This document shows, in pieces, positions 1 to 64,000 of a stretch of DNA of 64,000 nucleotides (the first letter of the stretch is position 1; each line of letters opens with the position of its first letter). The notes below the pieces were generated by a model that was not told where the DNA came from, did no database searches, and saw only the letters and a program-made list of their open reading frames with translations. The translations under genes were made by a program, and so were the position numbers. The DNA lies in NCBI RefSeq assembly GCF_016859125.1, contig NZ_CP069338.1:7999501-8063500 (forward strand), given 5' to 3'. This DNA is from Archangium violaceum (GTDB taxonomy: Bacteria > Myxococcota > Myxococcia > Myxococcales > Myxococcaceae).

Positions 1-1
1 G

Positions 2-2341
2 GTGGGAATGATTACAGCTAACTCCTTCATGAAAAGGGAGTTTGGCAAGGCGCTCATTGAAAAGGTTCTACCGCGTGAAGATCTCTTCAAAGTGGTGGAC
101 ACATCGGGAGCATACATTCCAGGGCATGGTACACCTACCGTGCTAATCTTTGGCCGACACCGGAGGCCACATCGCGATTTTGTGCGTGTGGTTATGGGCA
201 AGCGCGGTGAGCCAGGTACCCCCTCTGATCCAACGCGGGGCAAGGTGTGGACGAGCATCGTAGATGAGCATCAAACCCCTGGTGACAGATCTGAGTTTGT
301 GTCGGTAGCAGATGTGCCTCGTGCCACGCTTAACGAACACCCGTGGAGCATAGGTGGTGGTGGGGCAGCGGAGTTGAAGGAGTCGCTTGAGATTGTTTCA
401 ACTGCGCGTTTGGGGAAGATTGCTGACAGTATCGGCATTACTTCCTTTACGTTGGAAGATGAAGTCTACATTCGTACGGCGCGAGCGTGGGCCCGCACTG
501 GTGTTTCGGCGGCGGGGCTGCGTGCGATGGTGACGGGGGATGTCATTCGGGACTGGGGTGTTGGAACAACAGAGATTGCTCTGTTCCCGTATGATGAGGA
601 TTTTCGTCCTTGGAGTGATGCAGCTAGAGACCTCGTTGCTCTTTGGAATTATCGAACCAATCTGAGCAATAATATTTTGTTTGGCGGTAAGACGAAGGTG
701 GAGGGTGGTCTTAAGTGGTTCGAGTACGGACGACTGACCGCAGATAAACTACGGACGCCGTTGTCTATCGCGTTCGCGGAAGTGGCTGCTCACAACCACT
801 TCGTCCTCGACCGTGGGGGGAAGGTCTTCAAACAGACGGCGCCCATCATCAAGCTGCCCGCGCATGCCTCGGAGGCCGAGCACCTAGCGCTGCTCGCCCA
901 ACTCAATTCGTCCAGTGCCGAGTTCTGGATGAAGCAGGTGTACCAACCCAAGGGCGGGGACAAGATGGGGGATGGCGGGCGGGTCACGGGTGAGCGCTGG
1001 GAGGAGCGTTACCAGCGCGATGGGACCAAGTTGAAGTCCTTTCCGGTCGCGTCGCCACGGCACCCGCAACTTGAGGCATTCGCCGCCGCTTTGGATTCCC
1101 TGGCGCGTGAGCGGGTCGAGGATGGTGCGGAGGTTTGCGTTGAGCGCCATGCGGGTGAGGGGGTCGAGAAACTGCGCGCTGCACTCCAGTCGCGCCGGGA
1201 TCGGGATCTGCCCCGCCTGTTTCGGATGGTGGGTCTCCAGGAGGAACTCGATTGGCTCTGCTATCGCCTCTACGGCCTTGAGCCAGACATTGAAGTGCGC
1301 GGCCCCGAGGAGGTGCCGGCGCTCGTTCCCGGTCAGCGCCCGTTCGAACTTGTGCTTGCACGGCAAGATGCCGAGCGCCGGGCTGTCCTCGCCTCGGGGG
1401 GTGAGCCGGATGAGACGCCCACCTCCTGGTTCGAGCGCCATGGCTGGGAGCCGGTGTCTTCTGTGAACGCCATCGGGGATGAGCTCGAGCGGCGTGTCAT
1501 CGAGGAGCGCTTGGCGCGTACCGCGGCCAACCGCAAGCTCGCCCTGATCGAGCAGCCGGTCTTCAAGCGACGCTGGTATCGCCCGGACCATGTCGACGAG
1601 GAGCGGCAGGCGCTCGAAATCTATCTCTCGGATCGGATGGAGGCATGGGTCCGGGAGCGCATGGCTCCATTCACCCTGAGGCAACTCGTTGCGGCCCTGC
1701 AAGCGGACGCGGGGGTGCTCTCCGCCGCTGAGTGTCTCGCCGACAGCGCCCAGTTCGACTTGGAGGCTCTGCTCGCCGAGCGCCTGCGCGCAGACAGCGT
1801 TCCCAATAATAAGCAACACATTTTCAAGCCCTCGGGTCTCGACAAACGCTCCGCTTGGGAAACGACTTGGGAGATGCAGCGTCGCGAGGACGCTGGGGAG
1901 AGGGTGACGCCTCCAGTGCCTCCCAAGTACGTCTCCGCCGACTATCTCCGTCCCGAATACTGGTCCCTGCGCGGAGCGCTTGACGTTCCCCAGGAACGCT
2001 TCATCGTGTTCACCGAGGTGCCCGGTCGTGACGGTGCCGAGTTGCTGTACGGCTGGGCCGGCTGGACGCCGCGGCAGCGGGCCAAAGTGCTCATTGAGTT
2101 GGATGAGGAGTCAGAGGGCAGTGGCATTCCGGTGGCCGATCGGTACGGCCTGCTGTACGGCGCGCAGTTCCTCGTGCCGTACGTGGCCTGGGAATCCAAA
2201 GATGCGGCCGCCGAGTTCGACGCCGTGGTGAAGAGCCTCGTCGGCAAGGACGGCGTCACCGAGAAGATGCTGGCGGAGTGGGCCGAGCGCTTCCCTGCCT
2301 CCCGCCCACGTAACCCGAGAACTCGCAGGAGGACTGCGTGA
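2..2341 (+). CDS. pglX: PglX, BREX type 2 DNA methyltransferase, 5'-truncated by the window edge
   Basis: This is the C-terminal 779 or so residues of the adenine-specific methyltransferase of BREX type 2, which marks host DNA for self/non-self discrimination. The frame is already open at base 2 and the real start lies upstream, so the GTG at base 2 is not a start. The segment MITANSFMKREFGK is the stretch that normally follows the NPPY catalytic motif in PglX proteins; the SAM-binding and NPPY motifs themselves are outside the window. The rest matches the long target-recognition and C-terminal region, ending with a YLRPEYWSLRG-type block typical of the family. The stop overlaps the start of pglY by the sequence GTGA, so the two are translationally coupled. 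The first ~800 bases look less GC-rich than the remainder, as recognition regions often do. pglW, expected in this system, would lie upstream. Confidence 0.88.
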   Translation: MGMITANSFMKREFGKALIEKVLPREDLFKVVDTSGAYIPGHGTPTVLIFGRHRRPHRDFVRVVMGKRGEPGTPSDPTRGKVWTSIVDEHQTPGDRSEFVSVADVPRATLNEHPWSIGGGGAAELKESLEIVSTARLGKIADSIGITSFTLEDEVYIRTARAWARTGVSAAGLRAMVTGDVIRDWGVGTTEIALFPYDEDFRPWSDAARDLVALWNYRTNLSNNILFGGKTKVEGGLKWFEYGRLTADKLRTPLSIAFAEVAAHNHFVLDRGGKVFKQTAPIIKLPAHASEAEHLALLAQLNSSSAEFWMKQVYQPKGGDKMGDGGRVTGERWEERYQRDGTKLKSFPVASPRHPQLEAFAAALDSLARERVEDGAEVCVERHAGEGVEKLRAALQSRRDRDLPRLFRMVGLQEELDWLCYRLYGLEPDIEVRGPEEVPALVPGQRPFELVLARQDAERRAVLASGGEPDETPTSWFERHGWEPVSSVNAIGDELERRVIEERLARTAANRKLALIEQPVFKRRWYRPDHVDEERQALEIYLSDRMEAWVRERMAPFTLRQLVAALQADAGVLSAAECLADSAQFDLEALLAERLRADSVPNNKQHIFKPSGLDKRSAWETTWEMQRREDAGERVTPPVPPKYVSADYLRPEYWSLRGALDVPQERFIVFTEVPGRDGAELLYGWAGWTPRQRAKVLIELDEESEGSGIPVADRYGLLYGAQFLVPYVAWESKDAAAEFDAVVKSLVGKDGVTEKMLAEWAERFPASRPRNPRTRRRTA

Positions 2342-5300
2342 ACATCTCCGAAGCCTACAACCTGCCCAGCCGCGAGGACCTCACGGCGCTTGGATTCGTG
2401 GTCCGGCTCGACGTGCCAGGCCAGGAGGAGAAGCGTCGGCTGGTGGACGAGTACGTCTTCACCCCCGCGGTGCGTCAGTCGCTCCCCGTCATCTTCGAGG
2501 GCATGCGCCATGCGCTCGCGCGGGGCGAGCCGCTCGGCCGCTTCATCCACGGCTCGTTCGGCTCCGGCAAGAGCCACTTCCTCTCCATGCTGGGCATGCT
2601 GCTGGAGGACGAGCCGCTCGCCTGGGGCAAGCAGGACGCGCTGGTTCGCGAGTTGGAGGGGCAGCACCGCGCGTGGGTGCGCGACGCGAAGCTGCTCACG
2701 GTGCGGTTGCACATGCTGTCGGAGGCGGGCGGCAGCACCTTCGACCGGGCCATCTACGAGGCGTTCAACCGGGCCCTAGCGCGGCACGGCAAGCCCGCCT
2801 TCGAGTTCCTCCACGTGCAGGGCGTGCTCGATGAGGCCCGCCTGGAGGCCGAGCGCTACGGGGCTGCCTTCTGGCGCCACCTGGAGGACGCGGGGGTGGT
2901 GGGCTCGCAGGAGGACTTCGAGGCGCTGGCCACCGGCACGCCCGAGGAGCGCGAGTCCCTGGCTCGTGCTCTGCTCCAGTTCAAGGGCCGGGACGCGGCG
3001 AGCGCCGGGGTGGACTCCAACTGGGGCGAGGGGCTGCGCCGGCTGACGGCCCACGCGAAGCAGCACGGGTTCGGCGGCGTCGTCTTCCTGGTGGACGAGT
3101 TCCTCCTGTGGCTGAGCGACAAGGCGGTCACCGAGTTCAAGGCCGCCATCAACCAGCTCACGGTCATGGTGGACCACTCCGGGGGGAAGCGGGCGGTGCC
3201 GGTGTTTGCCTTCATCGCCCGGCAGCGCAACATCCAGGAGTTCTTCCCGGACCTGACGTACGACCACGAGCTGCACGAGCACCTGCGCCACCACACCAAG
3301 CGCTTCGAGGAGACGATGCTCCAGGACGTGGAGCTGCGGCACATTTGCCGCGAGCGCATCCTCAAGCCGCGCAAGCCGGAGGCGGTACGGGCCGCGGTGC
3401 AGCAGCTCTCCGAGACGCAGAAGAAGGTGCTCCCCGTGGTGCTCCAGGGTGCAGACGTCGACTACCTCAAGGACGTCTACCCATTCCATCCCGCGCTCAT
3501 CGAGATGCTCATCGACGTGTCGAGCCTCCTGCAGCGAGAGCGCACCGCGCTGCGGCTGCTCTATGAGCTGCTGGTGCTACACAACCCCACGCTGGAGCTG
3601 GGCAAGCTGCTGCCGGTGGGGCGGGCCTTCGATGCGCTCTTCCCGCCCAGCGGGGTGGAGGCGGGCAAGGGCGCGGACGACCTGAAGGCCATCCACCGTC
3701 TCTTCTACGAGAGCTTCCGCCCGGCCATGGACGCGCTGCTGCGCGACGCCCAGGAGTCGGGCGGCACCTTCGACGAGCGACGCCGCCGGGTGCTGGAGGA
3801 GATCGTCAAGACGGTGCTTCTGGCCGAGGCGTCTCCGCGCCTGAAGGGCCCGGGTCTCACGGTGCGCAAGCTCGTGCTGCTCAACGATTCGGAGGTAACG
3901 GGGGAGACGGATCGCAGCCGCATGGCGATGGTGGCGGAGGATCTGCTCCAGCTCAGCCGGCGCGTGGGGGCGTTGCAGCTGTCGGGTTCAGGGGTGGAGG
4001 CGGTGGTATCGGTGGTGCTGCGGGGCGCCAACTTCGGCGAGCTGCTGGAGCGGGCGCGGGGTCGCACCGGCGGCGAGCACACGCGCTATGCCACCTTCTT
4101 CTCCGTCTTCACCGAGGTGCTCGGCCTGTCGAAGACGTCCGGCTTCCGGGAGCTGTCCGAAGGCCAGGAGGGTGACTTCAAAGTGAAGTGGCGGGGCACG
4201 CAGCGGCGCGGCTCGCTGAAGCTGTGCAACGTTCGTCTGCAGCCGCACGCCGCCTTCCAGCCGGGCCCGGGGGACGAGTTCCGTATCCTCGTGGACCATC
4301 CCTGGGACGAGGCCGGTCATACGGTAGAGGAGGACCGGCAGCGCGCCCGGGACGTCACCCGGCGCAGCGGGACGGCCTGGACGGTGTGCTGGCTGCCGCG
4401 TCACCTCACGCCTCTGGAAATGGGGGTACTCAAGGACCTGGCTGCAGTGCGCTTCCTGCTCACCTCCGAGGGGCAGGAGGATCTGCTCGCCAATCTCTCG
4501 CTCACGGACCGTCAGAGCGTGTTGGATCGCGCGCGCACGCACGAGTCCAACCTGCTGCGCTCTTTCCAGGAGACGCTGAAGATTGCCTACAAGGACCACG
4601 GTCAGGTCGAGGCCCTCGCGGCGGACGTGTCCACGGAGCTGACGAGGCCAGAGCTAGCGGAGAATCTCGAGCAGCTCGGCGCTGCCCTCCTGGCCCGGCG
4701 CTACCCGCAGCACCCCACCTTCCTTTCCGAGCCGCGGGTGGATGACTTGCAGGTACTCTGCGACTGGATGGTGCAGGCGCACGAGTCGGGTGCTCCCCTG
4801 CCGTTCAACGAGCAACAGGGCAAGGTGCTCAAGAACCTGGGCGGGCCGCTGGAACTGGTGGAGCTGGGGCAGACGCGGGGCACCCTGCGGCGCGACACGC
4901 GCTACATCAAGGGAGTGCTGGAGGCGGCCACCTCGGAGACGCTCATGTGGGGCGCGGTGGACCAGCGGCTGGAGGAGAACTTCGGTCTGCCTCCGTCGGT
5001 GCGGTGTTTCTTCCTGGCCTTCTTCGCGCGGGCGTATGGCTATCGCGTGCTGGAGGGAGCGCAGGGGAGCCCCTGGGAGCCGCGGGTGGAGTCGTCGGTG
5101 CGCGCCAACCTGAAGCTGGTGCGCGCGCCGCTGCTGTCCGTGGCCGTCTGGGGCCAGACGCTGGATCTCGCGAAGTCCCTGTTCGAACTGCAGCGCCCTG
5201 GTCAGCGGACGCTGGGAGAGCAGGACAAGCTGGTCAACACACTACGCCAGGAGGGAGAGCGGCGCCGCGGGGCCCTCTTGGGCGTGCGCGAGCGGCTGGT

Positions 5301-5964
5301 TCATCTCGGGGTGGGGGGCAGCCCGCGCGTGGTGGAGGTGGACGAGGCCATTCTCCGCCTCAAGCCGCTGGTGACGCCCGGCATGGAGCCGCATGCCCAG
5401 CTCGAGGCGCTGCTCCAGGCGTGGGCCAGGGAGAAAGGGGATGCTGCACGTGTGGTGGTGCAGCGTGCGGAGGAGATGCAGCGGGCGCTCGAGAGCCTGA
5501 GCGACAGCCTTCGCTCCAAGCTGGAGACGGTGGCGGGCAAGGTGCCGCAACACGAGGTGTCGGCGCGCGCCTGCCTGCGGAGCCTGGGCGAGCTCCTTGG
5601 TGCGAGCGAGCTGGCGAAACCCTTGCGCAAAGAGGCCGTGGAGGCGTGGAACCGGGAGGCGGATGCGCATCTCTCGCGCATCCTGGATGCACTGGCCTCG
5701 GCTCAGACTCGCGAGGTGGTGACGCCTTCTGGCGGTGCTTCGGGGAGCGCTACGCCCATCCAGAGCGTCTCGAGTTCGCAGCAGCAGGTGTCGTCGGACT
5801 TCGGATCGGCTCCGGGCCCCATGCGGGAGGTGGTGCTGGAGGGCGTACGGGTGCGGCTCGGGGAGCGGGCCGAGCTCGATTCTCTCTGGGCCTCGTTGCA
5901 GACGCGGCTGGCGAAGCTGGAGCCGGGCGTGGTGGAGATCGACGTCGTGGTACGGAGGAAATAG
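2338..5964 (+). CDS. pglY: PglY, BREX type 2 large ATPase
   Basis: A 1208-residue P-loop ATPase that holds the place of BrxC in BREX type 2 and is needed for phage exclusion; its molecular step is not settled. The Walker A motif GSFGSGKS is at residues 72-79, and a hydrophobic Walker B strand ending in LVDE is near residue 250. The remainder is long and helical, with a low-complexity Ser/Gly/Gln linker near the C terminus, the expected size for PglY. The GTG start at 2338 is chosen because it overlaps the pglX stop. PglZ begins 3 bases after the stop. Identification rests on the motif pattern plus the diagnostic gene order pglX-pglY-pglZ-brxD-brxHI. Confidence 0.9.
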   Translation: MNISEAYNLPSREDLTALGFVVRLDVPGQEEKRRLVDEYVFTPAVRQSLPVIFEGMRHALARGEPLGRFIHGSFGSGKSHFLSMLGMLLEDEPLAWGKQDALVRELEGQHRAWVRDAKLLTVRLHMLSEAGGSTFDRAIYEAFNRALARHGKPAFEFLHVQGVLDEARLEAERYGAAFWRHLEDAGVVGSQEDFEALATGTPEERESLARALLQFKGRDAASAGVDSNWGEGLRRLTAHAKQHGFGGVVFLVDEFLLWLSDKAVTEFKAAINQLTVMVDHSGGKRAVPVFAFIARQRNIQEFFPDLTYDHELHEHLRHHTKRFEETMLQDVELRHICRERILKPRKPEAVRAAVQQLSETQKKVLPVVLQGADVDYLKDVYPFHPALIEMLIDVSSLLQRERTALRLLYELLVLHNPTLELGKLLPVGRAFDALFPPSGVEAGKGADDLKAIHRLFYESFRPAMDALLRDAQESGGTFDERRRRVLEEIVKTVLLAEASPRLKGPGLTVRKLVLLNDSEVTGETDRSRMAMVAEDLLQLSRRVGALQLSGSGVEAVVSVVLRGANFGELLERARGRTGGEHTRYATFFSVFTEVLGLSKTSGFRELSEGQEGDFKVKWRGTQRRGSLKLCNVRLQPHAAFQPGPGDEFRILVDHPWDEAGHTVEEDRQRARDVTRRSGTAWTVCWLPRHLTPLEMGVLKDLAAVRFLLTSEGQEDLLANLSLTDRQSVLDRARTHESNLLRSFQETLKIAYKDHGQVEALAADVSTELTRPELAENLEQLGAALLARRYPQHPTFLSEPRVDDLQVLCDWMVQAHESGAPLPFNEQQGKVLKNLGGPLELVELGQTRGTLRRDTRYIKGVLEAATSETLMWGAVDQRLEENFGLPPSVRCFFLAFFARAYGYRVLEGAQGSPWEPRVESSVRANLKLVRAPLLSVAVWGQTLDLAKSLFELQRPGQRTLGEQDKLVNTLRQEGERRRGALLGVRERLVHLGVGGSPRVVEVDEAILRLKPLVTPGMEPHAQLEALLQAWAREKGDAARVVVQRAEEMQRALESLSDSLRSKLETVAGKVPQHEVSARACLRSLGELLGASELAKPLRKEAVEAWNREADAHLSRILDALASAQTREVVTPSGGASGSATPIQSVSSSQQQVSSDFGSAPGPMREVVLEGVRVRLGERAELDSLWASLQTRLAKLEPGVVEIDVVVRRK

Positions 5965-5967
5965 CCG

Positions 5968-8556
5968 GTGCACGAGGCCCTGCTGCGCAAGATCATCGAA
6001 CTGGCCGGTGGCCCGGCCGAGCGGGGCTATGTCCTGGCGCTCGATGGTGAGTTCCTGAGTGGCGTCCCGGAGCGGCTGGACTTCCCGCGTTACAGCTACA
6101 CGGTCTGCCGGCCCGGCTCAGAGCTGGGGCTGCGCCGCCTCATCCTCCGCGCCGGGGGGGAGCCCTTCATCGCGTTGCTGGGGGAGAAGCTGGCGCGGAA
6201 TCTTCCGGCGGACCTCTTGCGCCGTTCCCGGGGGAAGCGCGTCCACTCGGTGGACGTGAACGATGTCCTGACGTTGGCACTCCGCACGCCGGTGGTAGGG
6301 GCGGACGCGGAGACCAAGGAGCTGGCCCTTCGGTATGTGAACGAGCTGCGCGACGCCATGCGCGGGCGCACGCTGCCGACGGTCATCGACCGGCGGATGC
6401 TGGACGAGTTGCTGCTGGATGCGTGCGTGGACGCGCGCATCCGGAGTGTGAAGGCGGGGCGGTTGCTCGCCAACTGGCTGCGCGAACTTCCCCGTGGGGA
6501 GCCTGCGGTGATGAGCCTGCTGCGGCGCACCCTTCCCACGCTTCATGGGGGCGAGGGGCGCGTGCTGGCCTGGGCCCTGGAGGAGCCGCGGAACCGGTTG
6601 AGCGCGCTGGTGGTGCATGGGGCGTTGCTGGAGATTCCGGAGGAGATGCCCCCCAGCGTCTGGGGGTTGCTCCAGGGCGTGGATTCGCACTCCACGGTGC
6701 AGCTCACCCCCGAGTCCTTCCGGGCGACGGTGAAGGGCCTGGCCCAGGATGCCCTGGAGGAATTGGGTGACCAGGCGGGCGCGTTCCTCAGCAAGGCGGA
6801 GAGCCTTGGCCGGAGCCACCTCACGCCGAAGGTGCTGGAAAAGAGCCGGTTGCTCCCCCTGGGACTGGAGGTGCGGTTGCGCAGGTTGGCGGAGCAGGCC
6901 GCCCGCGGCGAGCCCATTCCTGGTGCGGAGGTGGACGAGCTGCGGACGCACCGGGCCACCCGGCACAAAGAGGGCGAGCTGCGGGTGTTGGAGGAGATGG
7001 CGCGCCTGAGCCGCTACCTCGAGGAGCCTCCTTCCGTGGAGGAGGATGTGGCTACGCGCGTCCGGCGCTACCAGGAGAGCGGAGCCTTCGCGGACTGGGC
7101 CGCCCTACGCCTGCGCCGTGCTCTCGCCAATACGGCCGAGCTCCAGAAGGAGGCCCAGGCTGTGCTGTCGCAGTACCGCGCGAGGCGGGATGAGGAGAAC
7201 CTGGCCTTCGCGCGTCTGCTGGCGGGTGGTTACGTGCGCGCCCTGCATGCACCGGGTGTGGTGCCTCTGCACCGCATGTGGGGCGAGGTGGCGGCCCGGG
7301 CTCAGCAGACGCCGCTGTACGTGGTGGTGCTGGACGGCTGCAGCTACCCCGTCTTCCTCGAGCTGCTGGACGAGCTGGCCCAGGAGCCGCTGGAGCCCAT
7401 CGGACTCGTCGAGTTGGAGTCGGCGCGCCTCGAACGAGCGCACGGCATGCCCGCGCTCGCCCCGCTGCCTACGGTGACGAGCCACGCCCGGGGAGCGCTT
7501 TTCCTTGGGGAGATTCCGAGAGACCCCTTCCGTGCCGAGCTGCTGTGGCGCGAGCAGGAGGAGCGTGTCACGGACCCGGCCCGCTTCCGTCAGAACGAGG
7601 CACTGGGGGCCCGCTCCCGGCGCCTGTTCCTCAAGGGAGACCTGGCGGATGGGGCCCAGGCGCTCCGGGCTGCTCTGGGAGACGCCTCGCTGGAAGTGGT
7701 AGCCGCCGTCTTCAACGCGGTGGACGACCAGATCGGCTCGGCCAACACGGGGGCGGCCTTCCGGGTGCGCGCGGCGGACATCGCCGGCTTCATCCCCAGC
7801 CTCAAGGCGGCCCTCTCCGCCGGGCGTCGTATCCTGCTGACCGCGGACCACGGGCATACGCCCTTTTGGACGCGCGAGCTGCACGCGGGCGCTGGCGCCT
7901 CGGCCCGGTGGAGTGAGCTTCCGGATGGGGCCACGCCCCCGGAGGGTTTCATCGCACTGGAGCTCGAGGGGCTGGGCGGCACGCCCGGGCGGAAGGCATT
8001 CGCGTGGAAGATGGGAGTGCACCTGGGCTCGCCGCAGGTGGGTTTCCATGGAGGGTGCAGCCTGGAGGAGATGGTGGTGCCGCTGGCGTGGCTCGGCCGG
8101 CAGGGCGTGGCAGCGGACGAGCCGGCCTGGTGGCTCGGGCGGACGCGGCCTCAGGTGGCGGAGGTGGTGGCTCGTCCGGAGCCCCGCCCGGCGCCGCAGC
8201 CGAAGCCGGCCGTGGCCACCGCGACCTCTCGGCTGCAGGGGGACCTGTTCGACGCGCGCGCCACCGTGGCGGCCGTGGCGGCCGGGGCCTCGACATTGGG
8301 ATTGGCCGGGAACGTGCTCGAGCTGCTCGATGCGGCTGAGCGCGCGGCCCTCGTGGTGCTCGCCCAGAACGGGAGCGCCCGGAGCACGGACCTGGCGCCG
8401 CGCATTGGCAAGCAGCCCGGGCGCGTGGCCGGCTTCATGACCCAGCTCAACCGCAAGCTGCACCGGGTGGGCGTGACGTTCTTCAAGACGGAGACGCTTC
8501 CCACCGGTGACGTGCAGTACCATCACATTCCCCAGCCGGGAGCGGAGCGTCCATGA
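5968..8556 (+). CDS. pglZ: PglZ, BREX alkaline-phosphatase-superfamily protein
   Basis: PglZ (862 aa) is the hallmark protein of all BREX types and belongs to the alkaline phosphatase superfamily. The metal-site motifs are visible: VVVLDGCSYP with Asp at about residue 456, and LLTADHGHT with Asp-His at about residues 627-628. The N-terminal half is helical. An Ala/Pro-rich linker precedes a small C-terminal winged-helix-like segment (ELLDAAERAALVVLAQNG), the usual type 2 layout. The GTG start at 5968 lies 3 bases after the pglY stop, and the gene ends in an ATGA overlap with brxD. It acts in the cytoplasm with PglX. No catalytic residue seems to be missing. Confidence 0.92.
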   Translation: MHEALLRKIIELAGGPAERGYVLALDGEFLSGVPERLDFPRYSYTVCRPGSELGLRRLILRAGGEPFIALLGEKLARNLPADLLRRSRGKRVHSVDVNDVLTLALRTPVVGADAETKELALRYVNELRDAMRGRTLPTVIDRRMLDELLLDACVDARIRSVKAGRLLANWLRELPRGEPAVMSLLRRTLPTLHGGEGRVLAWALEEPRNRLSALVVHGALLEIPEEMPPSVWGLLQGVDSHSTVQLTPESFRATVKGLAQDALEELGDQAGAFLSKAESLGRSHLTPKVLEKSRLLPLGLEVRLRRLAEQAARGEPIPGAEVDELRTHRATRHKEGELRVLEEMARLSRYLEEPPSVEEDVATRVRRYQESGAFADWAALRLRRALANTAELQKEAQAVLSQYRARRDEENLAFARLLAGGYVRALHAPGVVPLHRMWGEVAARAQQTPLYVVVLDGCSYPVFLELLDELAQEPLEPIGLVELESARLERAHGMPALAPLPTVTSHARGALFLGEIPRDPFRAELLWREQEERVTDPARFRQNEALGARSRRLFLKGDLADGAQALRAALGDASLEVVAAVFNAVDDQIGSANTGAAFRVRAADIAGFIPSLKAALSAGRRILLTADHGHTPFWTRELHAGAGASARWSELPDGATPPEGFIALELEGLGGTPGRKAFAWKMGVHLGSPQVGFHGGCSLEEMVVPLAWLGRQGVAADEPAWWLGRTRPQVAEVVARPEPRPAPQPKPAVATATSRLQGDLFDARATVAAVAAGASTLGLAGNVLELLDAAERAALVVLAQNGSARSTDLAPRIGKQPGRVAGFMTQLNRKLHRVGVTFFKTETLPTGDVQYHHIPQPGAERP

Positions 8557-9899
8557 CGGTGACGGAGGTCGAAGCTCGCGACATCGTGGCGGCCCTGCGC
8601 ACAGGGGCCGTGCCCAACCGCGGCCTGCACCACTTCGCCACGGGGGTGGATGCCCTCATGCGTGTGGTGGACGAGGAACTGGAGGATGTGGCGCGTGGGG
8701 CGGGCAGCGGCCGCGCCAAGTGGGTGCGCGGCGAGTACGGCAGCGGCAAGACGTTCGTCACGCGCCTGCTGTGCGCGAAGGCTCGGGAGAAGGGGTTCGC
8801 CACCGCGGAGGTGCAGATCTCCATCAACGACACGCCGCTGCATCACCTGGAGACAGTGTACCGCCGGCTGGTGGAGCGGCTGTACACGCCGGCCGAGGGG
8901 GTGGGGGCCTTCCGCGCGGTGGTGGACGGGTGGCTCTTCGAGGTGGGCGAGGAGGTGACGCGCCTCAAGGGGCTGTCCGAGGACGACCCGGCCTTCGCGG
9001 CGGCGGTGGAGGAGCGGCTGGAGGACAAGTTGGCCGAGCTGAGTGCGCGCAACCCGGCTTTCGCACAGGTGCTGAGGGCTTATGCCCGAGCGCAGGCGGA
9101 GGGGGAGATGGGCGTGGCGCAGCAGCTGCTCGGGTGGCTGGGAGGCCAGCCCCATGTGGACCGCAGTGTCACCTCTCGGGCCGGGGTGAAGGGGGCCGTG
9201 GACGGGCAGGCAGCCCTGGCCTTCCTGAGGGGGCTGTTGCTCCTGTTGCGCCAGTCGCGCCACGCGGGGCTGGTGGTGGTGCTGGACGAGGTGGAGACGT
9301 TGCAGCGCATGCCTGGACCCACCCGGGAGAAGGCGCTCAACGCCCTCCGGCAGCTCGTGGACATGCTGATGAATGGCGAGCTGCCGGGCCTGTACCTGGT
9401 GGTGACGGGCACGCCCGAGCTCTTCGAGGGACCCAAGGGGCTCAAGGCCCTCGCGCCCCTCTACCAGCGCGTCTTCACCCGCTTCGACGCGGAGCCACGC
9501 TTCGACAACCTACGGGCCCCCCAGGTGCGCCTGCCGCCCTTTGACGCGGGGCGCTTGCTGGAGGTGGGCCGGAAGGTGCGAGCCCTCTTCCCCTCGCGCG
9601 AGCCCGGGCGCGTGCAGGCAACGGTGGACGAGCGCTTCCTGTCCGCGCTGGTGGAGCGCGTCACCGAGGGCTTCGGAGGCAAGGTGACCGTGGCCCCGCG
9701 GCTCTTCCTGCGCGAGCTGGTGGACGTGCTCGACCGGGTGGATCAGTTTCCCGACTACTCGCCCCACCAGCACTACCGGCTGGAGATGGACGAGGCCAGC
9801 CTACGCCCCGAGGAGCTTTCGGCGCGGCGGGGCACGCCTGCGGTGGAGGAGACTGAAGAGACGCCCGCGCCACGCCCGGCGCGCCGGCTGGAAGGGTAG
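8553..9899 (+). CDS. brxD: BrxD, BREX type 2 ATP-binding protein
   Basis: A 448-residue AAA-type ATPase of the BREX type 2 set. The Walker A motif GEYGSGKT is at residues 60-67, and the Walker B strand LVVVLDEVE has its Asp at about residue 245. A downstream LVVTGTPELF sensor-like segment and a FTRFDAEPRFDNLRAPQVRLPPF block are characteristic of the BrxD family. The ATG start overlaps the pglZ stop in an ATGA junction, and brxHI starts 3 bases after the stop. It is assigned by family features plus its invariant position between pglZ and brxHI. In DISARM and related systems a similar ATPase is absent, which helps to separate the two. Confidence 0.88.
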   Translation: MTVTEVEARDIVAALRTGAVPNRGLHHFATGVDALMRVVDEELEDVARGAGSGRAKWVRGEYGSGKTFVTRLLCAKAREKGFATAEVQISINDTPLHHLETVYRRLVERLYTPAEGVGAFRAVVDGWLFEVGEEVTRLKGLSEDDPAFAAAVEERLEDKLAELSARNPAFAQVLRAYARAQAEGEMGVAQQLLGWLGGQPHVDRSVTSRAGVKGAVDGQAALAFLRGLLLLLRQSRHAGLVVVLDEVETLQRMPGPTREKALNALRQLVDMLMNGELPGLYLVVTGTPELFEGPKGLKALAPLYQRVFTRFDAEPRFDNLRAPQVRLPPFDAGRLLEVGRKVRALFPSREPGRVQATVDERFLSALVERVTEGFGGKVTVAPRLFLRELVDVLDRVDQFPDYSPHQHYRLEMDEASLRPEELSARRGTPAVEETEETPAPRPARRLEG

Positions 9900-9902
9900 G
9901 GC

Positions 9903-12032
9903 ATGAGCGCCTTCCATCGTCTCCACCCGCAGCTCCGCCACGCCATCGTGAACGAGCTGGGCTGGCGTAGCCTCCGGCCCGTGCAGGAACTGGCCGCCGA
10001 TGCCATCCTCGATGGGTGCAACGCGGTGGTGCTGGCGCCCACGGCTGGGGGCAAGACGGAGGCGAGTCTCTTCCCCGTGCTGTCGCGCATCCTGGCGGAG
10101 GATCTGCCTCCCGTGGCTGCGCTCTACGTGTGCCCCATCCGAGCCCTGCTCAACAACCAGGAGTCTCGGGTGCAGCGCTACGCGCGCATGGTGGGCCTGG
10201 ACGCCTTCAAGTGGCACGGGGATGTCGCGGGTACCGCCCGGGCCCGGTTCCTGCGGGAGCCAGCCCACGTACTGATGATCACCCCCGAGTCACTCGAAGT
10301 GATGCTCATCAGCCAGAAGACGGATGCGCGGTCGCTCTTCCGGGGGCTGTCGGCCGTCATCATCGACGAGGTGCACGCCTTCGCTGGAGATGACCGGGGC
10401 GCGCACCTGCTCAGCGTCCTGGAGCGCCTGGTGAACTTCTGCGGGCGGGACATCCAGCGCATCGGGCTGTCCGCCACGGTGGGAAACCCGGATGCCATCG
10501 GTCAGTGGCTCGTTGGTTCGAGCCAGCGCCCCTACCGACGGGTGGATCCGCCCCGGCCGCCGGGCGAGCGGGACCTGCACCTCGACTTTTTCGAGAACAC
10601 GGCGGACGTGGCCGCGGAGGCGGCGCGGCTCGGGCAGGGGAAGAAGAGTCTCGTGTTCGTCGAGAGCCGCAGCGAGGCCGAGCGGGTCGCCGCGGCCATG
10701 GCGGGCCGGGGGGTGGAGGTCTTCGTCCACCACAGCGCGGTGAGCCGCGCCGACCGCCAGCAGGCCGAGGAGCAATTCGAGAGGGGGCGCAACACGGCCA
10801 TCGTTTGCACTTCGACGATGGAGCTGGGCATCGACGTGGGAGACCTGGACCAAGTGCTCCAGGTGGATGCGCCAGCATCCGTGGCGAGCTTCCTCCAGCG
10901 AGTGGGTCGGACGGGGCGGCGCGAGGGGACGCGTTCGAACTGCACCTTCCTGTGCCAATCCCCCGAGACCCTGCTCCAGGCGACCGCTCTGGTGCGGCTT
11001 GTCGAGCGCGGGTGGGTGGAGGATGTACGTCCCCCCGAGCGGGCCTCGCACGTGCTCGCCCATCAGGTGCTGGCCCTGACGCTCCAGGAGGGAGGCGTCT
11101 CCCGGCACCAGGTGTTGCCCTGGGTTGCCGCGGCGAGTCCGTTCCGAGGGCTCCCAGAGGAGGACGTCCGCGAGCTGGTGGACACCATGCTGGAGCGGCG
11201 CATCCTCCACGAAGCAGAGGGACTTCTGTCCCTGGGGCTTGAGGGGGAGCGGGTCTACGGCCGCAAGAACTTCTTCGAGCTGTACGCCGTCTTCTCCTCG
11301 CCGCCGCTGCTGCGGGTGCTGCACGGCTCGACGGAGATCGGCACGTTGCAGGCCACGTTCGCGCGGAGCCAGGAGGACGGACACGGGCCGCTGTGCTTCC
11401 GGCTGGGCGGGAGGCCGTGGCTGGTGGTGCACGTGGACTGGGAGAAGGGGGTCTGTCAGGTCCAGCCCGCGGACAAGGGGAGGGTGCCGAGTTGGCTGGG
11501 TCCGCCCAAGAACCTGTCCTGGGCGCTGTGCCAGGAGATGAAGCGCACGCTGTCCGAGGAGGTGCCCCTCGGGGTGCTGGGCAAGACGGCGCGGGCTGAG
11601 CTCGAGGCGCTCCAGCAGACCTATGCGGGTTTGGTGGGGGAGGGGGAAGCGCCCCTGGAGGAAACGAGCGAGGGAGTGCAGTGGCATACCTTCGCGGGCG
11701 GAGCCATCAACCGACTGTTGGCCGCGGCCCTGGAGCAAGAGACGGGACGGCGGTGGACGCCGGGGAACCTGTCACTCAAGGTGAAGGACGCGGGCCTCTC
11801 CTGGGCGGGTCAGGCCATTGCATCCCTCCCACAGGTGAACTGGAACGAGAGGGCGTTCTCCCAGGCGGGTGAGGAGGTGAGGGGGAACCTGTCGAAGTTC
11901 CAGCGCTGCCTGTCACCTCGGCTCGAAGCGAAGCTGCTGGTCGAGCGGCTGTACGACGTGGAGGGGACGCGGGCCTTCATCGCCAACCACCGTGTCCCGC
12001 GAGTGAGTGGCGGCAGCGTCTGCGGGACGTGA
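9903..12032 (+). CDS. brxHI: BrxHI, BREX type 2 Lhr-like SF2 helicase
   Basis: A 709-residue DEAD/DEAH-type helicase closing the BREX type 2 operon. Motif I APTAGGKT is at residues 45-52, motif II DEVH begins at about residue 155, and motif III is the LSAT segment. The second RecA domain carries STMELGIDVGD and QRVGRTGRR. The C-terminal third (WHTFAGG onward) is the Lhr/BrxHI-type extension. It probably unwinds phage DNA or remodels BREX complexes; the exact role is not established. A truncated homologue of the same C-terminal region lies at 50838-51476 on the other strand. The ATG start is 3 bases after the brxD stop. Confidence 0.88.
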   Translation: MSAFHRLHPQLRHAIVNELGWRSLRPVQELAADAILDGCNAVVLAPTAGGKTEASLFPVLSRILAEDLPPVAALYVCPIRALLNNQESRVQRYARMVGLDAFKWHGDVAGTARARFLREPAHVLMITPESLEVMLISQKTDARSLFRGLSAVIIDEVHAFAGDDRGAHLLSVLERLVNFCGRDIQRIGLSATVGNPDAIGQWLVGSSQRPYRRVDPPRPPGERDLHLDFFENTADVAAEAARLGQGKKSLVFVESRSEAERVAAAMAGRGVEVFVHHSAVSRADRQQAEEQFERGRNTAIVCTSTMELGIDVGDLDQVLQVDAPASVASFLQRVGRTGRREGTRSNCTFLCQSPETLLQATALVRLVERGWVEDVRPPERASHVLAHQVLALTLQEGGVSRHQVLPWVAAASPFRGLPEEDVRELVDTMLERRILHEAEGLLSLGLEGERVYGRKNFFELYAVFSSPPLLRVLHGSTEIGTLQATFARSQEDGHGPLCFRLGGRPWLVVHVDWEKGVCQVQPADKGRVPSWLGPPKNLSWALCQEMKRTLSEEVPLGVLGKTARAELEALQQTYAGLVGEGEAPLEETSEGVQWHTFAGGAINRLLAAALEQETGRRWTPGNLSLKVKDAGLSWAGQAIASLPQVNWNERAFSQAGEEVRGNLSKFQRCLSPRLEAKLLVERLYDVEGTRAFIANHRVPRVSGGSVCGT

Positions 12033-12197
12033 ACAACCTGCCACACTGCGTCCGGACTGCCTCGGAGGGGCCATGCTCGGCAGGGTAATTGTCAGGGATG
12101 CCCAATGTTGTCAGGACTGGTTCCGAGGGAGCAGAATGAGCCACCATCCCGGGCAGGGGAATAGTGGCCCGGGCGGGTCCTCTGCGAGCGAACTCAA

Positions 12198-15100
12198 ATG
12201 TCGTCATCGGATGAACTGCGCGTCGCACGTGACCGCGTCGCGCGCGTCTACCGCTACCTTCAAGCCCTCAATCAGCATCGGAACCCGGCGCCGCGTCTGC
12301 TGCGCGAGCAGCTCTGGCATTTCAGGCTGAACGCCCTGCCTGCGCACCCGTCCGTTCGGTTCTCCCGGCCTGTGGGGCCTCTGAACGACGGAGCGGAGGA
12401 TTCGGGCCCTAGCGATGGGGAGTTCATTCTCCAGGTCCGGCGTCCCGTACTCACTCCTCCTCCAGCCCCTCCAGCGGTCCTTGATGACTGGCTCCTCAGC
12501 AGCTGGAAGGACGCCTTCAAGTCTGTGGAGGTGAGGGCGTCGCGCAACGAGGCCGGCGTAGAGGGAAAGTCTCAGGTGGTCGGCTTTGCGGATGAGCCTG
12601 CGCGGTCGCGAGCCCTCTCTGAGTGGCAGCCACTACGGGATGCTTGGGCTCGAAACGAGCGACCAGCGCTGGATGCGATGCGCCTTTTCGAGCAGCTCTA
12701 CGCGCTACATGGCCGCCTTGAGCGCGAGGGCGAGCGGCTTGAGCTTGTCCTTGGTGACGGCATCCTGAGTTGGCGACGGCCGGATGGGGGCGTGTTCCAT
12801 CCCATTCTCCTCCAGCGAGTGCAGCTCGAATTCAACCCGTCCATCCCGGAGTTCACCGTCACCGATAGTGGGCGTGAGGTGGATCTCTACAGCGAACTTT
12901 TTCGCACCATGGAGGAGATGGTCGGGAAGATGTTGGCGCGCTGCCGCACCGAGCTCGCCGAGGGCGGCTATGGACCTCTCGGAGGGGCTGATACCTCCGG
13001 TTTTCTACGACGCTTGGTGGTCCAGCTGTCCGCGCAGGCTCAGTTTCGCGAGGATGGTCCTCCCAAGCCAGACGCGGACCCCCCGGAGGTAGGGCGCGAT
13101 CCCGTTCTCTTCCTACGCACGCGCAGCCTGGGCTTTGCCCGCATCCTGGAAGGGATCCTTGAGGACACTTCGACGCGCGAGGACGTGCCGGTTGCCCTGC
13201 TGCGCATTGTGGGCTCGGAGGTTGGCTCAGTCTCGGCAGGTCCAGACGAGCAGCATACCGAAGCACACGGTGAACCCCTGGACGTGCTGCTGAGCAAGCC
13301 CGCCAACCCCGAACAGGTGCAGATCGCACAGCGACTTGAGCGCCACGGTTGTGTCCTTGTCCAGGGGCCACCCGGTACTGGCAAGACGCACACGATTGCC
13401 AATCTGGTGGGCCACCTGCTTGCGCAGGGTAAGAGCGTGTTGGTGACGAGTCACACCACCAAGGCGCTCAAGGTGCTGAGGGATAAGGTAGTTCCAGAGC
13501 TTCGGCCGCTGTGCGTGAGCGTCTTGGAGAGTGACCTTGAGAGTCGCAAGCAGTTGGAGGGAGCGGTCGCTGGCATCGCGGAGCGCCTGTCCTCGAGTGA
13601 CGTCGCGCGCCTCGATGCAGAGGCGGCCCTTCTCGCAAGGCGCCGGCAACAACTTCTCGAGGAATTGCGATGTGCTCGTGCCGATCTTCTAGACGCTCAG
13701 GCTGACGAGTACAGGGACGTGGTGGTCGCGGGGAAGGCGTGGCCACCCTCGCAGGCCGCACGCCATGTGGCGGCGGAAGAGGACGCACACTGCTGGCTTC
13801 CCGGGCCTGTGAAGCTCGGAGCGGCTCTCCCTCTCCTGGATGGAGAGGTGCGCGAACTCTACCTCACCAACACGGCGGTATCCGCCGAACATGAGGGGGA
13901 GCTTGCGTGCAGTCTACCCGAGCCGGGGGACTTGCTGGCACCTCAGGAATTCGAAGCTCTGCTCCAGCGCCGACGGGTACTCGGTGCGAAAGAGCTCGGC
14001 TTCCGGGCTGAGCTGTGGGCAACCAGACCTCATGCGGACGACCCTGTTGACCTTGATGCACTCGCGGATCGCTGCCGACGTGCGATGGCGCCGCTCGCCG
14101 ACGCGGAGGCGTGGAAGCTCGCCGTGATCTCTGCTGGAGTGGCCGGGGAGACGGAAGCCGCACCCTGGCATTCCCTCGTCGCACTGGTGGAGCGGGTGCG
14201 AACGGAGGCTGTCAACGCACGAGAGTTGCTCTTGGATCACGCCCCGAATGTCGTTGGCGACCTCTCGCTTGAGGAGCAACTCCGGGTGGTGGGCGAAATT
14301 CAGCACCACTTGGAGAGCGGGGGAACGCTCAGCGCGTTCTCCCTTCTCACCCGCGGTGCGTGGAAGCGCTTCATCCGAGGCAGCCGAGTGGCCACGGGTG
14401 TGCCACGACAGCTGGAACACTTCCGGGCTCTTGGCTCGCTCCTGCGCGTCAAGGAGCTTCGCCAGGCACTTGCCGGCCGCTGGGACCGGCAGATGGGGGT
14501 GCTCGGAGCACCGGCGTCCGCACAACTCGGGGAGGCGCCCGAGGATTCCGCGATGCAGTACTGCGGTGAGATTCGCCGTGGCCTTGCGTGGGCGAGCTCC
14601 GTGTGGGGGCCTCTTGAGATGGAACTCGAGCAGCGCGGGCTGCGCTGGCGCGTGCTGCTCGACGAGGCTCAGGTCAACCTGGGTCCCCACGGCTCTCTCC
14701 TGCGGCTGCGCGATACCGTCGTTGGAGTCGTCACGAGGGTAGTGCAATCGCGTGCCTGGGCAGTCGAGCAGACACGAATCAACACCCGCCTGGATGCGGC
14801 AGCGCGCAAAGTCGCCACCTGGGGTGGAGCTGCGGCTCCCTCTACCCTTGTCCGAGCCTTGCACCGAGCGCTGGAGGCTGGCGATGCGCAGGGCTACGCA
14901 GAGACGTACGCTCGGTTCGTGGATGTGCATGGCCGGCGGCGAACCCTTGAGCGTCGCCGGGAGCTTCTCGGCCGACTAGAGGCTGTTGCTCCCGGGTGGG
15001 CCGCTGCTGTTCGGGAGCGACGTGGCATCAATGGGAACGATGCTCCACCGAGCTCCCCCGTGGACGCATGGTGCTGGCGCCAGTTACATGACGAGCTGGA

Positions 15101-17342
15101 GCGCCGCGGCCGCGTGCAGCTCCCCACGCTTCAGGAACAGATCGAGTCGAAGTCCAATGAGCTTCGGCGTACCACCGCAGAACTCATCGAGCGGCGCGCC
15201 TGGGCTGCGCAGGTGCGCCGCACCACCGTGCGGCAGCAGCAGGCGCTGGTGGGTTGGCTCGACCTGGTGCGCCGCATAGGAAAGGGCACTGGTAAGCGCG
15301 CCCCGCTGCTGAAGGCAGAGGCCGCGCGTCAGATGAACAAGTGCCGCGAGGCGGTTCCCGTATGGGTGATGCCGCTCACTCAGGTGGTGGAGAACTTCGA
15401 CGCGTCCACGCGGTTCGACGTCGTCATCATCGATGAGGCGAGCCAGAGTGATGTGATGGCGCTGGTCGCGTTGTACATGGCCGACTACGCAGTTGTCGTC
15501 GGTGATCACGAGCAGGTCAGCCCCTCCGCTGTTGGCCAGAATTTGGATGTAGTCCAGCACCTCATCGACGAGCATCTGGCGGGCATTCCCAATGCCATGC
15601 TCTATGACGGCCGGATGTCCGTGTACGACCTTGCCCGTCAGTCCTTCGGCGGCATGGTGTGCCTCACCGAGCACTTCCGTTGCGTGCCAGACATCATCGA
15701 GTTCAGTAACCAGCTATCGTACGAGGGCCGTATCAAGCCGCTGCGGGAGGCCGCAGACGCTACCCTCAAGCCAGCGCTCCTGACACACCGGGTGTCGGGT
15801 CGGGCCGAGGCGAAGGTCAACCGGCAGGAGGCGCTCGCGGTGGCCTCCCTTATCGTCGCTGCGGTGGAGCGCTCGGAGTACTCGGGCAGGACCTTCGGCG
15901 TCATCTCGCTCGTGGGTGAGGAGCAGGCACTCGAGGTGGAACAGTTGCTGCGCGAGCACCTGCACCCCACAGAATACGAACGCCGGCGCATTCTCTGTGG
16001 CAACGCGGCGCAATTCCAAGGGGACGAGCGCGATGTGATGTTCCTTTCCATGGTGGATAGCCCTCAGGGAGGGCCTCTCACCCTGCGTGCTACTCAGGAT
16101 TTCAAACAGCGATTCAATGTCGCTGTCAGCCGTGCTCGCGACCAACTCTGGGTGGTGTACTCCCTGAACGCCGGTGTGGACCTCAAGCCGGATGACCTCC
16201 GCCGACGACTCCTTGATCATTGCGCCAATCCGTGGGGCCTGGGCCAGGCTATTCAGCGAGCGGAGGCGAAGACGGAGTCGCCTTTCGAGCAGGAGGTGCT
16301 AGCGAGACTCGTGCGCGCGGGGTACCGCGTGACGCCTCAATGGGCGGTGGGACATTACCGCATCGATTTGGTTGTCGAGGGGGGCGGTCGCAGGCTGGCT
16401 GTCGAGTGCGACGGGGATCGTTACCACCCACTGGAGAAGCTGCCAGAGGACATGGCGCGGCAGGCCATTCTCGAGCGGCTCGGCTGGCGCTTTGTTCGGC
16501 TCCGTGGCAGTTCCTTCTTCCGCAATCCGGAAGCGGCAATGCAGCCTGTCTTCGCCCGACTGCGGGAGCTTGGCATCTCTCCAGAGGGAGGAGAAAGGAA
16601 TGCGTCCGAGGAGCCAGCGTCAATGGCGCTCCACGCAAGTCTCGTGCAGAGAGCCGAGGCACTTCAGCGTGAGTGGGAGCAGGAGGCCAGCTTGCGCTCT
16701 GCGGAGCAGAGAAAGTCAGACGATGAGAGCGCCTTGCCTCGTGTCGGCAGGAGTCCCGCTGGTTCAGGTGGCCCCGGCGCATCTGCTCGCGCGGCGCGAG
16801 GGGCTGCTGGACGCGTGGTGGGACAGAAGGCCACCTCTCCGGCGGATGCACCGGCCGCGACCGTTGCTGAAGGCTTCAAACCGGCTCTCAGTGTCCATGC
16901 GGCCCCGGTTGCGGAGACAGATTCGCGCCCGATGACAAGCCCAGTGCTCGCCGTCCCCCGTCCGGCCCCTGCAGAGCAGGTAAAGCATCCGGTCCGAGCC
17001 CGGTCTCCCAAGGATCCGCTGCCCGATACGGTGGCTGCGCTCCTCTCTGAGAACAGCTTCACTTGCCCGGCCTGCGGCGGTGGGCGGCGCCTGTGGGTGG
17101 GCGACAAGGGGCCGTTCCTCAAGTGTAACGTCCGTAGCTGCCTCAAGAGCGAGGGCGTGTCGGTGGAAATTCTTACGGAAGCGCTCAAGCAGCTTGCTGC
17201 CAAGTGCTCGTGCCTTGCACCCATGAAGGTGGAGAGAGGGCCGACAGGGCTTCCGGTTCTTGGTTGCTCGGAGGCTTCGACATGCCGGAAGAGCTTTCCA
17301 TGGAAGGAGTTCCGGGACCGGCTGCGCGGCCGGCTGCTCTAA
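12198..17342 (+). CDS. Giant SF1 helicase fused to a Vsr/MTES_1575-like nuclease and a zinc finger
   Basis: A 1714-residue fusion. An N-terminal ~380 residues of unknown fold precede an SF1 (Dna2/Upf1-type) helicase with Walker A GPPGTGKT at about residues 390-397 and DEAS Walker B near 1077. The C-terminal helicase motifs include QRFNVAVSRARDQLWVV. At ~1365-1460 follows a small endonuclease domain of the Vsr/REase_MTES_1575 type: SPFEQEVLARL start, then IDLVVEGGGRRLAVECDGD with the expected D...E-x-D pattern. A disordered linker leads to a topoisomerase-type zinc finger (TCPACGG ... KCNVRSC) near 1620. Helicase-Vsr fusions of this type are known in defence islands. It starts 165 bases after brxHI on the same strand, and the ribosome site is weak, so it may be a separate unit. 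It could be BREX cargo or an independent defence gene. Confidence 0.8.
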   Translation: MSSSDELRVARDRVARVYRYLQALNQHRNPAPRLLREQLWHFRLNALPAHPSVRFSRPVGPLNDGAEDSGPSDGEFILQVRRPVLTPPPAPPAVLDDWLLSSWKDAFKSVEVRASRNEAGVEGKSQVVGFADEPARSRALSEWQPLRDAWARNERPALDAMRLFEQLYALHGRLEREGERLELVLGDGILSWRRPDGGVFHPILLQRVQLEFNPSIPEFTVTDSGREVDLYSELFRTMEEMVGKMLARCRTELAEGGYGPLGGADTSGFLRRLVVQLSAQAQFREDGPPKPDADPPEVGRDPVLFLRTRSLGFARILEGILEDTSTREDVPVALLRIVGSEVGSVSAGPDEQHTEAHGEPLDVLLSKPANPEQVQIAQRLERHGCVLVQGPPGTGKTHTIANLVGHLLAQGKSVLVTSHTTKALKVLRDKVVPELRPLCVSVLESDLESRKQLEGAVAGIAERLSSSDVARLDAEAALLARRRQQLLEELRCARADLLDAQADEYRDVVVAGKAWPPSQAARHVAAEEDAHCWLPGPVKLGAALPLLDGEVRELYLTNTAVSAEHEGELACSLPEPGDLLAPQEFEALLQRRRVLGAKELGFRAELWATRPHADDPVDLDALADRCRRAMAPLADAEAWKLAVISAGVAGETEAAPWHSLVALVERVRTEAVNARELLLDHAPNVVGDLSLEEQLRVVGEIQHHLESGGTLSAFSLLTRGAWKRFIRGSRVATGVPRQLEHFRALGSLLRVKELRQALAGRWDRQMGVLGAPASAQLGEAPEDSAMQYCGEIRRGLAWASSVWGPLEMELEQRGLRWRVLLDEAQVNLGPHGSLLRLRDTVVGVVTRVVQSRAWAVEQTRINTRLDAAARKVATWGGAAAPSTLVRALHRALEAGDAQGYAETYARFVDVHGRRRTLERRRELLGRLEAVAPGWAAAVRERRGINGNDAPPSSPVDAWCWRQLHDELERRGRVQLPTLQEQIESKSNELRRTTAELIERRAWAAQVRRTTVRQQQALVGWLDLVRRIGKGTGKRAPLLKAEAARQMNKCREAVPVWVMPLTQVVENFDASTRFDVVIIDEASQSDVMALVALYMADYAVVVGDHEQVSPSAVGQNLDVVQHLIDEHLAGIPNAMLYDGRMSVYDLARQSFGGMVCLTEHFRCVPDIIEFSNQLSYEGRIKPLREAADATLKPALLTHRVSGRAEAKVNRQEALAVASLIVAAVERSEYSGRTFGVISLVGEEQALEVEQLLREHLHPTEYERRRILCGNAAQFQGDERDVMFLSMVDSPQGGPLTLRATQDFKQRFNVAVSRARDQLWVVYSLNAGVDLKPDDLRRRLLDHCANPWGLGQAIQRAEAKTESPFEQEVLARLVRAGYRVTPQWAVGHYRIDLVVEGGGRRLAVECDGDRYHPLEKLPEDMARQAILERLGWRFVRLRGSSFFRNPEAAMQPVFARLRELGISPEGGERNASEEPASMALHASLVQRAEALQREWEQEASLRSAEQRKSDDESALPRVGRSPAGSGGPGASARAARGAAGRVVGQKATSPADAPAATVAEGFKPALSVHAAPVAETDSRPMTSPVLAVPRPAPAEQVKHPVRARSPKDPLPDTVAALLSENSFTCPACGGGRRLWVGDKGPFLKCNVRSCLKSEGVSVEILTEALKQLAAKCSCLAPMKVERGPTGLPVLGCSEASTCRKSFPWKEFRDRLRGRLL

Positions 17343-17456
17343 TCAACTGACAAGGTCGCCTCTTGCGAGAGACTGCACGGGCAGATGTAGATGCGGTTAC
17401 GTGAGCTGAACTGTGACCTCGGGCGAGCACTGCTTTCGAAGGGAGGTGTGAGCGAA

Positions 17457-18530
17457 ATGACGGAAATACTGGGGACGGAGCCTCCGCGTGTATACATCTG
17501 CTGTGATTGGGGTAAGGAGTTCGACAAGCGCGCAGTGTTCCTGACGGACACGCGCACGCGGCGTATTCGTTTCGCTGGGCGTAGCCCCTTCCTCTCCGCT
17601 GCAGGAACTCCCTGGTCTGTGCGAGAGGCACTGGCCTGTGCACGCGAATTCGCTCCGAAGAGTTCCGTGGTCCTTGCCTTCGATGTTCCGCTTGGTGTTC
17701 CACTCTCCTATTTTCACGCAGCGAAACGGTATGCACCCTGGACCAGTATCAAGACCTTCGTAGATTGGTTGCCACTTGCATGTCGTCATCGGGGTTTCCT
17801 TGAGAGCAGCAATACCGCCTCTACATGGCGGGTGGACCGCCCTTTCTTCGCCGTGCCTGCAGGTAAGGGGTCTCTCAAGGCATTCGAGGCAGAGGCGACC
17901 CGCTATGGAGTCTTGCTGCTACGGAGCATTGAGCGCCAAGCATGTGCCAAGCCTGTCTTCGTCACCTCCGGTATCCCCGGTTCAGTGGGGTCAGCGGCCA
18001 TCGAATTCTGGCGCGAGTTGGTGGATGTGCTCGCTGGGTCGCGTGACTTCGCATTGTGGCCCTTCGAGGGAAAGCTCGACACACTGCTGAATGCCCACCG
18101 CATAGTGCTCGCGGAGATGTACCCGCGTGCTGCCTATTCCGTTGCGCTTTCGTCATCCCCTCCTGAGGAGCGCGCGCGGTTGAAAATTGCGAAGAATGAT
18201 GAGGGCTGCCGGCGCGCCGCGTTGCGTGAGTTGCTTGATAGCAAATGGGTGCGCGATGAGCAGGTTGTGCTCACGCCGGAGGACGTTGAGAGCGCTGCGG
18301 TAAGCGAGGATTCCTTCGACGCGCTTATCACAGCGGCCGCCCTGCTGAGGTGTGCTCTTGACGGCACCCCACTGTCTCAACCCGCGTTGGAAGATCCGGA
18401 AGCGGAAGGCGGCATCCTATGCACCGGCGGCATTAACCTCGCATTACCTGAGAGGAACTTTGCAGGACCCTGTGTCGAGAGTCCCTCGTCACGTATGTGT
18501 TACCGCGCAGGCTTGTTGATGGGGATGTGA
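17457..18530 (+). CDS. DUF429-type RNase-H-like protein
   Basis: A 357-residue protein resembling DUF429, a predicted RNase-H-fold nuclease family. Acidic residues fall in family positions: YICCDWG on the first strand, VLAFDVPLG in the middle, and SFDALITAAALL followed by EAEGGIL at the end. The ATG at 17457 is preferred because GGGAGG sits 10 bases upstream; a longer frame with 22 extra residues begins at 17391 but has no ribosome site. It lies 114 bases after the helicase-nuclease on the same strand, so the two may form one transcription unit. Function is unproven; a nuclease partner for the helicase is an inference. Confidence 0.65.
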   Translation: MTEILGTEPPRVYICCDWGKEFDKRAVFLTDTRTRRIRFAGRSPFLSAAGTPWSVREALACAREFAPKSSVVLAFDVPLGVPLSYFHAAKRYAPWTSIKTFVDWLPLACRHRGFLESSNTASTWRVDRPFFAVPAGKGSLKAFEAEATRYGVLLLRSIERQACAKPVFVTSGIPGSVGSAAIEFWRELVDVLAGSRDFALWPFEGKLDTLLNAHRIVLAEMYPRAAYSVALSSSPPEERARLKIAKNDEGCRRAALRELLDSKWVRDEQVVLTPEDVESAAVSEDSFDALITAAALLRCALDGTPLSQPALEDPEAEGGILCTGGINLALPERNFAGPCVESPSSRMCYRAGLLMGM

Positions 18531-19118
18531 GCACGCTTGCTGATGGACTCTCCTTGGTGGCTCTATCGCCACACTGGGAGATGGGGAGGGGTTCGGGGAG
18601 GGGCGGCCCAGGGGTTGCGAAGGGAAGGCGGCCGACCCTCATGAGGGAGGGCACGGGATAGGGCGAGGGGAATCGGGCGTCGCTCGCACAGCCCATCCAG
18701 GCCATCCGGAGTGCTGAATGTCCCGAGCGCGGGAGGCAGCGACTGCGTGCACCGCGCGAGGTCGATTCCGGAGCAGTCGAGCACCAGCACGGAGTCAGGT
18801 GGGTTCATTGCCCGGTTGCCGCAAGTCCGCTCCACGCGACGGGAGGAGCAGCCTTCCGGCAACCTGGATGGAGGCCGAAGGAGCGGAGGGCGGCAGCGGA
18901 GGCATCGGCGCTCGGCCCCGCGGCAACAAGTGCTGGAGCTGGCCGGAGTACGCAGCCAGGCCTGTCGCGGGGCAGACCTGTCCCCTCCAGCCTCGCTGTC
19001 CGACGCGGGCCCAGGGGTGTGGGCGTGCGTCGACAGGCCGGATTCGAGCGCCGTATGCGCAGTGGCTACCCCCAACCCGGTGGGCGGTTCGGAGCCGCTG
19101 CTGGCGCCTGGGTTCCCA
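18531..19118. other. Stretch without a confident gene
   Basis: Both strands carry GC-driven open frames here, none with a recognisable motif or ribosome site. Because the zinc-binding transposase-like gene ends at 19119 reading into this stretch, it may hold a decayed second transposase gene on the minus strand. I could not reconstruct one. Confidence 0.3.
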
Positions 19119-19724
19119 TCAGCTCACATGGCAAGCCCCGGCGAACGCCTGGTGGGGCAACCCGGCTGCGCGTGCCCAGGGCGGTGCCCGGCCGCATAAG
19201 GCCTGGGCGGCACGTGCCGCCACCTGCCTGGGTGCACCCTTGGCCCGCGAATCCAGCGAGGCCCACAGCTTCCCATCCGCCACCTGCCGGGCCCAGCGCG
19301 CCAGCGTCCGCCATCCTCGGGGCTTTCCCTCCGCTGGCAGCTGTCCACCCACCACGGCGCGTACCTGGGCCGCGCTCCAGCCGCACAGGCCCCAGAGCGC
19401 CAGCGCCAGCGCCATGGCCGCTCCCGAGAAGTGCTTGCGGGCCAGCACGGACGCAGGCACCACCGTCAGCACGGCCGTACACGCCTTGCAGCGGTAGCGA
19501 CGACAGGCCACCTCCCGCTTCACCGCCACCTTTCCGGGAGCCTCGGGCCCTCGCTGCTGCCGCTGTACCACGCCATGCCCGTGTATCCACACCTCGCCCC
19601 CTTCGAAAGCCGGCTGGCCGCACCGCGGACACGTGCGCGGGCGGGCCTCGTCGGTGGTGGACGGCGACACACCGCTCTGCCCTCTCATGCGGAGGACTCC
19701 CCCGGTTTCTGTCTTCTGCTCCAT
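19119..19724 (-). CDS. Zinc-binding transposase-like protein (DUF6431-like)
   Basis: A ~201-residue protein starting at the ATG read from 19724. It has a CPRCGQ ... CKAC pattern, two CxxC knuckles ~45 residues apart, with a YRCKACTAVLTVVP segment typical of IS-encoded zinc-binding domains and similar to DUF6431 proteins. After this come helical residues ending in an Arg/Ala-rich tail. Such proteins usually accompany a DDE transposase, but no intact one follows at 18531-19118, so the element is probably incomplete. A longer reading frame exists upstream to 19949, but its added residues look non-coding. The right end of the element may be near 20000, where sequence character changes. Confidence 0.5.
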   Translation of the reverse strand: MEQKTETGGVLRMRGQSGVSPSTTDEARPRTCPRCGQPAFEGGEVWIHGHGVVQRQQRGPEAPGKVAVKREVACRRYRCKACTAVLTVVPASVLARKHFSGAAMALALALWGLCGWSAAQVRAVVGGQLPAEGKPRGWRTLARWARQVADGKLWASLDSRAKGAPRQVAARAAQALCGRAPPWARAAGLPHQAFAGACHVS

Positions 19725-20003
19725 GTTCGTCTTGTCGCGGAGCCCGGGTGTGGGCGGCGGGTCTGTCCACCGCCAACCCACCCCTGCTCGTTGCCATGCT
19801 GCTCCGCCCTCCTCTCGCGCCCGCTCTATCCCTGCTCCTGGGCGTTGACACGGACCAGCAGGGGCGGACAGGCACGGGCAACCTTGGGGCTCTTCCCTCG
19901 CCATGCTTGCTGATGGAATCCTGGCCCCGCCCGGGGGCCTCTCCATCATTCTGCGTGCTCATCCGGGCCCACTTCTCCCTCATCCAGCGTGCTCGGTAAC
20001 AGT

Positions 20004-20240
20004 ATGTACCCGAAGTCCCGCGCACGCTCGCCACAGGCGATTCCGGCGACGGCAAATCTTCAGGTAGCTCAATTCCCCTGCCCGATTCCTGGATGCACCA
20101 AGGTATTTTACGGTACTCGCGGTGGATGGGACCGCCACGTTGAAGTGTCTGCCATCCATCCAGGCTGGTATCCGGACGTCACCGCGGCGGAGGATCGCAA
20201 GGCCCTCTTCCGCCGCGAGTACCCAAAATTTTGCACATGA
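20004..20240 (+). CDS. Tiny protein with a C2H2-type zinc finger
   Basis: A 78-residue protein with a near-classical C2H2 finger: C26-X4-C31-X13-H45-X6-H52, including the GCTKVF segment familiar from eukaryotic fingers. The tail (HPGWYPDVTAAEDRKALF) is well structured and unlike random frame translation. The ATG at 20004 is preferred to a GTG at 19989; both are in frame. It converges on the SF2 helicase gene, the stops lying 13 bases apart. The role is unknown. It could be a DNA- or RNA-binding accessory of the neighbouring helicases or an IS passenger. The antisense open frame of 106 residues is less protein-like. Confidence 0.6.
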   Translation: MYPKSRARSPQAIPATANLQVAQFPCPIPGCTKVFYGTRGGWDRHVEVSAIHPGWYPDVTAAEDRKALFRREYPKFCT

Positions 20241-20253
20241 GCCCGTGCTACGC

Positions 20254-22047
20254 TCACGACTGGGTCGAGCGCTTCTCCCATAACGCCAGGACGCGCGCAT
20301 AGCTCTTCACGTCATCCGGGAGCCCCTCATCCTGGACGTCGAGTACGGTGCACCAGTCGGTTCCTCCGTTCTTGGGGCCCCGCAGACCGCGTCCGACCAT
20401 CTGCTCATAACGAATAGCGCTCGTAGTCGGACGCGTCACGCAGACCACGTCCGCCTTTGGTGCGTCAAACCCCGTCGTCAGCACGCCGACATTGCAGAGG
20501 AATCGCAGGCTTCCGTCCCGGAATCGCTCGATAACCGAGGCTCGCTCCGTGCGCGGCGTCTGCCCCGTCACCACGGCTGCGCTCTCGTCACCGAAAGCCC
20601 GGTTGAGGGCTACCGTGAGTAGGTTCGCGTGCGCTACGGAGCAGGCGAACACCAACACTTGGCTCCGCGTTGGTAGCCGGCTCAGTGCCTTGATGATACG
20701 CGCGTTGCGCTCGGGTTCAAAACCGAGCTGCTCCAGGTAGTCGAGCGGCAGTTCCTTGAATCGTTCGTACTGCTGGCGCTGGTCCTCCGACATTGGGCGG
20801 GTTCCCTCGATTCGCAAGGGTACCGGTTTGACCTTGGCCAGGATCCCCATCTTTTGCAGCGCGGTTATCGGGTTGCTGCCCAGGGAATCCGGGCGGACGA
20901 GCCGGGCCTGGAAGTACTTTCGGAGAGTCGCGGTTTCTTCGCCCCGGGTGCGCCAGGGGGTCGCGGAAAGTCCAATGACCGGTGGCGCGCCCTGCAGGGT
21001 GCGCCACTCATGTTTAGCCCTCAGCCCGAGCGCGAGCAGCACCTCGCGGTGCTCATGAGTGATGAGCGAGTGCGCCTCGTCCACAACGACGCATGCTATC
21101 CGACGTGTGGGGATGCGCTCGAAGAACTCCGGCTTGTCCCGTGCCCAGGTAGCGAGTTGGTCGATACCGGCGATAAGGACAGTTGGCTCCTCGCTGAGTT
21201 CGATCTCATCGGGATCCCTTCCTCCCCAGAGTCGCACGATTCGGAGAGGGGCGTTGCGCCGGATGGTTTCGCCAGCGCGGTGCGGGGGAACCTGCCAGAC
21301 TTGGCGGAAGCACTCCCACGCTTGTTGTTGGAGTTCGTCACTTTGCGAGATCCAGAGCACGATGTTCCGATTCCTGCGCGCGTTTGTTTCGAGCGCGAAG
21401 TGGTCGCAGATCGCCTCGACGGTGACGCGTGTCTTTCCCGCACCGGTGGGGAGCGACATCATTGCCGCCTTTCCCTGGCCATCAAGGATGAGTTTTCGCA
21501 GGGACTTGTAGACTTCCACCTGGAACGGGTGCAGGGGCGTCAACGGCTCGACCGGGAGGATTTCCTCGTCCTTGGAAAAGGGGGCCTTTCTTGCCTGTGC
21601 TAGGACCTCCGGAAGCCCCGTGACGTCGCAGAAGGTTCGCGCCCACTTTGTGCCCTGGCGCCAGTACCCGGCCAGCACGCGCGAGCCGGTAGCGCCCTGG
21701 CTCATGTTGCCGTGGAATGCCGTGGCGCCCTTTCCAGCCATGTCCGGGTAGGCGTCCGCGAGCCTCTGCCATTGCGTCTCTGGCAATGTCTCCAGGATCT
21801 TCCACCGCAGCCATTCCCCAGTGGTGTCGTCGCCCAGCAGCCTGTGCCCCAGCAGGTCGATGACCTCCGCGATGGGTCGGGGTGGCAATCCGGGCGATAG
21901 GTGACCCGCTTGGCGGAGCGCCGCCCGGACCGCGTCTAGTTGGTTCCGGAGTGCGTTCCCGTTCGCGCTGGCCAGGAACTTCTCCCAGTCCTCGCGCGGG
22001 ATGCGCGAGAGCACCCGCTCCACTCTGTCTCGCTCCTCAGCTTCCAT
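20254..22047 (-). CDS. SF2 DEAH-box helicase, HsdR/UvrB-like
   Basis: A 597-residue superfamily 2 helicase. About 150 helical N-terminal residues precede PLTPLHPFQVEVY (Q-like motif). Walker A SLPTGAGKTRV is near residue 195, DEAH near 321, and GLSATPWR is motif III. The second RecA domain has GVLTTGFDAPKADVV and YEQMVGRGLRGPKNGG. There is no nuclease domain. It follows the RecD-like gene on the same strand with a 68-base gap, so the two are probably one operon. The helicase resembles the motor subunit of type I restriction or of several defence systems. Its specific partnership with the RecD-like protein is inferred from the layout. Confidence 0.8.
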   Translation of the reverse strand: MEAEERDRVERVLSRIPREDWEKFLASANGNALRNQLDAVRAALRQAGHLSPGLPPRPIAEVIDLLGHRLLGDDTTGEWLRWKILETLPETQWQRLADAYPDMAGKGATAFHGNMSQGATGSRVLAGYWRQGTKWARTFCDVTGLPEVLAQARKAPFSKDEEILPVEPLTPLHPFQVEVYKSLRKLILDGQGKAAMMSLPTGAGKTRVTVEAICDHFALETNARRNRNIVLWISQSDELQQQAWECFRQVWQVPPHRAGETIRRNAPLRIVRLWGGRDPDEIELSEEPTVLIAGIDQLATWARDKPEFFERIPTRRIACVVVDEAHSLITHEHREVLLALGLRAKHEWRTLQGAPPVIGLSATPWRTRGEETATLRKYFQARLVRPDSLGSNPITALQKMGILAKVKPVPLRIEGTRPMSEDQRQQYERFKELPLDYLEQLGFEPERNARIIKALSRLPTRSQVLVFACSVAHANLLTVALNRAFGDESAAVVTGQTPRTERASVIERFRDGSLRFLCNVGVLTTGFDAPKADVVCVTRPTTSAIRYEQMVGRGLRGPKNGGTDWCTVLDVQDEGLPDDVKSYARVLALWEKRSTQS

Positions 22048-22115
22048 TCTACAGCCCTCCAGGCTCCAAATGCGGTGAGGTTTGCTTCGCGGCCGCTGGC
22101 CTTCGATGTGTGGTG

Positions 22116-25100
22116 CTATTCAAGGAGCGTCTTGATGGCCAAGGCCGTCTTCTCCAGCGCCGCAGAATCGAGCCCGCCGCGTGCGTCCTCCTGAGACGTG
22201 AACAACGTCTTCCCGACCATGAACCCATTGCGCTGGTACCAGCCTCGTTTCCACTCCCAACCGCGGCGGTAGTCGGTGCGATCCATCATCCCCAGGTGCT
22301 CCCAGAGTACGAGGTCTCCGTCCGGCGTGACAAACGAGAAGTCCGGTCGCAGCCGGCCCGGCTCAGCCGTGCCCTCGCAGACGCGCTCGTATTCGTAGGG
22401 AATGTCGAGTTGGAACAGAAGATTGGCGATCACCAGTTCCGACTTGCTCCGCACAAGGTGACCTTTCTGGGTCCGGTGGATCAGGTTCTCCGCGTAAGGA
22501 ACCTCGGTTTCGCCCGCGCGTACCACCCCTGTGAAGAGGTTGGTGTTCCGGCGGGCGGTTTCTGAGCGCTCCGGCCGCGTCAGATCGAACAAGATGGACG
22601 CGTCGCCTCCCTCCACCAGCAGTACCAACTGCTCACGAGAGCGAGTCAGCGCTGTATAGAGCAACTCGCGTGAGAGCAGCCGGCAGCTCTTGGGGAGAAC
22701 GACGAACACCTTCCGGAACTCGCTGCCCTGCGCCTTGTGAACGGTGAGTGCGTAGGCCAGTTCGAGCGGACCAGTCCCTCCAGGGAAGTCTCGGCTGCTG
22801 TAGCCGAACCGCAGCCCCGGGCGTCCGGCAAACACGGCGTTGAGATAGCCCCCCTTGCCGGTTGCCATCAAACCCACCTCGCCGTTGGCCAAGTAGAACT
22901 CCTCTGAATTTTCCCCGTCGTAGCCGTTTCGTCGCTGGTTGACCGTCTGAATGACCTTGTCCTTTACGACGATGCTCTCATCGCCCAGGCTGGTGACCCA
23001 CGGGTTTGTCGCTGCTTCGAGTTCTCGCGCCCGGAAGTGCCGCTGCACCCAGCGGTTGAGGTCGTGCACGCCATGCGGATGCATTCTGACGGGGGAGAGG
23101 ATCTGCCAGCGCTCAGAGCCTTCTGGTGCATCGAAGGGGACCCAGCCTCGCTCGTCCAAACCCAATGACGTGTCGAAGCCCGCCACGTCGTTGCTGTTGC
23201 TCAATCCGAGGTGGCGGCGGAACGCCTCAAGAATCTTGGCGTGAAGATCCTCGGCATTTTTCCAGAACACGATCTCCAAATCATTGAACTGGGAGCCGAG
23301 TTCCAGGTCGCTGAGCACTCGGTCCGCATCGATGGCTTGGCGTTCGCGAGTGAACCACGAGGCGAGTCGCAGCGTGTCCGACGCGGTGTTTCCCGCCATG
23401 GCAGTCCGGACCTCTAGAGTAAGGCGAGCCAGGGCACCTGACAGTACCAGTTCTTCCTCGCCTGCTGCGGGGGCTGTCTCGAGGAATGACACGAGATCGG
23501 CGAAGGGGCGACCTACGCCGATGGGCGGCAGCTGGTTGGGGTCTCCTACCAGGATGATTCGTTGCACATGCGCCAAGTCGAGCGCATCGAGGACGGCCAA
23601 GAGGTCATCCATCGTGAGCATGGAGGATTCGTCGATGACGACCGTCTTCTCCTTGCGGTACTTCTCCTCGCCAGTGAACAGGGGCCGCTGGCGCTTGCCG
23701 TCGTAACGCTTCAGGCGGTAGAGAAACTGGGCCACCGTCATGGCCTCTGCATTGGTAGCCTTCCCCAGGCGGACGCGTGCCTTCCCAGTGGGGGCGAGCA
23801 GGAGGATTCCGTCCTTCGCGATGGCTTGGCACAACATGAGCGCACCGAGCACCGATGTCTTGCCGGTACCGGCACGTCCCACCAGAGCAGTGAGCCGACG
23901 CGAGGTAACCCGCTCCAGGGCGATGGCCTGTTCGGTGAGAGCCTCGGCATGTCGCTCATTTTTAGGGTCGAATTTGCCGCCGGCCTCAGTAATCGCCTGG
24001 ACAAGGAGCTTCTTCCAGTCTGCCTTGATGGGCGCGACTGGCTTCTGGGCACGTTTGGAGAGAATGGACCGCAGCTTCGCCTCGCGCTCTTCCAGCGGGG
24101 TGAGTTGGATGGCAGGAGTCTTGCTCCCGCCAACGCGCTCTGTGGTGACGTCCACCTGCTCAATCACCCCTTCCAGCACCGCCTGGTTTGTGGAGGGCCA
24201 ATCGCTGCCGATCTCGCACGGATGAGCGAGGTCGAGCTTGGCGGCCCTCTGGATCGCTTCTGTGACGCTCAGCAATGCATCGCCATCGTCAGCGGCCCTG
24301 CGCAGTGTGGCTACCAGGGCAGCCCGGAGGCGTCGGGGATCGTTTGGCGAGCTGACAGTAGAGGGGGCCGGGACGGGGTGCCTCGCTGCGATGGTGCTGT
24401 CCGGCAGTAGACCGCGGTCGATCATACCCACCGAGATAGGCGAGTCGTTCCGATCGCCAAGATCAACCTCACTCATGCGGTAGGGGTTCTCCAGGATCTC
24501 AAGGTCCGTGACCTGGGAGGTGGTGCCCTTCCTGCGCTCATCTGGGTCAAACCACCGCTTCGCTTGAATCGGAGTGAGGGCGAATCTGGAGAGCAGCATC
24601 AGCAGGGCCCTGCGCTCGTCAGGCAGGTTCGCCCACGATTTGCGCACCGCCTCAAGGTCGGCGGCGTACGCGGCCTGGGGTGGCTTCTTCTTGCCCCGGA
24701 GGATGGAATCTACCAGTGGCCAGGGGTTCTCGTCGGATTTGAGCTGTCCGGAGGACAGGAGTTCTAGCGACAGCGCGGTCCCGAGCCGCATTCCGAGCGC
24801 CTCGAGCACGGGCCCAAGGCCAGGGAATGCACCGCGGTCCTTCCAGGCCAGTGCGATCTGCGCGTTCAGCCACTCCTCGCGGCGCTCCCAGGGGCCCTTG
24901 GCGATACCGTGGGCACGGATTTGGCGCACCGACTCAAGGCACCGGACGAGCGTGGAGAGTGCGATGTCCGGTGGAGCCAATTCGGCGGCGTAGGAAAAGA
25001 CCCGAATGTGCGCGGGATCGGCGGGAACCGCGATCTCCCGGAGCAACTCCAGGCGGCGCTCGTCCTCGGCCGCGTTCCCCGTGGGCTCCAGGTACTCATG

Positions 25101-25805
25101 ATAGGGCAGGAGGAATCCGTCCTCCCCATCAGGGCGGATTGAGTGCCGGATCTGCCGATCCCACATGAGGTATGTGGGCTTGCCTTTCTCGACGTCGTAC
25201 GCCTTGGCCGGAGCGATCGAGGTAATGCGGCCCACTCCAACCACCAGACGCGAGATGTTATCCCCGAGTGGATGGCCCCCCTTGGAGTAGAAGAAGCTCA
25301 GGGAGCGCTCCGGGACCAAGCGGCCGAAGAACAAATCGAGGAGCGCCTGCTGCCGGGCACGACCGAACACCCATGCGCTCGCGAACGGAGAGTCCTCATC
25401 CGGCGGGAGGGGGCGTGCAAGCTTCTGATCGATTGCGTCCTGTCCATCGCGGAGCATCCAGGCGAAGGGCACCGCGAAGGTGGCAAACGGCGGGACCTTC
25501 ACCGGCGTAGGTTTGAGGTGGCCGTGTGTCTCTGCCGCTTTTTTGATTCCCACGTACGGATGCTCGAAACGCCGCGTCCACTCAAATGGGCTCATGAATG
25601 CGCCGGATTCCGCGCGGCAGGGGGGCAGCTCATCCTGAGTGAGCCCATTCCACTCGCGTCCGGCGAGCGCTTGCTCTTTTTTGTCGTCACGCTCCTCGCG
25701 GACCCGGTCCAGCACGGTGCAGAAGGAGTTGCAAGACGGCTCTTGGCAGACGCGACCGTTCCAACGAGAGTCGTGCCATGCGACACGGACGGTGAGATGG
25801 AACAT
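22116..25805 (-). CDS. RecD-like SF1B helicase with PD-(D/E)XK-like C-terminal domain
   Basis: A 1229-residue protein. The N terminus has four cysteines (C20, C25, C29, C63) spaced like a Zn or Fe-S site. About 570 residues without recognisable motifs follow. The RecD-type helicase core has GRAGTGKTS near 641-649, VVIDESSML near 720, LVGDPNQLPP near 750, YALTVHKAQGSEF near 1020 and a final LLYTALTRSREQLVLL. The last ~120 residues (VRSKSELVIANLL, RPDFSF, WEHLGM, then a WY..NG block) match a PD-(D/E)XK-type nuclease tail found on some defence helicases. The ATG at 25805 is supported by the conserved-looking HLTVRVAWHD start. The gene is followed by an SF2 helicase. It likely processes DNA ends or invading DNA. 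Confidence 0.8.
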   Translation of the reverse strand: MFHLTVRVAWHDSRWNGRVCQEPSCNSFCTVLDRVREERDDKKEQALAGREWNGLTQDELPPCRAESGAFMSPFEWTRRFEHPYVGIKKAAETHGHLKPTPVKVPPFATFAVPFAWMLRDGQDAIDQKLARPLPPDEDSPFASAWVFGRARQQALLDLFFGRLVPERSLSFFYSKGGHPLGDNISRLVVGVGRITSIAPAKAYDVEKGKPTYLMWDRQIRHSIRPDGEDGFLLPYHEYLEPTGNAAEDERRLELLREIAVPADPAHIRVFSYAAELAPPDIALSTLVRCLESVRQIRAHGIAKGPWERREEWLNAQIALAWKDRGAFPGLGPVLEALGMRLGTALSLELLSSGQLKSDENPWPLVDSILRGKKKPPQAAYAADLEAVRKSWANLPDERRALLMLLSRFALTPIQAKRWFDPDERRKGTTSQVTDLEILENPYRMSEVDLGDRNDSPISVGMIDRGLLPDSTIAARHPVPAPSTVSSPNDPRRLRAALVATLRRAADDGDALLSVTEAIQRAAKLDLAHPCEIGSDWPSTNQAVLEGVIEQVDVTTERVGGSKTPAIQLTPLEEREAKLRSILSKRAQKPVAPIKADWKKLLVQAITEAGGKFDPKNERHAEALTEQAIALERVTSRRLTALVGRAGTGKTSVLGALMLCQAIAKDGILLLAPTGKARVRLGKATNAEAMTVAQFLYRLKRYDGKRQRPLFTGEEKYRKEKTVVIDESSMLTMDDLLAVLDALDLAHVQRIILVGDPNQLPPIGVGRPFADLVSFLETAPAAGEEELVLSGALARLTLEVRTAMAGNTASDTLRLASWFTRERQAIDADRVLSDLELGSQFNDLEIVFWKNAEDLHAKILEAFRRHLGLSNSNDVAGFDTSLGLDERGWVPFDAPEGSERWQILSPVRMHPHGVHDLNRWVQRHFRARELEAATNPWVTSLGDESIVVKDKVIQTVNQRRNGYDGENSEEFYLANGEVGLMATGKGGYLNAVFAGRPGLRFGYSSRDFPGGTGPLELAYALTVHKAQGSEFRKVFVVLPKSCRLLSRELLYTALTRSREQLVLLVEGGDASILFDLTRPERSETARRNTNLFTGVVRAGETEVPYAENLIHRTQKGHLVRSKSELVIANLLFQLDIPYEYERVCEGTAEPGRLRPDFSFVTPDGDLVLWEHLGMMDRTDYRRGWEWKRGWYQRNGFMVGKTLFTSQEDARGGLDSAALEKTALAIKTLLE

Positions 25806-26077
25806 TTCGGTTTCCCCTCCTGCGCGGTCGATTCACTGCGCGCCCGATTGTACGTCGGGAAGTGCGCGTTGCGGGGCACTCTGCCGAAGAATTCGGTGAT
25901 GACGTGCTGGCCGTCGTAGCCATCCTCACCGTCCGTTGCACCACAGCCACACGCTGTTCTGGGCCCGCCCGATTTGGCGGACACTTGAGAAAAGGCGAGG
26001 ATGTCCACGGTAGAGCCGAAGAAATGCGGGCTGCGACCTTGAGGGAGCCCGTGACTGCCTGTCGAAGGGGAGGGGTC

Positions 26078-26836
26078 ATGAGCGGTAAAGCGTGGACGCG
26101 AATGTTCCTGGCCGACGATCTTGAGAGCGCGGTGATCTGCTCGGCGGGGTTCAAGCAACGCTTTGGCACACTGGCGGCGCACCCCTACGATCGGGACAAG
26201 CCTGACCGGACTGTCTGGTGGCTATTCCAGCGCACGAGCGTGAAATGGGGCAACTGGCCCGCGTACTCGCTAGGCAAGTTCTTCTTCGATCGTCCCGCTG
26301 GGCGCGGAGTCATGCGTGCAGGCATCCACATCGAAAAGGGCATCGCTCCGGAGAACGCGATGGGATACGGCGGAGGGAAGGGCAGGTACTTTGGGATGAC
26401 ACCGGACTGGGCCTGGTTCGGCTTTGTCGAGGATCTTCGTTCTGGACGGATGGCGACTGCGCTCGATGAGGTGGCGAGCCGGTCTGGCGAGCCTGCCGAG
26501 CTCACGATCGAGCCGAGCTTTCCGCTCGACGAGCCGAAGGTGCACGAGACGTTCGGGCATCATCGCTTCGTCGTGAGCAAGGGTGGAGGTCTCAAGCTCG
26601 TTGAGGAGCGCCCGCGTCCCGACAAACTCCCGGGTATCGGTAAGGTGACGTCGCTCCGCGAACTCGGAGAGCGGCTTGCACGAGCCACGACCGAGGAGCC
26701 TTGGACGTGGATCAACGTCTTCGTCTCTTGCGCGATACCGTACTGCTCCGAGCCACCCGTCGGAGCCGGCCCCGCGTGGAGTGGCACCGACTTCTGGGTG
26801 CGCGTGCTCGAACCACTAGCTGATTGGGTCAGATAG
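26078..26836 (+). CDS. Unknown protein divergent from the RecD-like helicase
   Basis: A 252-residue protein of no family I recognise. It begins at an ATG preceded by a purine-rich GAAGGGGAGGGG ribosome site; earlier in-frame starts lack one. The chain is clearly protein-like: aromatic-rich WWLFQRTSVKWGNWPAYSLG near residue 55, GGGKGRYFGM, a charged middle, and a hydrophobic C-terminal WINVFVSCAIPYC segment. No signal peptide or nucleotide-binding motif is visible. It is divergently arranged with the RecD-like gene across ~270 bases. It may belong to the same system as a sensor or modulator, or be an unrelated neighbour. Confidence 0.6.
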   Translation: MSGKAWTRMFLADDLESAVICSAGFKQRFGTLAAHPYDRDKPDRTVWWLFQRTSVKWGNWPAYSLGKFFFDRPAGRGVMRAGIHIEKGIAPENAMGYGGGKGRYFGMTPDWAWFGFVEDLRSGRMATALDEVASRSGEPAELTIEPSFPLDEPKVHETFGHHRFVVSKGGGLKLVEERPRPDKLPGIGKVTSLRELGERLARATTEEPWTWINVFVSCAIPYCSEPPVGAGPAWSGTDFWVRVLEPLADWVR

Positions 26837-26996
26837 CGACTCACATCGTCCGGCGAATAGGCTTGCCTCGGGTTGTATGCGGGTGTGCACCAGCTGCGGC
26901 ATCCCGTCATCGCCGATGCTGAAACAGGGCCTCCGGCATGTGCCCCCAATGTGCCCCTCCAGCGCGGATTCAGAGGGAATAAGGGGGTACGGCACG

Positions 26997-27107
26997 GCAC
27001 GAGACGGGATAACGATCCCGAGGAAAATCAAGGCGGTAGCGGGTAAGGGCGCGTCCTGCTTGAGGTTTCCTCCCGCCCTGCCCAGGGTTCGATCCCCGGC
27101 TCGTGCA
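26997..27107 (+). ncRNA. tRNA-like structured element of unknown identity
   Basis: A 7-bp acceptor-like helix closes the element (GCACGAG at 26997-27003 with CTCGTGC at 27100-27106). Directly before the 3' arm is a 17-base T-arm-like hairpin (27083-27099) with loop TTCGATC and one mismatch in its stem. Inside are a perfect CGGGAT-AACG-ATCCCG hairpin (27005-27020) and a GAGGAAA/TTTCCTC helix. At ~111 bases it is too long for a normal tRNA and far too short for tmRNA, and no anticodon arm is evident. It lies ~150 bases before tRNA-Arg. It may be a decayed tRNA with an insertion or a novel small RNA. Confidence 0.35.
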
Positions 27108-27253
27108 TTCCACTCCTCTGGGGAGCAGTCAGGTGGGTAGCCAACACTGGAGCCTCTCTCTACGGGAGGATGGGCGGTCCGGGCGCTGTTCGAAGAAAGC
27201 GTGCTTGCGTCATCGGGCGAAGTCGGTTACTTACCCACCCGCTGTCGCTGCCT

Positions 27254-28684
<1,431 letters not shown>

Positions 28685-28776
28685 AGGTGTTCCTCACTCC
28701 AAAACAACGGGCGGAACGCCAGCAATGCCTTGCGGGCATCACCGGGCGTCCCGCCAACAGCAACACTCGTAACGAG

Positions 28777-28920
28777 TCAGGAGATCCCTGTCCAGTTGCG
28801 AATGGCGCTTGGATCGAACCGTAGAAGGCCACCAATTTTGAGGCTCGGGAGCTCGCCCGAGGCAGAGCGTTGGTAGACCCACGACGTGCTCACCTGCAGA
28901 TAGGTTGAAACGTCCTTCAC
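28777..28920 (-). CDS. Short excisionase / helix-turn-helix protein (possibly 5'-truncated)
   Basis: A 47-residue frame, read from a GTG at 28920 to TGA at 28777, starts VKDVSTYLQVSTSWVYQR and continues LPSLKIGGLLRFDPSAIRNW, the AlpA/Xis-type winged-helix pattern used by phage excisionases. An in-frame stop at 28945-28947 leaves only 8 codons upstream and no ATG, and the ribosome site is poor. It may therefore be a remnant cut by rearrangement next to the IS1380 copy. It lies 92 bases upstream of the integrase on the same strand, the normal xis-int arrangement. Confidence 0.6.
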   Translation of the reverse strand: MKDVSTYLQVSTSWVYQRSASGELPSLKIGGLLRFDPSAIRNWTGIS

Positions 28921-29101
28921 CCCACCATATTCGCGACGACTGGCTCAAGACATGCATGAAGGCTGAGGTCGAGCGCGTTGGGTTGAGTTATCGGGCACAA
29001 GGCAGAGGAAGCCCGCCCCGGGGCAGCGGGTAGCAAGCAGGAGGAGATGGAGAGGGGAGTGGGGAGAGTGCGACACGTGAGCTGCAATTGACTCCAGGCA
29101 G

Positions 29102-30538
29102 CTACGTGATGTGCGCTGTGCTCAGCGAGCCCAGCTTCGTCCACAGCTTCTGCCAGAGGCTGGCCGACTCCCGGCCAATGACCAGCACCACTCTTCTGGC
29201 GTGTAACAGCACCCGCGCGGCTACTTTGAGCACCCGCTCGCGCACACGGAGCAGCCCCAGCCCTCGCCCGTGGCCTGCTCCATCAGCACGCGCGCGGCGT
29301 GCACCAGGTTGTAGGCCAGGGCATTGAGCAACAGGCGTACCTCGTTGTTGGCGAAGGCGTCGATGGACACCGCGCGCTGGACGGGCGGCTGCCCCCGGTA
29401 CTTGGACTTGGGCCGTCTGGCCGAGGAGAGCGCCGGGGCCAGCACGTCCATGAGCTCTCCGAAGTGGCCCTCCGCCGTGCCGCGTTGGCGGTAGTGCTCC
29501 AGCAGCGCCTCGGCCGGCATCTGCTCCTTGCTCCAGCTCGTCACCAGCCAGAAGGCGTGCGGGAAGAGCTCGTCCTTCCTCTCCAGCACTACCAACACCA
29601 CGCGCCGCGCACGGCTCCAGCCCTGCGCCTGGTACTCCCATTCGTACAGGTGGGTGCCCGGCTCCCCTGCGGCACTCCCGAATTCATGAAGCGCGGCAGC
29701 GCCGCCTCCCGCTGCAACACGCTGGTGTTGCGCACGCGCGCCACGTAGGGCGTGCCTCGCTCCTCCAGCTTCGCCAGCAGCTTCTCCTCGGGAAAGCCCG
29801 CGTCGAAGCGCACCGCCGCCACCTCACACACCTCCTTCTCCACTCGCCCCAGCAACTCGTCGATGAATTCCAGCGCTCCATTGGCGCTGTGCACGTTTCC
29901 CTCGCGCAACCTCACGTCCAGCAGGTCTCCCGTCTCGGCCAGACTGGCGACAATCGGGTGGTACATGCGTACTCCGTAGTGCCCGTTGTACGCGCTGCCC
30001 TCCTGGTGCCCATGCACCTCCACCGGCAACCCGTCCACGTCCACCGTCACCTGCTTGAGCTTCTGGCCCTTGGGCTGCTGCGCCTCAGCCTCCGCCCCGT
30101 CTGCCACACCAGCGCCTCGTGCAGCACCTTCCGGTTTTCCTCTCGCGCCAACATGGCCGTCAGCCGCGACAAGGTGGGCTGTGAGGCCAACCCCTCCGCT
30201 CCCCCCTCTTTCCCCCTCAGCGGCACGCTGCTCTTGCTGTCCGACACCGCCAACCTCAACGCCGCGTCCCTCCTGAGCGCGTCCGCGTCGTCGTGGTCTC
30301 TCCACCCTTGCCCCAACAGCAGAAGGTCCGTGCGCACCAACTCCCTCAGCGAGTGGGTTATCCGCTTCTCGTCTCGCGTGTCCGTCAACATCTCCCCCAG
30401 CCAGCGCGTCAGCCCCAACCGCTCGTCCACCTCCCTCAGCAGCACCGCACCTGCCTCCGACGTCAACCGCTCCGCCCTCGCCTCCAGCTTCACGGAGCCG
30501 TTGAACTCCAGCCCGAAGTCGTTGAGGATTTCACCCAT
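29102..30538 (-). pseudogene. IS1380-family transposase, broken by frameshifts
   Basis: Read from the ATG at 30538, the translation opens GEILNDFGLEFNGSVKLEA and continues with SLRELVRTDLLLLGQGW, LRLAVSDSKSSVPL and LSRLTAMLA, typical of IS1380 transposases. It then has to change frame three times to stay homologous: near 30110 (entering VTVDVDGLPVEVHGHQEGSA, the catalytic DDE region), near 29620 (entering WLVTSWSKEQMPAE and HYRQRGTAEGHFGEL) and near 29270 (to the C-terminal end at 29102). A continuous product of ~460 residues is thus no longer made. The IS left end is probably near 30650, where CCTTATTCACGAGAGGTGC occurs on the minus strand; the other end was not located. Confidence 0.75.
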
Positions 30539-31969
30539 GACGCGCCTCCTGCCTTGTGGTGGTGGATGTCTGAACAACACCCCTCTACCACTCGGGAGGT
30601 CAGGCGCGTCACCCTCCTTTTCCGGTCATCCTCCTGCACCTCTCGTGAATAAGGCGGGTTCACTGTCCAGAGGCGGTCCAGGTCCACCTGTGACGGCTTT
30701 CCCACGGGAGGGCGTCTCCCTCCCGCAGGCGGTGTTGCGCAATTGTTCGAGTCAGACATCTTGAATTCTCCACGGGACTACCCCTCTCTCTTTCGCTCTC
30801 CCGGTAGTGGTTGTGTGTTCTTCTGTGTGCGGTCTGCCCTTGTTGGGAGACCGGGCCTTAGCGTGCTGACTGCCGACTGCCCAGACGCGATTGAGCTGCT
30901 TCCCGCGACTCTTGGGACGCATAGTGCTCTGCGTGCAACCCACAGCTCGATTCGGTCTCTCTAGCAGTTCGGCTTGCTGATAACGGCGGCTCCTCCGCGC
31001 TGTCTCCCAGCGTAGATGATGGATCCCGATGCACCTGGTTCCTCGGTAGCAATCGACACTTCCACAGCAGCCGGGCGACAGGCGAGAGCACGGGCAACAA
31101 GCGTCGCCTCGGTTCGTGCGGGGGACAACGCCCCCTCGCTATAGGTTCTCGGTGCGTCGGAGCACCACGGCGGATTGTCCTTCGCGACGAGCGAAGTCCC
31201 GAGTTCTGCCCGCACCTCCGCGATCTGTAGCGCGAGCGCAAGGGCTCATCGCCTTGGGCCACTTCGATACCCAGGTGGGAGCAGACTCTACCCGGCGAAT
31301 GGCGTCGCGCCGCAGTGCGCCTCAGGACCCTCTCCGTGGAGCAGGGCATGACCGAGGAGCAGGCAGACAAGAACGGGCAGGGCATCGTGCCGCGCTGCCA
31401 TCTTGCAGGCGTGAGCATGTTACGACATGCTGAAGAACGCAGGCGCCATGTGGTCGCCGACCCTCCCCGGAGCGGCTGGCATTGAGAGGATAGGCCCTGG
31501 ACTTGCCCGTCCATGGGTTGAACCTGCGTGCATGTGGGCCACTGCATGCGAAGCGCTTTAGTCCTTTCTTTACCTCCGCTCAACGGACGAGCAGGGGAAT
31601 GCCTGCCTGTCTTTGGGGTAGACGGGTAGCCTCCTTTCGCGCGCCGTGGTTGGCCAATTCACCCCGCGACGGTGTGAAAGCTCGCGGCTCCGCTTCTGAC
31701 GGAAGGCGGGCGCGAGCCGCTGGTTTCGGGCTTTGTAAGGTACGACTCCGGCAGATGCTCTACTGGGTCACTGCGCACTGCGGAGGAGGCGCACGGAACG
31801 ACTGCTGCACGCGGTTGACGAGGATGTCTTGTCCTGTGGCAGCCGCCGGGCCTCCCGCTCATGCATCACGGGGCTTGCACGTCCAGGCTCTCGCGGCGTT
31901 TGACCCAGCATCGGTTCAGCCGTATAAGACTTGCATTCTAACTCGCCCAGATCTATCGAAAGGCCCGTA
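30539..31969. other. Decayed non-coding stretch
   Basis: No confident intact gene. On the minus strand 30961-31238 an open frame reads LALALQIAEVRAELGTSLV and on to KPNC. It looks protein-like but lacks an ATG and a clear ribosome site, so it may be the end of a lost gene. The rest shows only chance frames. Confidence 0.3.
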
Positions 31970-32515
31970 ATGGCTAATAGAATCTGTGTCGCCAACAACA
32001 AGGGCGGCGTTGCCAAATCAACCACCTCCATCAACCTGGCCGTGGGCCTCGCGCAGCGGGGCCGGAAGGTCCTGCTGCTGGACATGGACCCCTCGGCTGG
32101 CGCGTCGGTTTTCTTAGGGCTTGCTGTGGCCGTGCGCGAGGAGAGGGAGCAAATCTACAGCATTACGGATCTGCTCCTGGGGAAGCCCTTCGCGCCCCAG
32201 CGTAACCATCTCCTCGCCGACCTGGACCTCCTACCTGCCACCAAACGGCTCGCCTACCTCGCTGGTGACTTGTCCAAGAAGGACCTGGGCGCGGCAGAGG
32301 GCGGGGGGCGACTGCTTGCGGAGTCCTTGGTGCGCGTCGAGACGGAGTACAACTACGTCATCATCGACACACAGCCCACCCTGAACCGGCTCCTCATCAT
32401 GGCGCTACTGGCTGCCCCCAACATCATCGCGCCCGTCCAGGCCGACATTGGGAATGTGCCGATGACCATGGATTTTCACGACAGCATCCGGGGTCTTCAG
32501 CGCCTCACGCAAAGG
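31970..32515 (+). pseudogene. parA: Truncated ParA partition ATPase
   Basis: From the ATG at 31970 the frame reads MANRICVANNKGGVAKSTTS, the deviant Walker A motif of ParA/MinD ATPases, then LLLDMDPSAGASVFLGL (Walker A') and YNYVIIDTQPTLNRLL (Walker B). ParA homology stops near GNVPMTMDFHDSIRGLQRL (about residue 180); ~70-80 C-terminal residues are missing. The reading frame continues as low-complexity Arg/Ser, while the DNA immediately switches to ParB homology in another frame. The module is thus fused by deletion. It probably came from a plasmid, phage or integrative element. Confidence 0.75.
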
Positions 32516-33143
32516 ATCAGAGCGTCGCGGACATTGCCAAGACGATGGGGAAGGGGGAGGACCACATCAAGCGGTGCATCGCCATCGCGGAGGCGCCTGA
32601 CGTCATCAAGTGGGCCTTCACGCAGGGCATCCGCGTGCCGAAGCTGGATGGCGACAACAAGCCCGTTGTCCGCAAGGAGTGGGAAGGGGAGGGGGAGGCA
32701 CGGAGGGAGGTGGAGAAGCCCGTCATGGTCAAGCGTGTCATCGAGGAAATGACGATTGCCCTGGCGCTGCTCCGGCTCCACCGTTTCCTCGCGAAGAAGA
32801 AGCGGCCGAAGAAGGCCGAGGCCGAGACGCAGGCGGCTATCGTCAAGGTGCTCTCCGAAGGCATGAGCCTGCGGGCCGCCGAGCAGTACGTGGCACGCTT
32901 CAAGGGAGGGAGCCCGGCAAGGAGAAGGAGGCCGGGACAGAGGGAGGGGAAGGGGAGTCCACCGCGCAGGGGAGGGCGCGGCAGGACAAGCGACTGCCGG
33001 CGGGCGTCGCGTTCCACGACACGGGCACTCAGTTGGTCGTGGACAAGGCCCGGCTCGCTGAGCTCGCCGGGCCTGAGAAGGAGGCGGCCAAGGCGCAGCT
33101 CCTCGCAGTGCTGGCGGCGTTGTTTGCCTCGGCCGCCGCCTGA
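32516..33143 (+). pseudogene. parB: ParB C-terminal remnant, frameshifted
   Basis: Beginning at the parA break the sequence reads SVADIAKTMGKGEDHIKRC and onward through MVKRVIEEMTIALALLRLH and VLSEGMSLRAAEQYVARFK, the helix-turn-helix and C-terminal region of a ParB/KorB-like protein; the N-terminal nuclease-like domain is missing. At ~32905 a one-base change in a GGGAGGG run moves the frame. The original product continued as a Glu/Lys-rich linker and ended FHDTGTQLVVDKARLAELAG to a stop at 33143. The array of hairpin repeats starts 8 bases later. Confidence 0.65.
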
Positions 33144-33150
33144 TGGAAGG

Positions 33151-33431
33151 GGCACTCCAGGAGGGTGCCATGAATTGAGGCGGGCGGCGTGAGCAGCCCG
33201 CCAAGCGCATGAGCGCTGGGGGCCGACCGCCGGTGCGGTCGGCGGGGGGTGGCACTCGGAGGTGCCACGGGGTAGGCGGGCGACGTGAACGCCCGCCAGG
33301 CGCGTGAGCGCCAGGCGCCGACCGCTGGAGCGGACGGCAAGGGTGGCACGCTGAAAGGGTGCCACAGGGCGGGCGGCGTGGGCCGCCCGCGGGGCGCATG
33401 AGCGCCAAGGGCTGACCGCTGGCGCGGACGG
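33151..33431. repeat. Three tandem multi-hairpin repeat units next to the parB remnant
   Basis: Three imperfect copies, spaced 94-100 bases, each contain the same four hairpins in order: GGCAC...GTGCC (33151, 33251, 33345); GGCGGGC...GCCCGCC (from 33179 in copy 1); AGCGC-ATGA-GCGCT (33204-33217 in copy 1, GTGA or ATGA loop in the others); and CCGACCGC-tetraloop-GCGG(T/A)CGG (33223-33242 in copy 1, fully paired; copies 2 and 3 have one or two mismatches). Loops vary more than stems, suggesting selection on structure. A centromere-like partition site or a replication-associated region of the lost replicon is the most economical reading. Confidence 0.75.
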
Positions 33432-33874
33432 CCTGGAACGCCCGCCGACGCCGGTCGAGCTGCTCGGATGGCGCGGAGGCGCACCGGGCGGCTCCTTGCG
33501 CAGGCGGGCGTGTTCGCCGGTAGCAGACGCCCCAGGAGGGCCGTCTGCCGCTCGCGTAACGGGGCCCAGCCGTGGGGAGGCCTGGGCCCTGTTTGGGATG
33601 TTTTCGAGGCGCAGTGCGGCCCATCGCATTCCGGAAATGACGCCAGGAATGGGCCGCAAATGCCCGCAAACACCCTAAATTCCGCGGATCTTCTGTAGCT
33701 GAGATGGGCGCTCGTCGGTGGACGGAGGGTCTCCGGTGAGAGACAGGAGAGGGGCAGTGCGGAGAGGTGGCTGTCACTCTCGCAAGAGCCCTGGTCGCGG
33801 AGTTGCAGTGCGTGCCGCCCCTGCGAGTGCTGGCGGGGAGGCGGGGAGTGGCGGGGCCGAGTGTGGGGGAGGTG

Positions 33875-34511
33875 ATGGGGCGCGTGCTGCGCATCCAGGG
33901 GATGAGCGTGCGCGGGGTACAGATGGGGCCCGGGGGACTGGTGGTGCAGGTGCGCCCCCGCCAGCGCAAGCCGCGCTGTGGAGTGTGCGGCCGGCCCGCC
34001 CCAGGCTACGACACGAAACCTGGGCGACTGTGGCGGCACCTGGCGCTGGGAGAAACCATCTTCTGGCTGCGGTACGCCCCGCGCCGGGTGCGCTGCCGGG
34101 AGCATGGAGTGAGGGTGGAGCGGGTGGCGTGGGCGGCGCACGGCTCGAGCTTCACGCACGGCTTCGAGGAGCTGGTGGCCTGGCAGGCGCAACGTCTGGA
34201 CAAGTCGTCCATCTGCCGGTTGCTGGGCATCAACTGGCGCACGGTGGGCACCATCATCGAGCGGCTGGTGGAGGAGCGCCTGTCGCCTGGGCGCCTGGAG
34301 GGGCTGCAAGTCATTGGGGTGGACGAGCTGGGCTGGCGCGCCGGGCACCAGTACGTGAGTCTGGTGGTGGACCACCTGCGCTCGCGAGTCGTCTGGGTGG
34401 CGGAGGGGAAGAACGAAGAGACGCTCAACGGCTTCTTCGACGAGCTGGGAGAGGAGAGGACGAAGGAGTTGACGCACGCGACGATGGACCTGTCGGCGGC
34501 CTTCAGCAAGG
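33875..34511 (+). pseudogene. ISL3-family transposase, 5' part
   Basis: Read from the ATG at 33875 behind a GGGGGAGG ribosome site. The protein has the ISL3 zinc-binding N terminus (CGVCGRP ... CREHG), the helix-turn-helix segment KSSICRLLGINWRTVGTII, and the catalytic start LQVIGVDELGWRAGHQY, reaching MDLSAAFSK where an IS21-family element interrupts it at 34511/34512. Removing that element and one 5-bp duplicate joins this part in frame to the segment from 37617. A GTG at 33767 would add 36 residues but is unlike the family. Confidence 0.8.
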
Positions 34512-34597
34512 TGTTGGCGTTCACGAGGAAGCGCGGAAATTTGGACCGGGAAGCCGGAGGTGTGCCCGGGGTCCGGCCTCCCGGTCCGAGGTGAGGC

Positions 34598-35365
34598 TCA
34601 GCGCTTGGACTTCGCCTTCCTGGTCGTCGCGGCCTCCTCGGCCTCGCGGCGGCGGTAGCTCTCGCCTTCAATAGCGAGGACGTCCGCGTGGTGGATGACG
34701 CGGTCAATCAGAGCGGTGGCACACGCGGCGTTGGGAAAGATGGTCGGCCAGTCCGAAAACGCCAGATTCGTGGTCATCACCAACGAGCGTTGTTCATACC
34801 TGCGCGCCACGACTTGAAAGAGGAGGTCCGCGTTGCGCGCGTCGTAGGCGAGGTAGCCCATCTCGTCGATGACGAGCAGGCTCGTGCGGCTGGTGTAGTG
34901 GCGCAGGCGGCGGTCCAGTGCGCGGCTGGTGTCCTGAGCGCCCAGGTCGAGCAGCAACTGGGAGGCGGTGACGAAGAGAGCGGAGTGCCCCTTGAGGACG
35001 GCCTGGTGGGCGATGTTCTGCGCAATCATCGTCTTGCCCAGTCCCTGAGGGGCCACTATGACGACGTTGCGCGTGCGCTCCAGGAAATCCAGGCGCAAGG
35101 CGGACTCGATGGCCTCGCGGTCAATCTTCTTGGGCCATCCCCAGTCGTAGTCCGCCATGGGCTTGAAGCGGCCAAGGCGGCTGCGAGACAGGCGCCGCTC
35201 GAGACTTCTGCGGCCGCGCTCCTTGTGCTCCTCGTCGGCGAGGTGCTCCAGCAGCTCGGTGGCGCCCCACCTGGCCTTCGTGGCGCGGGCGATGAGGTCG
35301 GCGAGGCCCTGGGAGGTGGCGTGCAGCCCGAGGGAGGCGAGGCGGTCAGCGAGCGGAGTCGTCAT
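34598..35365 (-). CDS. istB: IstB-like ATPase of the IS21 element
   Basis: A 255-residue AAA+ helper ATPase of IS21 transposition, started at the ATG read from 35365 (MTTPLADRLASLGL); in-frame sequence upstream looks non-coding. Walker A is VAPQGLGKTMIA (an unusual Gln-Gly-Leu in place of the more common Gly-Thr-Gly), Walker B is SLLVIDEMGYL, and the sensor region is VMTTNLAFSDWP. The usual IstB end HHADVLAIEGESYRRRE is present. It follows istA on the same strand after a gap of ~160 bases. The gene looks intact although its istA is frameshifted. Confidence 0.88.
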   Translation of the reverse strand: MTTPLADRLASLGLHATSQGLADLIARATKARWGATELLEHLADEEHKERGRRSLERRLSRSRLGRFKPMADYDWGWPKKIDREAIESALRLDFLERTRNVVIVAPQGLGKTMIAQNIAHQAVLKGHSALFVTASQLLLDLGAQDTSRALDRRLRHYTSRTSLLVIDEMGYLAYDARNADLLFQVVARRYEQRSLVMTTNLAFSDWPTIFPNAACATALIDRVIHHADVLAIEGESYRRREAEEAATTRKAKSKR

Positions 35366-35527
35366 CGGTGGAGTCCTTGTCGAGGAGGCGGTCGTAGTCG
35401 GCGAGGGAGTGGGGGCGGGTACGTGAGGCGGCGATGCGCGGGTCATCCGGCAGCACCACGCTGAGTGGTGGAGGTTGACGCTGGCGGCGAGCGCGCTGGT
35501 CCAGGAGGTGGGCCACGGCGGGGGCGC

Positions 35528-36858
35528 TCACCGCCCCTTGCGCAGGGCCTCGGCGAGGGCCTCATCCAGGGCGCGTGCGCCGTGGAGCTCCAGTAACTTC
35601 AGCAATTGAGCAGTGTGGTGTGACAGCGAGAGGTCGCGCTGGGCGAGGGCCGCGAGGAAGCCCTCTGCCTGCGGGCAGGAGGCGCGCAGCAAGTCTCGGC
35701 CGCGCAGCTCGTGCGCGCGGGCCTTGGCGTCGGCGAGGGCGGCGAGGTGGCCGGGCTGCTCCAGAGTGCGGCCCTTCTCGAAGGAGCGCGGGTGGGAGGC
35801 CACCTCCTCGGAGCCGTCCAGCACGCGTACGCGTGTCTCGGAGGCCACCAGGGTGAGGGGCTTCTTCACCAGGGTGTGTGGAATGGAGTAGTCGTTGGAG
35901 TCAAAGCGCACGTAGGGCGTCTTGCCAGAGGCGACGGGGCGCACCACGTCCGTGGGAAACGGGTGTGCGGGCAGGGGCAGCAGCCGCGGGCGTTCCTCCT
36001 CGAGGGCCGTGGCGACGGTGCGCCCGGTGACGTCGCCGGGCAAGTGGCGCGCGTGGGCCACCTCGGCCGCCCACCGCGCCGCTTGCGCGTTGAGGTCATC
36101 CACGCCGCTGAAGGTGCGCGCGGCGAAGAAGGAGTCGCGCAGGTAGCGGATGGTGCGTTCCACCTTGCCCTTCTCGTTGCCGCGGTAGGGGGCACAGGGC
36201 TTGGGGGCGAAGTGGTAGTGGCCGGCCAATTCCAGCAGGCGCGGGTGGAAGCGGATGGCGTCGCCGGCGCGCTCGAGCACCACGGACTTCAAGTTGTCGT
36301 ACAGCAGCGCGCGCGGCACGCCCCCCAGCGCCTGGAAGGCCAGCACGTGGCCTTTGAGGAAGCTCTCCAGCGTCATGTCGAGGAAGAAGCGCGCGTAGAG
36401 GGCGCGGCTGTGGCCCAGCACCAGGACGAAGCAGCACAGAGGGCGGCGCGTGTTACCCACGGGCAGCGTGCCGAAGTGCCCCAATCCACCTGGGCCTCCT
36501 CGCCCGGAAGCGTGCTGCGGCGCAGGAAGGCCTCGGCGCGAGAGGTGGGACGCACCGTGCGCACGTAACGGCGCACCTGGAGCGGGCCACCCACGTAGCC
36601 GCGCGCCTTCACCATGTGGAAGAGGCGCATGGCGGTGAGGCGTGGGTGGGCCTCCAGGGTGGCTTGGATGAAGTCCTTGTAGGCATCCAGCAGCGTGGGC
36701 CTGACGGACTTCACCCCCGTGCCGCTGACGCGCTCGAGCGTCAGGGCGCGCCGGACGGTGTCGTGGTGCACGCCCAGCTCGGAGCAGATGGTGCCCACCT
36801 TCCAGTGCTCGGCGAAGTGCAGTCGGCGGATGCGGGCGGCGAGCTCGGGGGAAATCAT
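35528..36858 (-). pseudogene. istA: IstA transposase of the IS21 element, one-base frameshift
   Basis: From the ATG at 36858 the product opens MISPELAARIRRLHFAEHWK with an IstA helix-turn-helix (GTICSELGVHHDTVRRAL) and proceeds to EEAQVDWG, the first catalytic Asp of the DDE site. There a four-C run on the plus strand (36479-36482), where five would be expected, shifts the frame. The homologous continuation, FGTLPVGNTRRPLCCFVLVL, then DNLKSV and GNEKGKVERTIRYLR with the catalytic Glu, is in the next frame and ends at 35528. It would be ~440 residues if whole. Either a true inactivating deletion or a sequence error in a homopolymer run. Confidence 0.85.
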
Positions 36859-36867
36859 GGGCCCACC

Positions 36868-37326
36868 TCACGGCGGACGGGCAGCCCTGAAGCGCCGGCC
36901 CACGTGGGTGCGCGCAAGCGTGGTGTGGCGCAGGAAGGGACTCTGACGCCCGCACGAGGTGCAGGCGGGGATGGATGGTGGCGGTGCATACGGCGGTGGC
37001 CTCGCTGCGCTCGGCTCCGCGGCCACCTGCGTGGCGGCCGGGGCTGGCGCGACAGGCACACTGGCTGTCGGCGCCACGGCGGCGGGAGACTGATGCGTCA
37101 CTTTCTCTCGCCGCCGCTCCCGCCAGGCCGCCTGCCGCGCGGCATGCGCGTGCCGTCCGTCCCGGGTGCGCTGGTAGCGCGCACCAGCAGCGCGCATTGA
37201 CTCCGCTCGCGCCCTTCGACTGCACGGCGGCCCGCAGTAGCGCTGGCCACGGTCGCACGCGGAGCAGAGGAAGAACACCTGCCGACACTCGGGCCGGCCG
37301 CACACCACGAAGCGCAGCGCCTCCAA
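36868..37326 (-). CDS. Cysteine-rich passenger protein of the IS21 element
   Basis: About 152 residues from a TTG start at 37326. The first half has a dense Cys pattern (VCGRPECRQVFFLCSACDRG then YCGPPCSRRARAESM) followed by a basic segment RYQRTRDGRHAHAARQAAW ending KVTHQ. Small proteins with this zinc-binding plus basic layout often sit beside IS21-type genes, but their role is unknown. The second half is Ala/Pro-rich and then carries another CTSCG. The gene stops 10 bases before the istA start and reads in the same direction. A degenerate relative is present at 38833-39351. Confidence 0.6.
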   Translation of the reverse strand: MEALRFVVCGRPECRQVFFLCSACDRGQRYCGPPCSRRARAESMRAAGARYQRTRDGRHAHAARQAAWRERRREKVTHQSPAAVAPTASVPVAPAPAATQVAAEPSAARPPPYAPPPSIPACTSCGRQSPFLRHTTLARTHVGRRFRAARPP

Positions 37327-37611
37327 CGGGGGCTCCTCGCACGCGCCTGCTTCTGGCGCCGCGCCCCGGAGTGCGCTACCTCTTGCTCATCGGCCCGCCC
37401 GACTCGCACACCAGGGCGCGCCTCCAGGACGGCCCTCCAGTTGCCTCTGGTGGGCCTTCCGTCTTTCTGGGCGCGCGCGGTCGTGGACTTCACCGACGCA
37501 CTCACCCCCCCTCAACTTCTCGGCTGAACCCATCGCTGGGAGTAGTCTTGAAGTCAGGCAACCCCCGGCGACACATGACCAGGAACCCGCGCTTCCTGGT
37601 GACCATCAACA

Positions 37612-38187
37612 CAAGGCGGTGGGCAACCGGGCTCCACACGTGCGCAAGGTGTTCGACCGCTTCCACGTGCAGAAGCTGGCGAACGAAGCGCTGGACACGG
37701 TGCGCCGGCAGCAGGTGCGGGAGCAGGCGGGGAGCCAGGAGGGCAAGGCGCTCAAGCACAGCCGTTGGGCGCTGCTGAAGAATCCGTGGAACCTGACGGT
37801 GCGCCAGGGAGAGAAGCTCAGCGAGTTGAAGAAGACGAACCAGACGCTCTACCGGGCCTATCTGCTCAAGGAGAGCCTGGCACGGGGCATGGACTACGTG
37901 CAGCCCAAGCGGGCCTCGGAGCACCTGGACAAGTGGTGTCAGTGGGCCAGCCACTCCAGGCTCGCCCCTTCGCGAAGCTGGCGAAGACAGTCCAGCGGCA
38001 CAAGGACGGCATTCTCGCCTATGTCGAGACGGGGCTGAGCAACGGAGTGGTGGAGGGAATCAACAACAAGATTCGAGCCCTCATCCGTCGCGCCTATGGC
38101 TTCCGCAATCCCAAGGCATTCAGGGCGATGATACTGCTGTGCTGCGGAGGCATGGAGTTCACTCCGCCCCTGCCAGTAGCGGCGTAG
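37612..38187 (+). pseudogene. ISL3-family transposase, 3' part
   Basis: Resumes immediately after the IS21 element: VGNRAPHVRKVFDRFHVQKL, then ESLARGMDYVQPKRASEHL. Near 37955 a one-base shift is needed to continue ARPFAKLAKTVQRHKDGILA and GLSNGVVEGINNKIRALIRR, the ISL3 C-terminal catalytic Glu region, down to the stop at 38185-38187. The transposase is therefore damaged twice, by insertion and by frameshift. The terminal inverted repeats of this ISL3 copy were not recognised. Confidence 0.78.
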
Positions 38188-38528
38188 CCCCTCGCAGTAG
38201 AAGCAGGCAGCTGGGGACCGAGCTCCGGAGCGCCGACAGATTCGACTGCAACCCGGCCAGCAGGGCAGCGGAGCCAGGCGCCCTGTCATGCACAGCCGCG
38301 GCTTTCTGGCACCCCAGGTCGTGCCCCTGTCTCATTCATGCCTCGAACTCTCGCGGGGACTTGCGTCCCATGGCCATCGCGCGGCTCCGCACACCCTTGA
38401 ACCCCAAGTCCTCCCCGTGCGCACGGCCTCGGTTCCTCGACCCTGCCCACTCGACGTACCGAAGACCCAATTCCGCAGCGCTGACGTGCGGAACCGATTT
38501 CGGCGCCGAAGCGCCCGAAATCGTTAAG

Positions 38529-38571
38529 GATAGCCGCCGCGCGTGTTTCGGAAAACACGGCGACGGCTATC
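38529..38571. repeat. Long hairpin with CGGA loop
   Basis: GATAGCCG (38529-38536) pairs with CGGCTATC (38564-38571), and CGTGTTT (38542-38548) pairs with AAACACG (38553-38559) around a CGGA loop, with a short asymmetric internal loop. No T tract follows, so it is not an obvious terminator. Confidence 0.6.
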
Positions 38572-38646
38572 GCGCCCTGGGGAGCCTTGAGTGGTTCCTC
38601 ACAGGGCGCTCAATCGGCGGAACCGTTTGGGGCCGGTATCCGCCTG

Positions 38647-38752
38647 GAGTTGCTCGGGAAATCGCCCGAGCAACTCTGCCAGATGGCTATCTGTGCTGGC
38701 TGAAAAAACCCTCTCTGTCCCCCTGTTGGCCGCTTGAGTAGCCATCTGGCAG
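38647..38752. repeat. Adjoining 12-bp hairpin and 14-bp inverted repeat
   Basis: GAGTTGCTCGGG (38647-38658) pairs perfectly with CCCGAGCAACTC (38665-38676). Starting on the last base of that arm, CTGCCAGATGGCTA (38676-38689) pairs perfectly with TAGCCATCTGGCAG (38739-38752) across a 49-base spacer containing a GAAAAAACC run. Two exact dyads sharing a base is unlikely by chance; the sites may be an element end, a recombination site or an RNA structure. Confidence 0.65.
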
Positions 38753-38832
38753 TAAAGAAGACGTCTGGCCCTGTGCCAGCCGAGGCTCCGCCATTGGGCC
38801 GGACCGGGTTGTGAAACCGAGTCGGCGAGGTT

Positions 38833-39351
38833 TCAGGGGGATGAAAGTGGCGTGTCGTGGCCGCCTGTTGGACGTGGCCCGTCACGGCCAGCGTGACACC
38901 GGCGCGCGTGAGCCTCATGGCGCCGCACGCGGCGAGAGCTGTGCCGGAGATGACGGGCATCTGGCAGGTGGGCTGCATCATCTGGGCGCAGCTGCGCATG
39001 CCGTTGCGCGAGGCCTACGAGAAGCAGCCGGACCTGCCCAACCTGATGTTGGCCGACAGCTTGGCACCGGCGGAATGCTGATCGTCGACGAGCGCGCCGC
39101 TCCCGCTCCCTGTTCCGATGGTCAGCCTTGCCCTCGGGAGAGTGCCTGTGACGGTGACGCGCCGCGCGGATGCTCTCCTGGCGGGCGGCGCTCGAGCACG
39201 CCTGCGTGCAATAGCGGTAGCGTGCGTCGCAGCGGCAACACAGGAGGAAGTCCGCACCGCACCTGGGACATGTCCTTGGCAGCAGGGACTCCACCCGTCT
39301 CCGGCAGGAGGGGGCTACCGAGAACTGGACGGCGGACGACCCATGCGGCAA
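38833..39351 (-). pseudogene. Degenerate copy of the IS21 cysteine-rich passenger gene
   Basis: On the minus strand the segment TCPRCGADFLLCCRCDARY, YCTQACSSAARQESIRAARH and a basic RNRERERRARRR stretch mirror the passenger protein at 36868-37326 in Cys spacing and basic tail. After ~39075 similarity stops and the frame runs on through unrelated residues. No istA or istB follows, so it appears to be the leftover of a second IS21-type element. Confidence 0.5.
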
Positions 39352-39439
39352 CGTCCCACGCCGAGACGAAGCAGATCCACCCGCTGCGCTGGAGGGCTTG
39401 GTGGCACCCAGGCCCCCCTTCTCACCTACTCCCGACCGT

Positions 39440-39690
39440 CAGCCTCAGTGCAGCGCGATGACCTGGCCAGTTTCCGGCCGAACGAGGTGGTCCCCTGGTC
39501 CCCGATGATTCCGGTGGAAGTGGCCCCCTTTCTGGTCGGTGGTGACAGACGGGCCCCGTGGGCGAACCACCTGACCTCCAGCGTATTCCTCGGACCCATT
39601 GGCCCGCTGAGCACGATGGCGAATCCCGGTGATCACGATGCGCCGATCTCGCCGATCACGATGCTCCGATCCTGGTGATCACCATGGGCC
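39440..39690. repeat. Probable IS21-type element end with repeated GGTGATCACGATG-like blocks
   Basis: The run GGTGATCACGATG (39631 on), CGATCACGATG (39653 on) and TGGTGATCACCATG (39673 on) resembles the multiple terminal sites of IS21-family ends, where transposase binds. It lies just outside the degenerate passenger gene and is consistent with a deleted IS21-like element spanning about 38.8-39.7 kb. Confidence 0.4.
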
Positions 39691-39717
39691 GACGCGCGCA
39701 TTTCGGAGGGGGCCTTG

Positions 39718-39903
39718 ATGAATGACGCTGCCTACCCGCTCGACCTTGCATTTGCGGCCGTGAGCGTGCGGACGCTTGCGCAGAAGCTCGACAGGAGACT
39801 CCTACTCGCTGGCTCACCGGAGCGGACCCCTGTTGTCGGCTTCGACAATGGTGACGAGATGGTGATCGGCAAGCTCCACCTGGGCGGATTCGACAAGGCG
39901 TGA
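39718..39903 (+). CDS. Small hypothetical protein
   Basis: A 61-residue frame beginning at an ATG at 39718 behind the purine-rich GGAGGGGG. The sequence (LDLAFAAVSVRTLAQKLDRR, then VVGFDNGDEMVIGKLH) is balanced and protein-like, but no family is recognised and there are no neighbours to support it. It could equally be the end of a deleted gene at the edge of the IS remnant. Confidence 0.35.
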   Translation: MNDAAYPLDLAFAAVSVRTLAQKLDRRLLLAGSPERTPVVGFDNGDEMVIGKLHLGGFDKA

Positions 39904-40502
39904 TCGCCGAGAGGAGCCGCCAGCCGCAGTAATCCGATGCGCTCGGAGCAGGGCTGCAAGCTCCTTGCACACCGGACACGCAACGCGGCCATGCGGGCCC
40001 GTCCGGTTCAAGGCCGCTACGCGCCGCCTCCGGCGGTGCCCTTCGGGCAGCCTTGAGCCGGCCAGCCCCGCACGGCACGCGCACGACGCCCCTCCCCGCT
40101 GGCGCGGGGAATGGCTGGGCCATCCACCGACGCGCCCCTGGAAAATCCATGGGCGTTAGGAGCGCTTCGGTTACGGCGTCGCAAACGGTACGGACGTTGA
40201 CCGTCCGGTGCGGGCAGGAGCGCGAAGCCTCGCTCTCCAGGCTCCTCGGACAGGCCTCTCCTGCTATCCCGGCAGGCTGCGCCCGCGCACAACCACAGAA
40301 GTAAGGTTGTGCCGACTCACTTATCCATCCACATTTCGCCGGGGCTGGCGCGCAACGCCCGAAAAGGTGCTTCTGCCGCTCTGGCGGGTTGGGTCGGAGT
40401 TATGACCTGTGCGGTTGGATAGGGCTTCCTTTCGTCCATGGGCTGTGCTACCCGTTTGGGTGTTTCCCACACGAAACCCACAGCGTATTTGGAGGTGCCG
40501 TC
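39904..40502. other. Intergenic stretch without a recognised gene
   Basis: Only chance GC-rich frames are visible. The last part presumably carries the promoter for the lipoprotein gene at 40503, but I see no clear -35/-10 pair. Confidence 0.3.
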
Positions 40503-41108
40503 ATGCCGAGCGAAACCCACTCGCCTCGGAGAGGGACTCGTCTTGCCTCTTCATCCACCCGGATGCTCCCGGGACAGCTCGCCGTGTTGGCCTTGCTGCT
40601 GTGCCCGCTGGCCTGCGCCAGCAACACACAGCCCCAGGCGTTCGCCAACACCCGTGATGTGCTCGCGGACCTGGACGAGTTCGGTGTCCTTCTCCTGAAG
40701 GCGGGGCTCCCTCTCGACGTCCTGCCCAAGGGACGGGACTTGTCGCCCGAGCAGGCCCGGCAGCTCCGGCTGTATTCCCACCTCTTCCAGCCCAAGCACT
40801 CGGAATACGCCCCGTGGCTCGTCGCGGACGTGCTGCTGCTGGACGTGGCCCTCAAGAATGAGCCCATGCCCCGGGCCGAGCTGGGGCGCCGCATCCAGGA
40901 GTTCCAGTCCCTCGCCGTGCTTCGGCCGGACGGCTACCTCGCGGACGCACTCAGCGGGAAGGAGTTGCAGTGCGTGGGGCCCGTGGTGCCGAGCGACGGC
41001 GCCTACCGCGCCGGAATCTACGAGGTGGGCACCTTCTACAAGCCGGGGGAGCACAAGCAGAAGTGGCAGTCCGTCGAAATCCGCTTACCGGCAGCCGCTC
41101 CCCGGTAG
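40503..41108 (+). CDS. Putative lipoprotein
   Basis: A 201-residue protein starting at an ATG with GGAGGTG upstream. Residues ~20-37 form a type II signal sequence, LAVLALLLCPLACASN, with the lipobox Cys at about residue 37, so it should be exported and lipidated. The mature part is charged and helical (DLSPEQARQLRLYSHLF, LGRRIQEFQSL) and ends in a short beta-like segment. No catalytic motif is recognised. It opens the signalling cluster: the first pseudokinase starts 32 bases after its stop, suggesting one operon. Confidence 0.7.
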   Translation: MPSETHSPRRGTRLASSSTRMLPGQLAVLALLLCPLACASNTQPQAFANTRDVLADLDEFGVLLLKAGLPLDVLPKGRDLSPEQARQLRLYSHLFQPKHSEYAPWLVADVLLLDVALKNEPMPRAELGRRIQEFQSLAVLRPDGYLADALSGKELQCVGPVVPSDGAYRAGIYEVGTFYKPGEHKQKWQSVEIRLPAAAPR

Positions 41109-41140
41109 GTCATCGCACGCTCGCCCGCAGGAGTCACCCC

Positions 41141-42289
41141 GTGTCGGACGTGCCGGAGTCTCCCCGCCCCGTCTCTCGCTTCGGCTTCCAGTGGGGCCAC
41201 TATCGCTATGAGGTCCACGGCCCCGTGTCCTCGCACCCTGACTACAGGAGTCCGCTTCTCGCAACACGCCAACTCCTCCTGCCGGGCCTGTCTCCGGACG
41301 TGGGCCAGTCCCAGCTCGTTGAGCTCACGGCGCTCACCGAGGAGTACGGGCCCGCGGCCTTGCAGCGGTGCATCGAGCAGGTGCGGCGTGCCGGCTTCAT
41401 CCGCCACCCGAATGCCGCTGGCGTTTGGGGCGCCGTCTTCGACGAGAAGACGCCCTACATCCTCATGGAGCACCTGCGGGGCTGCTCCCTCCTGGCCCTC
41501 ATGGAGGCGGCCTTGTCGCTGGGACGCCGCCTGTCTCCCGCCTTCGTGGCCTACGTGGGCGTCGAGTTGGCCGACGTGCTCGAATACGCGCACCGCAAGA
41601 AGGACGAGGAGGAGCAGCCGCTCCACGTCGTCCACCGCGCCGTGGGCCCCATGTGGATTCGCGTGGGCGTCACCGGCCGCATTCAGCTCACCCATTTCGG
41701 GGTGGCCTACTCGAAGCTGCTCGACAGGCTCCACGCGCCGGGGCAGGTCCTTCGCGCGGACGCGGCTTATGCCGCGCCGGAGTTGCTGCGCGGCTTCTTC
41801 GAGAACGAGGGGGGCGGGGCTGATCCGCTCACTCCCCCCTCGCTCGATGGCCGGGCAGACGTCTTCTCCCTGGGCCTCGTGCTGCTGGAGTTGCTGCTGG
41901 CCTGCTACGCGCGCAACGCGCGGGAGTTACTGTGGCGAGACCTCAAGGCCCGCTTTCCTCCCAGCGTGCACAACGAGGCGCCCGCGCTGGTCAAGCTCGA
42001 GACGCTGGCCAACCGCGTGCTGCACTTCGGACCCATGGAGGTGCTGCGGGCCGCGGATGAAGTACCCGAGCCGCTGCGGCAGCTTCTCTCCAGGGCTCTT
42101 CACGAGGAACCCGCCGAGCGTCCCAGCCCCGGCGAAATGCACAACGCGCTCACCTGCTACCTGATGGACGTGAAGCCCCCCTATGGCGCCCATGAGTTGG
42201 CGCAGGAGGCGGCCGGAGTCCTCATGGAAGCCGCTGACCTCGGCCGCCCCGCGCCCCAGCCAGGTGCAGTCCCCGACAACCTCCACTGA
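41141..42289 (+). CDS. Ser/Thr kinase-like protein, predicted pseudokinase
   Basis: A 382-residue protein with the overall kinase fold but missing key catalytic residues. The subdomain II Lys is not apparent; the catalytic-loop Asp is replaced (VHRAVGPMWIRV where HRD-x-K-x-x-N is expected), and DFG reads HFG. Structural anchors remain: AAPELL (APE), DGRADVFSLGLVLLELL and a C-lobe SRALHEEPAERP. No transmembrane segment is seen. The GTG start at 41141 has CAGGAG upstream. It is a close paralogue of the next gene, which lies 48 bases downstream, so a tandem duplication is likely. A scaffold or allosteric role is expected rather than phosphotransfer. Confidence 0.8.
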   Translation: MSDVPESPRPVSRFGFQWGHYRYEVHGPVSSHPDYRSPLLATRQLLLPGLSPDVGQSQLVELTALTEEYGPAALQRCIEQVRRAGFIRHPNAAGVWGAVFDEKTPYILMEHLRGCSLLALMEAALSLGRRLSPAFVAYVGVELADVLEYAHRKKDEEEQPLHVVHRAVGPMWIRVGVTGRIQLTHFGVAYSKLLDRLHAPGQVLRADAAYAAPELLRGFFENEGGGADPLTPPSLDGRADVFSLGLVLLELLLACYARNARELLWRDLKARFPPSVHNEAPALVKLETLANRVLHFGPMEVLRAADEVPEPLRQLLSRALHEEPAERPSPGEMHNALTCYLMDVKPPYGAHELAQEAAGVLMEAADLGRPAPQPGAVPDNLH

Positions 42290-42337
42290 TGCAGCTTTCT
42301 CACCACCCTCACCACCTCTCCTTATTTGGAGCCACGC

Positions 42338-43522
42338 ATGTCCCAACCGTCGGATTCTGGCGGGCCCCCGTCTCAACTCACCTTCGAGGCGGGTGGCTAC
42401 CTCTATTCCATTCAGCGTCCTCTGGTCTCGCACCCCGACTACGACACCCTGCTGCTCTCCACGCGCCAGCTCGCCACGGGTGGGCCCTTCAAGCTGGTTG
42501 TCCTCAAGCCTGTTCTCCTGGAGCACGGGCGTGAGGCTCGCACGCGCGCCATGGAGGAGGTGCGGCTCTCCAAGTTCCTGCGCCACCGCAACATCGCCCC
42601 GGTGCTCGGCTCCGCCGTGCACAATGAGGTGGCCTACGTCGTCATGGACATCGGGCATGGCCGCTTCCTGCTCTCCCTCATGGACGCCGCGGTATCCGTG
42701 AGCCGGAAGCTCACATACGACTTCGCGGCCTACGTCGCCGCCGAGGTGGCGGACGCGCTCGACTACGCGCACCGTGCTGCGGACGAAGAGGGCCGTCCCC
42801 TCCACCTCGTGCACCGGGCCGTGGGCCCCATGCGCATTCGCGTGGGCGACGACGGCCGCATACAGCTCACCAACTTTGGCGCCGCCTACTCGGAGTTGCT
42901 CGGCCGCATCCGCACGCCTCCGGACCTGCTCCGGGGAGACCCGGCCTACATCGCCCCGGAAATCCTCCTCGGCTTCTGCAAGCCCGAGGCGAGCCAGACG
43001 GACCCCCTCACCCCGAAGAAGCTGGATGGACGGGCCGACGTCTTCTCCCTGGGACTCGTTCTGCTGGAAATGCTGCTCGCCCGCTACCCGCTGGACCCGC
43101 CTGACACCCTCTGGCTGGACGTCGAGCAACGCTTCCCGCCAGAGGTGCGCGGTGAGCGCTCCTCGCTGCTACCCCTGGAGACACTCGCCAACCGCGTGCT
43201 GCACTTCGGACCGGAAGAGGTGCAACGTGCCGCCGAGGAGCTGCCCGAGCCATTGCAGCGGATTCTCTCCAGGGCGCTGCGTCCCAACCCGGACGAGCGC
43301 TACCAGACGGCGGGGCAGATGCGCGATGAACTGCGCGCCTTCCTCAGCCGCCCGGAGCAGCAGAAGCCCTTCGGCGCGAAGGAGGCGAAGGCGGAGGCGA
43401 ACACCCTCTTCGACCAGGCCTCGAACCTGGACCGGCTGGGCGCCTACTCCGTTGTCGAGCGAGGCGCCCTCCCGTTGCCCCCGGACATGACTTTCGAAGA
43501 CTCCGACGGGCTCGACGACTGA
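42338..43522 (+). CDS. Ser/Thr kinase-like protein, predicted pseudokinase (second copy)
   Basis: A 394-residue paralogue of the preceding gene. It keeps a candidate ATP-binding Lys (LVVLKPV) and the alpha-C Glu (RAMEEVRLSKFLRHRNI), but the catalytic-loop Asp is absent (LVHRAVGPMRIRV) and DFG reads NFG. APE is intact in YIAPEILLG. It is therefore probably catalytically dead, though better preserved than the first copy. The ATG at 42338 with GGAG at proper distance is chosen over an in-frame TTG at 42326. It is followed after 8 bases by the first XRE regulator. Both pseudokinases may control the regulators or the active kinase downstream. Confidence 0.8.
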   Translation: MSQPSDSGGPPSQLTFEAGGYLYSIQRPLVSHPDYDTLLLSTRQLATGGPFKLVVLKPVLLEHGREARTRAMEEVRLSKFLRHRNIAPVLGSAVHNEVAYVVMDIGHGRFLLSLMDAAVSVSRKLTYDFAAYVAAEVADALDYAHRAADEEGRPLHLVHRAVGPMRIRVGDDGRIQLTNFGAAYSELLGRIRTPPDLLRGDPAYIAPEILLGFCKPEASQTDPLTPKKLDGRADVFSLGLVLLEMLLARYPLDPPDTLWLDVEQRFPPEVRGERSSLLPLETLANRVLHFGPEEVQRAAEELPEPLQRILSRALRPNPDERYQTAGQMRDELRAFLSRPEQQKPFGAKEAKAEANTLFDQASNLDRLGAYSVVERGALPLPPDMTFEDSDGLDD

Positions 43523-43530
43523 GGCGCACC

Positions 43531-43953
43531 ATGGCCCAACAACCCAAGACACCGGCCGGGCTCGCACGCCACCTTGGAAGGGTGGCTCGCGAGGCGCGAC
43601 AGAAGGCCGGGTTGACGCAGGCGGAAGCCGCTGAGCGGATTGGACTGGCGACAGAGGTGTACGGACGCCTGGAGCGCGGCAACATGCTCCCGAGCCTCCC
43701 CACACTGCTGCGGCTGTGCCGTGCGCTGGCCGTGGATGCCAACCCGCTGCTGGGGTTTTCCGCCTCACAGCCGCCCGAATGGCTCACGCTGGAGGCCCCC
43801 GCCGAGGACGAGCCCCCCGCCATGCGGCGCCTGCTGCGCACGGTGCGTCAGTTGAAGCCGCGCCAGCTCACCGCCCTGAGCAGCGCGGCCAGCGCGATGC
43901 TGCCTGCCTCGGCCGCACCGGCCTCACACGACGTCAGGCAGCCCGCGCAGTGA
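43531..43953 (+). CDS. XRE-family regulator 1
   Basis: A 140-residue protein with an N-terminal HTH_XRE domain (AREARQKAGLTQAEAAERIG then YGRLERGNMLPSLPTLLRL) and a C-terminal helical tail. It starts 8 bases after the pseudokinase and is followed by two more paralogues at 43967 and 44436; all three share the unusual V[YG]GR(L/I)ERG turn and a P-rich hinge. Such proteins normally bind operators as dimers. The tail ends in Ala/Pro-rich residues without a known effector domain. Confidence 0.85.
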   Translation: MAQQPKTPAGLARHLGRVAREARQKAGLTQAEAAERIGLATEVYGRLERGNMLPSLPTLLRLCRALAVDANPLLGFSASQPPEWLTLEAPAEDEPPAMRRLLRTVRQLKPRQLTALSSAASAMLPASAAPASHDVRQPAQ

Positions 43954-43966
43954 CGGACTCGCTCCC

Positions 43967-44377
43967 ATGGACGCAATCGCGAAGAGATTCCTCGGAAAGA
44001 CGGCCCGAGCTGCCCGCCTCCGGCTGGGCCTCACCCAGGCCCAGGTTGCTCAGCGCCTCGACATGGCGGTGGGCGTCTACGGACGCATCGAGCGCGGCGG
44101 CATGATGCCGAGCATCCCCACCGTGCTTCGGCTCTGCCGCGTGCTGAAGCTGGATGCGAACGCGCTCCTCGGCTTCTCCTCGCCGACGCCGCCCCCTTGG
44201 TTCGCGCCCCAGCGCCCCACGGTGGAGCGGGCTGCCGTCCGCGACTTGCTGCGCATCGCGCGCCGTCTCGGCCCACGCCAACGGGCCGCGCTTGGCGGCA
44301 TGGCTCGCGCCATGCTGCTGTCCGAAGGTGGCCCGGACGCCGGACGAGCGGCAACCCACACGGAGTCAGGAGAGTAG
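43967..44377 (+). CDS. XRE-family regulator 2
   Basis: A 136-residue paralogue of the neighbouring regulators: AARAARLRLGLTQAQVAQRL and YGRIERGGMMPSIPTVLRL form the XRE helix-turn-helix, followed by a short C-terminal helical region (DLLRIARRLGPRQRAALGG). It begins 13 bases after regulator 1 with the same direction. The repetition of three similar regulators in a row suggests gene amplification within the operon. Confidence 0.85.
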   Translation: MDAIAKRFLGKTARAARLRLGLTQAQVAQRLDMAVGVYGRIERGGMMPSIPTVLRLCRVLKLDANALLGFSSPTPPPWFAPQRPTVERAAVRDLLRIARRLGPRQRAALGGMARAMLLSEGGPDAGRAATHTESGE

Positions 44378-44435
44378 GCGGCCCCGGTCCATTCCGTCCC
44401 GCTCGGAGCACTCACCGCCTTGGTAGAGGAACCTC

Positions 44436-44813
44436 ATGGAATACGAAATGCTCTCGAAGTCCCTTGGCGAGGTGGCCCGCCTCGCCCGCGAGCGGCTGGG
44501 CCTTACCCAGGCCCAGGTGGCGCGCCAGGCCGACCTGGCTCCCAACGTCTACGGCCGCATCGAACGCGGCCACATGATGCCCGCCGTCCCCACGCTGCGC
44601 CGCCTCGCCGTGGTGCTTGGCCTCTCCGCTGACGTGCTGCTCGCGCTCACGCCCGCGGAGGTCGCGCCTTCGGTGGACGCCCCCACGCCCGAGGGGAGCC
44701 TGTCCCCGGAGCTGCGGCAGACGGTGCGCATGCTGCGCGGCTGGTCCCCCGGCAAGGTGAAGCTCCTCAACCGCATTCTTAGGTCCATCGAGAACGCTCC
44801 CGAAGAGGAGTGA
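44436..44813 (+). CDS. XRE-family regulator 3
   Basis: A 125-residue protein starting MEYEMLSKSLGEVARLARER with GLTQAQVARQADLAPNVYG and RGHMMPAVPTLRRLA as the XRE helix-turn-helix. The C-terminal helical part (LRQTVRMLRGWSPGKVKLLN) resembles those of the two preceding genes. A 58-base spacer separates it from regulator 2, and the active kinase begins 64 bases after its stop. It could be a direct substrate or the output regulator of that kinase; this is inference from position. Confidence 0.85.
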   Translation: MEYEMLSKSLGEVARLARERLGLTQAQVARQADLAPNVYGRIERGHMMPAVPTLRRLAVVLGLSADVLLALTPAEVAPSVDAPTPEGSLSPELRQTVRMLRGWSPGKVKLLNRILRSIENAPEEE

Positions 44814-44877
44814 GACGGGCGGGCAGGGTGTCTGAGCGCCCGTGCTAGCGTCCGCGCCCTGGAGGTTGCCTCAACGC

Positions 44878-47013
44878 ATGAAAGTCCCGCCCTTCAATCC
44901 CCCCAAGGAAGGCGACAGGGTGGGGGAGTACCGCGTCGTCAGAGTGCTGGGCGAGGGCGGCTTCGGCGTCGTCTACAAGGTGGAGCGTGCCGGGCTCTTC
45001 TTCGCGCTCAAGCTCCTCCGGGCTCGTGCGCTGGAGAAGTGGGGGCAGCGGGAAATCAATATCCTGCGCCACCTGGCCCACCCCAACGTCGTCGGCTTCC
45101 ACGCCTACGACAGGTGGCCCGTGCCCTTGCATGGTTACCTCTACTTCGTCATGGACTTCGTGGAGGGCAGGACCCTGGAGGACTGGGCCCTGGACGAGAA
45201 CCCCTCCGCGCGTGAAATGGCCCGTGTCCTCCTCGAGGTGCTCCGCGCGCTGGCGGCGGTACACGCGCAGGGCGTCTTCCACCGCGACTTGAAGCGCGAC
45301 AACATCCTCCTCCGCGACTCGGACGCGCGGCCCATCCTCGTGGACTTCGGGGTGGGGTGGCTGGCCGGCGAGCCCACCGTGACGCGCGACACCCTGCCTC
45401 CCGGCACGTGCGAGTACCGCAGCCCCGAGGCCATCCGCTACGACATGGAGCCCGCCAACAAGGGCACGCACTACAGGCCCGACGAGGGGGACGACCTGTG
45501 GGCCATGGCCGTCACGCTCTACTGGCTGCTGACGGACTTGCTGCCTTTCGGCACCCGGCGCCTGGGCGGGTTGAATGACAGGATTCTCCACACCACCCCC
45601 AAGACTCCGCGCGAGCTGAACCCGCGCGTGCCCGAGGCGCTCAGTGCCTTGTGCATGCGCATGTTGGCGAAGGAGCGCTCCGGGCGCTTCGCCGATTGCG
45701 CCGGGCTGTGCCGCGCGCTGGAGGCGGCCCTGGCTTCGGCCGAGCCGGACGGCCCGTGGGACTTGCCGCTGCTGGATCCGGATGCTCCCGACAGGGCCCC
45801 CACCGCGCAGGACCCCGACAAGGCGCCGCGCGACGTGGAGGCGCTGGAGGTGCTCCAGTGGAACGTGCTGCGCCCCCGGCGTGGACGCAAGGCCGGGCAG
45901 AAGCCGGCGCCGGAAGGGGAGAAGCAGCGCACGCCCGTGGTGGACGCCCCGGCACCGCTCCCCGCCGCCGAGCTGCCCGCCCGGGGGCATGTGGCCGCGG
46001 AGCCCGCGCCTTCTCCGGAGGCCCTCGCGGCACTGCTCGCGGACGTGCCTGCCGCGCCCCGAAACGGCGCGCTGCCGCCTCCAGTGGCCGACGGCGCCCG
46101 CCCCGCTCCCGGGCCCGCGCCATTGCCCCCCAGCCCTTTACGGCAGGGCTCCTCACGCGTTGTGCCCACCCGTGTGGGCCTGCTGGCGATGAAGCCCGTA
46201 GCCCAGGTGGTGGTTTTCCTGGCGGTGGTGGCGTTGGCCAGTGCCGCGGCCTTCGTCGTCCGGCCGCGCACGGCGCCCGTGACGCTACCCGCTCCGGTGT
46301 CCACCGCGACACCTCGCGCGGCGGCATACCTACCTGAAGGGTGGCGGCCCGAGTGCCCCACGCCCCGCGCATGCCCCGGCACCGAATTGGCGGTTTCCCC
46401 GGAAACGGCTGAAGCTGAAGGGGGCGCGGCGCCACTCGTGGCCACCACCCCCGCGCTCGCCACCGCCATGCCTCTTCGCAAGCAGGAGTCCCGTTTGCCG
46501 CCCCAGGAGCTACCCGCGCCCGCACCTCAGTCCCAGGGCGGGCGCTGCAAGAAGTGGCAGTGCCTCGCCGCGAGCTGCGGCTGGGTGCTTGTCGCCTGCT
46601 CCGGTCCCCAGGTGCGCGCCACGCCCGGGCCCGAGGATTGCCCGGCCGGCGCCTTGGCGACCATGAAGGAGGAGCTGAGCCTCGGCCTCAGTGACAGCGT
46701 TGCCGCCGACATCCCACCGGGCACAGCAGGGGAGCGCGTCACGGTGCGCGCGGGCGACGCAGCCGTCACCTTGCCCTTTCAGTACGGCAATCTGGACGAG
46801 GGGACCGTGCTCACCGGGAGGTTCTTCCTCGGCAAGGAGCGCCTCTACGGCCGGTTCACCCGGGCGCAGACGCCTCAAGGGAAGGTGTACCCCGTGTGCA
46901 TGGAGATCGCAGCACCAGGTGGGGCCGGCGAGCCCATCAAGGCCGATGCCGGCTCGGACGCCGTCAAGGTTCACGCCCGAGTCAGCGTGTATGTGGTGAG
47001 CCGATTCCATTAG
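44878..47013 (+). CDS. Transmembrane Ser/Thr protein kinase (catalytically complete)
   Basis: A 711-residue Hanks-type kinase with all key residues: LGEGGFGVVYK glycine loop, FALKLL Lys, HRDLKRDNIL catalytic loop, DFGVGW and YRSPEAI. After the ~290-residue kinase domain comes a Pro/Ala-rich linker, one transmembrane helix near residues 440-460 (VAQVVVFLAVVALASAAAF) and ~250 residues outside, including a Cys-rich patch (RCKKWQCLAASCGW) that may be disulfide-bonded. The ATG at 44878, with GGAGG ~12 bases upstream, is used; a GTG at 44842 adds 12 unlikely residues. It is the only catalytically complete kinase of this cluster and may pair with the pseudokinases. Confidence 0.85.
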   Translation: MKVPPFNPPKEGDRVGEYRVVRVLGEGGFGVVYKVERAGLFFALKLLRARALEKWGQREINILRHLAHPNVVGFHAYDRWPVPLHGYLYFVMDFVEGRTLEDWALDENPSAREMARVLLEVLRALAAVHAQGVFHRDLKRDNILLRDSDARPILVDFGVGWLAGEPTVTRDTLPPGTCEYRSPEAIRYDMEPANKGTHYRPDEGDDLWAMAVTLYWLLTDLLPFGTRRLGGLNDRILHTTPKTPRELNPRVPEALSALCMRMLAKERSGRFADCAGLCRALEAALASAEPDGPWDLPLLDPDAPDRAPTAQDPDKAPRDVEALEVLQWNVLRPRRGRKAGQKPAPEGEKQRTPVVDAPAPLPAAELPARGHVAAEPAPSPEALAALLADVPAAPRNGALPPPVADGARPAPGPAPLPPSPLRQGSSRVVPTRVGLLAMKPVAQVVVFLAVVALASAAAFVVRPRTAPVTLPAPVSTATPRAAAYLPEGWRPECPTPRACPGTELAVSPETAEAEGGAAPLVATTPALATAMPLRKQESRLPPQELPAPAPQSQGGRCKKWQCLAASCGWVLVACSGPQVRATPGPEDCPAGALATMKEELSLGLSDSVAADIPPGTAGERVTVRAGDAAVTLPFQYGNLDEGTVLTGRFFLGKERLYGRFTRAQTPQGKVYPVCMEIAAPGGAGEPIKADAGSDAVKVHARVSVYVVSRFH

Positions 47014-47123
47014 GACGCCCGGGCGCTCGGCCGCCTGGTGGCTCGGGCCCCCCACTGGCGAGCTGTGGTAGAGGCCACGCCTGACATGGGGCGGCTCCAC
47101 GCCCCCGGAGAGGTTGACCCCCC

Positions 47124-48047
47124 GTGCCCCTCGCGTCCTCCGCTGGCCTTCTGTCCCTGGCCCTGCTCACCTCGACCGCTGACGCCGCCGAGCGTCCACC
47201 GCTGCCCCCGTGCGAAGCGGGTGACATCCGCCTGGAAGTGGACGCGGACGCTCCGGGCAGGATACCGGCGCTGTGTGTCACCCCGGACCTCACCAGCAAC
47301 TTCCTCTTCGACGCGAAGCTCTCGCGCGTGGAACTGGATGGGCGCGAGCACTTCCGGCGGGTGGTGGAGGCGGCCGACTCATTCATGGTCGTCCCCTCGG
47401 AGGCCATGCGCGACATGGAACCGCAGCGGGTGACGTTCTACTTCGCGGATGGAGCGGCCCCGGCGAGCCTCACGTTTTTGCTGGTGGTGCACCCCGCGCG
47501 AGTCGCACGGCAGGTGGACGTCATCCGAAAAACGCTCCCGGTGGACTTCTACAAGCAGAAGGCGCGGGATGCGGACGCGAAGGCGCAGCGCTGCGAGGAG
47601 GAGAAGGAGCGCCTCCGGGCCGGGCAGCGCGGGCCGGGTGGACTCCGGGGCCTGCGCGCGGCGGGCCTTCTGGACGAGAGGCTCGGTGTCGCCGTCAAGA
47701 ACATCCGCGAATACGTCAAGACGAGGCCGCGCGCTGCGCTGATACTGGAACGGGCGTGGTCCTCCCGCGCCGGGAATGAGGAAAAGGGCCGAGTCGCGGT
47801 GGAACTGGGCTTGAAGAATCCGGGGATGAAGCCCTGGACGCTCGCAGGCGCCCTGCTGCGCGGGGCCAGAGGCGAGGAATTGACGCCGCTTCCAGAGGAC
47901 ACGCCGGTGTCCATTCTCCCGGGCGCCCCTGGCCGCGTCATGGTGGAGTTCGAGGCCACGACGAACGAGGTCCAGGGGCCGTACACCCTGACGTTGTGGG
48001 ACGCGGACGGGCGCTCCATCATCCTGGAGAACGTGACGTTCCCGTAG
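47124..48047 (+). CDS. DUF2381 family secreted protein
   Basis: A 307-residue protein beginning at a GTG with a short signal peptide (LASSAGLLSLALLTSTADA) and cleavage probably after ADA. The mature chain contains the family's signature-like blocks IPALCVTPDLTSNFLFD, a central coiled-coil (YKQKARDADAKAQRCEEEKE) and a C-terminal beta-domain ending TLTLWDADGRSIILENVTF. The DUF2381 family is almost confined to myxobacteria and often lies beside Ser/Thr kinases, as here, 110 bases after the kinase stop. Its function is unknown; an envelope ligand of the kinase is speculation. Confidence 0.85.
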   Translation: MPLASSAGLLSLALLTSTADAAERPPLPPCEAGDIRLEVDADAPGRIPALCVTPDLTSNFLFDAKLSRVELDGREHFRRVVEAADSFMVVPSEAMRDMEPQRVTFYFADGAAPASLTFLLVVHPARVARQVDVIRKTLPVDFYKQKARDADAKAQRCEEEKERLRAGQRGPGGLRGLRAAGLLDERLGVAVKNIREYVKTRPRAALILERAWSSRAGNEEKGRVAVELGLKNPGMKPWTLAGALLRGARGEELTPLPEDTPVSILPGAPGRVMVEFEATTNEVQGPYTLTLWDADGRSIILENVTFP

Positions 48048-48195
48048 CGCCGTCTCGCGCGTGGCGTCTGCCCCTGGCCGATTACCTGCTGCATCCTCCC
48101 ACCCTCAGCCAACCCGGTGGCTTGACGGGCGCACCCGTATTTCCGTGTAATTCCGGAGCGACGGCTTTGGGTCGCGTCGCTTCCGGAGGTGCGCT

Positions 48196-49536
48196 GTGTC
48201 CACCCGTCTTCCTGGCGCTCGCCCTACGGGTTCGCGTCTAGGCTTCTGCTGTCGCGCCTGGGCCCTCCTCATCCTCTTTCAGTTCGCGTGTGCCACGGGC
48301 ACCCCCCACGGCGGCCTCGTTGCGACGGGCTACCGCTACAACCCGCTCACGCCCCCACCGGCACCCCAGGAATCCGTCACCCTCACGCCCCGCAGCGACT
48401 TCGCGCCCGTGCAGGTGTCGGACATGCAGTTGCGCGAGGCCTTTACCCAGTTCGTCTTGGAGGCGCCTCTGAGGGTGGCCGCCCGCCCTTCCAGGCCGCT
48501 GTCCGGCCGCCTGGTGCTGGCCTCCTGGCCAGCGGGGGGAGCGGGGGACTCCAGCGTGGAGGGGGGCTACGCGCGTCTGTGCGAGCGGCGCGGCTCGCCG
48601 GGGGACTGCTTCTGGTTGCTGGGGGACGGCCCGCACGACACCCGCCTCAGCCACCCCGACAGATTCATGCTGGCCCTCAGCCTGGCCCTCACCCCGGCGC
48701 TGGAGGCCGCCACGGGCGTGCTGCGCGACTTCTCCGCGCACGCCATGACGGCTCTGCTCACCGGCCTCTCCTTGTACCTCGTGGTCCTCATGGCGCCGGA
48801 GCCCATCTCAAAAGGTCTCGCCCTGGCGATGACGCTCTTTCTTTGGGGCTACCTGGGCATGGAGCTGTGGGACTTGATTTCCGCCACGAAGGACCTCTGG
48901 GACGTGGCGGAGGATGCCAGCACGTTCCAGGAGTTGCGCGGCGCGAGCGAGCGCTACGCTCGGGTGCTCGGGCCCAATACCATGCGCGTGCTCATCCTCC
49001 TGGCGACGTGGAAGGCAGGGGCCAAGGGCAAGGAGGCCATGACGGGCAGCGGGCTGCCGGGTTTCCCCCAGGCGATGCAGAACGCCGCTTCCTCGGGCCG
49101 AGTTCACCTGCCCACTGCGGCGGCCGATGCGACGTCGGTGTCCGTGAGGGGAGGACGGCTCGTTCTCACGCTTCCCGCCAGTTCGGCTGCTGTCCTCTAT
49201 ATGCAGGAGGAGGGCGACATCCATCACATCGCCACCGTGGAGAACAAGAAGTCACCGGCAAGCGGTGGGCCGTGGACGCCGAAGCTCAAGGAATTCTTCG
49301 ACAAGGCCGGCATGTCCATGCAGGACCCAGCCAACAAGGTCCGCATCCCGGGCCACAGGGGGCCTCATCCCAAGGAGTACCATGAGGAGGTCTTTGAGCG
49401 GCTTGAGGATGCCGTCAAATGGTGTGAGACCACGGCGCAGTGTCGGGAGGCTCTGACCCGGGAACTGCATAAGCTGGCCTCGGAACTTGGAAAGGTAGGT
49501 TCCAGACTCAACAAGCTCGTCACCCGGACCCAGTGA
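48196..49536 (+). CDS. AHH-domain nuclease toxin with lipoprotein-like N terminus
   Basis: A 446-residue protein from a GTG with GGAGG 6 bases upstream. The N terminus (LGFCCRAWALLILFQFAC) looks like a lipoprotein signal, with a degenerate lipobox and Cys ~32. Two hydrophobic segments follow around residues 185-225 (LLTGLSLYLVVLMAP and LALAMTLFLWGYLGMELW). The C-terminal ~110 residues carry the AHH nuclease pattern: HHIATVENKK near 342, then a spacer and HRGPHPKEYHEEVF with the metal-site His residues. AHH domains are HNH-superfamily toxins common in polymorphic toxin systems. The modular layout recalls SitA-type toxins delivered by outer-membrane exchange in Myxococcus. The immunity gene follows after 15 bases. 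Confidence 0.75.
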   Translation: MSTRLPGARPTGSRLGFCCRAWALLILFQFACATGTPHGGLVATGYRYNPLTPPPAPQESVTLTPRSDFAPVQVSDMQLREAFTQFVLEAPLRVAARPSRPLSGRLVLASWPAGGAGDSSVEGGYARLCERRGSPGDCFWLLGDGPHDTRLSHPDRFMLALSLALTPALEAATGVLRDFSAHAMTALLTGLSLYLVVLMAPEPISKGLALAMTLFLWGYLGMELWDLISATKDLWDVAEDASTFQELRGASERYARVLGPNTMRVLILLATWKAGAKGKEAMTGSGLPGFPQAMQNAASSGRVHLPTAAADATSVSVRGGRLVLTLPASSAAVLYMQEEGDIHHIATVENKKSPASGGPWTPKLKEFFDKAGMSMQDPANKVRIPGHRGPHPKEYHEEVFERLEDAVKWCETTAQCREALTRELHKLASELGKVGSRLNKLVTRTQ

Positions 49537-49551
49537 GGTTAGGAGAGCGAT

Positions 49552-50808
49552 ATGACGAAGAGGTACTTCAGACTGAGGGAGGACATGAGCAGCCCGGAAC
49601 GTTGGGTGCTCCATGACACGCTCGATGCTCAGGGACAGCCGGTGGGAGCGCGGCTGTACCTCAACGAGACGCCCATTCGTTTCGACGGTCGCCTCCGGGT
49701 TCCCATCCTCCACCCGGGCAGCCCACTGGATTTTTCGCTGGCGGACTCGGGGGATTTTCCCGTGGTCACCGAAAAGGTCGCCAGCACTCTCGCTGAATTG
49801 GCCCCTGACGACGTCCAGCTCTACTCCGCCGAGGTGGATACGCGGCCCGAGCCCTACTTCCTCGTCAACGTCGCACGCCAGGTGAAGTGCATCGACGACG
49901 AGACTTCAGAAGAGGTGCTGTATTGGACGCCCGAAGATGACCGCCCCGACAAGCTTGGGCAGTACCGGGCCGTTTACGGCATGCGCATCGACCCCTCCAA
50001 GGTGGGTGATGCCAAGGTGTTCCGACCCAGCGGATTTCCCAGAGCCCTTCTTGTCGCGGAAGACGTAAAGGATGCCTTGGAGCGCACTGGGACTACGGGT
50101 CTGGAGTTCACGGAAGTCACCGGCCCCAGCCCCATCAGCGACGAGGAGCGCGCCTACAAGCGCAGGTGTAACGAGCTTCTGGATCCCCCCCCGGCCGCCC
50201 GACGCGCAGCGTGGAAGTCGCTCGGCAGGCTGGACGAGCTGGCTGTTGCCCCCAGGGGGATCTGCTACGAATGGCCGGGCCACCGGCAGGACTGGGCCAT
50301 CCTCCATCGGGAGGCAGGGCGCCTCCTCCTTGTCTCTGAGGGCCTCTCGGACCCCTTCATCGCCCGTCTGGAGCCATCCGTCGGCTTCGGTTTGGAGCTC
50401 GCCCTCGAGACGGAGCCGACGGAACTGCCCCTCGAGGCCATCGAGGGAAGCTGGCCCTACATGCTGCTGGAGCGAGTCTCAAAAGAGGTGGTGGCCCATG
50501 AGCACGTGCGGGAGAGGGCCAAGGTGGGCCTCGTCGTGCTGGACGTGGCGGGGAAGGGCATGCCCGCCTCTTTGGTGACCGCTGAGGGGCGGGTGGGGGT
50601 GCTGCTCGGCCAGGAGTCGCGCTCGCTGCCCCGGCTGTTTTCCTCGCCGTTCGGCGACGTGCGGCTCGTCACCGTCAAGGCCCTGCTGCCCGCCGAGCTG
50701 GAGTATGCATTGAAGCGTGGCCCGGAGGGCGCCGCCGGGCTGGCGCGGCGCTTCGCGGAGAACGGGGAGGAGCACCTCTCGCGCGCCGGTCGGCGAGCAG
50801 CGGTGTAG
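49552..50808 (+). CDS. Double immunity protein: Imm11 (MXAN_0049-like) plus SUFU-like domain
   Basis: A 418-residue protein with GGAGAG shortly before its ATG. Residues 1 to ~195 match the Imm11/MXAN_0049 immunity fold: YFRLREDMSSPERWVL, FPVVTEKVASTLAELAPDDV and DDETSEEVLYWTP. From ~200 a second domain reads like suppressor-of-fused: WAILHREAGRLLLVSEGLSDP, VGFGLELALETEPTELP, WPYMLLERVSKEVVAHEH and a LLPAELEYALKRG ending. Both types act as immunity proteins in polymorphic toxin systems. One polypeptide carrying both suggests it neutralises two toxins or two faces of one. The start lies 15 bases after the AHH toxin stop, the expected toxin-immunity order. Confidence 0.75.
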   Translation: MTKRYFRLREDMSSPERWVLHDTLDAQGQPVGARLYLNETPIRFDGRLRVPILHPGSPLDFSLADSGDFPVVTEKVASTLAELAPDDVQLYSAEVDTRPEPYFLVNVARQVKCIDDETSEEVLYWTPEDDRPDKLGQYRAVYGMRIDPSKVGDAKVFRPSGFPRALLVAEDVKDALERTGTTGLEFTEVTGPSPISDEERAYKRRCNELLDPPPAARRAAWKSLGRLDELAVAPRGICYEWPGHRQDWAILHREAGRLLLVSEGLSDPFIARLEPSVGFGLELALETEPTELPLEAIEGSWPYMLLERVSKEVVAHEHVRERAKVGLVVLDVAGKGMPASLVTAEGRVGVLLGQESRSLPRLFSSPFGDVRLVTVKALLPAELEYALKRGPEGAAGLARRFAENGEEHLSRAGRRAAV

Positions 50809-50837
50809 CTGGCACATGGCGCTCCATCAAGACGTGG

Positions 50838-51476
50838 TCAGTGTGTGAGCCGTGCGCTTCCCAAGAGCTCACAAGCCCCGGGCACATCCAGGAAGAACGC
50901 CCCGAGCATCTCCGCCTCGGCTGACGGGGGGAGGGCATCTTGGAACTTGCTCAGCCGGTACGGGGGAATCCGGGCACGAATGGATTGCATTCGCCCGGGA
51001 GCACTCCAGAAGCTCGGCTGGGCCAGAGCACTCAGCGCCGCCTCGATTGCCAGGTGAGTCACCACCTCACCGGAGATCTTCAGGAAGAAGTTGTCGGGGA
51101 CGACCTTCCAGCCCTGCGTCGCCTCGAGGGCGTACTTGAACGTGTGGTTGATGCGACCTCCGGCGAAGTTCCACCAGAGCGCGCTGCCCTCCGAGTCCAC
51201 CTGGATCGGAAGACTGGCGCGCCGGAGCAGTGGACCGAGATCCTCTCGCAGCGTCCTCAGCTCGCGGGTGGCGCTCTCGTCGAGATAGGGCAGCTCCTCC
51301 TCTCCCTCCAGCAGGGAGCGGATGCGCTGGCAGACCTCTCGTCCGAGAAACCTCGGCATGAATCCACCCCAGGTGGGCTTCTTGCCCGCGGGGGCGGCTC
51401 GCACGTGCACCTCACGAGCCGTGTGGATGACGTGGTCCACGACCCACGCGCGTCCCCCCAACAGGAACGAGCTCAT
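50838..51476 (-). pseudogene. C-terminal fragment of a BrxHI/Lhr-like helicase
   Basis: About 212 residues, read from an ATG at 51476, that align by eye with the last third of BrxHI in this window: FLLGGRAWVVDHV, PTWGGFMPRFLG, then WWNFAGGRINHTFKYALE and VPDNFFLKISG where BrxHI has WHTFAGGAINRLLAAALE and TPGNLSLKVKD. The two RecA motor domains are absent, and an in-frame stop lies immediately upstream of the ATG. It is therefore a remnant of a longer helicase, cut exactly where the small plus-strand gene begins. The original helicase may have been part of another defence locus. Confidence 0.7.
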
Positions 51477-51523
51477 TCAAGGCGTGGTGGGGGCTCCGCG
51501 AGGACCTCTCAACGGCCCCCACG

Positions 51524-51835
51524 GTGGCCGCGTTCCGCCACCGGCTCCTGGGTTCCACAGGGGCCCGTGCGGTATGGCAACAGCTCCGAGGTATTTCCCG
51601 TGAGGAGGTCTCGGATGACGAGGTGTGGATGTACGGCTGCGAGTTACTGCGGGAGCTTCAACGGGTGGAGCTCCCAGACGGAGCAGACCGCGAGATGAAG
51701 CGCCAGCTGCTCGATGAGCTGGTAACGGGCCTTCGCACCGATCTGGATCAACTGGCCCCACCGGATGGCTCGCACCCCTGGCTCGGCGCGGTGCTGCGTT
51801 TCTACGGAGTGGGAGGGCGTCATGTCGGCACGTGA
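51524..51835 (+). CDS. Small protein coupled to the SNF2 helicase, probably 5'-truncated
   Basis: A 103-residue frame from a GTG at 51524. In-frame residues upstream back to 51431 (FKAWWGLREDLSTAPTV) also look coding but contain no start codon, so the gene probably lost its 5' end at the junction near 51476. The visible chain is helical and charged (VSDDEVWMYGCELLRELQRV and LLDELVTGLRTDLDQL). It overlaps the helicase start by 14 bases, indicating translational coupling. No family is recognised. As a partner it may load or regulate the helicase. Confidence 0.55.
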   Translation: MAAFRHRLLGSTGARAVWQQLRGISREEVSDDEVWMYGCELLRELQRVELPDGADREMKRQLLDELVTGLRTDLDQLAPPDGSHPWLGAVLRFYGVGGRHVGT

Positions 51836-54791
51836 CCGGGCCTGGCTGCGGAGCTTCCTCCACCTGGATGCCCGGGCGGGCGCCACCGTCCCGGCCCGGG
51901 ACATCGAGCGCCAAGAGGATACCGTCCTGCGCGCCCTCGAACTCCTCGATCATCAGCCGGGGGTCGTGCTGGCGGACGAGGTGGGGATGGGCAAGACATA
52001 TGAAGCGCTGGGCGTGTTGGCCGCACGGCTCCACGGCCGCCCAGAAGCCCGTGCGCTCATCCTGACCCCGGGCCCTGACCTCAACACGAAGTGGACAAAG
52101 GAGCTGCGCGCCTTCTGCGACTCCAGCAGGCCCATGTACCCAGGCTTCGCCGGGCGTTTCGAGGCCGCGCGCACCCTGGCGGAGCTCGTCGACAAAGCAC
52201 GGGCCACGCAGGTCGTCATCGCGCCGGTGAACGTCTTCGCGGGAGGCCGTGCGCTCTCGGATCAGGCGTACCTGCTCTCGCTCTGGGCCACTGCGCGCGA
52301 GCTTGCCGGCAACCAGATTGCCGCGATTTTCCGCCGGTATCGAGACGGCGTTACGGCTCGCGTTAGGGTGGAGGAGGCTTGGTTCCTCGACACCTTCGAT
52401 TGGAAGACGGTTCAGCCCCATGTCCGGGAGGCACTCCGACTGCACAAGGGGCTGGGCGATTATTCACTCGACGCCCTGTGGGAGCAGCCTAACTATGACG
52501 GGTTCGCCTCGCAGGGCGCCGTGGATTATGCGCTGGCGGATCTCCGCTTCCGCCTGGCCGGGCGCCTCATCCCGGAGTTCGACCTCCTGGTCGTCGATGA
52601 GGCGCACAAGCTGAAGAACGCGGACTCGGTGAGAGCGACCGGAGTGCGGACGGTCTTTGAAGGGCGGTTCGCCAAAGCGCTCTTCCTGACAGCGACGCCG
52701 TTCCAGTTGACGGTCGGTGAGCTGGAGCAGGTGCTCGCGCTGTTCGCCCTGGCTACCTCCGCGCCCGCGGACCTGATGGAGCAGGCCAAGCAACTGCTCG
52801 CCGACGTCGCTGACTACACGCGCGCCTATGACGAGTTGGAGCGGGTCTGGGCGCGGGTGGATGGGGCGGTCGCCGCGGACTTCGGCGCCTGGTTCGCACA
52901 GGATCCCGAGCTGCTCACCGCCCCGCAGGATCCCGCCTTGCGGCCGATCGTCGCGGGGGCTCGGCGCCTCCTCACGCTCAAGCGCGAGCGCATCGAGCCC
53001 GGCTTCCGGCGCTGGATGATTCGCAGCCTCCGGGAAGACAAGAGGGTGTACCGGCTCAGCCACCGCACACGCCTGCGGCCCAAGGGGGGAGCGGGCGTGC
53101 CGTTCATTCTCTACGAGCGCTTCATCGCCGCGATGTTTCGCGAGAAGAGCCGCACGCACAAGGCCGCCGTGCAGATCAACATGGTCTCGTCCTATGGCGC
53201 CGCGCGCGAGGGGGCGCTGCTCGCGGACGAGACCCGGGCGCCTCTCGGTGGAGACGCGGAGTCGTACCGGAGCCTGCTCCAGGAGGTGGTCGGCGGGTTG
53301 TGCGGCGAGCGGGGGGGGCACCCGAAGGTGGACCACGTCGTGCGCGATGCGCTGGCAGCCGCCGAGCGCGATGAGAAGACGCTGATTTTCTGTGCGCGGG
53401 TCGAGACCCTTCATGAGCTGAAGCGGCAGATCGAGGCCCAATGGGAGGAGATCCTCCTCGGGCGCTGGCGCCGGGTGTTCCCTTCCGCCCGGCACGAGGA
53501 CATCTTCGAGCATGAGGTGGAGGGTAAGCGGGTGGATGGGCACCACTCCCGCTTGCGCGATCGCTTCAACCGCGCTCAGGACGCGCTCTACCTCGCCATG
53601 AGAGAGCGCTACCTCGCGACGCTGCTCAATGGGTGCGACTTGGGGCTGGAGCGCCTGGAGGAGGTCGTCGAGCGAGCCAACGCCATTCTGCGGCGCCAGA
53701 AGGTCACGAAGACGCAAGCCGAGCGCATCGACTGGTCCTTGCTCAAGCGCTGCGTCGAGCAGGCGGTGGCGCTCCTCATCCGCGAGGGTTCTCTGGATGG
53801 AGGCGTGGACTCCAAGGCGCTCGAGCACCTCACCGACGAGCGCTTCGTCCCCTTCGGGTACGATCTGGTGGCCGATGACGTGGAGGACTTTGCCCAGGGC
53901 GACCGGACACCGTCCTGGTCAATCGCCGCGGCCGATGTGGCGCTCGTGCTGCGTCGCGAGCACCTCTGGGCCTATCTCCAGGGCCCCCTCTTCGAAGTCC
54001 CTCCAGAACTTCGTGTGCGGACGGTGGAGCGGCTCGCGAGCTATCTCGTCGCGCGCAACGTGTCCTTCCTCCCGGACCTGCTCGAGTTCGCGAAGGCGCA
54101 AGGCGTGGACGTGGAGTCGGTGGAGTCGCGCGCGCTGCTGCCAGTGGTCGATCGGTTCTGGACGAGCCCTGCCGGCCGCCCCTGGTGCGATCTGCTGAGA
54201 CGGTTTCTCACGTACATCAGCCGCCTGGATGAAGAGCGCCGCAAAGAGGTCCTCGATGACGCTGTCCGTGCTGGCGCCATCGTGCGCCACACCGTGGAGG
54301 GCGAGAGCCGCGAACGGCTTCGCGAGGCCTTCAACACGCCGCTCTTTCCCATGGTGCTGGTGGCGAACGAGGTGATGCAGGAGGGGCTCGATCTCCATCA
54401 CCACTGCCGGCGTGTCGTCCACCATGATCTCGCCTGGAACCCCGCGCAGCTGGAGCAGCGCGTAGGCCGTGTGGACCGCCTGGGCTCGCTCGTTCAGCGG
54501 ATGCGGGAGCGGAACCCCGAGACCACGCTCGACGTGCACCTCCCGTTGATTGCCAACACGATCGACGAGCGCCTCGAAAGGACGGTCCGGCTCCGGGAGA
54601 AATGGCTGGAATTCCTCTTGGGGGCATCGCCCCGAATCGATGAATACGGTCTGGCCGACGAGCCCACGCAGCCGCTTCCAACGGCATTCGCGGAGGCACT
54701 TCGCGTGGAGCTGGGGCCTGCGGCAGTGCCGAGCGACAAGGGGAGCACGGCCAATCGCACGCCTGCGTTGAGCAAGCGGGCAGCAGGGTAG
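51822..54791 (+). CDS. SNF2-type SF2 helicase/translocase
   Basis: A 989-residue SWI2/SNF2-family motor started at the ATG at 51822 (GGGAGGG ribosome site); an in-frame start at 51765 is less likely. Motif I LADEVGMGKTYEA is near residue 51, motif II DEAH near 258 (LLVVDEAHKLKN), motif III LTATPFQL, and the second RecA domain has VANEVMQEGLDLHHHC and QLEQRVGRVDRLGS near 870. A large insertion of ~300 residues with charged helices separates the two motor halves. Such proteins act as translocases in DISARM (DrmD) and other defence systems and in HepA-like repair. No DISARM partners are nearby, so its system is undetermined. Confidence 0.82.
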   Translation: MSARDRAWLRSFLHLDARAGATVPARDIERQEDTVLRALELLDHQPGVVLADEVGMGKTYEALGVLAARLHGRPEARALILTPGPDLNTKWTKELRAFCDSSRPMYPGFAGRFEAARTLAELVDKARATQVVIAPVNVFAGGRALSDQAYLLSLWATARELAGNQIAAIFRRYRDGVTARVRVEEAWFLDTFDWKTVQPHVREALRLHKGLGDYSLDALWEQPNYDGFASQGAVDYALADLRFRLAGRLIPEFDLLVVDEAHKLKNADSVRATGVRTVFEGRFAKALFLTATPFQLTVGELEQVLALFALATSAPADLMEQAKQLLADVADYTRAYDELERVWARVDGAVAADFGAWFAQDPELLTAPQDPALRPIVAGARRLLTLKRERIEPGFRRWMIRSLREDKRVYRLSHRTRLRPKGGAGVPFILYERFIAAMFREKSRTHKAAVQINMVSSYGAAREGALLADETRAPLGGDAESYRSLLQEVVGGLCGERGGHPKVDHVVRDALAAAERDEKTLIFCARVETLHELKRQIEAQWEEILLGRWRRVFPSARHEDIFEHEVEGKRVDGHHSRLRDRFNRAQDALYLAMRERYLATLLNGCDLGLERLEEVVERANAILRRQKVTKTQAERIDWSLLKRCVEQAVALLIREGSLDGGVDSKALEHLTDERFVPFGYDLVADDVEDFAQGDRTPSWSIAAADVALVLRREHLWAYLQGPLFEVPPELRVRTVERLASYLVARNVSFLPDLLEFAKAQGVDVESVESRALLPVVDRFWTSPAGRPWCDLLRRFLTYISRLDEERRKEVLDDAVRAGAIVRHTVEGESRERLREAFNTPLFPMVLVANEVMQEGLDLHHHCRRVVHHDLAWNPAQLEQRVGRVDRLGSLVQRMRERNPETTLDVHLPLIANTIDERLERTVRLREKWLEFLLGASPRIDEYGLADEPTQPLPTAFAEALRVELGPAAVPSDKGSTANRTPALSKRAAG

Positions 54792-54879
54792 ACGGCCCGT
54801 TCAGTGCGCTGCCGTACACGCTGGCAGGGGAAAGCCCCGGCTCGCCTGATGGCGGCCAGGGCCTTGCGACATCCAGTGG

Positions 54880-54906
54880 CGGCGGCGGGAATCGACCCCG
54901 CCGCCG
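54880..54906. terminator. Perfect 10-bp hairpin between convergent genes
   Basis: CGGCGGCGGG (54880-54889) pairs fully with CCCGCCGCCG (54897-54906) around loop AATCGAC. It lies between the convergent SNF2 helicase gene and the small minus-strand gene, the right place for a bidirectional terminator, although no T tract follows. Read on the minus strand it also resembles a tRNA T-arm. Confidence 0.45.
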
Positions 54907-54945
54907 GAAGCTCCCGAAGAGAGCGCTCCAGAACGTGCCACCGGC

Positions 54946-55266
54946 TCAGACACCGACGAAGAACTCCTCCGATCCATGCATGTTCCGCACCCAGGCGGAA
55001 ACGCCCATGCGGCGGAGCACGACGGCCGCGAGCCGCATGTGGCGCTCGGGCACCTTGAGCACCCGCTGCCGGGCCCCGCTCTCCAGGAGCCGCTCCACCG
55101 CGAGCTGGAGTCGCGAGAAGGAGCCGGACGTCTCCACCTCCGTTCCCCAGACGCCGTTCCACGACAGGGCGTCCAGCCGCCTGCCGCTGGGCAGCGGGAC
55201 TTCGACCTGGCCACCGAAGCCCGCAGAGCGGAACTTCGCCCTCTGATGCGCACGCGATTCGGCCAT
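54946..55266 (-). CDS. Small protein encoded behind the kinase
   Basis: A 106-residue protein beginning MAESRAHQRAKFRSAGFGG with AAGGA upstream. Its start lies 2 bases after the kinase stop, so they are almost certainly co-transcribed. The chain has short beta-like segments (VEVPLPSGRRLDALSWNG, VETSGSFSRLQLAVERLL) and ends WVRNMHGSEEFFVGV. No catalytic motif is evident. The family is unknown; a PilZ-like fold is conceivable but not demonstrated. It may be a kinase partner or substrate. Confidence 0.65.
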   Translation of the reverse strand: MAESRAHQRAKFRSAGFGGQVEVPLPSGRRLDALSWNGVWGTEVETSGSFSRLQLAVERLLESGARQRVLKVPERHMRLAAVVLRRMGVSAWVRNMHGSEEFFVGV

Positions 55267-55268
55267 GG

Positions 55269-56168
55269 TCAGTCCTTGCTCGCCACCAGGAGGAATCCGA
55301 AGCCCACGACCGCCGCCAGGGCAACCGCGATGCCCACACCGGAACCGGACGACGGCTGAACCGGGGCCGGAGGCGGAGCGGGCGGGGTCCGGAGCGCGTT
55401 GCGCTTCGGGAGGAAGTGCCGCACCGGCGCCAGGGCCGGCGCCCGGCCCCGCAGCGCTTCGAGCCGCACCCGGATCTGGCTGATGCTGGGCCGCAGGCCC
55501 GGCTGGGTCGAAAGCATCTGGTTGATGAGCTGTTCCAAGTCGGGCGCTCCCGGAATGTGGATCCGCAAGAGCTCACGGGCCTGGGGCTCGCGGCCCACGA
55601 GGAGCGCGAAGGCCACCGCCCCCAGGGAGTAGATGTCCCCGAACTGGGACGCCACCCCCTCTGGAGGCATGTAGCCCGGCGTTCCTCCGTTGTGCTTGCC
55701 GAACATGGCCGTCTGCCCCACGCCGCCCCGGGCGAGGCCGAAGTCCGCGAGCTTCGCGACCCCGTCCTTGTGCAGGATGTTCCCCGTCTTCAGGTCGCCG
55801 TGGAACGCGCCCGGCGCGGAGCCGTGGACCTCCTCCAGCCCCTGGACCACCGTGAACAGGTAGCCCAACACCCGCTCCACGGGCAGCCGCTGCCGGACCA
55901 GGGGCGTGAGATCCCCGTCCATCAGCTCCATCGCGAAGCCCCGGCGCCCGTCCACCAGGACGGGCTCGAAGTACCGCACGACGTAGCGCCCCTGGTGCCG
56001 CTGGAACCGCCGGACCTCGTCATCGATGAGCTGCTGGTTCTCCGGCGAGGCGTCCTTCGGAGCCTTGACGACGAACAACTGCCCCGCCTCGTCCCGGCAC
56101 TTCAGGAGCTTCCCCAGGCCACCGCCCGTGAGTTCCTGCAGCACCGTGATACGTCCTTGAATTTTCAT
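55269..56168 (-). CDS. Ser/Thr kinase with tail anchor
   Basis: A 299-residue kinase from the ATG read at 56168. The glycine loop is TGGGLGKLLK, the ATP Lys is in FVVKAPKD, the catalytic loop reads FHGDLKTGNIL (HGD for HRD, Asp kept), DFG is intact (LADFGLARGG) and GYMPPEGV replaces APE. The C terminus is a Pro-rich linker and one transmembrane segment (GSGVGIAVALAAVVGFGFLL) ending in Lys-Asp, making it tail-anchored in the inner membrane. Key residues suggest it is active. It is divergent from the membrane-anchored XRE gene at 56361, with a palindromic site between them. An ATG at 56192 would add 8 residues. Confidence 0.82.
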   Translation of the reverse strand: MKIQGRITVLQELTGGGLGKLLKCRDEAGQLFVVKAPKDASPENQQLIDDEVRRFQRHQGRYVVRYFEPVLVDGRRGFAMELMDGDLTPLVRQRLPVERVLGYLFTVVQGLEEVHGSAPGAFHGDLKTGNILHKDGVAKLADFGLARGGVGQTAMFGKHNGGTPGYMPPEGVASQFGDIYSLGAVAFALLVGREPQARELLRIHIPGAPDLEQLINQMLSTQPGLRPSISQIRVRLEALRGRAPALAPVRHFLPKRNALRTPPAPPPAPVQPSSGSGVGIAVALAAVVGFGFLLVASKD

Positions 56169-56282
56169 GGGTTTTTGTCCCAGGCCCTTCATGCCGGGGG
56201 GTTGCTGGCGGAGTAACCCACCAGACCGGCATACGAGGGCTCCTTTAACTAACCCACGAATCTGGGATGGCAAGCTGACATA

Positions 56283-56295
56283 GGAATTTTATTCC
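56283..56295. promoter_or_regulatory. Candidate operator between divergent kinase and XRE genes
   Basis: A perfect 13-base palindrome, GGAAT-TTT-ATTCC, in an AT-rich patch (roughly 56240-56320) that stands out in this GC-rich sequence. It sits between the kinase start (56168) and the XRE start (56361), a good position for an autoregulatory site of the XRE protein. No clear -35/-10 pair was assigned. Confidence 0.4.
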
Positions 56296-56360
56296 AAATT
56301 ACCCAAGCCAACTCCTTTGACCTGGAAGCGCCCCGGTCGGCGGTTTATGAAAGAGGGGTT

Positions 56361-56810
56361 ATGACGCGCGCGCACAAAGCCTCTGGCGGGCCGGACTCCA
56401 AGGAAGGCGAGGCCTACGGCCTGGTCCTGGGTCAGGTGATTGCCCAGCTCCGGAAGCAGCACGGGAACATGACCCAGGCCGAGCTGGCCCATCGGCTGGG
56501 CATCTCCCAGTCGATGCTGTCGAAGATCGAGAGCGGGAAGCAGCCGGATGCCTACCACTTCAGCCTGATTGCCCAGGTGTTCGGGCTCGACGTCCAGCAA
56601 CTGAACGCCCGGGTCCTGGACGCGATGCAGCGCGCGCAGCAGGCCGCAGCGGCAGTGAACAGGCAGCCCAAGGCCTCTTCAGGCTGGGGAGAGCTGCTCG
56701 CGCTGGCGGGCTTCGTGGGACTGGTGATGTTCGCGGTGGCGGCGGTGGTCGGAGACGACGCGAAGCCGGCCCCGGAGCCTGCGCCAGGGCCCAAGCCCAA
56801 GGCCCAGTAG
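56361..56810 (+). CDS. Membrane-anchored XRE-family regulator
   Basis: A 149-residue protein with AGAGGGG before its ATG. An XRE helix-turn-helix occupies residues ~25-85 (VIAQLRKQHGNMTQAELAHR and ISQSMLSKIESGKQPDAY). After a Gln/Ala-rich linker, a single hydrophobic segment near 112-132 (LLALAGFVGLVMFAVAAVV) precedes a short Pro/Lys-rich tail. DNA-binding proteins with a C-terminal membrane anchor couple transcription to an envelope signal. The divergent tail-anchored kinase is a natural partner. Confidence 0.82.
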   Translation: MTRAHKASGGPDSKEGEAYGLVLGQVIAQLRKQHGNMTQAELAHRLGISQSMLSKIESGKQPDAYHFSLIAQVFGLDVQQLNARVLDAMQRAQQAAAAVNRQPKASSGWGELLALAGFVGLVMFAVAAVVGDDAKPAPEPAPGPKPKAQ

Positions 56811-56831
56811 GCCGCGGTTTTCGGCACGGAC

Positions 56832-57095
56832 GTGGGATACATGACCGACGACGACCTACGACGCGAGTACGTCCTGATGCAGCGGGCAAGGCTCTCTGCG
56901 CGGGACATCCTGGCGAGCCTGACGACGAGCCCCGCGACACAGTTCGGCCAGGAAGCGAGGACAGGCCGGCTCGCCCCGGGCTTAGACGCGGACGTGGTGG
57001 TCATTGACGGTGACCCGTCCCGGGGCATCGAGGCGCTCGCCAACGTCCGCTTGGTGCAGAGGCAGGGGAAGGTCGTCTTCCGCCAGGAGTGGTGA
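56832..57095 (+). pseudogene. C-terminal fragment of an amidohydrolase
   Basis: About 87 residues match only the end of imidazolonepropionase-like amidohydrolases: LSARDILASLTTSPATQFG, then GLDADVVVIDGDPSRGIEAL and VRLVQRQGKVVF. The usual family length is over 400 residues and the metal-binding part is missing. No upstream coding sequence is present, since the XRE gene ends 21 bases before. It is a relic. Confidence 0.65.
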
Positions 57096-57170
57096 GACGG
57101 CGATTCACCACGAGATGCCGAGCAGACCGCGCTCCCCCTGAGCGCCAGCAGGATGGCGGCACGGCTCGAA

Positions 57171-57700
57171 TCACCCAGCAGGCCACCCATCCGGCGGCGG
57201 AAATCGAACCCGCAGTCTGGGCGGTAGGAAGACTCGCTTGTGTCCTCGACGTGCAGTCTCTCGGGTTTCGGAATGAGGCCGTGGACCGAGGACTCCGCCC
57301 GGCCCACCAGGGCCGTTTCTCCTGACGACGGTCCCGCCGTCTCGAGCGCGTCGAGTGCCGCCAGCGCCTCCTGGGCGGTGCCGAAGCGCCCGGAGCGATC
57401 GCGCGCGACGAGCCTCTTGAGATAGCGCCGGAAGCGCGGGGACACCGGGAGGTTGCCTCCGACGCGCAGCGTGTATCCCTCGGTCATCAGCTCGGCGGGG
57501 TGCCGCCCGGTGAGTACGTGGAGCACGGTGGCCCCAGGGCGAAGAGATCGCTCGCCGGGCTGGCGGTTCCCCCGAACTGCTCGATGGGCATGTAGCCGAA
57601 CGTCCCCACCAGCGTGGCCCCATGCGTGAGTGCACCGGCCGACAGAGAGGCGTCGGAGATTCGTGGTTGCCCGACACCTCTTTCGCCGGAACCCCCCAAG
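57171..57700 (-). pseudogene. C-lobe remnant of a Ser/Thr kinase
   Basis: On the minus strand two overlapping frames together give a kinase C-lobe: GATLVGTFGYMPIEQFGGTA and SDLFALG in one frame, then TVLHVLTGRHPAELMTEGYT, RFRRYLKRLVARDRSGRFG and AQEALAALDALE in another after a shift near 57530. The N-lobe and catalytic loop are missing. It continues toward 57171 as unrelated residues. Confidence 0.6.
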
Positions 57701-57991
57701 GGGACTGCGCGGCCTCTCCACCAGCCTAGCGCACAACGCGTCCGGCCCCGTCAGCGGCCCTCCTCGGCCTCTCCGCACCAGCCCACTCCCTCCACAGGCC
57801 TCCCATCCTTTTCATACGCCGGTGTGGGTGTACTTCCCCGCGGCGTCAGCTCAGCCCGGGGCCGGAACACAACCGGCCTCTCTCCGCCTATACTTCCACC
57901 GCACGTGCGGCACGCAGCCGGGCGCTGGAAAGAGGGGGTGACAGAGCCCGACGCTCCTCGGAGACATGGAGCGTCGTCTGTCGGGGTGGAC

Positions 57992-60529
57992 ATGAAGAAC
58001 ACCAGTCGCACGAAGCTGCTGAATTCGCATGACGCGCCCGCGTTGCTCGATCTCCTTGAGAGCGCCGAGCACGTCCTGGCTCGCACCGGCGAGCTCCGGG
58101 AGCACTTCCTCGAAGACCTCACCTGGATGGAGACACGCCGGCAGGCGTGGCGCACACGCGCCTGGCGGGTCGGGCTGATCGGCATCACCAGTTCCGGGAA
58201 GTCCACCCTGGTGAACGCGCTGCTCGGCCAGAGGCTCCTGCCCTCCGCGGTGCGTCCCAGCTCCAACACACTCGTCGTCTGTCGCCGCGGCCCGGAGCAT
58301 CACGCCCTCATCCACTACCAGGATGGCAGGACCGAGCGTGTCACGGAGGACCTCGGACCGAGGCTTTCCTTCGTCTGCGATGAGAAGACCAACCCGGACA
58401 ACGAGCAGGGCATCAAGGAGATCGAGGTCTTCTCGCCAACCTTCCTGCTCGGCGAGGACGTCGCGCTGGTGGATACACCGGGCCTGGACGCCACCGATGC
58501 GCACGAGCGGCTGACGCTGGTCGAGTTCCTCCCGACGGTCGACATGGTGGTGTTCCTCACCACGGCGAAGGCGAGCAGTGACGGTGCTGTCGCCGGCTAC
58601 CTGGAGCGCATCTCCAGCGAGGGCAAGCCCCTGGTCCTCGTGCAGAACATGATCGATGCCATCGAGCCCAAGCTGGGGCCGGGCGGCGTCGTCCAGCGCA
58701 GCCGGGCCGAGGTCGCCGGAGACCACCTCCAGCGGCTCCGGCGGCTGGTGAGGACGGCCCTGGGCGAGCCGGGCGGCGCCGCTGTCCCCATCCTCCAGGT
58801 CTCCGCGTTCGAGTCCCTCCGGGGCAACATGGGCGCCTCGAACATTCCGGACCTTGTCGGCGCCATCGGACAGCACCTTCGGGCGCTCGAGCCGGCCCTC
58901 GTCATCGGGCGCTGCGAGCAACTCGCGAGGCACCTCCAGCGCATCATCCGGCGCGAGAGCACCACCGGAGCGCTCGCGCCCGGGCGGACCTACGCCAGCG
59001 ACGAGCAGGCGGCCATCTCCGCGGCCAGGCAGCGTCTCGACGCACTCGGGAAGGTCTTCCACCGGAAGCTGGAAACCCTGCGAGAGGACACGCGCAAAGC
59101 CGCCTCCCGGTTCGAGCGGCAGGCGGCCTCTCTCTCCGAGGAGGACGTCTCCAGCGCGGAGGAGCTGGCGCAACAAGTGGATGCCTGGCATGTGAGGACG
59201 GCGGATTCCGTCATCGCGGCCCTCGACGAAGCGAGCAAGGCCCTGCGAGAGCTTGCCCAGGAGCTCAACCTCCGGCCGGATGATTATCTCCTCAAGGCCC
59301 CCCAGGGCGCTTCACGCCGGACCCTCCACGTTCCCACCGAAACGCGGTCCATGACCGTACGCGAGAAGAAGAAGGGCTTCCTGCCCATGGTGGCGCGCTT
59401 CTTCGGCTCCGACTCCGGGTACAACATCGAGACCCGCTACTCGACGATCGTCGAAGTCGCCACCCTCCGAGCGAGGCTGGCCGAGTTCACACAGAAGGAG
59501 GTGGGTTGGCTCGAGAACAACGCCACCCGTCTCCGACAGTCCATCCTGGCTCAGCAGCACGGTCTCCAGCAGGAGTTGGAGCGACGGCAGCGGGCACTCG
59601 AGCAACTCCAGCGCTCCGCCGCGAAGAATGAGGAGCGCCACCAGGCGGCGGAGGCCCTCGTGCCCCTCTGTGAGCGCCTTGAGGAAGAGGTCCGCAAGGC
59701 ACGGCCGGCTCCGCCCGCGAACGTGGTGGGCGGCAACGGGGTCGAGGAGACGGCCGTCGTGTACGAGACCGCGCCTCACGTCCTGGCGGTCCTCCAGCTC
59801 GCGCGCCACCTCTCCCGCCGGCGTTTCCTGGCCGCTCGAGAGCACTGCCTGGCTCGCATCGGCGATCGGCGGCCCGAGGTGCGGCACCGGGTGCTGCTCT
59901 GGGCGTGGGATCCGGACGTCCTGGGCCGCTTCGTCCAACGCTTCTGGTACGACCTCCTGCCCCCCGTCCCCGAGGACTTTTCCGGGGTCCTCCTGGAGAC
60001 CCGGCCTCGTCAACCCCTGTTGGAGGAGGCGCTCCTATGCGTCCATGCCGAGGGCCGGACACCCGAGGCGGAGCTTCAACAGGCGACCGCCTCCTTCTTG
60101 AGGAAACCTGCGACGACGTTCCTCCTCATCGATATCGAGCAGCCGGGTGCCGCGCAAAGAATGCTCCGCCGCTCGCCGCTGGTGCGGAGCTTCGGCCAGA
60201 CCCAGGGCCTCGTCCTCGTTCCGCAATCGCTCCAGGGCGTTCTCCACGCGCAGACGCTGGCGGAGGCGCTCCTCGAGCTCCGCGGCTTCGCGGAGAGCTT
60301 TCCGGTGCCCGTGGACGGGGTGCTCGCCAACCACGACTCTGTGGCCCTCTCGTACCTCGCCGATCGGTTGTTCCTGGAGGGCGAGCTGCTCCGCACGTTG
60401 GCGGACGAGCAGGAGTGGCTCGCCGGGCTGCGGGACCACGATCTTCCGGCCGGGTTCGAGGCCGCCCCCGTCCTGCGCGCCTGGCGAGAGGCAATGACCC
60501 CTTCGAGCAATCCCCGAGCAACGCCATGA
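57992..60529 (+). CDS. Dynamin-like GTPase 1
   Basis: An 845-residue large GTPase from an ATG at 57992; a longer open frame to 57614 covers low-complexity sequence. The P-loop GITSSGKST is at residues 64-72, DTPG at 161-164, and QNMID serves as the G4-like motif. A helical middle domain (~residues 320-600, coiled-coil with long Glu/Arg runs) is followed by a C-terminal domain of unknown fold rich in Leu (TTFLLIDIEQPGAAQRML). No obvious transmembrane segment. It overlaps the next gene by ATGA. Paired bacterial dynamins act in membrane remodelling and some in phage defence or toxin export (LeoA/B/C type). Its role here is inferred. Confidence 0.82.
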   Translation: MKNTSRTKLLNSHDAPALLDLLESAEHVLARTGELREHFLEDLTWMETRRQAWRTRAWRVGLIGITSSGKSTLVNALLGQRLLPSAVRPSSNTLVVCRRGPEHHALIHYQDGRTERVTEDLGPRLSFVCDEKTNPDNEQGIKEIEVFSPTFLLGEDVALVDTPGLDATDAHERLTLVEFLPTVDMVVFLTTAKASSDGAVAGYLERISSEGKPLVLVQNMIDAIEPKLGPGGVVQRSRAEVAGDHLQRLRRLVRTALGEPGGAAVPILQVSAFESLRGNMGASNIPDLVGAIGQHLRALEPALVIGRCEQLARHLQRIIRRESTTGALAPGRTYASDEQAAISAARQRLDALGKVFHRKLETLREDTRKAASRFERQAASLSEEDVSSAEELAQQVDAWHVRTADSVIAALDEASKALRELAQELNLRPDDYLLKAPQGASRRTLHVPTETRSMTVREKKKGFLPMVARFFGSDSGYNIETRYSTIVEVATLRARLAEFTQKEVGWLENNATRLRQSILAQQHGLQQELERRQRALEQLQRSAAKNEERHQAAEALVPLCERLEEEVRKARPAPPANVVGGNGVEETAVVYETAPHVLAVLQLARHLSRRRFLAAREHCLARIGDRRPEVRHRVLLWAWDPDVLGRFVQRFWYDLLPPVPEDFSGVLLETRPRQPLLEEALLCVHAEGRTPEAELQQATASFLRKPATTFLLIDIEQPGAAQRMLRRSPLVRSFGQTQGLVLVPQSLQGVLHAQTLAEALLELRGFAESFPVPVDGVLANHDSVALSYLADRLFLEGELLRTLADEQEWLAGLRDHDLPAGFEAAPVLRAWREAMTPSSNPRATP

Positions 60530-60957
60530 ATACCGCGAAAAGCATGCTGGAGACAGTCCGACTCGAGGTGGACCGGGAGACCGAGCAGGTGGTGCACAGG
60601 CTCTCCGAGTCGCTCCAGGTGGCGGCCCAGGCCGAACCCCCCTGGGCCTCGGAGCTGCGAAGTGAGCTCGGGAGCATGCTCTCCCGGAAGCATTTCGATC
60701 GAGCCAGCCAGGCGCACGAGGAACGGCTGCAGACCCTGGAGCGGCGCCTGCGCGAGGAGATCGACCCCTCGAGGTTGCTCGAGCGGTTCGACACCCTCAC
60801 GCAGCGGGTGGAGGCACAGACCGGGCTGCTCGAGGAGCAGAAGAAGCTGCTGGAGGCCCAGCGGAAGCTGTTGGATGCCCAGAGGAAGCTACTGGAAGAA
60901 CAGAATGCCCAGCTGCGGCGTCTCGACCGCCCCTGGTACCGGAGGCTCTTCGGATGA
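60526..60957 (+). CDS. Coiled-coil protein of the dynamin operon
   Basis: A 143-residue protein whose ATG overlaps the stop of GTPase 1. It is almost entirely helical, with a near-perfect repeat KKLLEAQRKLLDAQRKLLEE near residues 105-130 typical of a parallel coiled coil, and it ends with aromatic and basic residues (RPWYRRLFG), a possible membrane-touching tail. It has no enzymatic motif. Located between two dynamin-like genes and overlapping both, it is a likely scaffold or adaptor joining them. Confidence 0.8.
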   Translation: MNTAKSMLETVRLEVDRETEQVVHRLSESLQVAAQAEPPWASELRSELGSMLSRKHFDRASQAHEERLQTLERRLREEIDPSRLLERFDTLTQRVEAQTGLLEEQKKLLEAQRKLLDAQRKLLEEQNAQLRRLDRPWYRRLFG

Positions 60958-62783
60958 TTGGCATGAACGCACGGAACACCCTCGAGTCGTTGCTCGCGGA
61001 CGGCGAGTTGGCCCGGCTCGTCGACCAGTACGGTGGTGGCAAGGCCGGTGAAGCGGCCCAACGGTATGCGCTCTTTCGTGACCGTCTGGGGCTGCGCCGG
61101 TTCGTCGTTCCCGTCGCGGGAATCCAGGGGACGGGGAAGAGCACCTTCCTCAACGCCATTGCCTTTGGCCGGCCGGTCCTGCCGATCGACGCGGACGAGA
61201 CCACCTGCGTGCCCGTGGAAATCCGCCATGCGCGCGAGCCCGCCATGGAGGCCGTGATCCACTTCCAGGACGGAAGGACCGAGCGCGTACCGGCCGACGA
61301 GGAGTCGCTCGGGCGATTCGTCCACAATGGCAACAACCCGGGAAATCAGCTCGGCGTCTCCAAGGTCGTCTTGGAGTCCGACCGGCCACTGCTCGAATCC
61401 GGCCTCGTGCTGGTCGACCTTCCCGGCGTAGGTAGCCTCACCGCCGCCAACCTCGAGACCACCCGCCGCTACCTGGAGGAGTCGGCCGGAGTGCTCTTCA
61501 TGCTGCGCACCACCCCGCCCATCACGCGGTCCGAGTCGCTGTTCGTGACCACCTGGTGGGCCCGCCTCCCCACTGCGTTCTTCGTGCAGAACTGGTGGAC
61601 GGACGAGCCCGCCGAGGAGGCCGCGGATGGGCGCGAGCACAACCAGAAGGTCCTCCAGGGCATCATCGAGCGCAACCGGCTGGCCGTGCCCATGCCGTCC
61701 ATCCATCTCGTCAACGCGTATCGGGCCCTCGAGGGCAGTCTGAAGCAGGACGCGGCGCTGCTCGACGCGGCGGGACTGCCCCCACTTCTCGATGTGCTCG
61801 CCCGGACCGCGCACACTTGGCCCGAGCGCATCCGCGCCGACATCGGTGCCACGCTCCGGGCCGATATGGCCTACGCCCTCGAGATGGCGCACGAGCGGCT
61901 CAAGTCCCTCTCGGGTGACCGGGCCACAGTGGAGGCCCGGATGAAGCAGCAGCAGGAGCAGTTCGACGTCTATTTCACCCAGCTCAAGGCGCGCTTGTCG
62001 GAGGCGCGGGGGGACATGGAGGAGACACTGGCCACCATCCGTCAGGACATCTCCACCTGGTCGCGCAACGCGGCGGCGGAGCTGCGCAACAACATGCGCA
62101 CCAAACTGCGTGCTGGCATCGTCGATGGCCACCGGCTCGTGCGTGCCCTCCAGGATGAGCAGTCGGTCCAGGCCGACGAGCTCTTCGAGAAGGTCCAAAC
62201 CCACCTGCTGGTGCTACAGGACAAGCTCGGCGAGCGGTTCGCGGGCCTCCACGCGTGGAGGGGCCAGAAGTTCAGCGGGCGGTTCACGGTCGACCAGGAG
62301 GAGCGGACCCGGTACGAGAACGTCCTGCCCCAGGGGGGCGGCGCGCTCTCGGCGTTGGGGGGAGCCGCGCTGGGGGCCAAGATCGGGGCCGCAGGCGGGC
62401 CGGTCGGAGTCGCCGTGGGTACAATCATCGGGGGCGCCCTCGGTTTCTTCTTCGGAAGCTGGGCGGGTGGCAAGGCGCGCAAGGCCGCGACCGAAAGTCG
62501 CGCGAGCAACGTGGAGCCGGAGGTCTTCGCCGCCATCGACCGGTTCATCGCCGAGGCCTCCAGGGACACGCTCGCGCAGGTGCGGGGCTTCTCTGACCAC
62601 GTGGAGACCTTCTTGAACCAGTGGATGCAGGAGCAGAGGCAGCGCTTCGACGCCGACCGGGAGCAGGTGTTCGCCGACCTTCGTACCGAGAAGGACGAGC
62701 GTGCACGGCAGCATGGGCGCGTGGCCGCGGACTGCTCCGCCCTCGAGAAATACCTCGCCCAATTCCCGGAGGTGCGGTCATGA
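60954..62783 (+). CDS. Dynamin-like GTPase 2 with glycine-zipper segment
   Basis: A 609-residue GTPase with an ATGA overlap to the coiled-coil gene. The P-loop GIQGTGKST is at residues 56-64, DLPG at 155-158, and FFVQNWWTDEP forms the G4 region. The stalk is helical. Near residues 465-500 a Gly/Ala-rich hydrophobic stretch (GGAALGAKIGAAGGPVG and TIIGGALGFFFGSWAGGKA) could insert in or tubulate membrane, resembling the paddle of bacterial dynamins. It overlaps GTPase 3 by ATGA. It may assemble with GTPase 1 and 3 as heteromeric filaments. Confidence 0.82.
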   Translation: MIGMNARNTLESLLADGELARLVDQYGGGKAGEAAQRYALFRDRLGLRRFVVPVAGIQGTGKSTFLNAIAFGRPVLPIDADETTCVPVEIRHAREPAMEAVIHFQDGRTERVPADEESLGRFVHNGNNPGNQLGVSKVVLESDRPLLESGLVLVDLPGVGSLTAANLETTRRYLEESAGVLFMLRTTPPITRSESLFVTTWWARLPTAFFVQNWWTDEPAEEAADGREHNQKVLQGIIERNRLAVPMPSIHLVNAYRALEGSLKQDAALLDAAGLPPLLDVLARTAHTWPERIRADIGATLRADMAYALEMAHERLKSLSGDRATVEARMKQQQEQFDVYFTQLKARLSEARGDMEETLATIRQDISTWSRNAAAELRNNMRTKLRAGIVDGHRLVRALQDEQSVQADELFEKVQTHLLVLQDKLGERFAGLHAWRGQKFSGRFTVDQEERTRYENVLPQGGGALSALGGAALGAKIGAAGGPVGVAVGTIIGGALGFFFGSWAGGKARKAATESRASNVEPEVFAAIDRFIAEASRDTLAQVRGFSDHVETFLNQWMQEQRQRFDADREQVFADLRTEKDERARQHGRVAADCSALEKYLAQFPEVRS

Positions 62784-64000
62784 GCTCTTCACCGGAGCAG
62801 CACCTGGCGGGAGTGGCGGAGGAGCTCGTCGCCATCCTTCGCGACGCCCAGGAGGAGGAGCTCTCGGCGGCAGGCACGCTCCTGCACCAGCGGCTGCGTG
62901 CCCCCCAGTGCTTCGTCACGGTGGTGGGCGAGACGAGCACCGGAAAGTCCACCCTCATCAACTCCTTCATCGGACGCCCCCTGCTCCCCGCCTTCGCGCG
63001 GCCCACCACCGCCACGGTCACCCATCTAGTGGGCCTGGACACGTCCAAGGACCGCTACTTCTCCATCTTCCGGGATGCGACCCAGGAGGAACTCGAGCGG
63101 GAGCGGTTCCTGGAGCTGTGTGAAGCGCCCCCGGCGGACCTCCTGCGGCTCCAGGTGCGCTTCCCCCCCTCGCGGCCCGAGGCGGCGGGCCTGCACGTCT
63201 TCGACACGCCGGGCTTCAACTCCATCGTCGTGGAGCACGAGGAGGTCCTGCGGCAGTTCCTCCCGCAGAGCGACCTCATCGTCTTCGTCGCGGGCTACCG
63301 GACTGGCTTCGGCCAGTCGGACCAGGAGCTGCTCGAACTGGTGCACCAGGCGAGGGAGGAGGATCCGGAGCTCCCGGTCGTGCTGGTCGTCAACCGCGCG
63401 CCTCCAGGCACCACCGCCAACGACAAGCGCGTGCGGGAGATCGTGCGCAACGCCGCCGATTGCCTCCGCTACGAGCCCGAGACACTCATCATCGAGTCCA
63501 CCACGGCGCCCCATCCCTCCACGGGAGTGGCGAGACAGACGCCGGCCCTGCCGGACACGGAGGTGCTGTGGTCGCGCATCTGCACCATGGCCCGTGAACC
63601 CCGGCGGCTGGAGGCCGTCCGGCGCCACATCGCCGGGCTGCTCCTGCGCCTGTGGGAAGAGGGAGTGGCGAACCTCGAGCAGCGGGTCGCCTTGCTCCGG
63701 GGCGGCGACGAAGAGCTCCGACTCATCCTGGAGCAGATCGCACTCCTCCAGGAGGCCCGGAGGCGTTCCCTCGAGGCCGTGTCCCGCTCGACGGAGCGGC
63801 TCGGGGTGGCACTCCCTTCCAGCATCGAGTGGCACGCCACGCAGATGCGGGAGCGGCTGGAGCGGGACGTCGACGCCTCGGGGAAGTGGCTGGGAAAAGA
63901 GGACTGCGTCGAGTGGCTGAGCGCGCATGCCCTTCCCTTCGAGGTCCGTCAGGCGGGACGTGCGCTGGAGACGCAGATCCAGGAGGAACTGGAGCGTCTC
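62780..64000 (+). CDS. Dynamin-like GTPase 3, cut by the window edge
   Basis: An open frame from the ATG at 62780, overlapping the previous stop, that runs off the window without a stop (407 codons seen). The P-loop GETSTGKST is at residues 50-58, followed by a switch-like FARPTTATVTHLV, DTPG at 142-145, and VVNRAPPG as a G4-like motif. The visible part after the GTPase domain is helical with coiled-coil character (LEQRVALLRGGDEELRLILE). It is distinct in sequence from GTPases 1 and 2. The remaining part of the gene and perhaps more operon members lie to the right. Confidence 0.78.
   Translation, partial: MSSSPEQHLAGVAEELVAILRDAQEEELSAAGTLLHQRLRAPQCFVTVVGETSTGKSTLINSFIGRPLLPAFARPTTATVTHLVGLDTSKDRYFSIFRDATQEELERERFLELCEAPPADLLRLQVRFPPSRPEAAGLHVFDTPGFNSIVVEHEEVLRQFLPQSDLIVFVAGYRTGFGQSDQELLELVHQAREEDPELPVVLVVNRAPPGTTANDKRVREIVRNAADCLRYEPETLIIESTTAPHPSTGVARQTPALPDTEVLWSRICTMAREPRRLEAVRRHIAGLLLRLWEEGVANLEQRVALLRGGDEELRLILEQIALLQEARRRSLEAVSRSTERLGVALPSSIEWHATQMRERLERDVDASGKWLGKEDCVEWLSAHALPFEVRQAGRALETQIQEELERL

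What the first reader, a model, noticed from the sequence alone, without database searches (positions are those of the whole stretch)
20254..26836. RecD-like helicase-nuclease, SF2 helicase and an unknown protein as a candidate defence cassette
A 1229-residue RecD-type helicase with a four-Cys N terminus (C20, C25, C29, C63) and a PD-(D/E)XK-like end, an SF2 DEAH helicase 68 bases behind it, and a divergent 252-residue protein of unknown family sit between BREX-2 and a tRNA integration site. The combination does not match a system I can name with confidence.
Basis: partly seen in the sequence, partly recalled or inferred. Interest (0 to 1): 0.7.

Follow-up and report, generated by a model that had tools for sequence, protein, structure and literature searches.

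The report
RecD-type nuclease beside BREX-2 island
A large DNA-unwinding and probably DNA-cutting enzyme of a known but untested anti-virus candidate family sits, with a second helicase, next to a bacterial virus-exclusion system on a mobile island; its front end is predicted to fold like domains that read chemically marked bases, which suggests that it attacks viral DNA that hides behind such marks.

Summary
The three genes exist as described. The 1229-residue protein is a full-length member of PDC-S68, an untested PADLOC phage defence candidate (1472 bits); no model covers the other two genes. Its motor and putative nuclease residues are (nearly) invariant in 84 aligned sequences. The "four-Cys" motif is three conserved Cys, probably with a His. 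The first ~295 residues, in a model of mean pLDDT 93.4, match PUA-superfamily folds (YTH, EVE, ASCH, VcaM4I) in all 14 listed PDB rows that cover them; but Z is only 4.7-6.7 and sequence tests are not significant. Relatives in bacteria and archaea often lie among type I restriction, N6-methylase and SNF2/ResIII genes. I read it as an ATP-driven helicase-nuclease that senses modified bases and backs up BREX; base reading and cutting are inferred. The RadD-like SF2 gene pairs with it in one other genome found, also beside BREX-2, and otherwise occurs without it. The 252-residue protein is a rare orphan, once beside PDC-S68 in another phylum and once beside a DISARM-like operon. A dedicated three-gene system is not supported. 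The genes lie at the right end of a 63.9-kb tRNA-Leu island; the tRNA-Arg site belongs to a second element.

The parts
22116..25805 (-). PDC-S68 protein, 1229 aa: PUA-like N-terminal domain (1 to ~295), RecD2-like accessory region (~394-592), RecD-type SF1B helicase (~620-1065), putative PD-(D/E)XK nuclease (~1110-1190)
   Evidence: PADLOC PDLC05065 1472 bits over residues 1-1223; Pfam AAA_30 and UvrD_C_2; NCBIfam RecD2 200.6 bits, below its cut-off of 500; residue conservation; model and structural matches
20254..22047 (-). RadD-like SF2 (DEAD/ResIII) helicase, 597 aa, 68 bases behind PDC-S68 on the same strand
   Evidence: Pfam Helicase_C, DEAD, ResIII; NCBIfam RadD local match 110 bits against a cut-off of 720; best PADLOC match partial, PbeA 43 bits
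26078..26836 (+). U252, orphan 252-aa protein, divergent from PDC-S68
   Evidence: no match in PADLOC, Pfam, NCBIfam or PHROGs; relatives in G138, G092 (fragment) and L041
27085..27111 (+). 27-bp copy of the tRNA-Leu(taa) 3' end: right end of the 63.9-kb island
   Evidence: identical to the end of the intact tRNA-Leu at window-numbered -36814 to -36788; sister genomes have the whole tRNA-Leu here
2338..12032 (+). BREX-2 genes pglY, pglZ, brxD, brxHI on the same island
   Evidence: PADLOC and NCBIfam; pglW lies upstream of the window (L121:12624-16751)
2..2341 (+). 3' part of pglX (named by position between pglW and pglY; not tested with a model)
   Evidence: 69% identical gene at the same place in the BREX-2 locus of G095
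12198..17342 (+). 1714-aa AAA_11/AAA_12 helicase with MTES_1575 nuclease, a second accessory next to BrxHI
   Evidence: Pfam, partial PADLOC matches
18498..20001 (.). insertion sequence between the DUF429 gene and SF2
   Evidence: three further near full-length copies in the genome at 96-100%

Best explanation
The RecD-like protein is a single-gene restriction effector of family PDC-S68 carried as an accessory of BREX-2. Proposed mechanism: (1) the N-terminal PUA-superfamily-like domain, perhaps braced by a C20/C29/C63 (+His) metal site, senses a modified base, probably a phage cytosine-type modification (inferred); (2) binding licenses the RecD-type SF1B motor to unwind DNA with ATP (motor residues shown invariant, activity inferred); (3) the C-terminal PD-(D/E)XK-type domain cuts the DNA (residues shown nearly invariant, activity inferred); (4) it thereby stops phages whose base modifications let them escape BREX, while host BREX N6-methyladenine is not a trigger (inferred). 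The RadD-like SF2 helicase is an interchangeable helper that may load or clear DNA for it (inferred). U252 is a separately travelling defence-island gene of unknown role.
For: Full-length PDC-S68 match, 1472 bits. K649, D725, E726, Q758, Q901, Q1026 and R1055 in 84 of 84; E1123 84, D1155 and E1169 83 of 84. N-terminal model pLDDT 93.4, pTM 0.87. Of the 50 rows shown by VIA-align (470 had Z >= 2), the 14 that start at model residue 1 are all PUA-superfamily proteins: Mmi1 and YTHDF2 YTH domains, PH1033 (EVE by recall), ZmASCH, and VcaM4I, a modification-dependent EVE-HNH nuclease (PMC7897488, passages); best 5o8m, Z 6.7, rmsd 3.3, 122 aligned of 134. A weak profile alignment puts W145 (55 of 63) and Y173 (63 of 63) on the invariant EVE W25 and Y49. 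Co-directional neighbours include ResIII, SNF2, N6 methylase and HsdR proteins. Precedent: the type IV enzyme BrxU complements BREX on one island (PMC8565348, abstract and passages). PDC-S68 + SF2 beside BREX-2 also in G095.
Against: Foldseek gives no PDB match at E <= 0.001 for the N-terminal model (0 of 251). Z 4.7-6.7 lies in the range that the tool calls a possible common arrangement. Profile comparison with 22 EVE domains: probability 0.9%, E 0.058; 5 of 150 column shuffles scored as high. None of 63 N-terminal members matches a PUA-type Pfam family up to E 10, and their profile matches no PDB sequence up to E 10. A PUA-type fold may bind RNA or unmodified nucleic acid. K1186 is not in the usual E-x-K place and no Pfam nuclease family matches. 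BREX-2 linkage: 2 of 4 PDC-S68 genomes against 14 of 195 with BREX-2, P 0.027, not corrected for kinship; none of 8 other BREX-2 loci looked at carries it downstream. 17 of 79 PDC-S68 loci have no co-directional neighbour within 300 bp. No activity is shown anywhere.
Confidence: 0.42

Rival explanations
1. PDC-S68 is a defence helicase-nuclease that senses DNA ends, single strands or stalled replication, as RecBCD or RecD2 do, and no modified base. The N-terminal domain only grips nucleic acid or a partner protein. It is a back-up nuclease behind BREX.
For: Closest solved relatives by sequence are RecD2 and RecD; RecD2 is also the best structural match (3gp8, Z 9.9, rmsd 4.2, 161 residues). 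Sequence tests for EVE are not significant. PMC12839542 (section 35, part 1) describes many nucleases as auxiliary effectors of BREX.
Against: The listed N-terminal fold neighbours are one superfamily with many modified-base readers; W10, Y173 and W215 are in 63 of 63, which suggests a specific pocket or surface.
Confidence: 0.33
2. RecD-like, SF2 and U252 form one dedicated defence system whose parts act only together.
For: Adjacent here; RecD+SF2 also adjacent in G095; a U252 relative lies 210 bp behind PDC-S68 in a Dehalococcoidia contig.
Against: All three together were seen only in the window. U252 in 1 of 50 PDC-S68 genomes; the G138 U252 lies beside NERD-helicase/DrmA/DrmB and G138 has no PDC-S68 match; of the five SF2 genomes of the phylum, G099, G013 and G157 have no PDC-S68 match.
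Confidence: 0.08
3. The pair is a DNA repair or recombination module, or passenger cargo of the island, without a role in defence.
For: RecD2 and RadD are repair helicases; the genes sit on an integrative element with cargo.
Against: Profile match to a defence candidate, not to RecD2 or RadD equivalogs; recurrent setting among restriction and methylase genes; patchy distribution, 4 of 195 genomes of the phylum.
Confidence: 0.1

Closest known systems
PDC-S68 (PADLOC-DB phage defence candidate, single gene)
   Same: Full-length match, 1472 bits over residues 1-1223.
   Different: No mechanism or validation found: 0 papers of the held library name it; PDCs come from guilt-by-embedding and most lack validation (PMC12988326, passages). 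The PUA-like reading and the BREX-2 pairing are added here.
BrxU (GmrSD-type IV enzyme) beside type I BREX on pEFER
   Same: Nucleotide-dependent single-protein restriction factor in a BREX island, complementary to BREX (PMC8565348, passages).
   Different: BrxU has DUF262/DUF1524 domains; here a RecD motor, a PUA-like front and a PD-(D/E)XK-like end, beside BREX-2. Modification dependence is shown for BrxU, only inferred here.
VcaM4I and other EVE/YTH/SRA modification-dependent nucleases
   Same: A PUA-superfamily sensor joined to a nuclease (PMC7897488, passages); VcaM4I is among the structural matches (6yex, Z 5.0, rmsd 3.6, 126 residues).
   Different: Those listed there have HNH or PD-(D/E)XK nucleases without a helicase; no significant sequence relation found.
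RecD2 and RecBCD RecD
   Same: SF1B helicase core and, for RecD2, the accessory region before it.
   Different: Below both NCBIfam cut-offs (200.6 of 500; 154 of 310); extra N-terminal domain and C-terminal nuclease-like domain.
RadD/YejH and PbeA-like SF2 helicases (SF2 gene)
   Same: Local matches, RadD 110 bits, PbeA 43 bits; plasmid relatives stand in sulphur-modification-type loci.
   Different: Far below the RadD cut-off of 720; own N-terminal ~160 aa without a family match.
Auxiliary and backup effectors of BREX (Rakesh and Krishnan 2026)
   Same: A nuclease next to BREX genes, as they describe in general (PMC12839542, section 35 part 1).
   Different: RecD and UvrD are not named in the main text (0 occurrences); supplements not seen.

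Membership tests
PDC-S68 | full-length profile match | tested here: met
   1472.2 bits, protein 1-1223, profile 5-1217 of 1221
PDC-S68 | anti-phage activity | not testable with these tools
   no experiment; none found in print under this name
RecD2 (SF1B equivalog) | NCBIfam TIGR01448 above its cut-off | tested here: not met
   200.6 bits against 500
RecBCD RecD | NCBIfam TIGR01447 above its cut-off | tested here: not met
   154 bits against 310
PUA superfamily (EVE/YTH/ASCH) | PUA fold of the N-terminal domain | tested here: inconclusive
   14 of 14 listed rows covering it are PUA-type but Z 4.7-6.7; Foldseek E > 0.001
PUA superfamily (EVE/YTH/ASCH) | sequence-profile relation to EVE | tested here: inconclusive
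   hhalign E 0.058, 5 of 150 shuffles as high, 0 of 63 members with a PUA-type Pfam match
Type IV restriction | cleaves modified DNA only | not testable with these tools
   needs an enzyme assay
PD-(D/E)XK nucleases | conserved acidic and lysine active site in a nuclease fold | tested here: inconclusive
   E1123, D1155, E1169, K1186 conserved; no Pfam match for the C-terminal 159 aa; that part was not modelled
RadD (SF2 gene) | NCBIfam NF053632 above its cut-off | tested here: not met
   110 bits against 720
BREX type 2 (neighbour) | PglW, PglY, PglZ, BrxD, BrxHI present | tested here: met
   PglX named by position only
Dedicated RecD+SF2+U252 system | recurrent co-occurrence of all three genes | tested here: not met
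   all three seen together only in the window

The most novel reading that the evidence does not exclude
PDC-S68 is a widespread class of type IV-like restriction enzyme, in bacteria and archaea, that joins a PUA-superfamily modified-base reader to a RecD-family motor and a PD-(D/E)XK nuclease, and that travels as a plug-in for BREX-2, type I restriction, SNF2/methylase and related modification-based systems to catch phages with modified genomes.
Probability: 0.35. Interest if true: 0.68.

Novelty: new variant of a known kind. Interest (0 to 1): 0.5.

Why it matters
PDC-S68 is a named candidate without a mechanism. If the modified-base reading is right, it explains why such a gene keeps turning up among modification-based systems: it covers the phages that escape them. 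It would add a RecD-type motor to the known designs of modification-dependent restriction, and one purified protein with a panel of modified DNAs would decide it.

Tried and rejected
U252 was sought in four family libraries, plasmids (its L041 relative), phages, viral contigs, 195 genomes of the phylum, 301 of the phylum of L041's genome and 50 genomes with PDC-S68. It stays an orphan. The match in G519 (E 9.3e-4, 18.6 bits, in an 897-aa frame) was taken as chance. Its AlphaFold model is poor (mean pLDDT 48, three rows) and was not searched.

A four-Cys site was rejected: C25 is not conserved.

A regular BREX-2 link was tested and is weak: 2 of 14 BREX-2 genomes have PDC-S68, and in 8 of the 12 other BREX-2 genomes the 9.8 to 18.7 kb fetched on the BrxD/BrxHI side hold no match to RecD, SF2 or U252; the other 4 were not looked at.

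Between RecD and U252 only one weak promoter-like match was found, inside U252; Rfam gave only the tRNA; no tandem repeats. The viral fold library gave one match at E <= 0.001, a giant-virus RecD2-like protein. PDB rows over model residues ~390-590 other than RecD2 are mostly winged-helix proteins at Z about 5 and were not interpreted.

Dropped before counts: of 88 PDC-S68 loci 87 entered the neighbour clustering (L061 had no called RecD frame); 8 with short or broken frames were set aside before the operon count; 22 of 149 neighbour proteins were left out of the Pfam count for its residue limit. The 80 named loci are the best of 562 relatives in a capped list. No background set of proteins was scanned.

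Papers: PMC12839542: outline, abstract, section 22, section 35 part 1 of 2, passages. PMC7641849, PMC7897488, PMC8565348, PMC12988326, PMC11514479: passages. Searches are search listings; one search was dominated by papers without the term RecD-like. That the PUA-like reading of PDC-S68 is not in print rests only.
Full report
What is there. On the minus strand a 1229-aa gene (22116-25805) is followed after 68 bases by a 597-aa gene (20254-22047); on the plus strand, divergent from the first, a 252-aa frame runs from 26078 to 26836. BREX-2 genes pglY, pglZ, brxD and brxHI lie at 2338-12032 and pglW lies upstream of the window.

The mobile setting. In two of three sister genomes fetched, a tRNA-Leu(taa) stands just before or near tRNA-Arg(ccg) (L111 and L113); in L111 homology to the window starts at 27085, inside that tRNA-Leu. 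The intact tRNA-Leu of this genome lies about 64 kb to the left, and its last 27 bases are repeated exactly at 27085-27111, 63.9 kb from the first copy. A tyrosine integrase follows the intact tRNA at the left end (PF00589, 1.4e-35). So BREX-2, SF2, RecD and U252 ride on one tRNA-Leu island. The tRNA-Arg and its integrase (27260-28684) belong to a second element on the right: a 120-bp copy of the tRNA-Arg end, 95% identical, stands at 73065-73184 in window numbering.

The RecD-like gene. It matches PADLOC PDC-S68 over its whole length at 1472 bits and stays below the RecD2 cut-off (200.6 bits against 500). 4 of 195 genomes of the phylum carry it, 8 plasmid records have a match, and 80 named loci were kept from 562 relatives, among them several bacterial phyla and archaea. 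In 84 aligned sequences the motor residues are invariant and the putative nuclease residues E1123, D1155 and E1169 nearly so; C20, C29 and C63 occur together in 78 of 84, and H3 in 79.

Its neighbours elsewhere. In 26 of 87 loci a cluster of SNF2-type helicases occurs within twelve genes. Of 79 loci, 62 have co-directional genes of 150 aa or more within 300-bp steps and 17 have none. Among 127 of the 149 such proteins, ResIII matched 32, SNF2-rel_dom 18, N6_Mtase 10, Eco57I 9, HSDR_N 8 and N6_N4_Mtase 6; these families overlap on the same proteins. No background set was scanned, so enrichment is inferred from the usual rarity of such genes.

What the front end is. A model of residues 1-638 from 63 sequences has mean pLDDT 93.4. 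Residues 394-592 superpose on RecD2 (3gp8, Z 9.9). Of the 50 rows shown, the 14 that start at residue 1 (and end near 290-318) are YTH, EVE, ASCH or the EVE-HNH enzyme VcaM4I, Z 4.7-6.7 (PH1033 as EVE is recalled). Against this, Foldseek alone gives nothing in the PDB at E <= 0.001, the profile comparison with 22 EVE domains gives E 0.058 with 5 of 150 shuffles as good, and Pfam finds no such family in any of 63 members. The weak profile alignment does place W145 and Y173 on the invariant EVE Trp and Tyr. I hold the PUA-like fold as likely and base reading as plausible.

The SF2 gene. It is RadD-like by local match only. In the phylum 5 of 195 genomes have a relative, this one included. Only G095 has it next to PDC-S68, 6 bp away and directly behind BrxHI of a BREX-2 locus; there PglZ is 82% and BrxD (382 aa seen) 93% identical to ours, the RecD protein 58-59% and the SF2 protein 34% over 386 aa. 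G099 keeps a 98-aa fragment, 91% identical. Of 14 plasmid records with relatives six were examined: three show a helicase, ATP-binding protein and phospholipase D in that order with sulphur-modification-type genes, two do not, and one is a relative over 97% of the length with no PDC-S68 match within the 17.6 kb fetched. SF2 is thus an exchangeable partner at most.

U252. Relatives: 92% in G138, head to head with a NERD-helicase, DrmA, DrmB operon; a 40-aa relic in G092; 33% over 123 aa in a Dehalococcoidia contig, its frame 210 bp behind the PDC-S68 gene. It occurs in 1 of 50 PDC-S68 genomes. It is a real, rare gene seen with defence genes; its role is unknown.

BREX-2 link. 14 of 195 genomes have BREX-2 PglZ, 4 have PDC-S68, 2 have both, and in both the genes are neighbours (P 0.027 without correction for kinship). 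In eight further BREX-2 genomes the stretch behind BrxHI that was fetched holds other genes.

Conclusion. The finding is real but not a new three-gene system. It is a member of a named, untested candidate family beside BREX-2, and the mechanism I hold most likely is an ATP-driven helicase-nuclease that senses base modification and backs up BREX, as the unrelated BrxU does (PMC8565348, passages). Shown: gene content, family, conserved residues, island ends. Inferred: base reading, cleavage, partnership with SF2.

Noticed in passing
27253-28684 and window-numbered 73065-73184 (L114): A second integrative element of about 45.8 kb lies right of tRNA-Arg(ccg); with the tRNA-Leu site it forms a tandem integration hot spot.
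   Followed up: partly
18498-20001: Insertion sequence with inverted ends and, by eye, a 5-bp target repeat GTATG; three further near full-length copies at 96-100% in the genome. The stop of the DUF429 gene (17391-18530) lies inside it, so that gene's 3' end looks interrupted.
   Followed up: yes
12198-17342: 1714-aa AAA_11/AAA_12 helicase with a C-terminal MTES_1575 nuclease (104.9 bits) and partial PADLOC matches to PDC-S37, MkoC and Hhe, directly behind BrxHI: another helicase-nuclease accessory.
   Followed up: partly
26934-26966, about -36750, and -17931 to -17896 (window numbering): Similar 33-36-bp sequences (91-92%) close to both island ends and once inside the island, possibly integrase arm sites or the mark of an older, smaller element.
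   Followed up: no
L016:13755-15962: The 72% identical PDC-S68 of a Rhodanobacteraceae genome is followed by a PDC-S06 protein (990 bits), a PrrC-like ATPase family: two candidate families in tandem.
   Followed up: no
L012: A Gabija-like pair (609-aa ATPase and 643-aa UvrD-type helicase, named by eye) follows a PDC-S68 gene, with a large methyltransferase-like frame upstream.
   Followed up: no
L109: In G138 the U252 relative stands head to head with NERD-helicase, DrmA and DrmB genes, a DISARM-like set without the usual methylase among the four genes scanned.
   Followed up: partly
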